Shown here: piece by piece, positions 1 through 64,000 of the stretch | Numbering within the stretch: position 1 is the stretch's first letter | Layout: each line of letters starts with the position of its first letter | Assembly: GCA_903813345.2 (NCBI GenBank) | Contig: CAIIXF020000012.1 | Coordinates: 21,650,184 to 21,714,183, forward strand | Source of the DNA: Owenia fusiformis | Lineage: Eukaryota > Annelida > Polychaeta > Sabellida > Oweniidae | Length of the DNA: 64,000 bases | Direction: 5' to 3' | Program-made: the position numbers and the translations under genes | Notes under the pieces: generated by a model | The model's input: the letters and a program-made list of their open reading frames with translations, nothing else | Database searches by the model: none | Told to the model about the DNA's origin: nothing

Positions 1-3000
1 ATGGATGAATCTGAAGGAGACCCTCACATCCCATCAGCTGGTTCTGAGGAGAAACAAGGAGAGACATCCCCCAAGAAACCTATATGCATTATTGCACTTG
101 GGATGGCTGGATCAGGGAAAACAACCCTAGTTCAGGTACATACATGTATATTACAATTTGAATATTATATATACTGTTACATTCTGATACTCATATAGCA
201 TCTGTTTCTCAGGGCTGAGAAGAAATGAGATGTCATGGTATATCATGATGATACTGTTAGTGCACATTTGATATATTATCTGGGATTGACAATTACTAAT
301 CATTAAGTATATCAGTCCCAGATAACATTCATTGTTCACATCAGATGATTCATTCCTCATGTCTATTATGTAAAATTGCAGTTTTCACAATCTGACTAAA
401 ATTTGTCTAAGGTACCAGTTTTCATTTTCAAGTGGGTACAACTGGGTTTTAAATGGGTACATGTCAATAGCCTGTTTTAACACTTCAAAGTTTGTGTGCC
501 CGACTGCTTAAATCTGGGGAGATCACTGCTTTAAGCTGATCACCATATATATTCTTATATTATATATTCTATGTACATGTGATTTAATGGAACTGGCATT
601 CATGACTTATGTAATAAATTGATACCCATACATGTATATCCACATCTCTTCCAATCTCTTAGTCCAATCTCTTTGATTATGTTTTAATGGCACTAAGGTA
701 TTATAAGGAAATCTTGTTTTGCTATTTTTAGAGGCTGACAGCTCATCTTCATGCAAAGAAAACACCACCGTATGTTGTTAATCTTGACCCTGCCTGTCAT
801 GAGGTGCCCTTCCCTTCTAATATAGGTAATTGTATTTGATACTGAAAATGTCATCATTAAAAAAAATTCAGTTTAATGTGTGACTCAATTTTTTTGCTTG
901 GCAAATGACTACAATTATAACAAACTGATAACAATATAGCCCCCAAAGGCTGCTATAAAAATATTTATTCCATAGTTAGCATGATATTCATAGGATAACA
1001 TGTGAAAATAACTGTATTTTTGTAATCAGTGGTAAAATATGATATTTTTGACAAATTTTCACTTAACCATAGCATACGTTTTTTTAGCCATGACATACGG
1101 CACCGTATGCGATGGTTTATGGATTTTTGCTACTTCAGACTCAAAACGAGGCAAAGTGTCAACATCGCCGGATCGTTTAGAAAATTCGAATTAAATAACT
1201 TAATTTCCGACGATTCTGATGATGACTTTAACTATGGAATAAAAAGAACATCCTATGATTTAATCGTGATATGATTTTAATCCACTCATGGATATTTATA
1301 TCTGCACTCTCTCACTACGCTTGCTCGTGCAGACATCATATCCATTCGTGGATAAAAATCATATCACTCATAAATCATAGGATATCCTCTATATATAAAT
1401 ACAATATAATAAGTGATAATTATCCCATCGAACGAAGTTCGGAGGGATATAGGGAACGCCTCCGTCCGTCCGTACGTACGTCCGTCCTTCTGTCCGTCCG
1501 TCCGGGCAATAACTCAAATACTGTTGGCCCGATTTTGTTCATATTTTGTACACATATACCCTATGGGAGTAGAAAATCTGCTCGAAAGCCGATTTTCAAA
1601 ATGGCCGCTCATTTCAAAATGGCGGCCATTTTAGTGCCGATTTTACAGTAATTTAGGTGTAATATGTAAAACTGTAATAGCAATATGTTTTAAATGTAAA
1701 AAAATTATAAAGGACATTAATAATGCTACAAATGTAGATATTAAAGAAGCACATGGCAGCCATCTTGAAAAATGGCGGCCTTTACTCGTCATTTTACGAT
1801 TTTTGCTATAACTCAAAAAATAGTGGAGCGATTTTGTTCATATTTGGTATGTGAATACAATAAGCATTGCACACTGTCTAAAGACACTTTTGGTAGAAGG
1901 CGGCCATTTTGAAAAAAATTTTGAAAAATTGCCGCCATTTTAATGTATTTTACTATAACTCGAAAAGTAGTGGAGTGATTTTGTTCATATTTCGTATGTG
2001 AATACTATAAGCATGGCACACTGTCTATTTCTAATGACACTTTTGGTAGACAGTGGCCATTTTGAAAAATGGCCGCCATTTTAACGTATTTTACTATAAC
2101 TCGAAAAGTAATGGAGCGATTTTGTTCATATTTGATATGTGAATACTTTAAGCATGGCACATTTTCTAATAAAACTTTGGGGAGTAGTCGGCCATTTTGA
2201 AAAATGGCCACCATTTTTATGTGTGTTATTTTACAAGTACGTGTGCGATTTTTCAAAAATTTTAGAGGTGGCTACTTAAAAGCACATTATTTCTTCTGAT
2301 GACAACTTGGCTAGTGAGCAACCATTTTGAAAATGGTGGCCTTTCTGGTGTGTTGTTTTATGATATTTGCTATTCGTTTGTAAAAATGCCAGCCATTTAT
2401 ATATATCTTTTATTGACTCTCTGATGTCATTACAATGACATATTAGTCATTAAAAACTACAATCTACAAAACTGACCTAAGACTAAACTAACTATTGAAT
2501 ACAAAAATAAAGTTGTTTCTGTTCGATGGGATTCGCTACGCTTTGGCGTTGACGTTGTTCTGGTTTTAATTAATGATTTATATGTATACATGTATTTTAT
2601 TTTATTTCAGATATTCGAGACACTGTTAACTACAAAGAAGTCATGAAACAGTATCCTTTTTCAAATACATGTACTAACATTTTAATTTTTGGGCTGCTCA
2701 ATCTTTTCATACAGTTTTAACCAAATGCTTATTTTTGGCTCACATAGGTGATCGGGTAGGTGTAAATCTGTTTGTTGGTCCATTCATCAATCTGTTTGTT
2801 GGTTCTGTCTGTCCATTTGCAATTTGCTTTATTTCTGAATATATGAGACATGAGAAAAAGGAAGGAATAAAATCTTTCATCTAAGTCAGGTGACCTAGTT
2901 TTTGCAAATTTCAGAAAGAAGAACATCATTTTTTTCTAGTTGCTATTGAGTCTAATTAAGTCAGATCTCTTCAGTATTATGTCTCATATTGGTTCATGTA

Positions 3001-6000
3001 CATGTACACAATTCAATTTATATAACAAATTATTATTTATTCCAAGCAGCCTCCAACTATTATTGTTATTTTAGAATCAGCCTTTAAGTACAAATGTGAG
3101 TACTCTTCCCTTGATTAGTGAAGTTGATCCTTGTCATTATTCAGATACAATTTAGGTCCAAATGGAGGCATTGTGACATCACTCAACTTATTCGCTACAA
3201 GGTTTGACCAAGTGATGGGATTCATTGACAAAAATAAGTCCAAAAATGAGTAAGTGATAGTTAAACTAAAGGAACACTGTCTCAGATTATTCATAAAGGG
3301 AATGATGTTCAGTTGCCTGTTTAGTAAGAAGATCATAAAGAAATATTTAGAATATAAAATTCTGAAGTTCGGGAAGGTTATAGAGATATCAGTCATTCCT
3401 CCATCCTATGTTCGTCTATCCTGGTAATAATTTATATACCAGTTGACAGATTTAGTTTAATGACTAATAAGAATAAACTAATTATGTCTAATATTGGAAT
3501 TGGACCTCTATTTAAGAAGGAATTTCCAGTATTAGTATACCTGCATGATGTACTGATACCTTATTGGCAAATTCAAAATAAGCAATCATGTTTTGTAATC
3601 TTTGATTACTGAAATACCACTTGACTGATTTGATTCAAATGTTATAGTTGATGCCTATAAGGATCGGAATAAAGATGTCTGCTCAAGAAGAAATTTTCAA
3701 GATGGGTACTAACTTTTTAAATGGCAGTGATTGTTTACATAAATGCTAAGTTATCAGTTGTTGGTCTTAATTTCTTAGGCAAAAATCTATTGGGAATAGG
3801 GTCTATATTCGAGAAAGTATTCCCAATATTGTTACTTAATTCAAAATTGAATTTTGGTAACCACCACTTTTTAGTAAAAATTCAATTCTTGATAGCTCAC
3901 GAAAATTGTAACATTTGTCACAGATGCTAATGACAAATACCAGTCACAAAAACTATACAATAACAAAAAGTCCTCACTTTCTTGTATTGACATAAATTAT
4001 ATAACAATTTCAGATTAATGTATGGCTTCTAACATTCATTGTCATGTTATAACCACTCGCTGTCTTAAATATTCTAACTTTAATATATTGTTACAGGTAT
4101 ATTATACTGGACACACCTGGCCAGAGAGGTGTTTACATGGTCAGCATCAGGCACTATTATAACACTTTAATATATTGTTACAGGTATATTATACTGGACA
4201 CACCTGGCCAGATAGAGGTGTTTACATGGTCAGCATCAGGCACTATTATAACACTTTAATATATTGTTACAGGTATATTATACTGGACACACCTGGCCAG
4301 ATAGAGGTGTTTACATGGTCAGCATCAGGCACTATTATAACACTTTAATATATTGTTACAGGTATATTATACTGGACACACCTGGCCAGAGAGGTGTTTA
4401 CATGGTCAGCATCAGGCACTATTATAACACTTTAATATATTGTTACAGGTATATTATACTGGACACACCTGGCCAGAGAGGTGTTTACATGGTCAGCATC
4501 AGGCACTATTATAACACTTTAATATATTGTTACAGGTATATTATACTGGACACACCTGGCCAGATAGAAGTGTTTACATGGTCAGCATCAGGCACTATTA
4601 TAACACTTTAATATATTGTTACAGGTATATTATACTGGACACACCTGGCCAGATAGAGGTGTTTACATGGTCAGCATCAGGCACTATTATAACACTTTAA
4701 TATATTGTTACAGGTATATTATACTGGACACACCTGGCCAGATAGAGGTGTTTACATGGACAGCATCAGGCACTATTATAACACTTTAATATATTGTTAC
4801 AGGTATATTATACTGGACACACCTGGCCAGAGAGGTGTTTACATGGTCAGCATCAGGCACTATTATAACACTTTAATATATTGTTACAGGTATATTATAC
4901 TGGACACACCTGGCCAGATAGAGGTGTTTACATGGTCAGCATCAGGCACTATTATAACACTTTAATATATTGTTACAGGTATATTATACTGGACACACCT
5001 GGCCAGATAGAGGTGTTTACATGGTCAGCATCAGGCACTATTATAACACTTTAATATATTGTTACAGGTATATTATACTGGACACACCTGGCAAGATAGA
5101 GGTGTTTACATGGTCAGCATCAGGCACTATTATAACACTTTAATATATTGTTACAGGTATATTATACTGGACACACCTGGCAAGATAGAGGTGTTTACAT
5201 GGTCAGCATCAGGCACTATTATAACACTTTAATATATTGTTACAGGTATATTATACTGGACACACCTGGCAAGATAGAGGTGTTTACATGGTCAGCATCA
5301 GGCACTATTATAACACTTTAATATATTGTTACAGGTATATTATACTGGACACACCTGGCCAGATAGAGGTGTTTACATGGTCAGCATCAGGCACTATTAT
5401 AACACTTTAATATATTGTTACAGGTATATTATACTTGACACACCTGGCCAGATAGAGGTGTTTACATGGTCAGCATCAGGCACTATTATAACACTTTAAT
5501 ATATTGTTACAGGTATATTATACTGGACACACCTGGCCAGAGAGGTGTTTACATGGTCAGCATCAGGCACTATTATAACACTTTAATATATTGTTACAGG
5601 TATATTATACTGGACACACCTGGCCAGATAGAGGTGTTTACATGGTCAGCATCAGGCACTATTATAACAGAGGCATTGGTGAGTTGATTACACTGAAATG
5701 AATATGTGCTTTTTACATTTTATAGTATAATTATTAAAGTTTTCTATCAAAATCTTCTGTTTAATAGTAATTCATAAAACAATTGGATATCTGTCTTCTC
5801 TAAGACTTTCACATTAAACATCCCTGAAAGTTTTGAAACTAACACTTATTTGTATTTTGTAGTCACATTAAAATGAAGAAATATTTTCCAAACTTATTGT
5901 TAACCAAGGGCGTTACAATACCCGGGAATTTATCGGTTCGTGCAGTTTTGTGATAGCGCCATCTGCAGGTCACTGTGGTTATAGCCTACATAATACGGGG

Positions 6001-9000
6001 TAGGATATCGGGAATTCGGTGCAGTTTCTATCCCTTGATTACGCTATGAATTGAAGCAAGTGTGACTACTTTATCCACTTAAACAATTTGATAATTGATT
6101 AAATCGTTAAACAAAATCGATAAACACGTCATACACTTCCCATCTCCTTAGAAATTAGCATGTATTTATCAGATTGTGTTTTCGGACGATGCTCGACCCA
6201 GACCACTAGGGAAATCCTTATGCTAATTAGTATAACGTCATATTTTCCTGGGGAATCCTAGATTTCAAAGCCTCAGTCTTTTATTGTGTCAAATGTAAAC
6301 GTTCTTTTGCAGACAGAAAATTGACAGATTAGCTTTTAACTTTCAGCTTTGATGTTTAAATATTCTATATTTCTACCGGACTTCTTGCTGAATATCATAT
6401 AATGTTACAACTTGATTTGGATTTTGGACGATTGCCTGATTGATCCTTTCTGAAATTTTGATTGCGTTCACGATTGATTGGCAAGAAAAATAATTCCTAT
6501 TCTTTTCCAGCGAAGTCTAAATGTTACAGCATAAATTATAATAAATGGGAAGTAGAATGAAGGATGGGCTTCTATCAATACATGGATTGTGCAATGGAAA
6601 AGCAATGGCACAATCAAAAATGTGCATATCAATCGTGAATATCTCTCGGTTCAAAGCTTAATTCCAACAGAATCGTGTCAAAATATGTGTCTGAATAACA
6701 GTTATACATTATAAGATCGCAAACTCTTACAAATTATCAGCCGAATGGCTAATTTTCAACGAAATGTCCTTAAGACAACAGCCCTGGGTCGCGCCTATGA
6801 CGAAAATAAGCTTGAATATCCCTCCCTTAAATAATATTGATAATCACATTTATGCGTGCGCACGCAGCTCATCCACTGAACGAAACGCCACTTCCCGCTG
6901 AAATCACCGGGTATTGATCTTTCCCTTGTTGTTAACGTGTCCTTGTATTAATAAATCCATGTCCATCATGCTCTACAGTGCAGTGGTCTCCCCAGGATTA
7001 GTACAGCTGGATCTATCCTGTTAAAATATATTAAAACGTAACATGCCTCACTATTCAAAATCTGTTGCACCCTTTTTTAAGTGATCAAATATTGAGATAT
7101 TTGGCCATAAAACATAATTATTAGGAATAATCAATCTGATTAATGAAAGTACCTTGGGAGATCCCTGCTGTATATTGTGCATATATTACTTGCAGGCTTC
7201 GTCATACCCCACAGTGGTAGTGTATGTAATGGACACACCTAGGAGTGTTAACCCTGTTACGTTTATGTCAAACATGCTCTATGCATGTAGTATTCTCTAC
7301 AAGACAAAGCTGCCATTCATTGTGGTCATGAATAAGGTAGACTCGCTAACATTTTATCAGAGTTCTGCTTTACAAAATGAAAAGTTCTGCAAGCCAAAAT
7401 GTGAAATTCTGCAAGCCAAAATGTGAAATTCTGCAAAAATTCTGTTCATGAAAACACAGAATGAAATCCTGTGCTAAGGGTTCTTTGGTTCTCCAAACCA
7501 AAAATCACCCTTTTGAAAAACTAGTAATTCTGCATTTTTTCTGCTGTGGCATGTAAAAATGGAATTCTAGTACCTCTGATTTTATGTAAAAATTGCTACA
7601 CATGGTTAGGATATCAATTTATAATAGCATATTCCTCATATAAACTAAACTGAAACATTAAAAAGTACCTAAAATACAACATTGGTTAAGAGAATTTTCC
7701 ATATTTCATACTTCATGATTATATGTGTTAATTGCTGTCTCATTTAGCCTGTTAAAACTCTATTGTTGTTTTCAGACTGACATTGTTGATAATGGGTTTG
7801 CCATGGAATGGATGCATGACTTTGAGGTATTCCAAGAAGCTCTTGAGCAAGAAACCTCATATGTTTCTAACCTTACTAGGTCCATGAGTCTGGTCCTGGA
7901 TGAATTCTATAATAATCTCAAGGTTAGCAACTTTATAATCCAAAACTCTTTGAGTAATCTTAAGGAAATGTCTCAATGGCCCCTGTTACATTGCAGGGTT
8001 GAAGGAAGTATGGGAAAGACTGACCACCGACCAGTCAATCTCCATCCTTGGGTCCAAAATCCATAGGCGGTGCTTATAGGTTGGTGGTTGGGGGTCCTTC
8101 TTTTTCATACACCTCATTAATTTAGCATATGGTGTCCAAATGACCTACGGCCCTAATAGTCTAAACTAGTGGTTTATTGTGGAAATCACCTGCATTACTT
8201 GTTTTGAATCATTTTGAGTCACAGAATAAAAAACATCACATGGTTTATGTTAATTGGCTACTGATGCAGAACTAAACATATTATTATTAATGTGTGTTCT
8301 CTCGAAGTTATATGGAACACCACACACTTTTTGTTACACACTTTAATCTACCAATGGAGTATTATTTTTGCTATCTCGCTTTTAGCAATGAACAGGGGCA
8401 TGGTTGTATTGCAATTGCAATTTCAAGCATTTTATGGCACTGCATGTGTTTCAGGCTGTAGGTGTTTCTGCTGCTACTGGTCTAGGAATTGCTGAGTTCT
8501 TTCAAGCTGTTGATGAGAAAGCTGATGAATATGAGCTGTAAGTACATCCATCAACCTTCTCCTGAGCATGACTATACCTATCTGAACATAAATTTGTGAT
8601 TTTTATGAATAGAAACGTAGTGCATAGATTGAACAGAGTATCTAATTTCCTGTAGACATCGATATTACACAAAAGGGTTCATTAATACATAAATCAATTG
8701 AAATTACAATATTATTAAACTGTTTCATCTACAGAGAATTTTAGCTTACAAATGGGTACTTCCAGACTATCAGATGGGTCTTACCAGAATATATATGAAT
8801 GACTCAACGGATGCATTTATGTGTGCAGCCTGTAGCTGTATATTAATATGTGTACATATGAGTATACTGCATATATAAATTATAATGTTAATACGTTTTA
8901 GGGAGTACAAAGCAGAGTATGAGAGACTAAGGAAGGCAAAAGAGGAAAGGGAACGCAAGGAACAGATAGAACAACTCAAGAAAGATACATCAGGGGAGGT

Positions 9001-12000
9001 TGACCCTATTGCCAAGGAAACAAGATGTATGTTTATGTACTGGTATACACACGTAATCCAGAAACCTATCACATTTTTGTTGTTGTTTTTTTGTTAAAAT
9101 TGATAAATAAGTGTGATAAGAACCGAAAAACTGAACCGTAAAACAAACCAAAAAGATAAAAACCTTGAACCGACCAAACCGAGGAAATTATGAAACCGTT
9201 AGAGCTCATATGGCAAATACATGTATGTGTGGTAGGATAACATAACTTAATCTGAAGGTAGAAACACCCCTGTATAATCTAAGAGGACCTTGTATCTTTA
9301 TCCTGGCTAGGACCATAGGCAGTTCTAACCAGTGCCAGCCTTTTATTGAGTCAGCAGTTAGCAGCACTCTAGTAATCATCTCTCTCTGGTGTACTAGTTA
9401 GCTCACATGCTGAGCTATTGCAATCACCCACTTGTCCTTCTGTCTGTCCGTCCGTTTTAAAAACTCTGTCAATAGGATTCCCGTTTTAAGTTATTTTTGT
9501 TCAACATCAATAAAGAAAACTCCCTAAAACTCCTGGTTCAAAAGATTTCAAAATGGCTGCCATTTTTGTCTCGCGAAATTCACTTTTGGACCATTTGCTT
9601 TAAAACCTCTATTGAAAGGTTCAAAAGCTCACTATTTTCAAAATGGTCGCCATTTATGTCTCGCGAAATTCACTTTTGGCCCATTTCCTAGCTTTACTAA
9701 TAATTTCAGGTTTCCTGCATTGTAAAAGCCATGTCACTGTATAGAGTAGGAGTATGAAATAATTTTGTTGCAAAAAATCGGCCAAAAATTATATCCGTTT
9801 TTATGTCCCCACCACATAGTGTGGGGCCATATTGTCATCCTAGGTGCGTCCATCCGTCTGTCCGTCTGGTTGTCTGTCTGTCCGTCCATACGTCCGGCAG
9901 TTTTCTCCAAAACTGCTACAGATATCACCTTCAAATTTTCAGGAATAACTTGTGAGTGCATACAGATGTGGATGAAAAAAATTAACTCGATAGCTACTTC
10001 CTGTCGGCCATTTTGAGTTCAAATGCTAAAATCCTTGTCTGCACACTTTAAGAAAAACGGCTTCACAGTTGCTTTTAAAACTTTAACATCTTGTTCAGCT
10101 CACTTCATTCTACATCTGATTAGGTTTTGGACCCGTTAGCTCAGTCATGTCAGCCATTTTGAATGTCTTAAGAAAAGTTAGCGCGCGATAATACTTTGTA
10201 TCATATTGAATGGTGTTTTTGAGTTTTCATACTTTAACTATTTAGTAACTTTATAAATAATTTCAGGTGTACTTTGTTGTAAAAGCCTATGTTATTGTTA
10301 AGAGTAGTTATATATGTGATAATTTTGTAAAAGGAAATCAGCAAAAACTCATGATCACTTTTTATTGTCGGCCATTTCGGTTTTTTCCGTCCTAAAATCT
10401 TGTCTGTAGTCTTGTCTACGCGTTTTCAGGTGAACCGTTTGGTAGATTAATTTCGAATTTTCAGAGATGATTCTTAGTATGAAAATCTAAATTTTATTAG
10501 TTTTTTGGCATTCTGGGTAAATGTCAAGGCAGCCATTTTGGATTTTCTTTCCTAAAATCTTGTCTGTAAAGTCTTGTCTACGCGTTTACAGGTGAACCGT
10601 TTGGTAGATCAGTTTCAAATTTTCAGGGATGATTCTTAGAACTTATTAGTTTTTTGACATTCTGGTTCAATGTCAAGGCAGCCATTTTGGATTTTCCATC
10701 CTTAAATCTTGTCTGTAAAGTCTTGTTTAACTGTTTGACGAATCAATTTCAAATTTTCAGGGGTGGTTCTTAGTATGAAAATCTAGAACTAACTAACTTT
10801 GGGGATTCTGGGTAAATTTTAAGGCAGCCATTTTGGATTTTCCGTCCCAAATTGTGTCAGTAAAGTCTTATCATTTTCAGGATAACCATTTGACGGGATC
10901 ACCCATTGGTGGGGACATTTTGTACACATTAGTGTTCTTGTTTTATTTGCAGCCATTTTAGTTAACATTGATTGCATTGATTTGTCCATCTGTCTCGCGA
11001 AATAAACTTTTGGACTATTTGCCTTAAAACCTCCGTCGATAGGATTCCAGTTTTAACTTTTTGTTCAACATCAATACAGAAAACTCACCATGTGACCCCA
11101 GTACTCACGGTTCTATTTATTAACATTAGCTAGCTTCTTTTGCCACATGCTGGGATTGAACCCAGGACCTCGGCATAAGAAGTCCAGTTTGCTATTTACC
11201 TTTACAGAATGGAGACGAAGACGAATTAATGCAGTTTGCAAATCTATAAAATAATATACTTGATTGTAAAATGGCTGCATAGATGTGTTTGTCTAATAAT
11301 TGAGTGTGTTTGCAGATACTTTGAAGGGTGAGGTGAGGAGTAATAGGATGCCAGGTATGGTGATAAGGCCTGGAGCTGATGAAGAGTCAGATAGTGATGA
11401 TGCATATGAACACAGCCCACAAGGTAAACTTTCAATTAGCTTTCTTATTTGGTTAATGTAGAGTTTCTGCATGGCATATGAAATTGAAATGACAACACTT
11501 TGGTATAAATCGCCCAATATACAAATTACATGTAGCTTTCTCGCTTAAAGTAAAGTTAAGTGTTTACTTCGACTTAACAGTGTCAAGATATAGGGACAGA
11601 AAATATTCTAGCATAGTAAGAGCATTCAATATACAGTAAGCAAGTGTAACACAGGCCTTGAGTTTATTGATTTTCTCCACATCGCTATTTTACAAATTTT
11701 GCTGTAACTTGAATAGTGGAGTGATTTTGTTCATATTTGATATGTGAATTATACTCATTAGCATTCCACACTGTTTATGACATTGGCTGGCATATTACAC
11801 TTTTTTATGACAATTTGGCTATTGTGTGACCATTTTGAAATTTTAATGTCTGATGTTTTACAATTTTTGCTATAACTTAAAAAGTAGTAGAAGGATTTTG
11901 TAAAAATGGCATCCATGGCTGTTTGATGGCATTTGCTATGCTTTGGCGTTGCTTTCGTCTAGTTATTCTTTTTATTTTTTCATAATTACTGCGTGTCCAT

Positions 12001-12971
12001 AGAATATTATTAGGAGGGCACAAGCTCCAAGAGAATTACCTCCACTGATGTCTAATTCCCTCCAATCATTTAAATTACTCAGATGCGAGAAGGTAGTTAC
12101 CAGTTCCGCCACCAGGTGGCTGATTCGGGGGAATTAACATGGCAGGGTATTACAAAATTCCCTTACACTTGAATATGCATCAGTTTTAGTGGTTCACCGA
12201 TCATGATAAACTCTTCAAAACCACATTTCTAAATGTAATTTTACATGTAGATTCCAAATATGACATCAGTTTGAATGAATTGTGATTTTTAATAAAGTAA
12301 AGGTATTTCTACTCGCATCGGGGATATTGAATGTATTGATTTCATGTATTTACAGACTTATTACGTCAATGATTTTTGTTACACCCTGACATTTGCATTT
12401 ATCAGTTGACTTTATTGAACCTAAAAAATTGTCATCAGTTTGGTTGGTGGGTGGTGTCGTCTCACTTTTCTTGTCATTACGATTCCAGGAAAACCACTAG
12501 TCTGAGCTGATTAACTTTTCAGTGGCCATCTTGCTCTCTGGTGGCCATTTTGGAAGTTTTTTGGTAAATCTTGCCATTGCGATTCCAAGAAAACCCACTT
12601 AACATAATTGCATTTTTACACACGTTACATGGTAAGAAGCTTTAGAGCTGATTAACTTCATTGGCCATCTTGCTTCCTTGCAGCCACACTGCTATAATTT
12701 AGGTACACCCTTTTTTGTTCACCTAGTTAAATGTTCCTCACCAGTTTCTGGAAATTTTGTTTCTAGGTTCATATTTTCTTTAAAAATTGTTGGTTTTGCT
12801 CACTTAATCAGAGCATGCATGTTCAAATATTGTAATTCAACTCTCTGATTTGATCTATTTGCAGATGAAGAAGAGAGAATAGAAGTAGAATCATTTAAAA
12901 GATATCTGGACAAAGAGAAAGATAAAAGAAGTGTACAAATAAAACAAAGGACTGAACAGGATGGCCACTGA
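1..12971 (+). CDS. GPN1: GPN-loop GTPase 1 (XPA-binding protein 1 type), 11 exons, complete
   Basis: Exons: 1-135, 732-825, 2611-2650, 3145-3249, 5600-5678, 7196-7336, 7776-7922, 8455-8537, 8902-9026, 11316-11423, 12865-12971. All junctions are GT/AG and the reading frame closes at TGA 12969-12971, giving 387 residues (human protein about 374). Visible motifs: P-loop GMAGSGKT (34-41), the family-defining Gly-Pro-Asn loop (94-96) in [21 protein letters not shown]3 DTPGQ (130-134), G4 NKTD (197-200, split by intron 6), and the strongly conserved [18 protein letters not shown] charged, lysine/glutamate-rich helix follows (exon 9), then an acidic tail. Family knowledge: GPN1 pairs with GPN3 and is needed for assembly and nuclear import of RNA polymerase II. 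The ATG lies at the first base of the window, so an upstream in-frame start or 5' UTR exon cannot be excluded. Exon 5 is the last of 18 tandem copies of its 5' part. Confidence in family is very high; the exon 9 donor (9027) is the least certain junction. Confidence 0.95.
136..731 (+). other. GPN1 intron 1, no feature recognised
   Basis: AT-rich intron between exons 1 and 2. I see no coding exon, RNA gene or obvious repeat in it. Confidence 0.5.
1417..2565 (+). repeat. Dispersed repeat in GPN1 intron 2, with internal subrepeats
   Basis: It begins at CCCATCGAACGAAGTTCGG, runs through a TCCG-rich microsatellite (about 1462-1505), then roughly 130-150 bp subrepeats at about 1795, 1945, 2089 and 2230. 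Each subrepeat contains TTTTACTATAACTCGAAAAG, a TTTTGTTCATATT motif and ATGGCCGCCATTTT. It ends near GGGATTCGCTACGCTTTGG. The same end and subrepeats recur at 11680-11967, and the same start recurs at 13684, so this is an interspersed family. Short ORFs here (Arg-Pro-Ser-Val runs) are products of the TCCG tract and not genes. No transposase was seen. Confidence 0.7.
3605..3720 (+). repeat. Fragment of the same dispersed repeat family in GPN1 intron 4
   Basis: It contains ACTGAAATACCACTTGACTG, then TTGATTCAAATGTTATAG and a downstream TTTTCAAGATGG. This is the same order of motifs as the subrepeats at 13900-14340 and 21550-21670. Confidence 0.5.
4075..5670 (+). repeat. 18-copy tandem array of GPN1 intron 4 end plus 5' part of exon 5
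   Basis: TTACAG acceptor sites start at 4091, 4178, 4267, 4356, 4443, 4530, 4619, 4708, 4797, 4884, 4973, 5062, 5151, 5240, 5329, 5418, 5507 and 5594, i.e. 18 units. The unit is 89 bp, or 87 bp in copies 1, 4, 5, 9 and 17, which lack two bases after CCTGGCCAG (AGAGGTG instead of ATAGAGGTG) and so are frameshifted within the exon. Each unit holds about 20 bp of intron end and about 66 bp of exon ([20 protein letters not shown]). Only the last unit continues into GAGGCATTG followed by a GTGAGT donor. Other variants: GGCAAGATA (Gln to Lys in DTPGQ) in copies 12-14, GAA for GAG in 6, a T-to-A change in 8, and CTT for CTG in 16. The ORFs seen across the array are read-through shadows. A collapsed or expanded assembly is possible. 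Confidence 0.95.
5904..6931. mobile_element. Non-autonomous DNA transposon with TTAA flanks, in GPN1 intron 5
   Basis: The left end CCAAGGGCGTTACAATACCC is matched in inverse orientation by the right end, which reads inward CAACAAGGGAAAGATCAATA followed by CCCGG. Both ends abut TTAA (5900-5903 and 6932-6935). The element is about 1.03 kb with no transposase ORF. The TTAA target and short imperfect inverted ends fit a piggyBac-type non-autonomous element; that family assignment is inference. Confidence 0.55.
9804..10917. mobile_element. 1.1-kb repeat element with TGTCCCCACCA inverted ends, GPN1 intron 9
   Basis: It starts TGTCCCCACCACATAGTG and ends TTGGTGGGGACA, so the ends are inverted repeats of 11 bases. 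Inside are a TCCG/TCTG-rich tract (9846-9900) and about four 130-150 bp subrepeats containing TCTTGTCTACGCGTTTACAG, TCAAATTTTCAGGGATGATT and GGCAGCCATTTTGGATTTTC. The element lies within a wider repeat tract (about 9420-10980) that also contains CGCGAAATTCACTTTTGG-type segments at 9570, 9660 and 10985. No coding capacity was seen. Confidence 0.6.
11140..11200 (-). repeat. tRNA-derived SINE-like fragment
   Basis: On the minus strand an A-box-like TAGCAAACTGG (11184-11194) is followed about 20 bases later by a B-box-like GGTTCAATCCC (11152-11162), inside CTGGGTTCAATCCCAGC, a good T-arm. No cloverleaf with a paired acceptor stem is visible, so a SINE head or tRNA relic is more likely than a functional tRNA. 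Confidence 0.45.
11680..11967 (+). repeat. Fragment of the 1417-2565 repeat family, GPN1 intron 10
   Basis: It contains GGAGTGATTTTGTTCATATT, TGATATGTGAATTATACTC and a terminal GCTATGCTTTGGCGTTGC, matching the subrepeats and the 3' end of the repeat at 1417-2565. Confidence 0.6.
12030..12140 (-). repeat. Short interspersed repeat with CCACCTGGTGG core (copy 1)
   Basis: The minus strand reads CAGCCACCTGGTGGCGGAAC, then GGTAACTACCTTCTCGCATC. The same order appears on the plus strand at about 46965-47012 (GAGCCACCTGGTGGTGAAAT, then ATAACTACCTACTCGCATCT). Two related copies in opposite orientation show a dispersed family; its class is unknown. Confidence 0.5.
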
Positions 12972-13009
12972 TATTTATACAAAAGCATTTTTTTATGTTT
13001 AAACATTTT

Positions 13010-13015
13010 AATAAA
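13010..13015 (+). promoter_or_regulatory. Polyadenylation signal of GPN1
   Basis: AATAAA lies 38 bases after the GPN1 stop codon, in an AT-rich tract, which is a normal position for a short 3' UTR. Confidence 0.6.
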
Positions 13016-13683
13016 ATAATATAGTATACTTATATTGAAATTGCTTTTTATTTTTATTTTAATGTGTCCACCATATTCCAACAAGTGTTGAGATGCTAAA
13101 GTTACATGTAGTGTTCATAACACCGAACATTGACAATTTGTCAAATAAGTTTATTGACCCTAAAACTCAATCCCATGTCAATGTGACACTGGTCATGTAG
13201 ACTCATAAATCTATCCAGTGACATATAACAAGTTGAAGGTTACAACTAGATGTTATTTAAATGAACATCTATTTTGTGTCATAAAATAAATATTGAATAG
13301 TCCTTATATATTGATTTATTGAAAGTAAACAAGTCAGAAACATGAGTGAATCATGTAAGGAGAAGTATATTGTCAGTGAACACCACCTTAAATGTATATA
13401 AAAGATCAATATCCCTCCACTACTGTACAATCTTACACGACATTAGGGGAGCCACCATTTATTATTATGTAAAGATTGCATGATTTAGACACCATTGCAA
13501 CTTTCTGCATTTATAAAAATGTTGAAATTGCTTTTGCCATTTTACTCTAAAAATATACAAAATACCATGTTCGATTTTTTTACCATAGAACATGTAGTGG
13601 GTGTTTCGTAATGACTGTCCTCCCTCATCCACATTCAATTTTAGATCACGTGGCCCCATAATCTATATACCATAATGAAGCTT

Positions 13684-14345
13684 ATTATCACATCGAACGA
13701 AGTTCGATGGGGATATATAAACGCCATCCGTCCATTTGTCCGTCTGTTTGTCCGGGCGATAACTCAAATACCGGTTGACGGATTTGATTCAATTTTTTGG
13801 GCTATGCCTTATGGAGATAGAACCTCTGCTCCAGTACTGCTCGAGCAGGAATTTTCAATATGGCCCTTCAATTCAAAATTGCCGCCATTTTTCGAAAAAA
13901 TGTAATCTTTCATAACTCAAATACGAGTTGACGGATTTGGTTCAAATTTTATATGCTGCTGGCTAGGGACAGAGGAGTTTTGCTCAAGAAGACATTTTCA
14001 AGATGGCAGCTGAATTTCAAAATGGCCGCCATTTTTCGTAAAAGCGCGTAATCTTTGATAACTCAAATACCAGTAGACGGATTTCGTTCGAATTTTATAT
14101 GCTGATGCCTAGGCACAAAGGGGCTTTTGTTCAAGAAGATATTTTCAAAATGGCGGCCAAATTTCAAAATGGCAGCCATTTTTCGTAAAAGAACGTAATC
14201 TTTGATAACTCAAATACCATTAGACGGATTTCATTCAAATTTTGTATGCTGATGCCTAGGGACGCAGGAGCTCTGCTCGATAAGGAATTTTAAGATGACA
14301 GCTGAATGGCCGCAGTTTTTCTCAAAAGAACGTAATCTTAAAATG
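13684..14345 (+). repeat. Dispersed repeat with about four 130-bp subrepeats
   Basis: It begins CATCGAACGAAGTTCGATGG, has a TCCG/TCTG tract, then repeated blocks of CTCAAATACCNGTNGACGGA, TTCAAATTTTATATGCTGAT, GCCTAGGGAC and TTTCAAAATGGCNGCCATTT. It is the best-preserved copy of the family seen at 1417, 3605, 15410 (inverted) and 21550. Confidence 0.7.
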
Positions 14346-14364
14346 TAAAAAGAACGTACCTAAA

Positions 14365-14745
14365 AAGGTACGATATTGTCAGCTTATTGTCAGCCTGACG
14401 GGCGGGCGGCGTCTCAATTTCTTGTCATCACGATTGCAGGAAAACCACTTGACGGATTTGCTTCAAGTTTTCACACATGTTACATGGTAAGAAGTTCAAG
14501 AGCGGATTTACTTCAAATTTTCACACATGTTACATGGTAAGAAGTTCTATAGTTGATTTACTTTTCGGCAGCCATCTTGTATTCTGGTGGCGATCTTGTC
14601 ATCGCGATTCCAGGAAAACCACATAATGGATTTACTTCAATTTTTTACACATGTTACATGGTAAGAAGTTCTTGAACTGATTATTTATTCGGCAGGCATC
14701 TTGCTTTCTGGGTCATCAAGCCCACACTGCTATGTTTAAGGTACG
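14365..14745 (+). repeat. Dispersed repeat with tandem ACACATGTTACATGGTAAGA blocks
   Basis: Three blocks share TTTACTTCAA followed by ACACATGTTACATGGTAAGA and CTTGTCATCACGATT-type segments with GGAAAACCAC. A diverged relative lies at about 12430-12720 in GPN1 intron 10 (CTTGTCATTACGATTCCAGG, then GGAAAACCAC). Confidence 0.6.
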
Positions 14746-14869
14746 ATATTGTTCACCCTGTGCCTTGTTAACTCATAAATACATTTTCTAACTATCCCAA
14801 TTTAGGTCTCCTGTCACCATGACCTATGTTATATTCAGGCCACTTGTAGGAACCCTATTGAATATTGTT

Positions 14870-15008
14870 TTAGGATTACACCACATTTAGGATTACACCA
14901 CTTATTGTAATATTACACTTCTTATTGTTATATTACACCACTTGTTGTAGGATCATACCACATGTTGTAGGATTACACCACTTGTTGTAGGATTACACCA
15001 CTTGATGC
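14870..15008 (+). repeat. About 20-21 bp minisatellite
   Basis: There are roughly seven imperfect copies of AGGATTACACCACTTGTTGT. Copies drift to ATATTACACCACTTATTGTT in the middle. Confidence 0.75.
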
Positions 15009-15409
15009 TTGTTATGGCACTTGTTCAGTTGGCCTGACCAGCACATCATGTATCTATAATTGAACAGAACAATACTAAAATATGTTTTGGAAATAGCAAC
15101 GAAATCCTAAAAACTAACGAAATTAGCGATCTTATGTTTTAACTCTTTCTATTTCACAAACAAAATGTAGCGCTTCAGCTTGCAAAGATTTTAACATAAC
15201 TTCATATACAGTATGAGAGGTGGCGTTTTATTGTATAATACATATTCCTTATATTGTTCTGGAGTATACATTAACCTTTTTATATGCTTCATTATGTCAT
15301 TTATATTTTGGCTGATGAACGAGTTTCTGAAAAAAAGTTATATTTTAAATATACTGACCATAAGGCATGAACCTATAACCTTGAACCAACTCCGATATTT
15401 TCCCTGAGA

Positions 15410-15655
15410 AATGGCAGTCATTTTGAATTCTCAAACTGCTATGCATAAGGCACCATCATGTAAAATTTGAACTAAGTCTGTCAACTGGTATTTTAAATTA
15501 AGCGGCCATATCGAAAATTATTTTTCGAACAGAGGTCTTACACATATGGCATCAGCCCATACCGAATCCGTCAACTGGTATTTGATCTGAGTTATAGTCC
15601 CAACAGAAGAGCTTAGAACTTTATATCCCTTCCGAACTTTGGTCGGTGTGATAAT
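15410..15655 (-). repeat. Inverted copy of the ATGGCGGCC/CGAACGAAGTTCG repeat family
   Basis: Read on the minus strand it gives TATCACACCGACCAAAGTTC, a diverged family start, followed by CAAATACCAGTTGACGGATT and a TTCAAAATGACTGCCATTT-like segment. Confidence 0.55.
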
Positions 15656-16439
15656 AAAAATGATATTTTGTGAATAAAAAAGCGAAAAATAAAGAATTTT
15701 CTCGTAATGTGTTTCATACACATTCTTTCAAAATGATATATGTGTGAGTTCCCCATGTTTGGCCCACCCTTTATATAACAAGCCACTGAACACTTATTGA
15801 GAAAGCATTTATTTATGATAATCGGATTTACAAAAAAAGATATAATGTTTGCAAAATACAAAATTGTTAATCAATGATTAATTTTTAAAATGTTACATAG
15901 TAAATAATGTTATACCATAAAGACTCATTAGCAGTTCTATTGTAAAGCATTTATTTAACTACTCAAATAAGACTCAAATAAACTTTCGTCAGAATAAACA
16001 CTACACGGTTTTTCCACCCATGGTTCATTTTCCACTCCAGTCCCTTGGTTCTTTCTTTAAAAAGTCTATATTTTTGCATCGTAAATAATAAAATATAATT
16101 GATTTCATGCCCGTAGCCAGGTTTTGGTTAGGGGAGGCTCGAACCCCCCTCACCATCCACACACAAAATTGTTTTCATGCTTAACCAACTTCGCATTTTG
16201 ACCAAGGGTGTTATTACAGACACCAGGGGTGGCCATGAAAACAAGGGAGGGGACCAAAAAAATTCCGCGCTTGCACAGAAGAAAATACGTAAGGGCCCAA
16301 ATTTTGAAAAATGCCCAGTAATTCCCTCATGTTGTTAAAATGACTAGTTAGTTGATTTAGACGGAACAAAATTCGAGCAAAATTATCATGGCCTGTAAAA
16401 TAATAGCTTGTGAGTGATGTAGCCAGAGGGCATGCTCCC

Positions 16440-16895
16440 CCGGAAAATTAAGGAGTTTTGGGCTGATTTTGTACGTTCTGAGCGATTCTAGGATCAAAAT
16501 ATATGATTTACGTATTTAAAAAAAGAGTTTTTAGGCTTATTTGGCGCATTCTTGGCAAATCTGGTGCATTCTGAGCGATTCTAGGATAAAAATATATGAA
16601 TTGCGTATTTAAAAAAACTGATTTTTTAGGCCTTTTTAGCGCATTCTGGGCGATTCTGATCGTTCTGATCGTACTAAGGATCAAAATATATGATTTACGT
16701 ATTTTAAGAAATCTATGATTTATTAAAATATCAGGGGCATGGTCCCCTGAAAAAGTTACGATTTTTGTGCTGATTTAGTGCATTCTGGGCAATTCGAGGA
16801 TCAAAATATATGATTTATGTATTTATATAAAAATTGAATATTTAGGCTTATTTTGCACCTTCTGAGCGATTAAAGGATAAAAATATATGATTAAT
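16440..16895 (+). repeat. Imperfect tandem repeat of about 110-120 bp units
   Basis: There are four to five units built from TGGGCTGATTTNGTGCATTC, TGAGCGATTCTAGGATNAAA and ATATATGATTTACGTATTT followed by an A tract and TTTTAGGCTTATTT. No ORF. Confidence 0.65.
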
Positions 16896-17200
16896 TTCCG
16901 AATCATTTAGTTGCCTCGCATTCTAGTCAATTTAGAATTTTATAAAAACAAAGTGGCAATCACATCAAAATACACCGTACATATGTCACCAAATGTTACC
17001 TATTACCTCGAAATGTCAGAAAATTCTTCAAGAAAGCACAAAAGGTAGGTCCACATTATTTTAGGAGATATCCGGGGGGGGGGGGGTTTACAGTACTCAT
17101 TTCAAAAGTTAGTTATACTATGGGCAACATAGTTCCGTATATAGTAGGTGTATGTTGAGCGTGGGGGCCTCGGCAACTATGGAATCCTTGCCAGTTGACT

Positions 17201-19149
17201 TTACAGCAAAGTCACGAATGTCATGGATTTATATGGCTCCTTCCCCCTCAACTCAGCTATCTTTGGTCTTGAAAGAATTCTCTCCAGATAGGCCTTTAAT
17301 AAAGGGAAGGGTTTAAGGATTGTTGCATCTACTGCCAGGCACGAGTCTAGAAAGTCGGCTACTTTGTAATCAATGAAAGAAATCTTCTTTCCCACAAGAA
17401 ATCCTGTTCCACCATTATTTTTCTTCAGTTCATTCTATAAGTAAAATAAATATTCAGTAAAACCTATCTTATTCTATGCCACTTTAACTGGCTAAACATG
17501 TTTTAAGCAGTTATTCGCATGTGAAGGTTTACAAAAGAACACAAGAGCCAACGTGAGAAGAAATGCTGCAAAAGGTGTACACATTGAGATGATAAAAAGT
17601 GTTCGGATTTTACTGTTTATTCCAAGGCCTGAACACAAGGCTTACTGTTTTGCGAATGTTGGAAAGTACCTTGAGAGTTTTAAGTCGTCTGAACTTACCT
17701 CCAGAGGCCTAAGATTATCTGGGAGGATCAACTTCACCAACTTTTCTCTTTGGATGGCCTAATTAAAACAACAACAACGATTTTAAAGTTTAATGAATAT
17801 ATCACTTTAAAGACATCTGTACCTGCAAAAGTATCCAAGCTGCAAGTGTGAAATCTTAGATGTATTTAATTGAAAGCCCATGCTATATAGTTATTTTATA
17901 AGTACCCTAAAAGTACATTAACAGTTTTATAAAAGTTATATGAAAGTCCCTTTCTTCAATGGATGCCCAATTCCTGTATTTTCAAGAATAATCTATAATT
18001 ATAATTTTCAATATCATAATTTTATAATCGGTTACAAAATATGGTACATAGGATTATACTTTTAAAAGTGTAATTGTCCTTGGGATATTTTCATTTTGAT
18101 ATGGCGATATTGTGGAAGTTGAACAATATTTGTTACTTTGAATTATAAACTGTATAAATGTTGCCAGGCTCTTTTGAATTGATGCAGGACATCGATCGAG
18201 TGGTTGTGATGACACATTTGATTCTGATAACTTTTTGGTCAAAGAGTACTCGACATTCTAAATGCTTACGTACATAGTCGCCATAAGCCTTCACATATAT
18301 CTGCTCCCTCCCTTCGCTCTCGTGCTCAGTTAGAATATCTATCTGGGTGACGTCATCATCAGTTGTCCCATATAGGTCATACTTCCTGGCAAGAAAGCGC
18401 AGGATGGCATTGGCCTGTGATATTAATTTGCCCTCTGGGGTTTTAAGCACTGGCAAAACATTGAATGGCTGGAATAGAACACCTTTTTGTAAACTTTGAC
18501 GCCTGTGACCGTTTATAACACAAATGCCTTCATAACTTTATCAACAAAAAGTTCTCATTGACACTTGCTATACGAATATGCAAAGTATGCATCCTTTGCT
18601 ACAAACAACGCCGAATTGATTAGAGAATGTTCAAGTGACCGCAATGAGAATGTACAAATGAGATGAGAATTAATAACATTCAATTCAATACAAAATAATG
18701 ATTTGAGATAGTGAAACTGTGAGGTACTGTACCTACCATATCAGGTTTAAGTGTGTTCCATTCCTCACTTAGGTTTACATTCATATCATATGCATCACTA
18801 AATATTCTATCCAATGTTATGCCATTTGCTTCTACATCGGCGACACCAGCTTCAGAGAGAAATGGAATAATGATGTCTTCATGAGGAATACCATTGTCTG
18901 CTAGAAGATATCTTATTGCATGAGCTCGAGCTTAAAGTATAATAATTAAATGGAACAGTTTAATATTTCTCATTTGCTCTACATCTTTAGTTTAATATTT
19001 TTATCCTATCCAAAATAGAACTTTAAAAATAGAAAATGTGAAAAAATGAAATGATTAGAGTTGCTTTTTATGCATTGAATGATTTGGAATGTCCTTGCAT
19101 TTAAGCCACTCACCTTTACAGTCAAAATAAATCAACTTCAAGATGGACA
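17201..19149 (-). CDS. Glutathione S-transferase, Pi-like, 5' end unresolved
   Basis: Minus-strand exons in order: 19149-19114, 18930-18737, 18468-18274, 17758-17699, 17434-17201 (stop). All junctions are GT/AG and phases agree. The N-terminal thioredoxin-like fold begins SILKLIYFDCKARAHAIRYL with the catalytic-type Tyr in LIYF. The Pro-containing PFNVLPVLKTPEGKLI and LISQANAILRFLARKYDLYG follow. The all-helical C-terminal domain has ISFIDYKVADFLDSCL and FPLLKAYLERILSRPKI, closely like the Pi-class ISFADY and FPLLSAYV segments. Family role: conjugation of glutathione to electrophiles in the cytosol. Oddities: about 25-30 extra residues between LLADNG and PFNVLP compared with Pi GSTs (about 239 residues versus about 210), and the glutathione-contact Gln-Ser is Gln-Ala. 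The coding part of the first exon needs one base before TG at 19149; I could not place it, and the start codon itself may be split by the intron. Confidence 0.88.
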
Positions 19150-20600
19150 CTGCAAAACGAATGAACAAATCTTTATTAAATTATTTTCATTTGGTGTCTG
19201 ATAAGAGGAATTTACATGATAAGTACAGTAAGTCATGTTAATCTCACGTGTATGCTTTGTAAAATCTTCAGACCCCCTCACTAATAAATCAGAAACTGTT
19301 TATTAAATGAATATTCTTATTTAAATCAATTACACAAACCAAAAAGATGGGTTGTTTTGTTTCGTTTTTCAAAAGCTGCATTTAATGCTTTTTACAAAAT
19401 ATCAATTGATTATACTCACTTTTAAAAACTTGCAACGACTCCTTTGGTAGATTAAAACATAACCTTTTTAGCTAACTTGGCAGTTAGCCTTGTTTTGTCA
19501 AGAGGTATGATATATGGCATCTATAGGTAATAAAAATGTAATGTTATTCAATCAGATAAATTGTTCAATGATCAACTTGAAATATCAAAAATAGCTTTTA
19601 ACCCTTCTCACTGGCGTTCAACGTATCTCAAACATCATGCCTAGTAGCACAAAACTCACGGCACTTGTATCTCTATGGGGTTTTATTAAATCCTTTATAT
19701 AATTCATTTGGTGTATTTTTTCTAGCACAAGTAATGTGACTTTAATCAGTATACCGATGATTAAATAAACTGGCTATGAATTAAGCATACACGTTGATCG
19801 GTGAGTGAGTAACTTTGCATATTGTAATATTTTCAGCAGACGCCATGTATTTCCTATGAGCAACTTTAAAGTATAATTTAGGGTAAGTTATATTCATTTA
19901 CACCTCCATTTTGAAAATATATGCGACTTGGACTTTTATTTATATAGAACATTGGTCAGATGGTATATTTGGAAGATTTGTTGGAATAAATCAGTCATTC
20001 TGTCAAATTATTTTACTTCGACGTAGCAAAGTGATAGTGATAACGTAACATTTATATCCAAAGAACATGTGTACGTTTTTATAGATTTTATTATATAAAA
20101 TATAGCATATTTACAATTCTTTTTGGCATGGAGAGACGGCTATCTATCGATCAGAGCTTGCGTAATTGTATACAAAAGAAAAGATTACGTAATCATGAGA
20201 TAATGTTACGCAATGACAGCGCAAAATCATGATTATGCAACCTTACATAATCATTAATTTTTGGGATAAGAGAGAGAGCCCCGTGGGGACCGAGTGATGA
20301 GATAGATAGTCGCCTCCGAAGTCCAGGCCACCCGATACCTCCTATTAATGGGGCGAAGGGGTGAGGGCGGATAAGCATCGGAGCTCATATAATTGTGTTG
20401 TGTTATCGATGTAAAGTATACTAAATTTCCTGTATTTTTGAGGACCATTAAGGAACATTATATAAGCTCAAAGTTATTTAGTGATGTGTCTTATTTCAGT
20501 GTGATCACACGTCTTTACAATATGGAACAAGGGCATTTTACTTGTGTCCGGCGTTGTCAGAATCCAAATGTTCACATTTTCGAAGATGTAATAAATCACA

Positions 20601-21044
20601 TTATTATATCGCTATCTAGCTAGCGACAGTATGATTGGTCAAAACCGGGTCACATGTCGTGGGATATCTGGCGATATTCAATGGCAATGCTAATCAGATA
20701 AGACAACCGTGAGATATCTAGCGATATCCCACGCTCCCGGGAATTTTCAAAGAATTTGTTTTCGTCCAGTGTAAATAATTTAGTTCAGTGTAAGTCAAAA
20801 TGGCAGACGAACCGAGTAGATTCGTATGTATTTCAATGTTAACCTATGACTTAATAATATTAGGGATGTTTAGCTAGACAGTGATATAATAAAACAAATA
20901 TTTCACTCTATTTTCGGTGAATACCTGTAGCACTTTCACAAGGTGATATTCCACTTGCCCTTCGGGCTTCGTGGAATATCACTTGTGAAAGATGTACAGG
21001 TATTCACCGAAAATAGAGTGAAATATTTGTTCAATATCGTAAAA
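20601..21044 (+). mobile_element. Element fragment, copy 1 of a tandem pair, with long hairpin
   Basis: It begins ATCGCTATCTAGCTAGCGAC, contains TCAAAACCGGGTCACATGTC, a short ORF start MADEPSRFV (20800-20826), and at about 20899-21034 a near-perfect hairpin with about 60-base arms. The arms carry ATATTTCACTCTATTTTCGG and GTGATATTCCAC around a TTGCCCTTCGGGCTTC loop. The second copy at 21113-21545 is about 95% alike by eye. The MADEPSRF start followed in copy 2 by VKISEDLM resembles, from memory, N-termini of DUF3504 (Crypton-type tyrosine recombinase) proteins; this is a weak inference. Confidence 0.55.
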
Positions 21045-21112
21045 CATACAGACAAATATTTGGCTGAATTTAAAAATGGCCGCTATTTTTCATAAAAATA
21101 TGATATTTGATA

Positions 21113-21545
21113 TTATTATATCACTATCTAGCTAGCGACAGTATGATTAGTCAAAACCGGGTCACATGTCGTGGGATATCTGGCGATATTCAGTGGCAAT
21201 GCTAATCAGATAAGACAACCGTGAGATATCTAGCGATATCCCACGCTCCCGGGAATTTTCAAAGAATTTGTTTTCGTTCAGTGTAAATAATTTAGTTCAG
21301 TTTAAGTCAAAATGGCAGACGAACCGAGTAGATTCGTAAAAATATCTGAAGACTTAATGACTTAATAATATTAGGGATGTTTAGCTAGACAGTGATATAA
21401 TAAAACAAATATTTCACTCTATTTTCGGTGAATACCTGTAGCACTTTCACAAGGTGATATTCCACTTGCCCTCGGGCTTCGTGGAATATCACTTGTGAAA
21501 GATGTACAGGTATTCACCTCAATAGAGTGAAATATTTGTTCAATA
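21113..21545 (+). mobile_element. Element fragment, copy 2 of the tandem pair
   Basis: This is a direct repeat of 20601-21044, starting ATCACTATCTAGCTAGCGAC. The short ORF here reads MADEPSRFVKISEDLMT and then stops; in copy 1 the frame diverges after SRFV because about 15 bases differ. The hairpin is kept (about 21405-21540) with a few base losses (TCACCTCAATAGAG instead of TCACCGAAAATAGAG). The 68 bases between the copies include an AAAATGGCCGCTATTTTTC segment of the dispersed repeat family. Confidence 0.55.
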
Positions 21546-22190
21546 TTTGATTTGAAAATAACTCAAATACCAGTTGACAGATTTGGTTCAAATTTTATAT
21601 GCTGATGCTTTAAAGACTTCGAAATAGATGTGCAAGAGGTAATTTTCAAGATTACTAACAACTTTCCTCATTTATCAATTCAAAATGGCTGCAATTTTTC
21701 ATGACTTAATTTTTAATAACTGAATTACCAGTTATAGTATTTGGTTCAGAAGTAGATTAATGTTCTATGAGCAAAATGAGCTCATGGAGACATTTTCTAT
21801 GTGATCATTTCTCGGGAAAGTTATATATACAGTGTAAACGATCTTTTCCGATAACACAAAAACCGGCTGGCAGATTTCGTCCAAATGTTATATATGCTAG
21901 ACCTAATGCTATTTGGTCATGGTTGGGCGAGTAATCATTCCATTTGCAAAGTGGGCCGAAATTAGCTTTTGGCCAAGTTATAAACATCGCAAAAGTCAGT
22001 GTACGGAGGCCAATGCAATATGGGAAGAAAACATAAAACCAATGCTGACTGCATCCTTTTCATCAATGTACCAAAAAGCCAAATTACTCCTCTTTGCAAT
22101 GGAGTATCATTCACTTGGAGTCATCTCTGGCTGAATAATCATTTATTTTGCAAAGTTGGGCAAAATTCAGCTCGGACCCAAGTTTTAAAC
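21546..22190 (+). repeat. Degenerate dispersed repeat, subrepeated
   Basis: It contains ACTCAAATACCAGTTGACAG, TTCAAATTTTATATGCTGAT and TTCAAAATGGCTGCAATTTT, the family motifs seen at 13684-14345. Two related blocks follow at about 21900 and 22080-22180 (GAGTAATCATTCCATTTGCA and AATAATCATTTATTTTGCAA, each then AAAGTTGGGC or AAAGTGGGCC). Confidence 0.55.
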
Positions 22191-22348
22191 AGTCAGAACA
22201 AGGGGCATGGGGCTAGTTGAAGAAGGTGTGACAGGTGTGGCATAGACAGTAACGTGTTCATACTCATACTCTTGCAAGAATACATCCTATACCCCTCCAA
22301 ATTGCCACCACTTCCTTGCACATAAAGATGCGCTGATCTGTCCACGTC

Positions 22349-22501
22349 ATGCGTGGTTTAGCCCTGAGTCATTTGTGGGTTAAAGCAGAGAAAAGCAGCC
22401 CATGGGCAATTCTTTCTCGAGGTTTTGCAATATCTGGTGGAGAAGTTGTGAGCACAGATGCTCCTGAGATAGCTCCAAAAGAAAAAGTCACAACAATTCA
22501 A
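22349..22501 (+). CDS. Possible first coding exon with mitochondrial-type N-terminus
   Basis: An ATG opens 51 codons ending CAA at 22501, directly followed by a good GTAAGA donor. The peptide begins MRGLALSHLWVKAEKSSPWA and continues ILSRGFAISGG, then EVVSTDAPEIAPKEKVTTIQ. The Arg/Leu/Ser-rich start without acidic residues in the first dozen looks like a mitochondrial targeting peptide, and the codon use looks coding. Reading through the donor it stops at TAG 22526-22528. No downstream exon was found on this strand, where the SDR gene runs antisense, so it could be a relic or chance ORF. Protein family not recognised. Confidence 0.25.
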
Positions 22502-22997
22502 GTAAGAGGAACTTCCATTGGCACTTAGCCCTTGCAATGATTTTTTCAATTTCTAAAACTTGGTGCATGTGAATGAATGACATATCATTGCAAAGAGGAG
22601 AGACGTGGCTTTATGGTACATTGAATGAAATTGATGTAGTCATCACTAGTTTTGTGATTTTACTAGATAACTATTTGTTGCGTTTTTTGACACACCCTGT
22701 ATACTGGTTGAGAAAAAGAGATGATTGTATCCCTTAATCTGAATACCCTTTTGTTTTTCAAGGATCGGTTATCTAGAATTTTGCCATATGGTCATTTCTG
22801 CATCCTTGATATTCTGAATTTTGAACGTCTTTATCGCGATCCATAAATTCTCTTAATTGTTTCCCCCTTAGGCCATACACAATACCAACACACTCTACAT
22901 GTTGTTTTAGGGTGAAGCTAACTTATCTTAATCAGAGAGCAAGAAATGCCTACCTTATCTCTCCAGGATTACCGATGACCAATTAATTGTGATTTAC

Positions 22998-25900
22998 CTG
23001 AACGTGTGGAGGAGTGGAGAGGGAGTAGACAATGATGTCAGCAATATCATCACTTTCCAGGTGCTGAAAAATATTTTTACAAATGGGATTTTCCTTCGTA
23101 ATTTTACAAATGAGATTTTGCCTTCGTAATTTTACAAATGAGATTTTGCCTTTGTAATTTTACAAATCAGATTTTACCTTTGTAATTTTACAAATTAGAT
23201 TTTGCCTTTGTAATTCAAATGATATTTGCCTTTGTAATTTTACAAATGAGATTTTGCCTTTGTAATTTTACAAAAAAGAATAGTTATATTGGTGTGACGA
23301 TGGACACATACCAACCATTAGGTTTGCATCATTTGTATTATATTGTTTTATCGCTATTTATATAACATTTTGTCTATTATTTGAATGTACACTGAACCCA
23401 AATAATTGTTTTTGAACAATATGTCCAAACGGCCAAAATACCTGAGAGTTTGCATATTTCTTCTCTGCCTTTTTTTCTGACCCAAGCATAGTAGCGTGGA
23501 AGTGAGATTTCACCATACCTGGACTGATTTGCTGAAAATTGAGATGTAGTACATGTAGCTAATGACATCTATAGTTGCTCATTGAAGATCCATTAGGTAA
23601 AAGTAACTTAGGGGGAGATTTTTGGTGTATTTTTACTTTTTCAATTATAAAACATCAATAGTCATATAATATTTTTAGCCAGAAACGGTTAATAGATATG
23701 ATAGATGTATTTAGGATCTGTCATTTAGGACAAAAAACGTGGGTAAATACCTTTTCTAAATCTAAGATTTAAAGGAACGAAATATAAAAAATCGTGGGGG
23801 AGGGGAGACAAAACCTAGTCTAGGATTATATAATAATTGTGCACAAATAAACATCCTAGACAATACCCTCGGCTATAATACGATTTAAGAACTTTGGACA
23901 TTGGCTGACTATATGCTGTGAAAAATGCTTTAGTGCATCTTGGCCAGCGAAAACGCAATCGTGTAGAAAATACGCATATTTTAGTCAGAAGTTGCTCCAT
24001 TGACCAATTTTCATAATTTGCGCCATATTCGTATAAAGTGGTTATACAGGTGCACAATCAAAACTTTTTTGTTCTATATTAAAAATATTTTAAAGTAAAT
24101 AAAGCCATCCCTCTGGTACTCCACTCGATTACACTGTTACAAAATATCGAAGGTACGATTTTCTTGGCTTATTTCTGTTTATCTTTCCTTATTTCTGATA
24201 TTTCACGCGTTGTAGGCAGAATTCCCACGACATTTTTAATAAATGCGTGTTTCAGTATCATATGTCTAAAAATGTACATGTTTGCGAACAAACAGAATCG
24301 TCGATTTAATAGGGAGTTTAAGCTTGCATATAAAATCGAAACGCCAACCTATACGTTTGACCAATCGCCCATACAAACGCATCGCTTAAATATTTCCTGT
24401 TCACGTTTAGGTTGTGAAAAACATTGCAAGCTTAAGCTCCCTATTACCACACTTTTGTTACGTAAACGGAACTTCAAAAACGGTTAAGATCTGCATTTCA
24501 AGCCCGTTCAGGACCTCCCAAAAAATAATTTCATGGATATATGCCGCGGACAGTTGTGCGCCACAATATGATATTGAAAACATTGTATCTCAGTCAATAA
24601 AAGTACAGTCAATAAATATACATTGTCTTAGTTGATCGGACTTACTTATTACATATGAACTCCATCGAGTAGGCTTAGAGCCAACACAAAGTTCTAAAAA
24701 GCAAGCCCTATGTCCTGTTTAAGAACCTTTATTCTAACTATTGAAAATGGATTCTACCAATACTCTCCCACATGAATCTACTTGTTGAGATTCGATCAAC
24801 TTGAGTTCTTCTGAGAAATATGGGTTTCAGCAAGGGTCCATTGACTAAACATGGGGATATATGCCATTGACTCTTGATTTTTTTCTCAGAAAAACTCAAG
24901 TTGATTGAATCTCAACAGGTACATTCATGTGGGATACTAGTGCTAGAATCCATTTTCAATAGTAAGAATAGGAGTTTTTAAACAGCACATTAAAGCTTAA
25001 CTTAAAGGCCTTTTTGAAATCTTTGGTTAGTATTAGCTATGTTATAATGCAACAAATCTATAACTGAGGAATTGACCACGATTGAATGAATAATCCTAAA
25101 TTACCATCACTCTTATATGCGAGTTAATATCTCGGAGCTCCCAACGTATGCTCTCGGTGATGGCATCAACGGCATACTTCGTTGCAGAGTAAACGTGCAT
25201 TTTACCAACTCTGTGACCAGATAAACTAAAATCAAACTAGCCATGATTAAAATTATGAAACCGCCGTATTGATGCTGATGAAGTTGCGAAATGGCATTTA
25301 GAAAATACATTTTTGTGTATTTCGAAAACTAATCATATGTTATTTAGGCCTTTTGAATTCTTAACGAACCTGTTCATATTGATTATCTGTCCATCGTCTA
25401 CATTGCGTTCTCTCATGCTCTTCACAGCTCCTTGTGTGATAGACATCAGTCCATAGACGTTCACCTAATGAAATCAAAAAGTGTATAGTAATACTGAAGT
25501 ATCGTCAGCTTAACTAGATGAGTACCAGTGGTTGTGGGAAGTGATTGATATTTGCAACGGTAATAATTCTTATAATGGGCCTATACTATATAGTTGAGAT
25601 TCATGAAGAATTGTCAACATAATATTACCATCATAGAAAACAATAAATCGGTGTGCATATTATATGCATATACAATTGGGGTTTTGAAAAATGCAGAAGA
25701 AAATCTGAATCTTTCCTAAAAATCGAGGAAAAAACTTGGATAAATTCTGGTTTCGTTTTATGAAAAATCGAGAGAAAATCGGAATTTCTAGAAAGATCAA
25801 GATGAGAAAATCTCGACTGCTAAAAACGAGTCGAGAGAAATTGGGACTTGACAGTCGCTTTGACTTTGCTTCTTTCTGCGTGACATACATCACTTGGCCT

Positions 25901-27033
25901 AAAACTTAAAAAACGTGTTATCACTCTCTACTCTGTGAAAATTAAAGAGAGTGTTTATTGGTGAAGCGTCGTAACTTTGCAAGTATTAATTCAGACGAAT
26001 ACGAATATTAGAATAACATGGCTTTAAAGTTGTATAGGTTCTAAAATTTCGAAATTCAAATCAGACATATTATTATTGAATAAGCAAGGGAATCAAAAAA
26101 TGATTGGCAATTGTATTGATTAAAAACATCAATAGACATTAGGTACAGCTGGCACAGTGAGTGACTCATAGGCTTGTGATCTGTCCCGGGTCCCTACATG
26201 TACGTACGTCTGACTGGGATTTAAATAATATAAAATAGCTGCAACATCTTTCCAAATCCCTATACCAGTTTTTTTACGTTTTTTAAATTCCCACGTCACT
26301 GCAGGCATAAGTTCACAAGAGCTTGGTTTCGTCGATAGACTAATTTTGCATAAAACATGATTTTAATCTATCTAGCCACAAATTCATGTCATGTTTCTGC
26401 CTCTTTGTTAAACTTTCATTTCTTGTAAAGGCTTTACCAGCTTCATTTGAGATTTTAAAGATTCTACCAGCGGTGAGACGGTAGAATCAGCTGTATCTGT
26501 CAGAGGATGATGTAGCTTTATGAGAATTTAGTAGATGGAGGGAGTGCTTCTTTTTGGCTTACTTACCTCAAACATATTCTTCCACTTGTCTTTATCTCCA
26601 TCGATGATGTTAGCATTCAGAGCGAGTCCTGCACTGTTAACAAGTACGTCGACTCCACCATATTTTTCTTTAATTTCCTTGAACATAGCGGAAATCTCGT
26701 CCTCCTGTCTGAGATCACATTGGATTGGATGCACTTCGAACCCCTTTCCATTTAGATCATAGGCCAACAACTGAGAATGAAATAATACATTCAAGTATCA
26801 TGGGTATTTGAAGCCATTAAATGGGTTGTTCAGACTTAGATTAATTCATTTCAAGTTAAACCAGATACATAATGGAAACACCCTCACTGATGGACACTTA
26901 CTTTCAATTTGTCGAAGCTGCGTGCGCATGTTACTACTTTCATTCCTCTTGTTGCCAAGGCAGTCACTGTTGCAGCACCTATACCCATAGACCCACCAGT
27001 AACTAGGGCAATTCGTCCCTTCCATCTGTCCAT
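22998..27033 (-). CDS. Short-chain dehydrogenase/reductase, DHRS11-like, last exon not found
   Basis: Minus-strand coding exons: 27033-26902, 26770-26567, 25464-25370, 25225-25105, 23531-23442, 23063-22998; phases agree throughout. The protein starts MDRWKGRIALVTGGSMGIGA with the NAD(P) motif TGGSxGIG, then a CAR segment typical of NADP-preferring SDRs. The second exon has the acidic CDLRQEDEI and the VNSAG (NNAG-type) motif, the third NVYGLMSITQG and MRERNVDDGQIINMN, and the fourth the catalytic SGHRV followed by YSATK (Tyr and Lys). The fifth starts QISPGMVKSHF and the sixth ends LSTPPHVQ. Every block aligns in order with vertebrate DHRS11, a cytosolic NADPH-dependent ketosteroid/carbonyl reductase. 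The expected final exon (about 13 codons, IGDIxxRPTxQ type) should lie below 22998 but I could not recognise it. A 3' splice site (TTTTAG) at 27040-27045 just upstream of the ATG suggests a separate 5' UTR exon. Confidence 0.9.
23072..23277 (+). repeat. 28-bp minisatellite in the SDR intron
   Basis: There are about seven copies of TTTTACAAATGAGATTTTGC followed by CTTTGTAA. One copy is shortened near 23215. It lies directly beside the exon at 22998-23063, immediately upstream of that exon's acceptor in transcript direction. Confidence 0.85.
24309..24444. mobile_element. Miniature inverted-repeat element, 136 bp, TA-flanked
   Basis: The ends ATAGGGAGTTTAAGCTTGCA and TGCAAGCTTAAGCTCCCTAT are inverted repeats and abut TA on both sides. 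Weaker complementarity continues inward (CCAACCTATACGTTTG against CACGTTTAGGTTG). It is typical of a MITE hairpin. Confidence 0.65.
24709..24990. mobile_element. Inverted-repeat (foldback) element, about 280 bp
   Basis: Arms of roughly 110-120 bases: the left arm has ACTATTGAAAATGGATTCTA, CTCCCACATGAATCTAC and TCAACTTGAGTTCTTCTGAG. The right arm carries their reverse complements (TCAGAAAAACTCAAGTTGAT, ATTCATGTGGGA, TAGAATCCATTTTCAATAGT). The loop is about 60 bases. The target duplication is not clear. Confidence 0.65.
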
Positions 27034-27099
27034 CTGTATCTAAAACATAAACGTAGAGTTCACTATTTGTATTTTTTCTTCTATACATGTATTTCTATG

Positions 27100-28540
27100 G
27101 TCCTTTAATGCATAAATAAAAAGGCCAGTGTTGGTGTTAGTGCTAGCTAGTGAGGTGAAAACCACAGGCAATGAAACAGATGGTAGGAATTGACCGTTCA
27201 TTGGAACACAGAGTGGGCGGAGATTTTATTTCGGCCAACTGCTAAATTATTTTCCGATGTTTGTTGTGATGTCAAATAGCAATTAAAGAGGGAACACAAA
27301 ATCCGGGGACGACCAAACTACTGTTCCATTGTAGATTGAAATCCCGACCGAGTTTGTGCATGGCCTATACAGGTTTCTATCTTCCTGGCCATAACTCGTA
27401 TACACAATGCGCCGAATCAGCCACCGTGCAAATGTATGGGAATAAAGGGAAAATTGCTATTAGTCCTTGCATTCGTTTGAATTACTTACAGCTTCTTAGA
27501 TATTTAGAAGTTTAAACTTAACTCTGTGCGCTCATGGTAAACTTCGAGGACGGTATTCACTTTTACACCGGAAAATATCATTTAATCTATGGATATATAT
27601 TTCGAATAGAAACACATTTTGAGAAGAAACACAAAATGTTTTAGTGTTACTGGCTTTAATTGTAATTTTAATACTTACCATCCGAAAATATCGTTGCCTA
27701 AAGGTAAATCGAATATCAGAGTACCACGAACACAGAGTGACGTTACATATGGTAGCAGGTTTAGAAACTATTAGATTCCACTCACCTTGATTAATTTTTT
27801 AATATTTTAGAAAAAACTAGAAACAGAAAAACGTGTACCTTTTATGATATTGAAGCTAGATCCGAAATTCAAACAAGAGCACAGAAAATGCTATTGATTC
27901 ATAAATCCAGTAAACGAATTGTTCGTTGCTGAGGCACTGATTCTAGAACGCAACAGTAGTATTGTTTAGGTTTATATTGATTTTTTAATGATTTTTAGAA
28001 TTTAAAACCTGTTGAACTTTTGCAAAGCATGTGTTATCTCGATCAATTATTTCAACGGCTTGTACATTAGATACACACTAGGCGCCTCAATGATAGCATT
28101 TACTATCATAAATGTTGTAATTATACAATCTTATTCATTCTCATTTAACATGGGCTTGGATAGAGGTCAATGCTTTAACATGGTGAAACTAATGAGATAT
28201 GGAATGGTTGAATAAGATGGCTATAAGAGCAAATTTACATAATTGATATTTTTAAAATCAGTTGTTAGATGCTAAAGTCTGCGTCGTGTGTGTTGATAGC
28301 AACGACATTTAATGTGTGCTATTTTGATTTCATCACAACTGGTTATCATAATCATGCGATGTGTACTGAAATATTGCTAATTATTTCTCAAAAACAGCTG
28401 AGCTTAGATGATGATTTTTGTCAAAAAACAAAGTTTTGTTTTGTTTGTGGTGATACAAACCCGGATTACAGCACATACAGAGCATCGATATCGATTGCGT
28501 TGATATTTTTTAAACTACATAAAAATATGTTTGACATCAA
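27100..28540. other. Intergenic stretch, nothing recognised
   Basis: This is upstream of the SDR start, AT-rich, with only short open frames and no clear repeat ends. It may contain the SDR promoter and 5' UTR exon, but I could not identify them. Confidence 0.4.
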
Positions 28541-30416
28541 CTCTTAACCCCCCTATCATAGCAAACTAGTTCTTACCCGTTCTTGCCAGTCCAACGAAAA
28601 CGTCGTAAAACGGGCTCAATCTAGCTGTGGTCGGGAAATATGTCTAAAATAATTAGCTACTTCGTTCATAAACAGTCTTCAATACGTCCATCTCATTCGC
28701 AGTTCGTTCAGGTCGCACCACGTCGGTGTGCAACGTCGTATAACGCGTCCCTTAGTCTAGAAGGTCATCATGACCTGATTACAGAACGGTATGGTTGCCA
28801 TCGAATTTTGAATCGATTCAAAATTCTAAATCACATTCCCCGTCCGGGAAAGTCCATGAAGTTCGTAAACAGACCGTAGAACGTTGTAGCTACGTTCATT
28901 TAGTTCGCACGCAGTTTAAAACCGATTCAGTAACGTTTTGAAGAACGCAGTGACAACTGGTTCTGGCTATTTTTGTTAATTCGTTCATAAGCAGTTTTTA
29001 ATACGTTCATCTCGCCTTTATATCGTCTGCAGTACGTTGGTATCAAGTTTCACTGTATAAAAAAACGAATATTGCTTGCAAATAACAAGCAATTCTGGTG
29101 TTTATTTGCTTCGAATTGCATGTTATAAACAGTAATCATCACTGACAGAACGCAGACAATAACTGCATATATGGAACACAAATATATGCAGCTGCATATA
29201 ACAAACATCCACAGAGAATACTGACTGAATATACGGGTACTGTCACTGAGTATATTTGCTTATATTCAGACATACTTTGCATATTTGCTGTTTACTGGTG
29301 ATTATATGCAGCGCAGAAACTGCATATACCTGCTTATTTGGGATAGACAAATATAAGCAGTTGAGTATACTAGATATATATAGAAATTAACACTGGTTAT
29401 ATTTGCATATGATCTGCATATACGCCATTTTTCATGAGTATTCCTGCATATTTTGAGATAAGTAATATGCAGCATGTGATTATATTGAGACATGCACAAG
29501 AATATAAACTAACTACATTAGCATATATGGAGTCAAGATCGGCATATTTGACATTGCTTTATGATCATATGCAGCACAAGATATGCAATTTTTGCTTATT
29601 TGGGAGGACTGGTAGACGATGTTTTGTGAATTGGGCATCGACCCAGGCATAAACGGGAGGTAAAACTTAATATACACGTTAACACAAGTTAGAAAAAATT
29701 GCACATAAACAGCTTTTACGTTTTTTATAATTTATTTCAAATTTCTTTAGATGTGTATTTAAAATAATTTTCAAAAACAATGATATGTTCAATACTAAAA
29801 AAATATGATGAAACATTTTGATGGATATAGATAGGATTATTATGTTTTGGCCAAACCTGTATACTGCTAAACAAATATATTTACATTGCATTGTACATGA
29901 TGTAACATTATATTTCTATCTTTAAAATGGTGCGAACTAATTATGCTCCAAATCAATGTATGCATATTGCTCGATCTAGAAAACAGAGTTTTTTGTAGCT
30001 AGATATGGTCTGTCTTCCGGAAGTACATTCTCGTACGATACCGAATTCTGCTTTCCCCATTCAAACTCCTTTCTTCTACAAGTTTCCCAATATATATGAA
30101 AATTCAGCTATCACATGATTTCTTTTTTGCGAGAAATCTGTCACTGCACACAAATACACTGCTCTGAAAATACATAGACACTACTGTGTATTTTAATCAA
30201 TGATACAAAGACACCAGTTTATAGCATACTGTTCAGCCATAATGGAACTTCCAAGACAATCAATTAATTAAATTATCAAGATCCATGCCAAGTCTTATAT
30301 TTACAACAATTTGCCAAGTGTCTTTATTGTGTTTTTTATTCATCGAACCTACTTATATCTAAGCTCAATCATCTATCCATTAAGAGAAATAAAAAGCAAG
30401 CTAAACTTTCACTTAC

Positions 30417-30492
30417 GAGAGGCTTCATCGTGTTCCAGGGTCTGGCGTGGAGCAAACGACTGTCTGGCTAAATTGCGCCAATGTGTAGACAT
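30417..30492 (-). CDS. Possible short first exon, minus strand
   Basis: Minus-strand ATG at 30492 opens MSTHWRNLARQSFAPRQTLE, then HDEAS, and meets a strong GTAAGT donor after 30417. It lies upstream of the SDR gene in the same orientation. Joined to the acceptor before 27039, however, it would be out of frame with the SDR ATG, so if used it would act as an upstream ORF or belong to another transcript. No family recognised; possibly chance. Confidence 0.2.
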
Positions 30493-32555
30493 TCTCACCG
30501 TATGGCTTTATATTTATTGACTACTCGTAGAGCAAGCATGGCAAAGTAAAATGTCAACCACCTTTGTGCGTGTCACGTACGATCATTACTTGTGCATCAT
30601 AGCTCGGAGACATTCAGCTTGCTCAATATCCACCCTCCCCTCATCTTCAGTCATTCAATAACAATAGATATTGTAAAAACATGAACGTCTTAATTCTGCA
30701 ACATTTTGCTGCTATATTGAACAATCATAATGCTGTATTGATGAACCCATGATTTGACATCTCTAATAAGTAATCAAAACATAAACAGTGCTAATTACCT
30801 GACACAATTGCACAATTGTGGCCGGATGTTTGGAGAAGCATTCGTGATTTGTATAGAATTACCTTTTCATTCTTGGGATTCAAAATACAAACTAATAATT
30901 CACTTTTTTTATGTATTCAGTTTTAATTTCAAATAATAAGCTTATTCATAGGATTAAATCTGAATGACATTCTGGTGATTTAAGAATTGTATTAATCTTG
31001 GACCCCCTCCCGACATAATATCTCTTTAATAATCTGCAATCAAGAAATTGATAGACATAATTTAATCAGATAAATGGCTTATTTAGTTGTTAAGATTACT
31101 GATAAAGTGTTTGTTGGAACCCTTATTTGATATTTGTGTAGGCCTTGATATATATCTTATCTATATCGGATTCAGCAAGGGATTATTGGGTCAAATGTAT
31201 TTTCCTCGCTAATGCCTGGGTCACATTTGCTGCGATTCATCGGCCCGGTTGAGTATTTTGTTCCAAACTGAAATATGTGTTGCAATCAAATGTTTCGAAA
31301 GCCATTTACCATGATTTAAGCAAAACATCATTAAAGCTCTTTTTCAGACATTCAATCAATTTAAATCAATCAAGTTTAAATGCGATCTCGCATATATTGC
31401 ATACATGTATTTGCAGATATACGTGTAGTGATTGTATTTTACTCACACATTCACATAATAATAGCTGTGATTTGATATGTAATATTGAGTTTTCAATATT
31501 TTGATACATTTGTTTATTATTTTGCGATCATTAAAGCTTTAATCGGGGATAAAGATTTTGAATAAGTACACGTACATTACGTATTACAAGTCAAAAACCT
31601 TATTTACTTTACATCATAATTTACAAGGAACCCAGATGCCAGAAGAAGCAGTAGACAAAACTCACATCAAATAAGCTAGATGTAATTATTGAAAGGGTTA
31701 TTGGTATTAAAAATCTCAATATTTTATTTCAACAAATGCCTTGATCTCAGAAATTACTTTCCTATGGATTTAAAAATCATCCCAGCACTAATTATAAGTA
31801 ACACCATTGAACCCAAGCCGTCTGATTGCATTACTTGCTAAAATAACATCCTTAGAAGTGAACAATACAAACATCTGATAATAATCTAGCTAAGTCCCCC
31901 CCCCGTGGTATCCATGCCCGCCTTGTTATATTCTTAAAAATGTTGAACTACCTTTTGTATTCCTTCAGCGATAATCAGTTAATTTCTCAATTTAACAGAA
32001 ATTTAATTATACAATGTAGCACGGGACTATACAATCATTACATACATGTAAACTTACCTTGCAAAATAATTTTTATGCGGAAATTAGAACCACCGGCTGT
32101 AGAAATTAATCCATAAAATAACTATAACAAACGGATTAATATTTGTGAGAACTTAACTCATTTGCAAGAATTGAATAATAAGGGATTAAAGTTTTGTATA
32201 TTGCTCTGGCATGTCAAAAGGTATTTTTTGTAAGTTTGCTCTACCATGCACAAAACTTATTAATTGATCTGTCAAATGAAACAGTTGCAATAAATGTGCC
32301 CGTTTCTTTATCTTTATTATCAAATAATCAATTGAGTATACCGAATCTTTCAAATTTTGTGAATATATTTGGAAATGAGAAACAAAGCAAGAAATAGAAA
32401 CGAGGCTATCTCTGATAAAATGCATTACAGAAAACATGTATTGTGGAATATATTGTTTGCAAGTTTAACTCAGTAAAGTCACCTAAATAATGTATGTCAC
32501 CTAATATCTTATTACACGATTGAGAAGAGACTGAGGCAATTCATCATATTACAGG

Positions 32556-32945
32556 CTCGTTGCCAGCTTTTGCCTAGGGGGGGGAGGGGGGCTTATGTAC
32601 TTTCAAAAAGGTCATTTTAAGACGCAATTGATATTTCATGCAAAGATCATGTAGAATATAGATTTTAGTGTCAAGGTTATCTCATTTAATTTCACAAAAT
32701 GGCTAACCTTATAATTACTATTTGAACCAGAGGCAGAGTCAGCAATTGTTCAGGGGGTGAGATTTCTTGGGTTTGCATCAATGCGAACGAAGCGAGGCCC
32801 GGAACGGCGTTTACCCCCGGAATTTTTGAATGTCAATGTCAATGTTTTTTTCATATTTTGCAAAATTGCTTTTTCTTTTTGAGAGGGTGGGGAATGCAAG
32901 CGCACATGTCACCCCCCTCCCGCCTTGGCTACGCCCATGCAAACC
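32556..32945. mobile_element. Possible hAT-type MITE relic
   Basis: The left boundary TTGCCAGCTTTTGCCTAGGG with G runs and the right boundary CCCCCCTCCCGCCTTGGCTA, then CGCCCATGC, are roughly inverted (GGCGTAGCCAAGGCGGGAGG on the minus strand). Ends of this kind are common in hAT-derived miniature elements of invertebrates. Boundaries and target duplication are uncertain. Confidence 0.3.
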
Positions 32946-35348
32946 TACACCCAGCCGTAAACAGGTATGGGAATTATGTTATAATGATCATGACATAGAT
33001 AATGAGACGGAATGTAGCCTGTATAACTGTTGATTCCCGGGTTTTGTCTCTTCATTCTCATATTATCAAATTATCAAAAAATGATATTTTGATTCACAAA
33101 ACTGCACCGAAACATAGAAAAGTACATGAAGGCAACCGCATTTACAATCTATAGTTCTGAAAAAGCAGGATTACAAAAAGCCAGTTTCAAACTGAAGTTA
33201 AAAAGCCGGCTTTTTGATACCCAGTTTGTAAAATTCAAATTAGAATACTATCTTTATTTTCTATTTAAACTTAAATCAATTTATTATAAACAAACTATCC
33301 GGGCAAACTATGACCAAGCATCGAATATAGAAAACTCATGTAAATGAGTTATATAAGACAATGAAATCAACACTGATTGAAACATAAACACTATACAATT
33401 TTCTTTCGATTCCATTACCTGTCATATTTTTTTTTAATACCGACTTTACCGGGAGAAATTTAACATGGGCTTTAATTCAAAGGCAAGAATGTGTTTCGAT
33501 AACTTATTAAGCGGATTAAAAGCTGTTGGACGTTGCTCCAGTGATTTATATTTATGATTCTGAATTGATATGTGGATTATAATTGAAATCGAAAACATGA
33601 CCAAAAAAGTCTAGACTCCCATTTGCTTTGATCATGAGGAATTGGAAACAATCAAAGCGGCGATTTGAAAAAGTAAAAAATTGAATTCCCATGCATAATC
33701 CAAGATTTAATACAAACGGTGTAAACAGGTTGTTAGATTATAATACCTTCTCAGGAAGAATTAGGTTGCATTGAGAAGAGATAACAAGTTCAGCGGTGAA
33801 GCAAGCTTTCCGTCGGGGGGGGGGAGCAATATCCATACAAAACACGTGTTTGCACAAGCTATTTTTATTAGCAACTACAAGGAAGATCTCTCTTTTCTGG
33901 CGCGACTGTAAAGTTGTCCAAAATCATAATTATAGTAAAAATAGATCATTTCAAAATCCATCTAGTTGCTTATTATACACAGGTAAAGTCATATTCATTA
34001 AGAACAACGGACGGTACTTACATTCTTTAGTTGTATTGTTTTATCATGCTTAAAAGAAAAATACGCACAAGTAGTCTGTTTTATATTTGTATGCTCAGTT
34101 ATAAAATGAGCAGTGTAACTTAGAAATAGCTTAATATAGTCAGAAAGAAGCAATTATAATGTGTGAATATATTGCACAGTTACAGAGTATTGCGTTTGCA
34201 TATATTTGAGTATTCTTAACTTCACATATAATCAGTGCTTATTTGTGCTGTTCTACAAATAAAGGGGAGCAATACCTGAATATACAGAGTGTTCCATATA
34301 TGCAGCGAGTATTGTCTCTGTATTGTCTCTGTTTATATGTGCTGAGTATTTTTGCTGATTACTGCTGATTACAAGAGATTCTTACAAATAGACACTTCTT
34401 ATAACAAAGCAATATTCTCTATTTTATATAGTGTTTAGATCGGGTTAAATTGTGCGTTCGTCTCGTCTACACAACGTATCCGAGCAGTTCAATTACGTCC
34501 TTAATCAGTTTAAACCAGTTGACAATTAGTTGTACCTCGTTCTCAATACGTCCTAATGTGCTACTGCATTACCAAATTATGAGAACCTACTGTGATCCTT
34601 TATAAAAGGGAAGGAAGTTATTCGGTCGAGTTGGGTCTGTCTACGAACAGAATGAACGAGCTACAAACGGACTAGATTGGGGTACTCACGGCTGCAATTT
34701 ACGCCTGACTACACAACGTCGTAATATGTCCCTAGTAGGATTGAAGTACGACACTTCCGTTCGTAGTGTGTCCCCATCCCAATGCGTCCAGGTCGTCTTA
34801 AGTACGTTGTCACTCGTTCTGATTGCAGAACGTGACGATCACCTGGAAATTTTGAGCATGCTCTAAGTTCTGGAGGACCTACTCGTTCGAGTAGTTTCAT
34901 GAAGTTTGTAAACAGATCCCAAACGGTTCTTAGTGGGTTCTCAGTACGTCAAATCCGTTCGTGCACAGTTTAAGCCCGTTTTCGAGAACGTAGTGAGAAG
35001 TAGTTTGGTGTGATAGTAGGGTAAAAGGGCGATGTTAGATGTCTGTTGCCCATGCAATGAAATACTTTTTCAATACATATACCATTTGTCTAATATTTTG
35101 TATCCTCCAACACACTGGTTAAATTAACATTTCTGATGCATCACTTGTTTAAGATTTCGCTAGAAAGTGCCCCTCTTAAATGACTGACAATGAAAACATC
35201 TGACAAAATATTGTTATTTTTATGGTGGATTTGGGTTTTGCTGTCCAATATTTTGTATCCTCCAAACTTTAAGATTTCATCAGCACGGTGTTATAGCATG
35301 ACGGTTACGTGAAGGCGATTTGCAAAATTTTGCGGTAACGAACAAAAA

Positions 35349-35408
35349 ATGGCGGATGGGAAAGACAGCATGTCCTCTTTCTCGCCTGTAGGCAAGATTC
35401 ACAGATAA
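35349..35408 (+). CDS. Possible first exon or micro-ORF, MADGKDSMSSFSPV
   Basis: An ATG in an A-rich, Kozak-like context (AACAAAAAATGGCGG) opens a 19-codon frame to TAA 35406-35408, with a GTAGGC potential donor at 35388. No downstream exon is visible. ATGGCGG also occurs in the dispersed repeats, though the flanking sequence here is different. Weak candidate only. Confidence 0.15.
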   Translation: MADGKDSMSSFSPVGKIHR

Positions 35409-36538
35409 GATTTCCTTTTCAACTACTAACCTGTAAACTTACCGACTGAGATATCAAAGTTCATACTTTTTAGTCCATTCTCGTTTTTTCTCAGTATGCC
35501 TTTGAGCCACTCAAACTATTAACTACATGTATGTATGAGCAAGCCATAAAATGACAAATTCAGAACAGGAATGTGGTGTATATTGTAAATATGGTTAAGG
35601 ACCAGTGGTTTTCCTCATAGGTTTACATGTTAACCCCCATATTTGTTTGAACGACTATTTTCTAAGCGTGGAACAAAAGAAATCCCAATAAAGAAAATAA
35701 ATCTGTATCTTGATTATATTCCCTATAAAGTCCGCAACATTTCAATGTTATATCTCCATTACATTGGGTCAAAATTTGATGTCAAAATTGATCAATTTCA
35801 TGAAATGTAACAAAAATGGCAGATCCCATGTTAAACAAATGGGGAATGGTTGGGTTGCCATAAGTCATATGAGGAACGATCCATCCATCCGATTGCTTTC
35901 AAAATTAGAATTTTAAGAGACAATTAAATTTGCTATATTGTCCACTGGACAAAAATATGATTTAATTTTCCAGGTTTCACAAAAGTTAATGGTTTCAAAT
36001 TTAGTAATTCTTTTAAGGATCCTCTTATTGAAATAACATAGGTGGTCAGTGATGAGGTGGTTAAAATTACTATATATCGCTAATTTTACCAGTATAAGCT
36101 AGACATTTAGCATGTAAAATGTAAAACCATTCGATTTTCAACTCAGAAAGTTTTTTCAACAAATGTTTCACTGAATATATATCCCAAAATTTGAGTTACC
36201 CCTAAGCCACCATTCCCCATTAGGAAGGTAGGAAACATATGTTATTGACCAGTTAGAGATTATCGACGAACTTGATGCATAATTTGTTATGTTGTCCGAG
36301 TTTCCGAAGCAACATTTGATTTTTTGTCAAAAAATCACCATTAAAGCTGTTTTAAAGAAATAATAAGCAATATTTTCAAAATATAGCGAATGGTAATGGT
36401 AAACAGTTGTGTTGACATCAAGATAGCACATATTAATATCGTTGAATATGGGATCTGATACGGAATTTTTGAAAATCAATTCTTTTTCCTGTTTATTTCC
36501 CAGGGAAAATATCTTATTATGGAATAAAATATGATATA

Positions 36539-37385
36539 CACTCCCCTCCATAAGTTTGGCAACCTTAGCTCCTTCATTTAACTACATGTTAAAGCCTCTT
36601 TACGTTTGAATTTTTATTTACATAACATGTGAAGAAAAAACTTATAATATTGATGAAAATGGAACTTTACTTCATTTCCAATTCCTCCAAATCTTCCCAC
36701 TTTTTTCCTCAGTTACAATAGATCGAAAATTGATGATAAATTTAATGAAATTTTGAAAATCGTCATTTCCATGTAATCCAATGGAAATTGGTGGGTTCGG
36801 GGCAAATCTGATTTCAGGATATCTAGCCAGTGAAAGATTCACCAAAAAATATTGAATTCTCTAACTTTTTTGTACGCTAAGTGTTCAGTTTACTTTATAA
36901 ATACTAAAGTTGCAGAGCTTCAAAGTCATTTTTGAAAATCATTTTTCGCATCCTGTGTTATTTCAATGGGAGGAGTTTTTTGAAAGATAATTTTAGACCT
37001 ATAACTTTTTTAAACCTGAAGAAACGTATCATTTTTTATTAAATAAAGTTAGCAAATTCAATTAACTACCTAACTTGTATATTTTGCAAGAACTCAGATG
37101 GATGAATATTCTGTCATATGACTTGCGGCAAACCTACCATTTCCCATTGGTTTACATGGGAATGTCAATTTTCAAAATTTCATCAGATTTATCATCAATT
37201 TCCGACCTTTGAGGGAAAAAGTGGGAAAATTTGGAGGCATTGGAAATGAAGTCAAATTACATTTCCATCAATTTTATACGTGTTTTCCTCGCCGGTTATG
37301 TAAATAAAAATTCAAACATAAAGAGGCTTTAACACGTAGTTCAATGGGAGGGGGGCTAATGTTGCCAAACGTTGAGAGGGGAGTG
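36539..37385. mobile_element. Foldback/MITE element, 847 bp, TA-flanked
   Basis: Inverted arms of about 250 bases begin CACTCCCCTCCATAAGTTTG (left) and end CGTTGAGAGGGGAGTG (right), each next to TA. Arms share GTTAAAGCCTCTTTA, TTTGAATTTTTATTTACATA, TTCATTTCCAAT, CTCCAAAT and AATTGATGATAAAT on the left with reverse complements on the right. The interior (about 36830-37100) has no ORF. Tc1/mariner-type target choice is suggested by the TA flanks. Confidence 0.75.
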
Positions 37386-37389
37386 TAAG

Positions 37390-38900
37390 TTACATGATAT
37401 AAGCTAAAACTAAAAGAAGGGCCTGGGTGCCAGGGACTAATAAAGATTATTCTCAAGAGCACAAATTCTTTGCAATTACTCCTTTCCTTTCTGTATGCAT
37501 GTCAAACCCAATCATGTCATATTGATCGTAAGATTGGTGACAGGGATATATTATTCATATTCTGGAAAGATTGTGTAAGATAATATCAGCTAAACTTTTT
37601 GGCCAAAATCCATCAATATTTTCTTAGAGATATAGATTTTTTGAAAATAATGGAAATGGGAAAACCTTTTTAAAATCTATGTTTGTGTGATCTTTCCAAT
37701 CCAATGAGCATATTCTGTCTCAGTGTATTGAAAGTTAATGGTGGGTTAAACGAAATCTTGATTTACTGCAACCATGCCTCGGAGCGTCAGCATTTCACTG
37801 ACTCTTGTCAAATTCCCAAGTCCCCCCTTCTATCCTCTCTCAATCATGAATTTTAGTTGGACAAAATAAGCCACGTGACCAAATTAAGCATGCTGGTCTA
37901 CAGTCATGTAGCGGGACGTTGTGGTCACGGTTACTAGATAGATGAAGTATCTGACGAGGGGGTCATAATAGAAATACCACACGAGAAGACATGACCTACG
38001 AATACTTTTCTACCATAAATAAATAGGATGTGTTGGAGTGCTTCAAGTGAGCTGCCCTAGATATCACAAAACTATGCGACGATAATGTGATTGTTCTCTG
38101 ATATAGGCATCTCCGCTATAAAACGACATACCAAATGTAAGTTGTCAAACTCTGTATCATTCATATAGCTGCGATGGTCTTTCATTTGTATTCGTTGGGT
38201 ATATTCTGAAGGATGTCAGACCCGAATCCAGGGGGAGGGGGGAGTCGGGGAAACTCTGTGTCATTTATGTAGGCTGCGAGTCTTTCATTTGAACTCGTTG
38301 TTTATGTTCTAGAGGAGGTGGATAATAATGCTTCACAAGCCCAATACATACTTGGTCCAAGGGGATTTCACTTCTTTACATACGTACAAGTATAGCAGTC
38401 AAGTCCGATCTGGAAGGATGGTCAAAGCCCTTTACAACAATATATCCATTGAACTTGTGAAATAACTATGGACACTCTATGTCGTGTTATATGGTTATAT
38501 GTGAAAACGGAGTTTCAAAATTCGCAGATAAAAATTCCATCTCTTGGATTGTACATGTACTTGCGTCGCTTATTAAAACTTATTTTGACATAACAGCTGG
38601 ACATAATACTACAGTCATCTCTATAACCCGAGACTAACATTTTTATGATGGTCTCAGCCATAACCAATAGAGTACAAGCTTCATTTTTCACTCATGTCAA
38701 ACTGACTATGCAAATACTGAAAATATACCAATTATCTTCATGCGAGTCATATTTCAATACATACTCGAGGACTCGTTTTCAATAATGATACAAGGACTCG
38801 TCTTTGGAGGGTTGTGCAGCAGACTGAGTTAAACATCTAAACAGCGAACACCATGCTTGGTTAAGTATCCCCCATGCCAAAGTTGTGTAAGATGGCTGCA
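37390..38900. other. Intergenic stretch, nothing recognised
   Basis: No exon-like ORF. Short similar phrases recur at 38140-38200 and 38250-38310 (AACTCTGTNTCATTNATNTA, then TTTCATTTGNANTCGTTG), a partial local duplication. Confidence 0.4.
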
Positions 38901-38914
38901 TCGGGAATTAGTTT

Positions 38915-39605
38915 TGGTTGGATCCGGGGGGGGGGCATGGGGCCCGGGCCCCCTTTTAGTTTTTGGGCCCCAAAATAATAGGGCTTCAAAAATGGGCCTT
39001 TTGGCTTATTATCAAAAACTTGGCTTCAATTTTTCAAAAGGTTCAGTATGGCAAGTGATTTTAGATAGTCATACCATGAGTACTTTCTTGGCATAAATAC
39101 AGTGGTTGTTATTAGAACAGTATCTTTTCTTTCAAGTGAAGTACCCATAATGATAAAAATATAAATCGAACAATTCGAAAATTTATTACTAAAGACCCCA
39201 TGTCAATTTTTTTTTAAATGTTGAACCTATTTACTCAAAAGAGGATCTTTTCTATGGGATATGTGTTTTTAACTTTAACGCATTTCAATACACATCCCCT
39301 TTTCAGATATGATAGTGTAGAAGAAACTTTCGATATGTTCAAATTGAGATAAACAAGATCCTCTTTTTAGAAAATGAGCCTAACATTTTTAAAAAAGTGC
39401 CAAAGAAAACAGATTGTTTTAATAAAAACCACAGTATTGATCGACCCACGAAAGTACCCATAGTGAAAGATATGACCGTCTAAAATCACTTGCCATACTG
39501 CACAGGGACCTTTGTGCCCAAATTTTCGGTTTAGGGGCCCAAATTTCTTTTCCGCGCAAATTTTTATTTCCAGACTCAAAAGTTAATTTCTGGATCCGCC
39601 ACTGC
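38915..39605. mobile_element. hAT-like inverted-repeat element, about 0.7 kb
   Basis: The right end, read inward, begins CAGTGGCGGATCCAG; the left end has GGTTGGATCCGGGGGGGGGG followed by GGGCCCGGGCCCCC. The arms match inward: GTATGGCAAGTGATTTTAGA (39045-39065) and its reverse complement at 39480-39500, then GTACTTTC and ACAGTGGTTGTTATTA against ACTGTGGTTTTTATTA. No transposase. Ends of this type are typical of hAT-derived non-autonomous elements. Confidence 0.6.
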
Positions 39606-39716
39606 TGTATACATCCATATTGCTAGGTATTTTATGTTACATGTAGTTGTTCATTTTACGTACATTTGTTTTAATATAAAATATAATTAAAATGTATGTC
39701 CAATAATTAATTACTA

Positions 39717-40817
39717 GTACCCCGGACAGGTTGAATGATGCAGTTGTGTTTTTACTCTATATTTCCAATAGAACAACCATTCTTAATGAAATTTTTGTAT
39801 TTGATTCTGGAGACAATTTCCAACATGGAAAATAAATATTTTAACAAAATTCGAAATTTTATGATTTTTATCGGCTTTTTCAAAAATATGCCACTGTCAA
39901 TAAAATACAGTTTTTTCTTGAACAATTGAACTTTTAACGTCATCTCAAAAATTGTCAAGCTATTGAACTTTTGGCCGCCTAAAGTCTTTCCAGATGTATT
40001 TGATGCCGTATTAATTACGGCTGATTATTGTTATTCATTTTTGTCAAATTCAATAGGCCTAATGTTATTACAATGCATTAGGCCAATGAAAAACTTGTCA
40101 CTCTGGGTCAAGTTTCCTCGGATAACGCACCTTTTTCGCCACTGTTTTTTCCGCCGCTGTCACTCAGCATGCAACCATGTGGCACGTAAATTGTACCATG
40201 CTTTGAATATGTCAGGTTTCCCTGACAATTTCATGATAGAATGTGACACACCTATATTAACGTCTCTGAAAGATCTAATGCCAGAAACACTTGAAGTTGG
40301 AGATTTGTAATGTTTTACCTCATTTTGGACAGTATTGAACAGTTCGATCAGGTTGAACTCCTGTCCATTGACAAGAAGATTGACCTCCTCAATTTGGGCT
40401 TAATCTAGGGAACGCTTCACAAAGTGAGACCCAGAGCAACACGTTTTTTATTGGTCTAATGCACTGTAATAATATTGAATATGACTAAAGTGAATAACAA
40501 TAATCAGCCATAATTATTAATATGGCAACAAATATATCTGGAAAGACTTTAAGCGGCCAAAAAATTATATAGCTAGATAATATTTAGAATGACGTAATAA
40601 GTTCAATTGTTCAAGCAAAAACCTGTATTTTATTGACAGTGGCATCTTTTTGAAAAAAGCCGATAAAAATCATAAAATTTGGAATTTCGTTAAAATATTT
40701 ATTTTCCATGTTGGGAATTGTCTCTAGAATAAATCTTTAAAATTTCAATAAGAATGGTTGTTCCATTGCATATATAGAGTAAAAACACGACTGCATCATT
40801 CAACCTGTCCGGGGTAC
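39717..40817. mobile_element. Inverted-repeat element, 1.1 kb, TA-flanked, with possible captured exon
   Basis: The ends GTACCCCGGACAGGTTGAAT and ATTCAACCTGTCCGGGGTAC are inverted and abut TA at both sides. Arms run about 400 bases (to about 40115, and from about 40425), with shared TGACAGTGGCAT-type, GAAAGACTTTA/TAAAGTCTTTC and TTATTACAATGCATTAGGCC segments. Arms are diverged by perhaps 10-15%. The central 310 bases are single-copy and contain an exon-like segment (listed separately). Confidence 0.8.
40169..40309 (+). pseudogene. Exon-like coding fragment inside the inverted-repeat element
   Basis: A long pyrimidine-rich tract ending CACTCAG precedes an open frame CNHVARKLYHALNMSGFPDN, then FMIECDTPILTSLKDLMPET, LEVGDL and a TAA stop. 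A 3' splice site plus stop without a donor is what a captured terminal exon would look like. The wider ORF starting at 39963 runs through the repeat arm and is probably not coding. The parent gene was not recognised. Confidence 0.35.
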
Positions 40818-40819
40818 TA

Positions 40820-42290
40820 TGTATATGCATGTATTGTTGAGTTCTTTTGTCATAAATCAGTGCTTAAATTTGGGTTTTACCATTTTCTAAAATCTTGTTA
40901 GATATAACCACGTCGATGTCGCAGACACTTCTGATTGCGGCGTGCGAAGTTGTTAATTACGCGGACACGTACTCGACTCTCTTGGGATATGTGACTCTGA
41001 TCTTTTTTCAGGTCGTCCTACGTCCTACGGCGGGATGCTCCTACGTCTTCCTAATGCTGTCCAAGATTTCCTCATTAGGCATAAGGTTTGATTGACAGAT
41101 CAGTAGATGTGACCTTGAGTGGGCCCGACACTCAGCGGACTTGAAAGCCCCAGATTTCTATCTGTGGGGTTAATTGAAGGACCGTTGTTTATGAAAACCA
41201 TCCCAAGACAACCAGACACCTGAAACGTTACGTTGGTCATATCGAACATGTTTTATGAAAGGTTATCAACTCGGCATACTATGAGTGAAATATAAAGCAG
41301 ATATCTTCTCATTAGTTATTAGTTATAGATATGACGAACAACGATGACCAGTTTTACAATGTTCCAGTCTCAAAGCCAATGATCATTGATGGAATACATA
41401 CGACTGTAAATGGTATAATTCACGTGAGTCAACAATCCATGTTGATTCAATGGAAAGTGAAGTATAATCAAACGATTGTACTGGAATAATTCTCCAGTGT
41501 TATCACAATATCAACACCTGCGACTATGATCTTGTTAACGATGTAATCCGTGGTGTGTATACACACTTCACCAAATTGTAAAATATACATTATAATCAGT
41601 TCTATATCTGAACTTGTGTAACTTGATTCATACGTATGATTAAATGTTTTCATTTGGATTTGGATGTTTGTATTTATGCTGATTTTCATTTGTACTTCCA
41701 GTCAGTGTTACACGAACCGTGATCATTGAAGGTTGAACGAATAAATTCAGGTGCATTCTTTTGGGATATCATTGTACTCGACATATCGCGAACCAATGGA
41801 CAATAACATCAATAACAGGATATTATGTCAAACACCACACATTGATGACTCGTGGATGACAAACGACCGTAAACGATAAAATGACGATAGCGGCGAATTA
41901 ATATCAAATCTAGCAAACTCATGGAATGCGTTGAGACAATCGACGCAAAAGCTTGTAAAACCAAATTATGTAAACCAGCATTCCCCATTCAAAGGGCTAA
42001 TCTAAAATCAATTTGGAATAACTTGGCGCATACCTGACAATCATCAACAGTAAAGGGACATTCCACATTTGACCTGTTGATGTTATGTAGCTCTCATTTC
42101 AGGCAAGTTTCTTTATATTCAGGAATGTTTTGGGTCAGTTAGCCCATTTTGGTGTTTGACGAATATATATTGAACGAAGCAGCCGCATTCTAATACACGT
42201 TTTACATATAATTTCATGTACCTGGTATGTGACCAACCAAGGAGAATATAATGAATGTATGTATGAGATGAACTAGGATTACCACTGAAT
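40820..42290. other. Upstream region of the GPCR gene, nothing recognised
   Basis: No exon-like ORF or repeat ends. Direct phrases such as ACTCGTGGATGACAAACGAC are unique in the window. The promoter of the GPCR gene should lie here or in an upstream exon. Confidence 0.35.
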
Positions 42291-43607
42291 ATGTCAAATA
42301 CAACAACGGGAGTATCAAATGTGACAGCTTCCTTAGCTGCACATCACGCAAACAATAATGGAACTACAGACTCTAGTTTTGAGAAGTGGACATGCTCATT
42401 AGGAAATGGCACTACTATTAGCACATGCGCTTTATCAACTGATAGGAATGCTACCGTTATATACGCAACAGAAGCCACATTATTTGACAACCATAACTCA
42501 TCAACCATAAATAATATTACACAATTGGAGTGTCGCGATGGATCAACATGCATTGCTGAAATTATCATATCAATAATCATCATAGTAGCAATAGTGTTTG
42601 GTGTCATCGGAAGCATACTTAGCATTGCAGTATGGAGCAAAAAGGACATGTATACCGTTAATTTCACAAATTTTTTGATATCTCTTTCTGTTGCCGATTT
42701 ACTGATGTTATTATGTCGACTTCCGGTAATGGTCTACAACACATGTGCGTTGATGACTTCTGGTATATCTATTGAATACGAGGAGTTTGCGTGGCAAGTT
42801 TACTATAATTACTCATTAGTGATCATGGAGTTGTTCTTCACCATATCTGCATGGTCGTTGACTGCCGCGTCTTTCGTCAGATACCTCGCATTCTGTCATC
42901 CATTCACAGCCAAGCGGATAATAACAAAACAGAAATCGCGCGTGGTTTTACACGTGATATGGGTCTTGTCTGCCCTGATAAACTTGCCAGTGATTTTTCT
43001 AAGCTTTGATAGAAGTCTTGCCACGTACCAGGGAAATATTGTCAACATTGTTGTAATTGTAAAGGGAGATGACATTCTGAACATCTATACTCAAGTAAAG
43101 GATGTCTTCACGACGTTTGTACCATGGTTCGTGTTAATGTATTGCATCATACGACTTTCCATTGTATTCAAAAGACAGCAGCACGTGGCCAGGAGGCTTT
43201 CTATCGGTGCGACTTGCCGTAATATTCAGATTCGACAGTCACGAGAACAGAACGTTCTCTGCCTTACGTTAATAGGGAATTCAATAGTGTTCTGCCTAAT
43301 CTACTTCCCTATCTTCTTGCCTTCTCCAACAACATCCACACTCTACACCAACATCACCCATATGCTGGGTTACCTGTACAGTGATACTCACTTTATCCTT
43401 TACCTAGTTACAAACAGACGCTTTAGGAAAACGCTATTCAATATATGTACTCTCAACAAGGCCAGGGACAGCCGTGTGCGAAGGCCACAATCACGACATT
43501 CTACTGAACTAACTTTCGGCAGCAAAAACAGCCTCGATGAGTTAGCTCAATCTACAACGAACATTTCGGTTATTTCCATCAAGATGCTCGAGGACGATTT
43601 TACGTAG
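42291..43607 (+). CDS. Atypical class A (rhodopsin-like) GPCR, single exon
   Basis: 438 residues without introns. The extracellular N-terminus (about 1-88) has seven N-glycosylation sequons (N3, N10, N23, N39, N53, N69, N75). Helices by hydropathy: TM1 89-115, TM2 125-148 with LSVADLLML (conserved Asp 136), TM3 170-195, TM4 217-238 with Trp 224, TM5 270-293, TM6 321-343 with Pro 340, TM7 355-373, then a basic helix-8 start NRRFRKTL and a Ser/Thr-rich tail. The TM2 and TM3/ICL2 pattern (RYLAFCHPFTA) resembles neuropeptide receptors of the FMRFamide/TRH-like group. Departures: DRY is Val-Arg-Tyr (196-198), NPxxY is HFILY (367-371), the CWxP toggle Trp is Tyr 338, and the TM3 Cys (position 172 is Tyr) and any ECL2 Cys are missing. 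Ligand and signalling cannot be told. The ATG at 42291 is the first in frame. Confidence 0.85.
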   Translation: MSNTTTGVSNVTASLAAHHANNNGTTDSSFEKWTCSLGNGTTISTCALSTDRNATVIYATEATLFDNHNSSTINNITQLECRDGSTCIAEIIISIIIIVAIVFGVIGSILSIAVWSKKDMYTVNFTNFLISLSVADLLMLLCRLPVMVYNTCALMTSGISIEYEEFAWQVYYNYSLVIMELFFTISAWSLTAASFVRYLAFCHPFTAKRIITKQKSRVVLHVIWVLSALINLPVIFLSFDRSLATYQGNIVNIVVIVKGDDILNIYTQVKDVFTTFVPWFVLMYCIIRLSIVFKRQQHVARRLSIGATCRNIQIRQSREQNVLCLTLIGNSIVFCLIYFPIFLPSPTTSTLYTNITHMLGYLYSDTHFILYLVTNRRFRKTLFNICTLNKARDSRVRRPQSRHSTELTFGSKNSLDELAQSTTNISVISIKMLEDDFT

Positions 43608-43609
43608 TG

Positions 43610-44600
43610 CCTCGTCAGCATTGGACCGCTACAGTAGATATATTAAGAGAATAGATGGGGTATGAATGATTTTATCATTCTGAAGACCTGAGACTAACGT
43701 CTCAGTGTAGAACTAATAGCATTTTCAACAAACCCACGGGAGCGTTTTTCGTACCAAAGCTTGTCTGCCATTATCAGAATTACAAGAACTAGTAAAATGT
43801 TAAATGTTTGGAAGTACTTTGAATTTAAAAACTAAGCAAAGAAATGACTATATGAATTGCAACAGTATATAAAAATAGAAACATAATATTTGTACTTGTC
43901 CTAACTTTTGTAATTTCAGATAGTTATGTATAATGTGCAGCAAAGCTGTTGCCTTTTGTAATTTAGGGAGTTTCAGCCATGTTAAATTTTTTCGAAAATG
44001 GCAGAGAAGCATCAAAATATAAGAGGCCATAGATGATATCTAAACTACAAAACAAACTAAAATAAACAAAAGTTAGGACTTGTATAAATGTTTCTATTTT
44101 TACATATACTGTCTTCTATATATATGGTCCTTTGATTGCTTATTTCTTAAATTCAAAGTACTTAGAAACATTAAAAATTTTACTGTACATGTACAGGACA
44201 AAGAACTAAGCTACAAACAACTACTGCATATCTCTCTATCTACCTGGGGGCCATTAACGGAAACTTTGTAAAATTAAGAATTCATAAAGTCCATTGTTCT
44301 CTTACTGTGACATCATTATAACCATGGTTACTACAATTGACTTACAAATTCGTAACTTTATCAAGTTTCTGTTAATGACCCCCCGATGCCTTAATTACGA
44401 CCTTGGACCGTGAGGAGATGTAGTTTACCGTTTTAAAGCCTACTGCATGTCACTGGTGACTTATCGTGGTCTTCTCATATCATTTGCACCAGTATTACAT
44501 TTGTTAAAAGCCATTGAACATATACGATATCATCACTATCCTACACTTAGTGTACTAAATGTATAATAACATTAAAAAATAAATTTGATATTTATTGGCA
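43610..44600. other. GPCR 3' flank, nothing recognised
   Basis: AT-rich with no exon-like frames. A weak inverted similarity exists between about 43850-43920 (AAAATAGAAAC, TTTGTACTTGTCCTAACTTT) and about 44065-44100 (AAAGTTAGGACTTGTATAAA, GTTTCTATTTTT), suggesting a small foldback element. Confidence 0.4.
43855..44105. mobile_element. Small inverted-repeat element, about 250 bp
   Basis: The left end ACAGTATATAAAAATAGAAA and the right end TTTCTATTTTTACATATACT are near-inverse, and the arms continue with TTGTACTTGTCCTAACTTTT against AAAAGTTAGGACTTGTATAA. The short interior contains AATGGCAGAGAAGCATC. No ORF. Confidence 0.5.
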
Positions 44601-44625
44601 GAATGAATAACCGGATATACCCCGA

Positions 44626-44760
44626 GCGGAGGATATCGTGACAAAGAATTTCATCAGCTATTTCCCCGAACCGGTCCGTCTTCTCGCTGCAAGCAGATTG
44701 CCCCGAACCGGTCCGTCTTCTCGCTACAAGCAGGATGAAATTCTTCGTCACAAAGTTTGG
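44626..44760. repeat. Palindromic segment with duplicated CCCCGAACCGGTCCGTCTTC
   Basis: CGTGACAAAGAATTTCATC at about 44637 is mirrored by GATGAAATTCTTCGTCACAA at about 44735. Between them CCCCGAACCGGTCCGTCTTC, followed by TCGCTGCAAGCAG, occurs twice in direct orientation. Further ACCCGTACCGGTC motifs occur at 45075 and 45098. Confidence 0.6.
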
Positions 44761-45737
44761 CATTTTTTATAAAATCAAACGCGCGTCATTGAAACTCACA
44801 AGATGTAAATAGCATGTCATTTACATCGTACCTTGATGGGGAAAAATAGATCTTATATGTTAGAAGTTCTAAATAAAAGTTATCGTGAAAATGAGACAGT
44901 CGTTCTCGAGAGAAAAGAGCATAAATGCGCATTTAGAGAGTTTTGGTCCGTTTAAAAATCTGTAAAAAATTAGGGTACTTAAAAGCATCGGGAGGCATCA
45001 TATATTTCAAATTAGACACGAGGAAGTCAATATTGAGCAAGTTATGGCTATTTTAAATTCAAATAAAACCGTTAACCCGTACCGGTCCAGCTTTTGACCC
45101 GTACCGGTCAATTTTCGTTAGCTGCGTATACCAAGGGTGGGAATGAGATCGTCCACATTAGCTACTAAACTCAGTGTTAGATTGCACTATCAATTTGAAA
45201 ATGAAGTTTACCTTCAATAGATTCCCAAATAAGGACAAACCTTGCAATTTAGATATCGACACATACTTCCAAATTTTTTTCGGCTAAAACAAACAGTTTC
45301 CATCATCTTATTATCAAAGATGATATTCATATATATGTACATATGTAAATGGAAAAAATAAAAGGGCTACAAAAGCCGAAAAAATGTTGGTCAATTGTAC
45401 AGTCACTGAGGCAGTCACTAACTTTTTAGGGTCTTTTTTCACGTGGTTGCTTTCATAATTGCATCCTTTATTACGTACCACATATAATGTAAGAACATTA
45501 CATTTTACAGGATTTAATTGGATTTAAAACCAAGCTTACATATGAATGAATATGTGCATGGTACGGTAAAATCTAAAAGGTTGGAATGATTACTTTATCT
45601 AAATACATTTATTTCAGGCCATGAAGACTACCATTCCTTTAGTTACATGTACAACAAAAATGTTGACTTTTGCACCCTGATGACGTTGCGCCTTTCAAAA
45701 CAAAACTCACGCCCTCGATGGAGCCGTTATAAGGCCG

Positions 45738-46050
45738 TTGTAAAAGAAATTATGGTCCCCTTAGGGATTATGGTCCCCTTTCCTTACAACCCTTACTGGC
45801 CCTGATTGTGTATAAGATAAGGGAAAGAGGTCACCATATAAATCAATGAAGAGTAGGACCATAATTTGATAGGACCTTCTAACCTTTTATACAGGTGTGA
45901 AAGAAATTATGGTCCCCCAGGGATTACGGTCCCCCTTTTTAAAGGCCCTTACTGGCCCTGATTGTGTATAAGATAATAAGGGAAAGAGGTCATCATATAA
46001 ATCAATGGAGAGTATGACCATAAATTAATAGGACATCCTACCCTTTTACA
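45738..46050 (+). repeat. Tandem duplication of a roughly 160-bp unit
   Basis: Two copies share AAAGAAATTATGGTCCCC, CCCTTACTGGCCCTGATTGT, GTATAAGATAAGGGAAAGAG and CATATAAATCAATG. The second copy has a three-base insertion (ATAATAAG). No coding potential. Confidence 0.8.
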
Positions 46051-46964
46051 TCGGCAACGTCCAGGCAACGTTCCTTGAACGTTTTCAACGGGCGGGATAC
46101 GGCCCATCGTGTGACCATGCCGTGCATTGCCATCTGGCCATAATTAGCCACACGGTGGCGAACGGTGAGCCTCCACGTCAAGTGTGACCGCTACTTTAGT
46201 AATTAAACATGCAGGGATAAAACCGAAATTCAGAAACAAAATTAGACCGGAAAACACGGAAATAGAAAAAAAGTCAATAACGAAAATATTTCCCAATCTT
46301 TGCAAACATATTTGTAAAGATCCTTTTTTAATTTCATGAATTTATACTTGTGTATCGAGAAAGGCAACTTTGTATTCCGGTGTACTAATTTTTTAAAGAT
46401 AAACATTTTTATTTTGAGCTTCGTTTTAGCAATCTGTAACCATGAATTTATTGTCGCAGACATTCTTCACCTTTGGCAATGTGATCAACGAACAACGCGT
46501 TCGTTTGGAGTACGTCTAAGTTGAACCAACGATAATACAAGAATGGAGAATTCGATCAGACAATTAACTAGATGCGAATAGAAATAATCATCATTTACAT
46601 TGTACGGCATTAAGTATTCAAAATTCAGTCAAAGTGATGTGATATTTGAAATCTACATGTAAAAGTAAATCAAGAAATATGGTTTCGAAAATTGTTTATC
46701 AACTTTGAAAATTTAATTTATTTTGAAAATGTGATCCTAGTTCGGGTTGAATCCCAATAGACCCCATATTAAAAAGTCACAAAAAGTGAAATATCTTTTC
46801 TTGTAAACGACAAATATCACTTTCCTTTACTGGACATTTCTTAATTAGCATAACTATTAAAAACATGAGGGTTATATGAAAATTGAACCACTAAAACAGA
46901 TTAAAGGGAAAGTTAAAGGGAATTTTCTACCATTAGACTACATATCCGCCATGCTATCTGACCC

Positions 46965-47015
46965 GAACGAGCCACCTGGTGGTGAAATTGATAACTACCT
47001 ACTCGCATCTGCGTT
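46965..47015 (+). repeat. Short interspersed repeat with CCACCTGGTGG core (copy 2)
   Basis: GAGCCACCTGGTGGTGAAAT and ATAACTACCTACTCGCATCT match the minus strand of 12030-12140. Confidence 0.5.
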
Positions 47016-47019
47016 TATA

Positions 47020-48190
47020 ATTGGTGATACAGTGTGTATTTAAAATTGGACGATTTGAACTTCCCGCTAGATTACACGTTAACCTTGAGTTCGCTTCTTT
47101 GCGTTTGCTTTCCGTCTGCGATTGCGCTCAACTGATAATATCACGCAACTCAACCGTTGCGTTTTGCAGACGCAACACGCAACGCAGAAATTTTGCGACC
47201 AACTGATAATAAGGCCTCGGGTGTAAGTATGTGTAATTATCCGTTCAGAAAGTGTTACGCATCCTTCATTTAAAGGACTTTATGTTATACCTGCACTTAC
47301 GCGGAAATAAATTAACATATACATTTATGTCAATAGAGATTTTACATTTTGGCATGCCATATCCTGATACCTTGGCGAACTAAGGTGAACTAAGGTCATG
47401 TGATTATTTATATCCAATCAGAATGCATTTCTGCCACATAGTGATAGCATAGTGATCCAAAGCTAAACCAAGGTGTAGGAAGGGTTTATACTATCATGTA
47501 GAAGGGGTGCACTCTTCTGATTGGCCATGGTTGACATGCATGTTTGCAAACTTAGTACTGGTATCCTAACAAAATAAATTCATACTAAACTGATGCCTGC
47601 ATCACATTTGCTCCGTTTGTTCAAAATTGTATTCAATTTGAACAAAATAGTATTACTCAATCGACAGGGCGCCGTAGTAAAAATCGGAGCAATCGGCATT
47701 ACTAATATTGTACACAGTGCATACCAATAGCCCATCTTCAGTGTATATAGCAATTTCTAAGAATGGTTTGCACATTTTATAAAGAAGGGTTTCGAAAATG
47801 CTCCATCATGGAATACCATGACACTCTCCTCTTGCATCATAGACACAGACATGTTTTAGATGCGATGTGTATCAGAATCAAGATGCTCTGGCTTGGCGGG
47901 AGCGTGCAAAGTACTTTATTGATCACTAAAAATAAATGCCACTGTCACAGGAACTCTGCATTTAATGTAAATCCATTGAGTCTCAGTTTTGAAGAACCAA
48001 CTATCTATCATATTACTTAGATTGGATCTTAATCAATATTGTCATAGTCTCTCTAGTTTGTATGATTGTTCAGTATGCATAGATCAAACATCTCAAACTT
48101 TGAACTCATATTTTCTCCATTTTTCAGGGTGTATAAACTAACAGTTTGTACTTTCTCCAGTGTGGGTTAGGAAGTAGTTATCAGAAATTT
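47020..48190. other. Intergenic stretch, nothing recognised
   Basis: AT-rich, with ORFs below 90 residues that show no domain or splice context. GCAACGC/CGCAAC motifs cluster at 47120-47190. Confidence 0.35.
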
Positions 48191-48194
48191 ACAC

Positions 48195-48717
48195 AAAACA
48201 GGAAATGAAAAAACACGTGGATATTCGATTTTTTAAAAACTGAATAGAGTTTTGCCCATCGATTAGTCTGACTACTCTCACATATCATTTACATGACCAG
48301 GATCAAAATGATCATGCTCAGAATGACTCAAAACATCATGTGAGACTTTTCAGCCCTCTGAAGTTGTGACTGAAAAATGCTTAAAAAGTTTACCCTTTGG
48401 AAATGTCGTTAAACAGAATGTTCTGAATTTTTCAGAAAATGTGCCCAATATATTGCTCTAAATCATAGGAGCTTTGAAATTTTGAAAAGTTGTCTGAAAC
48501 AAAAATTGTGATCATAAAAAGAAAATGGATTGCTTTCTAAATCAGTTTCTCATTTTTTCTATTTCTAGGAATGAATTCAAATTTTCAAAGCTCCTATCAT
48601 TTCAAATAATATATTTGGCACACTTTCTGAAAAATGCAATAGATTCTGTCTAGTGACCTTTCCAAAAGTCCAACTTTTAACTGTTTTTTCAGTCACATTT
48701 TCTGAGTCACACTCCTG
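48195..48717. mobile_element. Foldback element related to the 62901-63656 palindrome
   Basis: Left features AAACAGGAAATGA, ATATCATTTACATGACCAGG, TTTTCAGCCCTCTGAAGTTG and TTTTCAGAAAATGTGCCCAA are followed by a short loop and an inverted right arm (TATTTGGCACACTTTCTGAA, TCTGTCTAGTGACCTTTCC, TTTTTTCAGTCACATTTTCT). The same motifs in the same order make up the element at 62901-63656. The right end is truncated. Confidence 0.65.
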
Positions 48718-48889
48718 TGTATATACTTTCCCCAGTATGTATGAACCGAAACTAGGTTCATTTCCCATGTGCCTAAACCAATATTTTAGTTTTTTTATTC
48801 ACCAATGTTTCAGAATATATTAAACTTTATGTGTGTATGATATACTATTTTTATTTTTCCAGTGTATATATGAATCAATACTTTTTAAC

Positions 48890-49000
48890 GATATGTATTG
48901 ACAAATATCATGTACTTTCTCCAGTGTGCATGAGCAAATATTATGTACTTTCACCAGTTATTTATCCAAAACATCTGTACGTTCTCCACTTTGTATGAAC
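48890..49000 (+). repeat. Diverged tandem motif, about 45-55 bp period
   Basis: TGTACTTTCTCCAGTGTGCA, TGTACTTTCACCAGTTATTT and TGTACGTTCTCCACTTTGTA, each followed by a stretch with ATGAAC/ATCAAA. Outlying copies lie at about 48148 and 48722, so the foldback element at 48195-48717 appears to interrupt the array. Confidence 0.45.
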
Positions 49001-50107
49001 ACATGGAGTTTAGGGCATAAATTATTCTCACACATTGCTAATTGTTTGGTCAATCTATATAATAAGTGTGCTATTGAATAGTTTCGAACAAACTTCAAAT
49101 TTAGACTCTGAAATAAGGAAATTTGCCAAATCAGCATTTTCTAGCCTGAGCCGTCATCCGTAAGGTTAAATTACAATGTAACATGAGGATTTCATGATAC
49201 TGATACTAATGAACAAAATATAATTGATATTACCTGCGCTTTAAATTTGCCATTGAGTTCTTCAAACCCAAAATATTTCTAGAACTTCTTACAGGGGGTT
49301 AAAAATGTTTTAAAGGTTTCACAGATCTGCCAAAAAGAGGATCTGTTCCATCTAAAATCTTAGGGACAATTTTTGTAATGAATTTTCCATGTTATATTTG
49401 CCCCTATGTATCAATTTATAATATTTGAACCAAATCCGTCCACTGGTGTTTGGGTTGTTCTATCGCCCTCGGTCAATAGGATCATTTCCATGGCCGATAT
49501 CATATTTCCCTCGGAATAAATTCATATTCTATCCCTCCCATTACATCCAGTGCATTAAAAACTGTTTTGAGCAATATTGCCAAACTTTGTTTTTTTAACC
49601 AGTTTTAATATTCTATCAAGTATGCTACATCTACAGGGTGTCAAATAAATATGTTCCCCTTGATTTCAAGAGTATAGACGTTTGTACATAAACGTGCCCA
49701 ACATTGAACTAGTGATCTGAAACTTCTTGCTCCATGAAGCCAAGTTTTAAGTTGCTAAAGAACAATTCAGACATCATACAGACAAAAAAGTTATACAACA
49801 TTTTGTCCGATGTCAAAGTTGTGGGGGAAGAACATATTTATTGGACACTCTGTACATTGTACAACCTTGGTTCTTGTTGGTATAGGCCAGTGTCCATAAT
49901 TGATAAAAATTGATAACGGAATGAATTTTTGGCATTCTTTAAGTTTTAAGGCTGCTGGTGTTTTGTTGCAGAACATATTTTTCAAAATACTTGGATACTA
50001 AGTACATGTAAGCGTTGGTATGACTGATTACTCATTTTGTTCTAACATCGGTTCAATTTTGCTTATTTTTGAAGAAAATATAACAATTTCTAGAGTACAC
50101 AATAGTA

Positions 50108-51180
50108 CAGGGTGTTCCAAAAGTAACAGGACTGGTGCTGGCATTTTAATAAATATGCACCAATCGTCTTCAAAATTTTACATAATGTACTTTAATGTAC
50201 AATCACTAAGACTGGAAAGTCTCAACAAAATATATGAAACTCGGGTAGAGTTATGGTTGCTATAGTAACATGACATCGCAATACCCGGGGCAACATTCCA
50301 TGCAAAAAGTTACAGAGACATTAAGCATTTTGTACATCCCATATCATTTTCTACATGCCATATCAAAGTTGAAATGCAACAACAGGTGGGAATTACAATT
50401 GTTTTACATCATTTAATATTCCTATGTATCCTCTACTTTGAAAAATAGGCTCCTCTTTGGTCAGTACAAGAGTAGTACTCTGTATCCATGACCCAAACAC
50501 ATGAGTGAACCCATTTGAGGACATGGCACGCAGGGTCGATTGGACAATTTGGAGAAGGTCATTCTCATCTTTAAAGGTCTAACAGCACTGATTAGCATTC
50601 CGGTAACATAAGTAAAAATAAAAATTAGACATTGCATGATCAGAATAGTATCGTACATGGTTTTAGACCTCAAGACCTAGCTCCTCTATAGCTGCATGGT
50701 CTTTAATGGTGACCTGCAGGCAGGCGCGCTATCAAGGTAGATGACTGGCTTCAAATTGGGTATTTTCAAAAACTCAACCGGGAATTGTTCAGACTGTTAT
50801 ACATAGTGATATTCCAGGAAATTGAATAAATATTATTATCATTATGAAATTATACTTGAATCTGAGTTGTATAGCAACATCTTTACAACAAAGGAACTAA
50901 TAAAATAAACAAGAAATGTTGTATTATATTAGGTGAATTAGATACTTTCTTCAGTTATATTAAAATGTTAGATATCATATTTTCAGGAAAAAAGTTGCCC
51001 CGGGTATTGGGATGTCATGTTACTATAGTAACCATAATTCTAACTGCATTTCATCATGTTTTCTGAAACTTTACAATTTTAGTTGCAATACTTCAAAGTA
51101 CAATTTGTGAAAATATGAAGACACTCAGTGCAAAATTGACAAAATGCCAGCACTAGTCCTGTTACTTTCGGAACACCCTG
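50108..51180. mobile_element. Tc1/mariner-superfamily element relic, 1.07 kb, TA-flanked
   Basis: The ends CAGGGTGTTCCAAAAGTAAC and GTTACTTTCGGAACACCCTG are inverted repeats flanked by TA at both sides. Complementarity continues for about 200 bases, with GGTTGCTATAGTAACATGAC and CGCAATACCCGGGGCAAC on the left against GTTGCCCCGGGTATTGGGAT on the right. In the interior the minus strand gives fragments YLDSAPACRS (about 50740-50710) and, in another frame, DENDLLQIVQSTLRAMSSNG (about 50565-50505). These could be remnants of a DDE transposase with a D(S/G)AP core and a C-terminal segment, broken by frameshifts and stops. Confidence 0.7.
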
Positions 51181-52113
51181 TATAATTGATCATTCATATC
51201 ATTTTCAAATACCATCGGATTGTGGGTTTGGCATGTGATTTATTTCTCATTTAATTGATTTTAAATAAACACGCTAGATTTAAAATTACTCATTTTATTC
51301 ATCTATGATTTAAGGAATACATCTACAGTATACAGTGTCCATTTTGATTCAATAATCAATGTAGATTTTGCACATATTCATAAATCTTTGCATTTGTACA
51401 TTCACATCGAAACATTAAGGTAGAACAGCACAGAAGAAGACTATAGCATTAAATAAAATGTTAAACATAGTAATACACATATGGTTCTACATTTTAATTC
51501 CAAAACAAGCATGAATATGATGTAACAAGTCCTATGTATCAAGTCACATGGACAAGTTATGCTGCCTGCTACAGAGGTCAATGTGTAAGATATATTGACC
51601 GGATATATTGATTGGTTGTAGCAAGTCGAATATTGATACAAATTAAAGTCTATAGACTAGTCAGTCTGCATGCACACGATCATCTTTTTGTCATCTGAAC
51701 CAGAGCATTGCAAGATAGTATAAATTATAGATGCTGCTGACATATAGCACAAATGTTCTCAAGTCCAAGGTAAGAGGAGTGAGCCTGAAAAAAACAAAAA
51801 AAACAATCAGGATTGATTTAATTTTTGAATGCTCAATCTATTATGAGTACCAGTATCAACACCTGTTTTTGATCTAATGAGATATTCATGTATATTCTTC
51901 AAGAATAAATTGAAATGTGGTGTTTCGTTTATCAAAGCAGTTGCCATCTTGACTTTGCCCAATGTGAAGTAGGAATGATTCGGGCAACAGACCAAATGTG
52001 AAAATAATGAAACCTGGCTTCATGGTACATTTGTACATTAAGTGAAATCAAGGCAGTCATCATTTAGTGTATTTCATAGAAAAAATATTTGCTAAACATA
52101 AATGTGCCAGCAA

Positions 52114-52172
52114 TGGGATTAGAATCCCAACAATAGAAAAATGTGTCGTTGTGGAATAACCGTACTGAACCA
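52114..52172 (-). repeat. tRNA-like A/B-box pair in the tandem unit
   Basis: The minus strand has TGGTTCAGTACGG (52172-52160, A-box-like) and TGGGATTCTAATCCCA (around 52129-52114, T-arm-like with one change from the usual TTCGAAT loop). The same pair lies in copies B, C and D. The acceptor arms do not pair, so a tRNA-derived SINE head is the better reading. Confidence 0.35.
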
Positions 52173-53940
52173 GAGAGCAAAAGCATCAAATGATAGAACT
52201 GATTATGTGTTACAGTACATGTACCTTTAACAAGATGGTATGTAGATATAAATGCTGCAGATAGGTAGCACAAATTGTAGATTCTCTGTGGTTTTCCTTT
52301 TGTGTTTCTTTTAGTTCTCTCGAAGGGGAGGTATGTAGATACAAATGCTGCAGATAGGTAGCACAAATTGTAGATTCTCTGTGGTTTTGCCTCTGTGGTT
52401 CTTTTTGTTCTCTCCAAGGCAAGAAGACTGCACCTAAAAGTACATTTAAGGAAAAGATCAGCGATGGTTCAATTAAAAAGAAAGAAAACCCCGAAACTAA
52501 GCCCACAATTTTAACATGAAAACCCAAAAGGAAAAGACCCTCCAATCTACAACTGTAGCTAAAATGAACACAAAACTTCAGATCTTAAAAATTTAGATCT
52601 GGAGTAGTACTTGAAGTCAACTTTTAAATTGATTCATTACTGAGTAAGTATTGGTCAAGAAAATACAATACAATACAAAACAATACAATACAAAACAATA
52701 CAAAACTATACAATACAATACAATACTAAGCACTAGATCCATGATCTTGGTCATCTGGTTCGTTGGTGGTCTGGTTCGTTGGTTGTTTGGTTCGTTGGGT
52801 GGAGTGTTGGTTAGATGGTTGATTAATTAGTTAATTTGTTGGTTAGTTTTAACCTATTGGGTGGTCTGGCGATTGTCTGGATGGTTAGTTGGTTGGTTAG
52901 TTGGTTGGTTAGTAAGTAAGTTGGTTGGTTAGATTAAGCATATTGGGTCATACTGTAGGTTGGTCAATTGGATGTCCAGTTGGTTGGTTGTCTGGTTATT
53001 TGACACCCCCAAGAAAAAATAACTGGAGTGATGACTTCCCAAACACTTGAATTAAACAACCACATCCACAATCAAAAGATCCCCATTGCTCCATCAAATC
53101 CAACTCAATAAAAAGGTGACTTGAGACCCCCCCCCCATGAAATTGAACTGGAACGGTACTGGAAGTACCACCCCCCCCCCCCCCCCAACACACACTATGG
53201 AGTGAATACCTTCCCAAAAACTTGAATTAAGCAACCCAAGCTAAAATCTCAAAGACCACCGCTCAAACAAACCAAAAAGTGAAGTGACTTGAGGCCTCCC
53301 CCATTAAAAGTAGAACTGGAATAGTACTGGGAGTAGCCCCCTGCTAATGGGATGCAACTGATTGCAAGAGATAAAACTGGGCAAAAATGCGACATCTATG
53401 GTAAATCCTGGAAACTCGACCTAGTCCCCTCGTGAAGAAAAATGTGATTTCAACAGGATCGTCGTTTCGCAGGGACTTCACCATCTGTGCTACAAATAGA
53501 TAAAAACATGTTGTAGTAGTTGTTATTTTACATAAAACTTTAAATAAAACTTTGCATTATACTTTACAGTACTTAAATTTACACTACTAAAAATTTACAG
53601 AATATTACAAAAGTTAAAATTTATTTCTCCCAATTTGATATAAACCGGTGGACTTCCATATCTCTGATTTTGAAACATGAACTCTTTCCCCCCAGAAACC
53701 CGACCACCCCCCTCCCACTTTACCTTAGAGTCCAAGTTTCTCCAACAAAGAATATGGGTCGGCCAACAAAAGTCCACCAGTAAATATCAAACTGGGAGGC
53801 GCCCCTATCCCTATGCAAAACCAGGAAGGAATACTTAACTTAGGTAGCAGGAACGCCGGTTGTAGTCCTAGTTGGCACGCAGCTGTTGTCTCCGTTGTGT
53901 CGTTGGTCATCGGGCTCCTCATCTCCAAGCTGAAAGTGAA

Positions 53941-54143
53941 CCTGAAAACAGAGGAACTAAACTGATGTAATAATTGAATAAAAAAAAAGTACTTACTTTG
54001 GTGCTTTGCTGACAGGAACACGAACACCTCTCACCCATGATACTGTTTACGTGGACTGGACCTGATCACTCAAAGTTGTCGAAAGACTGATCCAGCTGTC
54101 GCCCTAACTTAGTGTGTTCGCTGCATCTCTCTCATAGTTGTAC
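53941..54143 (-). other. Splice-signal-bounded segment conserved in all four tandem units
   Basis: On the minus strand TATCTTTCAG precedes GTACAACTATGAGAGAGATG (segment 54143-53997), which ends ACCAAA before GTAAGT. After about 55 bases TCTGTTTTCAG precedes GTTCACTTTCAGCTTGGAGA (from 53941 down). The acceptor, donor and second acceptor are all kept in copies B (56583, 56435), C (60003) and D (62455). A frame in copies B and C reads YNYERDAANTL and continues about 20 residues; a stop cuts it in copies A and D. Another frame from an internal ATG gives MGERCSCSCQQSTK, then VHFQLGDEEPDD. Either could be chance. No family recognised. Confidence 0.35.
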
Positions 54144-54256
54144 CTGAAAGATACAAGATAAGAAAATGAAAAATACAAGGATGCAACTTAGTCGAGTCAC
54201 TTCCAATACAAGCGGAGGAGGGAATGCCAAGACATTCCTTTCATTGACTCTCGTAA

Positions 54257-57200
54257 ATTTGTCATAGCCTTGTACCCCTCCCAGCTCAAGATTTATATCA
54301 TCAAGTCAACTAACTGCTTGGGCAGATGTAACTCTGTAGGAAGAATGGAATAGTGGAGTATATGTATATTCTTTAAGACTAAATTGAAATGTGGTGTTTC
54401 ATATTTCAAAGCAGTTGCCACCTTGACTTGGCCCAATGTGAAGTAGGAATGATTCAGGCAACTATCACAGACCACATGTGAAAATAATGAAACATGGCTT
54501 CATGGTACATTTGTACATTAAGTGAAATCAAGGCAGTCATCATTTAGTGTATCTCTTAGAAAAATGTTTGCCAAACATACATGTGCCAACAATGGGATTA
54601 GAATCCCATCTTTTGAAAAATGTGTCATTGTGGAATTACTGTACTGAACCAGAGAGCAAAATCATCAAATGATAGAACTGATTATGTGTTACAGTACCTT
54701 TAACAAGATGGTATGTAAATATAAATGCTACAGATAGGTAGCACAAATTGTAGATTCTCTGTGGTTTTCCTTTTGTGTTTCTTTTTGTTCTCTCCAAGGC
54801 AAGAGGTATGTAGATACAAATGCTGCAGATAGGTAGCACAAATTGTAGATTCTCTGTGGTTTTCCCTTTGTGGTTCTTTTTATTCTCTCCAAGGCAAGAA
54901 GACTGCACCTGGAAGTACATTTAAGGAAAAGATCAGCGATGGTTCAATTAAAAAGAAAGAAAACCCCGAAACTAAGCCCACAATTTTAACATGAAAACCC
55001 AAAAGATAAGACCCTTCAATCTACAACTGTAGCTAAAATGAACACAAGACTTCAGACCTTCAAAATTTAGATCTGGAGTAGTACTTGAAGTGAACTTTAA
55101 AATTGAATCATTGCTGAGTAAGTATTGGACAACGAAATACAATACAATACAAAACTATACAATACAATACAATACAATACAATACTAAGCACTAGATCCA
55201 TGATCTTGGTCATCTGGTTCGTTGGTTGTCAGGTTCGTTGGTTGTTTGGTTCGTTGGGTGGAGTGTTGGTTAGATGGTTGATTAATTAGTTAATTGGTTG
55301 GTTAGTTTTAACCTATTGGGTGGTCTGGTGGTTGTCTGGTTGGTTAGTTGGTTGGTTAGTTGGTTGGTTAGTATGTAAGTTGGTTGGTTAGATTAAGCCT
55401 ATCGGGTCATTGGTTGGTCGGTTGGATGTCTGGTTGGTTGGTTGTCTGGTTGTTTGACACCCCCAAGAAAAAATAACTGGAGTGATGACTTCCCAAAAAC
55501 TTGAATTAAACAACCACATCTACAATCAAAAGATCCCCATTGCTCCATCAAATCCAACTCAATAAAAAGGTGACTTGAGACCCCCCCATGAAATTAAACT
55601 GAAACGGTACTGGAAGTAGCCCCCCCCCCAACACACACATTATGGAGTGAATACCTTCCCAAAAACTTGAATTAAGCAGTCCAAGCTCAAATCTAAAAGA
55701 CCACCGCCCAAACAAACTAAAAAGTGAAGTGACTTGAGGCCTCCCCCACTAAAAGTAGAACTGGAATAGTACTGGGAGTAGCCCCCTGCTAATGGGATGC
55801 AACTGATTGCAAGAGATAAAACTGGGCAAAAATGTGACATCTATGGTAAGTTCTGGAAACTCGACCTAGTCCCCTCGTGAAGAAAAATGTGATTTCAACA
55901 GGATCGTCGTTTCGCAGGGACTTCACCATCTGTGCTACAAATAGATAAAAACATGTTGTAGTAGTTGTTATTTTACATAAAACTTTAAATAAAACTTTGC
56001 ATTATACTTTACAGTACTTAAATTTACACTACTAAAAATTTACAGAATATTACAAAAGTTAAAATTTATTTCTCCCAATTTGATATAAACTGGTATCCTT
56101 CCATATTTCTGATTTTGAAACATGAACTCTATCCCCCCAGAAACCCAACCACCCCCCTCCCACTTTACATTAGAGTCCAAGTTTCTCCACCAAAGAATAT
56201 GGGTCGGCCAACAAAAGTCCACCAGTAAATATCAAACTGGAAGGCGCCCCTATCCCTATGCAAAACCAGGAAGGAATACTTAACTTAGGTAGCAGGAACG
56301 TCGGTTGTAGTCCTAGTTGGCACGCAGCTGTTGTCTCAGTTGTGTCGTTGGTCATCGGGCTCCTCATCTCCAAGCTGAAAGTGAACCTGAAAACAGAGGA
56401 ACTAAACTGATGTAATAATTGAATAAAAAAATGTACTTACTTCGGTGCTTTGGTGACAGGAACACAAACACCTCTCGCCCATGATACTGTTTACGTGGAC
56501 TGGAACTGATGGCTCAAAGTTGTCGAAAGACTGATCCAGCTGTCGCCCTTATTTAGTGTGTTCGCTGCATCTCTCTCATAGTTGTGCCTGAAAGAAACGA
56601 GATAAGAAAATGAAAAATACAAGGATGCAACTTGATCGAGTCACTTCCAATACAAGCGGAGGAGGGAATGCCAAGACATTCCTTTCATTGACTCTCGTAA
56701 AGGATGAGTCTGGGAATGAGTCTGGGTATCGAATTAGAAAATATTGAAAATTGTAATGTCTGAAAAACCAACTCAATCGCACATATTATTAAACATCAAT
56801 ATCTTATCCTTCTTCTGAGAGTACAAAAATATCAATTTGTATCACAATTAATGAAGAATATTGGCATCAAAGACAGTGCATATCACTTTGTCAGAATTGA
56901 AAAAAAATCAATGGCAAATATTAAATGAATTATTTATGCAAAAGGTTTGAAACATATCCTCCAAAACATTGCTTACTTTCTTTGTATAGACATTGAATGG
57001 CATTTCTGGATAAGTGAATTGGTGTTTATCTGGGTAATCAAGGGATTATAGTCACTCAAAGTTACTGAGCATCCAGTTTTGAGACTTCAATTGTGTTGGT
57101 GAAGTTACACATATTTCAGTCAAATTCATGCTGAGCACAACATTCCGGTTTCAATTTTATAATCTCTATACATGACCCCGGTGATGAAGAGTCAGAATCT

Positions 57201-57640
57201 GTCAAAAAACCTAAACCGGAAAACTGTGCTCATTGTGAAAACTAAAAGTGAAGCAACTTTTTTTCTGATATTTCTTACATCAAATGGCAGCCATCTTGTT
57301 TTTCCCCTTTCAAATTAAACTGGCGGGAAATTCAAAAAATTTGAAAATAATTTTAATCCTTAAATATATTTCAAAAATATGATTTTCTTTTAAATTCTTC
57401 ATGGGTCTTAAGTTATTTCTTCTTTGTAAGTCATAAATGTTGCCATTGATGTTTTTTTTCTATGATAATGACTATTTGTTTTTGTTAAGATACTTATTCT
57501 GACTCTCAGCAGGGGGTTAATTATGCACCAAAACTCGTGAAAAAGTAAATATACTTATCAAATATAACTAGGACAGTAATAAAAATCATATTTAACATAC
57601 ATTTGACTGAGGGACCAAAAGGGCATATACCCGGACACAT
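54257..57640. repeat. Tandem unit copy B, carrying a 0.95-kb insertion
   Basis: Begins TTTGTCATAGCCTTGTACCC. It has the same landmarks as copy A: duplicated block 54729/54826, pentamer tract 55135-55192, GGTT tract 55216-55450 and C run 55620. The unit is interrupted at about 56700 by a sequence absent from copies A, C and D (listed separately). Confidence 0.85.
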
Positions 57641-57645
57641 CCTTT
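56700..57645. mobile_element. Insertion in tandem copy B with AAGGATG-type inverted ends
   Basis: Copies A and C read CTCTCGTAAATTTGTCATAG without interruption. In copy B the sequence after CTCTCGTAA is AGGATGAGTCTGGGAATGAG, and before TGTCATAG it is CGGACACATCCTT. The inner edges are weakly inverted (GGATGAGTCTGGG against the reverse complement GGATGTGTCCGGG). No ORF. The donor site is thus dated after the unit was formed. Boundaries are uncertain by a few bases. Confidence 0.55.
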
Positions 57646-60117
57646 GTCATAGCCTTGTACCCCTCCCGGCTTAAGATTTATATCATCAAGTCAACTAACT
57701 GCTTGGGCAGATGTAACTCTGTAGGAAGAATGGAATAGTGGAGTATATGTATATTCTTTAAGACTAAATTGAAATGTGGTGTTTCGTATTTCAAAGCAGT
57801 TGCCATCTTGACTTGGCCCAATGTGAAGTAGGAATGATTCAGGCAACTATCACAGACCACATGTGAAAATAATGAAACATGGCTTCATGGTACATTTGTA
57901 CATTAAGTGAAATCAAGGCAGTCATCATTTAGTGTATTTCTTAGAAAAAATGTTTGCCAAACATACATGTGCCAACAATGGGATTAGAATCCCAACAATT
58001 GCAAAATGTGTCATTGTGGAATAACCGTACTGAACCAGAGAGCAAAATCATCAAATGATAGAACCGATTATGTGTTACAGTACCTTTAACAAGATGGTAT
58101 GTAGATATAAATGCTGCAGATAGGTAGCACAAATTGTAGATTCTCTGTGGTTTTCCTTTTTGTGTTTCTTTTTGTTCTCTCCAAGGCAAGAGGTATGTAG
58201 ATACAAATGCTGCAGATAGGTAGCACAAATTGTAGATTCTCTGTGGTTTTCCCATTGTAGTTCTTTTTGTTCTTTCCAAGGCAAGAAGACTGCACCTGAA
58301 AGTACATTTAAGGAAAAGATCAGCGATGGTTCAATTAAAAAGAAAGAAAACCCCGAAACTAAGCCCACAATTTTAACATGAAAACCCAAAAGAAAAGACC
58401 CTTCAATCTACAACTGTAGCTAAAATGAACACAAGACTTCAGACCTTCAAAATTTAGATCTGGAGTAGTACTTGAAGTGAACTTTAAAATTGAATCATTG
58501 CTGAGTAAGTATTGGTCAACGAAATACAATACAATAGAAAAAAACAATACAATACAATACAAAACAATACAAACTATACAATACAATACAATACTAAGCA
58601 CTAGATTCATGATCTTGGTCATCTGGTTCGTTGGTTGTCTGGTTCGTTGGTTGTTTGGTTCGTTGGTTGGAGTGTTGGTTAGATTGTTGATTAATTAGTT
58701 AATTTGTTGGTTAGTTTTAACCTATTGGGTGGTCTGGTGGTTGTCTGGTTGGTTAGTTGGTTGGTTAGTAAGTAAGTTGGTTGGTTAGATTAAGCCTATT
58801 GGGTCATAGGTTGGTCGTTGGATGTCCGGTTGGTTGGTTGTCTGGTTGTTTGACACCCCAAAGAAAAAATAACTGGAGTGATGACTTCCCAGAAACTTGA
58901 ATTAAACAACCACATCCACAATCAAAAGATCCCCATTGCTCCATCAAATCCAACTCAATAAAAAGGTGACTTGAACCCCCCCCCCCCCCCATGAAATTGA
59001 ACTGGAACGATTCTGGAAGTAGCCCCCCCCCCCCCAACACACACACTATGGAGTGAATACCTTCCCAAAAACATGAATTAAGCAACCCAAGCTAAAATCT
59101 AAAAGACCACCGCTCAAACAAACTAAAAAGTAAAGTGAAGTGAAGTGACTTGAGGCCTCCCCATTAAACGTAGAACTGGAATAGTACTGGGAGTAGCCCC
59201 CTGCTAATGGGATGCAACTGATTGCAAGAGATAAAACTGGGCAAAAATGCGACATCTATGGTAAGTCCTGGAAACTCGACCTAGTCCCCTCATGAAGAAA
59301 AATGTGATTTCAACAGGATCGTCGTTTCGCAGGGACTTCACCATCTGTGCTACAAATAGATAAAAACATGTTGTAGTAGTTGTTATTTTACATAAAACTT
59401 TAAATAAAACTTTGCATTATACTTTACAGTACTTAAATTTACACTACTAAAAATTTACAGAATATTACAAAAGTTAAAATTTATTTCTCCCAATTTGATA
59501 TAAACCGGTATCCTTCCATATTTCTGATTTTGAAACAAGAACTCTATCCCCCCAGAAACCCAACCACCCCCCTCCCACTTTACCTTAGAGTTCAATTTTC
59601 TCCACCAAAGAATATGGGTCGGCCAACAAAAGTCCACCAGTAAATATCAAACTGGAAGGCGCCCCTATCCCTATGCAAAACCAGGAAGGAATACTTAACT
59701 TAGGTAGCAGGAACGTCGGTTGTAGTCCTAGTTGGCACGCAGCTGTTGTCTCAGTTGTGTCGTTGGTCATCGGGCTCCTCATTTCCAAGCTGAAAGTGAA
59801 CCTGAAAACAGAGGAACTAAACTGATGTAATAATTGAAAAAAAAAAATGTACTTACTTTGGTGCTTTGGTGACAGGAACACGAACACCTCTCGCCCATGA
59901 TACTGTTTACGTGGACTGGACCTGATGGCTCAAAGTTGTCGAAAGACTGATCCAGCTGTCGCCCTTACTTAGTGTGTTCGCTGCATCTCTCTCATAGTTG
60001 TACCTGAAAGAAACAAGATAAGAAAATGAAAAATACAAGGATGCAACTTGATCGAGTCACTTCCAATACAAGCGGAGGAGGGAATGCCAAGACATTCCTT
60101 TCATTGACTCTCGTAAA
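57641..60117. repeat. Tandem unit copy C (about 2.48 kb)
   Basis: A full-length unit beginning TTTGTCATAGCCTTGTACCC. Landmarks: duplicated block at 58112 and 58207, pentamer tract 58524-58596, GGTT tract 58625-58850, C runs at 58977 and 59024. The order and most of the sequence match copy D nearly base for base, including TAGAAAAAAACAATAC within the pentamer tract, so C and D are the most recent pair. Confidence 0.9.
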
Positions 60118-62489
60118 TTTGTCATAGCCTTGTACCCCTCCCGGCTTAAGATTTATATCATCAAGTCAACTAACTGATTGGGCAGATGTTATTCTGTAGG
60201 AAGAATGGAATAGTGGAGTATATGTATATTCTTTAAGACTAAATTGAAATGTGGTGTTTCGTATTTCAAAGCAGTTGCCATCTTGACTTGGCCCAATGTG
60301 AAGTAGGAATGATTCAGGCAACTATCAAAGACCACATGTGAAAATAATGAAACATGGCTTCATGGTACATTTGTACATTAAGTGAAATCAAGGCAGTCAT
60401 CATTTAGTGTATTTCTTAGAAAAAATGTTTGCCAAACATACATGTGCCAACAATGGGGTTAGAATCCCAACAATTGCAAAATGTGTCATTGTGGAATAAC
60501 CGTACTGAACCAGAGAGCAAAATCATCAAATGATAGAACTGATTATGTGTTACAGTACCTTTAACAAGATGGTATGTAGATATAAATGCTGCAGATAGGT
60601 AGCACAAATTGTAGATTCTCTGTGGTTTTCCTTTTGTGTTTCTTTTTGTTCTCTCCAAGGCAAGAGGTATGTAGATACAAATGCTGCAGATAGGTAGCAC
60701 AAATTGTAGATTCTCTGTGGTTTTCCCATTGTAGTTCTTTTTGTTCTTTCCAAGGCAAGAAGACTGCACCTGAAAGTACATTTAAGGAAAAGATCAGCGA
60801 TGGTTCAATTAAAAAGAAAGAAAACCCCGAAACTAAGCCCACAATTTTAACATGAAAACCCAAAAGAAAAGACCCTTCAATCTACAACTGTAGCTAAAAT
60901 GAACACAAGACTTCAGACCTTCAAAATTTAGATCTGGAGTAGTACTTGAAGTGAACTTTAAAATTGAATCATTGCTGAGTAAGTATTGGTCAACGAAATA
61001 CAATACAATAGAAAAAAACAATACAATACAATACAAAACAATACAAACTATACAATACAATACAATACTAAGCACTAGATCCATGATCTTGGTCATCTGG
61101 TTCGTTGGTTGTCTGGTTCGTTGGTTGGAGTGTTGGTTAGATTGTTGATTAATTAGTTAATTTGTTGGTTAGTTTTAACCTATTGGGTGGTCTGGTGGTT
61201 GTCTGGTTGGTTAGTTGGTTGGTTAGTAAGTAAGTTGGTTGGTTAGATTAAGCCTATTGGGTCATAGGTTGGTCGTTGGATGTCCGGTTGGTTGGTTGTC
61301 TGGTCGTTTGACACCCCAAAGAAAAAATAACTGGAGTGATGACTTCCCAAAAACTTGAATTAAACAACCACATCCACAATCAAAAGATCCCCATTGCTCC
61401 ATCAAATCCAACTCAATAAAAAGGTGACTTGAACCCCCCCCCCATGAAATTGAATTGGAACGATTCTGGAAGTAGCCCCCCCCCCCAACACACACACTAT
61501 GGAGTGAATACCTTCCCAAAAACATGAATTAAGCAACCCAAGCTAAAATCTAAAAGACCACCGCTCAAACAAACTAAAAAGTGAAGTGAATTGAAGTGAC
61601 TTGAGGCCTCCCCATTAAACGTAGAACTGGAATAGTACTGGGAGTAGCCCCCTGCTAATGGGATGCAACTGATTGCAGGAGATAAAACTGGGCAAAAATG
61701 CGACATCTATGGTAAGTCCTGGAAACTCGACCTAGTCCCCTCATGAAGAAAAATGTGAGTTCAACAGGATCGTCGTTTCGCAGGGACTTCACCATCTGTG
61801 CTACAAATAGATAAAAACATGTTGTAGTAGTTGTTGTTTTACATAAAACTTTAAATAAAACTTTGCATTATACTTTACAGTACTTAAATTTACACTACTA
61901 AAAATTTACAGAATATTACAAAAGTTAAAATTTATTTCTCCCAATTTGATATAAACCGGTATCCTTCCATATTTCTGATTTTGAAACATGAACTCTATCC
62001 CCCAAGAAACCCAACCACCCCCCTCCCACTTTACCTTAGAGTCCAAGTTTCTCCACCAAAGAATATGGGTCGGCCAACAAAAGTCCACCAGTAAATATCA
62101 AACTCGAAGGCGCCCATATCCCTATGCAAAACCAGGAAGGAATACTTAACTTAGGTAGCAGGAACGTCGGTTGTAGTCCTAGTTGGCACGCAGCTGTTGT
62201 CTCAGTTGTGTCGTTGGTCATCGGGCTCCTCATCTCCAAGCTGAAAGTGAACCTGAAAACAGAGGAACTAAACTGATGTAATAATTGAATAAAAAAATGT
62301 ACTTACTTTGGTGCTTTGGTGACAGGAACACGAACACCTCTCGCCCATGATACTGTTTACGTGGACTGGACCTGATGGCTCAAAGTTGTCGAAAGACTGA
62401 TCCAGCTGTCGCCCTAACTTAGTGTGTTCGCTGCATCTCTCTCATAGTTGTACCTGAAAGATACAAGATAAGAAAATGAAAAATACAAG
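60118..62489. repeat. Tandem unit copy D (about 2.37 kb), array end
   Basis: Begins TTTGTCATAGCCTTGTACCC. Landmarks: duplicated block at 60588 and 60682, pentamer tract 60998-61070, GGTT tract 61097-61310 and C runs at 61434 and 61478. Homology stops after GAAAAATACAAG at 62489, where the other copies continue into GATGCAACTT. Confidence 0.9.
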
Positions 62490-62619
62490 TATGCAAAGAC
62501 TGGACTTATGTGCCTAGAAAAGACTCGTGGGAAGAATGTTTTGATAAAGTGTATAAAAACGAGAAAATCCAGTGAAAAAATTCTTTTATCTTTGTTCAAA
62601 TGTTTTAATAACCATCATG

Positions 62620-62875
62620 GTTTTGTCACATATGTTTGGCACATTTTCTGAAAAGAACCAAAAGATTCTGTTCTGTAACCTATCTAAAACGCTTTTAAAT
62701 TTTTTAAAGATATTTCAGCATGGTAAGGGTCATTTTGACAATGGCCATTGTGATCCTGACATTGGTAGATGTTATTTGGGAATAGGAAAACTGACTGAAG
62801 TTCAAAGCAGAATTCTTGTTATCCTAATTCAAAAATTTCTAAAATGCACATGTTTTTTTTAATTTTCTGTTAGGG
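62620..62875 (+). mobile_element. Degenerate half of the palindromic element family
   Basis: GTTTGGCACATTTTCTGAAA, AAAAGATTCTGTTCTGTAAC, GGGTCATTTTGACAATGG and AAACTGACTGAAGTTCAAAG follow the order of the right arm of the adjacent element (63364-63600), with divergence. This is an old partial copy next to a younger one. Confidence 0.5.
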
Positions 62876-62900
62876 GTAATTTTCTACCTCGAGACCTTAA

Positions 62901-63656
62901 GGTCTCATGGAAGTTAACAGGAAATGACAAAACAAAAAATGACAAAGCCATGCTGGATTTTGAAAATTTTTTGAACCAAGATAACAGAGTTCTGTTTGGA
63001 CCTCCAGTCAGTTTAACTAGTTCCACATATCATTTACATGACTGGGAACACAATTGAAATGGTCAGAATGACCATAAACATGATAAAATAACCTTTTCAG
63101 CCCTCTAAAAATGTGACTGAAAAATAGCGTAAAGTAGGTGCTCAGGAAAGGTCAATCAACAGAATCTTTTGATTTTTCATAAAATGTGTCCAATATATTG
63201 CTCTAAATGACACAATCTTTGAAATTTAAAAAAATTGTCTGAAACAATAATGGCTGTTGTAAAAAGGAAAATAGATCGATTTTCAATTCAGTTTTTTTAA
63301 ATTTTTTCTTTTTCTAAGAATGATATCAAATTTGTTTAAATTGTATCATTTAGAGCAATATATTGGGCACATTTTCTGAAAAAGTCAAAAGATTCTGTTC
63401 AGTGACCTTTCCTGAGCACAGACTCTTAGCTATTTTTTAGTCACATTTTCAGAGGGCTGAAAAGGTTATTCTATCATGTTTATGGTCATTCTGACCATTT
63501 CAATTGTGTTCCCGGTCATGTAAATGATATGTGGAACTAGTTAAACTGACTGGAGGTCCAAACAGAACTCTGTTATCTTGGTTCAAAATTTTTTCAAAAT
63601 CCAGCATGGCTTTGTCATTTTTTGTTTTGTCATTTCCTGTTAACTTCCATGAGACC
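62901..63656. mobile_element. Palindromic (foldback) element, 756 bp, TTAA-flanked
   Basis: Starts GGTCTCATGGAAGTTAACAG and ends CTGTTAACTTCCATGAGACC, with TTAA immediately outside on both sides (62897-62900, 63657-63660). Arms of about 350 bases are almost perfectly complementary (CATATCATTTACATGACTGG against CCGGTCATGTAAATGATATG, and so on) around a loop near 63240-63300. TTAA target duplication fits piggyBac-type transposition. The ORFs inside are shadows. Confidence 0.8.
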
Positions 63657-63660
63657 TTAA

Positions 63661-64000
63661 AATATACAAAAGTTAGGTCTTGCACATACATGCATGTTTT
63701 TATTTTACATAAACTGTTGCAATATGGTCATCTTATTGCTTATCTTTTGAATTCAGTTACTAAAAATATAAATTTGAATTTGGGCTGACGAATGAAAAAC
63801 ACAAGTACAAGTTGTGTATACGTATTCGAAATAACTTATATCAAAGGCTCTCTAATACCCATACAAATTACGCTATTCTTTCAAAACAACATTTTTGCCC
63901 ATGCTATTTTCTAGAACAAAATAAAGTATGAAGACATGTGTGTATGTCCTTGCTTTTTTTCAAGAAAGTTTCATGACATCGTCTCCTCTAAGTAAACCTA
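63661..64000. other. Window end, nothing recognised
   Basis: AT-rich. ATACAAAAGTTAGGTCTTGC at about 63664 resembles AACTTTTGTATAATTTC-type words near the 43855-44105 element, suggesting another small repeat copy. No exon. Confidence 0.3.

Follow-up and report, generated by a model that had tools for sequence, protein, structure and literature searches.

The GPN1 gene carries, within the 64,000-nucleotide stretch of DNA analysed here (the window), 18 tandem copies of the boundary between intron 4 and exon 5, and only the last copy runs on into the complete exon. The array is probably a minisatellite of the mirage type, i.e., a tandem repeat of an exon/intron boundary as described from amphioxus, with units 1–17 leaving the transcript together with intron 4 and exon definition selecting unit 18. 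It amounts to a natural experiment in the choice of a 3' splice site, in which 18 acceptors sharing the same 31 bases compete within a housekeeping gene; the last alone is accompanied by the exon donor and the first alone by a CTAAC motif, such that RNA reads would separate first-come choice from choice by exon definition. Furthermore, the array shows how intron lengthening or intron gain via tandem duplication can begin.

The GPN1 gene and its tandem array

The predicted GPN1 coding region (positions 1–12971, plus strand) comprises 11 coding exons (Table 1), whose borders were placed by eye and by the open frame; the coding sequence of 1164 bp translates into 387 amino acids without an internal stop. 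The protein matched Pfam family PF03029 (E 1.2e-83) and, over residues 8–367, the GPN-loop GTPase 1 chain 9t5j_B (E 7.8e-148), the latter alignment taking in the exon-5 peptide with the motif DTPGQ. We take this chain to be the human protein. The identification of the gene as GPN1 in the first-pass annotation, with the G3 motif DTPGQ and the rest of the gene intact, is confirmed by the open frame of 11 exons and by both matches. The presumed start codon opens the window at position 1, and an in-frame start could conceivably lie farther upstream, beyond the window edge.

Table 1. Predicted features of GPN1 and of the array in intron 4/exon 5 (window positions; a slash marks the splice border)
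Feature	Position	Strand	Remarks
GPN1 coding exons 1–4	1–135, 732–825, 2611–2650, 3145–3249	+	predicted from open frame
GPN1 coding exons 5–8	5600–5678, 7196–7336, 7776–7922, 8455–8537	+	predicted from open frame
GPN1 coding exons 9–11	8902–9026, 11316–11423, 12865–12971	+	predicted from open frame
Exon 4	3145–3249	+	donor ATGA/gtaagtga
CTAAC branch-point-like motif of old intron 4	4074–4078	+	branch A at −20 relative to acceptor 1
Tandem array, 18 units	4078–5669	+	13 x 89 bp, 5 x 87 bp
17 surplus acceptor-to-acceptor segments	4097–5599	+	each GTATAT...TTACAG, 87 or 89 nt
Unit 17 (87 bp)	5494–5580	+	exon part from 5513
Authentic exon 5	5600–5678 (79 bp)	+	made up of the exon bases of unit 18 and 9 unique ones; carries the G3 motif DTPGQ
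Exon 5 donor	at 5679	+	ATTG/gtgagttg
Exon 6	7196–7336	+	next acceptor used beyond the array in the gene model

TRF reported one array in GPN1 (4077–5669, period 89, 18.0 copies, 98% matches, score 3074), and a search of both strands of the window for a 24-base core (at most 3 mismatches) gave 18 hits, all inside the array (expected number 0.00, from 100 shuffles). Together with the splitting of the array at a common 19-mer, by which the unit borders were set, these results bear out the eighteen tandem copies of an acceptor with a truncated exon that had been noticed earlier. The array does lie within the extent of 4075–5678 given at that time, but the repeats end at 5669, and 5670–5678 are unique bases of exon 5. 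Each unit consists of 19 intron bases ending in TTACAG, followed by the first 70 of the 79 exon-5 bases in the 89-bp class (13 units) or 68 of the 79 in the 87-bp class (units 1, 4, 5, 9 and 17), rather than by about 66 bases as estimated before. The remaining 9 exon bases and the donor follow unit 18 alone.

Alignment of the 18 units revealed five variable sites, which occupy six columns. The short class (5 of 18 units) owes its length to a 2-bp deletion that shifts the frame; a C>A change common to units 12, 13 and 14 turns DTPGQ into DTPGK (Q>K); and each of three further substitutions is confined to a single unit. Unit 18 has neither the deletion nor any substitution and keeps the conserved reading. 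The mean pairwise substitution between units is 0.7%, and unit positions 1–31, covering the whole intron part (19 bases) and the exon start (12 bases), are the same in 18/18 units, all five variable sites falling within positions 32–66. The acceptors had been called identical, which is correct for this first part, while the units as a whole differ at the five sites. Selection preserving the acceptor part of every unit was not deduced from this distribution, which comprises only five events and may reflect homogenisation. The chance of three adjacent C>A carriers among 18 units is 0.02, in a test picked post hoc, and their clustering fits local turnover of units. The variation is in line with a minisatellite that is either young or homogenised and whose upstream units would be free of coding constraint.

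A search for GPN1 relatives with a short protein pattern matched 21 genome-contig and 37 viral-contig stretches, none of which tblastn confirmed, and a repeat pattern taken from another part of the window had no match in the genome contigs searched. The G+C content per 2-kb step lies between 31 and 39% across the window, and neither tRNAs (ARAGORN) nor Rfam families (gathering thresholds) were found in it. Judging from this composition, the spliced GPN1 and a rhodopsin-family receptor gene, the host is probably an animal.

Further repeats of several kinds occur in the window. Degenerate tandem repeats of ≈ 141 and ≈ 147 bp are present in GPN1 intron 2 (1801–2217) and just beyond the gene (13838–14307), respectively, both carrying AAATGGC/GCCATTTT blocks. 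A second minisatellite (23075–23274) has a 28-bp unit in 7.3 copies with 89% matches, and four tandem copies of ≈ 2.4 kb occupy 51888–62496, with aligned pairs 93–98% identical and with AATAC and GGTT-type short repeats inside. Direct repeats of ≈ 437 bp (95% identical) form a pair at 20600–21546, and inverted repeats were located at 39712–40823 (≈ 400 bp, 86% identity) and 36537–37387 (≈ 260 bp, 84%). The sequence TACATGTA occurs 22 times in the window (1–64000), against 2.3 occurrences expected from base composition alone. An uninterrupted frame of 446 amino acids at 42267–43607 on the plus strand (Pfam 7tm_1, E 5.7e-19) belongs to a rhodopsin-family receptor without an intron there.

Splice signals and the fate of the surplus units

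According to the reading we favour, a segment of ≈ 89 bp, in which the last part of intron 4 is followed by the greater part of exon 5, would have been tandemly duplicated and then expanded and homogenised to 18 copies by unequal exchange or slippage. Because the copied segment ends 9 bases before the 3' end of exon 5, the exon donor follows the last copy only. The spliceosome would pair this donor, at 5679, with the nearest acceptor, at 5600, and units 1–17 would be excised inside intron 4, lengthened by ≈ 1.5 kb (2350 nt including the array). Since the complete exon is made by the last copy only, the array is probably harmless, and probably tolerated without a function of its own. In favour of this reading, units 1–17 carry changes unfit for a used exon, namely the frameshift in 5 of the 17 and the Q>K exchange in units 12–14. 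Chief support for undisturbed splicing of GPN1 would come, by analogy, from the amphioxus mirages.

The duplication appears to have been cut at the branch-point-like motif, such that the first acceptor retains the CTAAC of the old intron and the last retains the donor. Units 2–18 have ATAAC at −22 instead of CTAAC, contributed by the exon end of the preceding unit, and the later units also offer TTTAC at −49 and TTAAT at −14 as candidate branch points; these motifs were computed for units 1, 2 and 18, and the relevant columns are invariant in the other units. Against the favoured reading, the 18 acceptors do not differ over 31 bases, and acceptor 1 keeps CTAAC and is also transcribed first, so the wrong copy would be preferred if splicing were first-come. 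The exon-5 donor TTG/GTGAGT scored 8.78, the top of the gene's 10 donors, with human weights, and 2.23, the second lowest of the 10, with a matrix derived from the gene's other nine donors. Its apparent strength thus depends on the weights chosen, and the case for exon definition rests on the uniqueness of this donor to unit 18 more than on its strength.

Weakness of the array acceptors was considered as an explanation and rejected, as the exon-5 acceptor has a pyrimidine fraction of 0.62, ordinary for this gene (0.50–0.81 over its 10 acceptors). An RNA structure hiding the upstream acceptors was likewise rejected: in the region folded, 5492–5680 with units 17–18, the z value was −0.95, and 39 of 200 shuffles folded at least as well.

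What use of an upstream acceptor would entail can be read from the frame. If exon 4 is joined to any of acceptors 1–16 and the later units are kept, a stop follows after 149, 178 or 207 codons; acceptor 17 yields an in-frame addition of 29 amino acids and a full-length frame of 416, and acceptor 18 the normal 387. The early stops predicted for the upstream acceptors by the first-pass annotation are therefore found for 16 of the 17, with acceptor 17 as the exception. In the GPN1 frame an 87-bp unit reads as 29 open codons, which is why read-through from acceptor 17 stays open, and the 89-bp unit ends in TAA. Among all 131072 sets of retained units, the 32 that are stop-free are exactly those without an 89-bp unit, and they add 0 to 5 blocks of 29 amino acids. 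Such outcomes would be in keeping with a leaky array, in which partial use of the upstream acceptors, mostly ending in early stops and decay, holds down the output of GPN1, and a smaller share of messages, formed via acceptor 17 or with retained short units, encodes GPN1 with extra 29-residue blocks. We regard this as improbable: the insert would sit where the GTPase core carries its G3 motif, which makes a functional longer form unlikely, the 2-bp deletion is placed irregularly along the array (units 1, 4, 5, 9 and 17), as neutral turnover predicts, and the amphioxus mirages are, in the cited accounts, reported or inferred to leave splicing undisturbed.

Splicing to the last acceptor or aberrant transcripts had been proposed as the sole choices. 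This pair is incomplete: each unit, 87 or 89 nt long, is also a possible intron, and a third course is thereby open. Exon 5 begins with GT, and every array acceptor consequently reads TTACAG/GTATAT; all 17 surplus segments run flush from GT to AG, and each could be removed as a small intron without a scar. The units had been described as lacking a donor, which holds for the exon-5 donor, present after unit 18 only, but a GT stands directly at every acceptor. With the human weights this site, CAGGTATAT, scored 5.99, above 6 of the 10 native GPN1 donors, a value reached or exceeded by 105 of the 3491 plus-strand GT sites outside the array. The gene's own matrix gave 7.42 for the site CAG/GTATAT, compared with 0.64 to 8.58 for the native donors left out singly, the two not being strictly equal because the matrix held all ten donors when the array was scored. 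Other GT sites within the unit, GAGGTGTTT (4.57) and ATGGTCAGC (5.06), come near some native donors.

The units might accordingly behave as zero-length (recursive) exons or as small introns, retained units being removed later from their GT to a later AG. Acceptor and donor being fused in CAG/GTATAT, the same GPN1 message would result from any order of removal, provided that no surplus unit is left and acceptor 18 is used last. A gene that corrects its own surplus splice sites, with 17 scarless mini-introns at one splice junction, is nevertheless a reading to which we assign only a small chance, somewhat above that of a leaky array. In its favour are the form of all 17 segments (GTATAT...TTACAG), the rank of their donor-like site, the position of exon 5 as the only one of 10 GPN1 acceptors followed directly by GT, and the confinement of the 9-mer CAGGTATAT, on the plus strand of the window, to the array acceptors; moreover, tandem duplication of AGGT is in print as a source of introns (PMC4974935, PMC2891723, as far as these accounts go). 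On the other hand, GTATAT lacks the G at +5 of GTAAGT, the same GT on exon 5 itself would risk skipping of the exon, and the donor regenerated once exon 4 has been joined, TGA/GTATAT, scored −1.18, below 9 of the 10 native donors, with the weights used, which are human. A ratchet starting at exon 4 is weak by these weights, whereas with the gene's own matrix the site reached 5.15, inside the native range. Scarless removal in several steps is thus possible as judged from the splice motifs, and would be better supported for internal units than for a ratchet from exon 4. If it took place, the number of acceptors could grow freely in an essential gene.

There is also a slight chance, comparable to that of a leaky array, that assembly or consensus building multiplied or miscounted one or a few real copies and that the 2-bp class is a read error. 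The near-identity of the units (see above) makes the copy number hard to assemble, and one draft genome version of BflGb6 haplotype 1 in amphioxus was judged aberrantly assembled (PMC3087553, legend of additional file 4). The variants between units, with neighbours 12–14 sharing one substitution and three substitutions confined to single units, argue against plain multiplication of one copy by an assembler, although they do not prove the exact copy number, and the amphioxus PGBD5 repeats agreed between older and newer sequence data in the account consulted (PMC3902484).

Related repeats and introns in other genes

A tandem acceptor array of this size in an essential housekeeping gene had been called unusual in the first-pass annotation. 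The kind is already in print: mirage minisatellites spanning exon/intron boundaries are described from amphioxus Adh3, the globins BflGb6 and BflGb9, and troponin C (PMC3087553, PMC3902484), and the amphioxus PGBD5 repeats have been likened to them (PMC3902484). A search of the open-licence literature returned no report of a tandem splice-site array in GPN1, which, given that scope, is weak evidence.

In human segmental duplications, tandem repeats at boundaries may give rise to novel introns, and transcripts that retain the repeats occur as alternatives (PMC2812944). These variable internal tandem repeats share the exon-intron boundary position with the GPN1 array; they belong to recent paralogues, whereas GPN1 is a conserved housekeeping gene. 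Recursive splice sites or zero-length exons, for which the fly consensus is (Y)nNCAG/GTAAGT, have in common with the array that an acceptor is followed by donor-like sequence, CAG/GT (PMC5126111). GPN1 departs from the fly sites, as these are described there, in its GTATAT, in the fairly short intron and in the location at the border of a coding exon.

Another parallel is provided by AGGT tandem-duplication introns, known from vertebrate ATP2A1, a 24-bp case in fission yeast and potato RdRp (PMC4974935). There, as in GPN1, the copied segment has AG/GT, such that the copy is flush GT-AG and its removal leaves the message unchanged, and in potato RdRp, as in GPN1, the acceptor region derives from a pre-existing intron/exon border (PMC4974935). 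Unlike the AGGT cases, the AG/GT of GPN1 is an existing 3' splice site, and its copies most simply lengthen intron 4 without creating a new intron position.

The amphioxus mirages resemble the array in having boundary copies in tandem inside a gene, many of them with AG/GT. The GPN1 unit spans the exon/intron boundary with 19 intron and 70 or 68 exon bases, and the host gene is otherwise intact with a single authentic boundary copy, unit 18. In BflGb6 the same part is duplicated, i.e., the 3' end of an intron and the 5' part of an exon, and RT-PCR together with the Adh3 data suggest undisturbed splicing (PMC3087553); the Adh and TnC mirages are said to yield no aberrant mRNAs (PMC3902484). Concerted evolution between units is reported for the amphioxus mirages; in GPN1, the low mean divergence of the units and the C>A change of adjacent units may reflect either homogenisation or a young array. 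The dimensions differ: BflGb6 has 6 or 3 units of 150–160 bp that are 81–100% identical, compared with 18 near-identical units of 87/89 bp in GPN1, the Adh3 units measure 10–72 bp, and the copy number in GPN1 exceeds the 6 of BflGb6 and the up to 7 of PGBD5 (figures as given in PMC3087553 and PMC3902484). Splicing was examined for the amphioxus mirages. By anatomy the GPN1 array is to be classed as a mirage minisatellite, its units being both more numerous and more uniform than those of the cited accounts. Should its host not be a cephalochordate, mirage minisatellites would extend beyond amphioxus, the sole group in these accounts.
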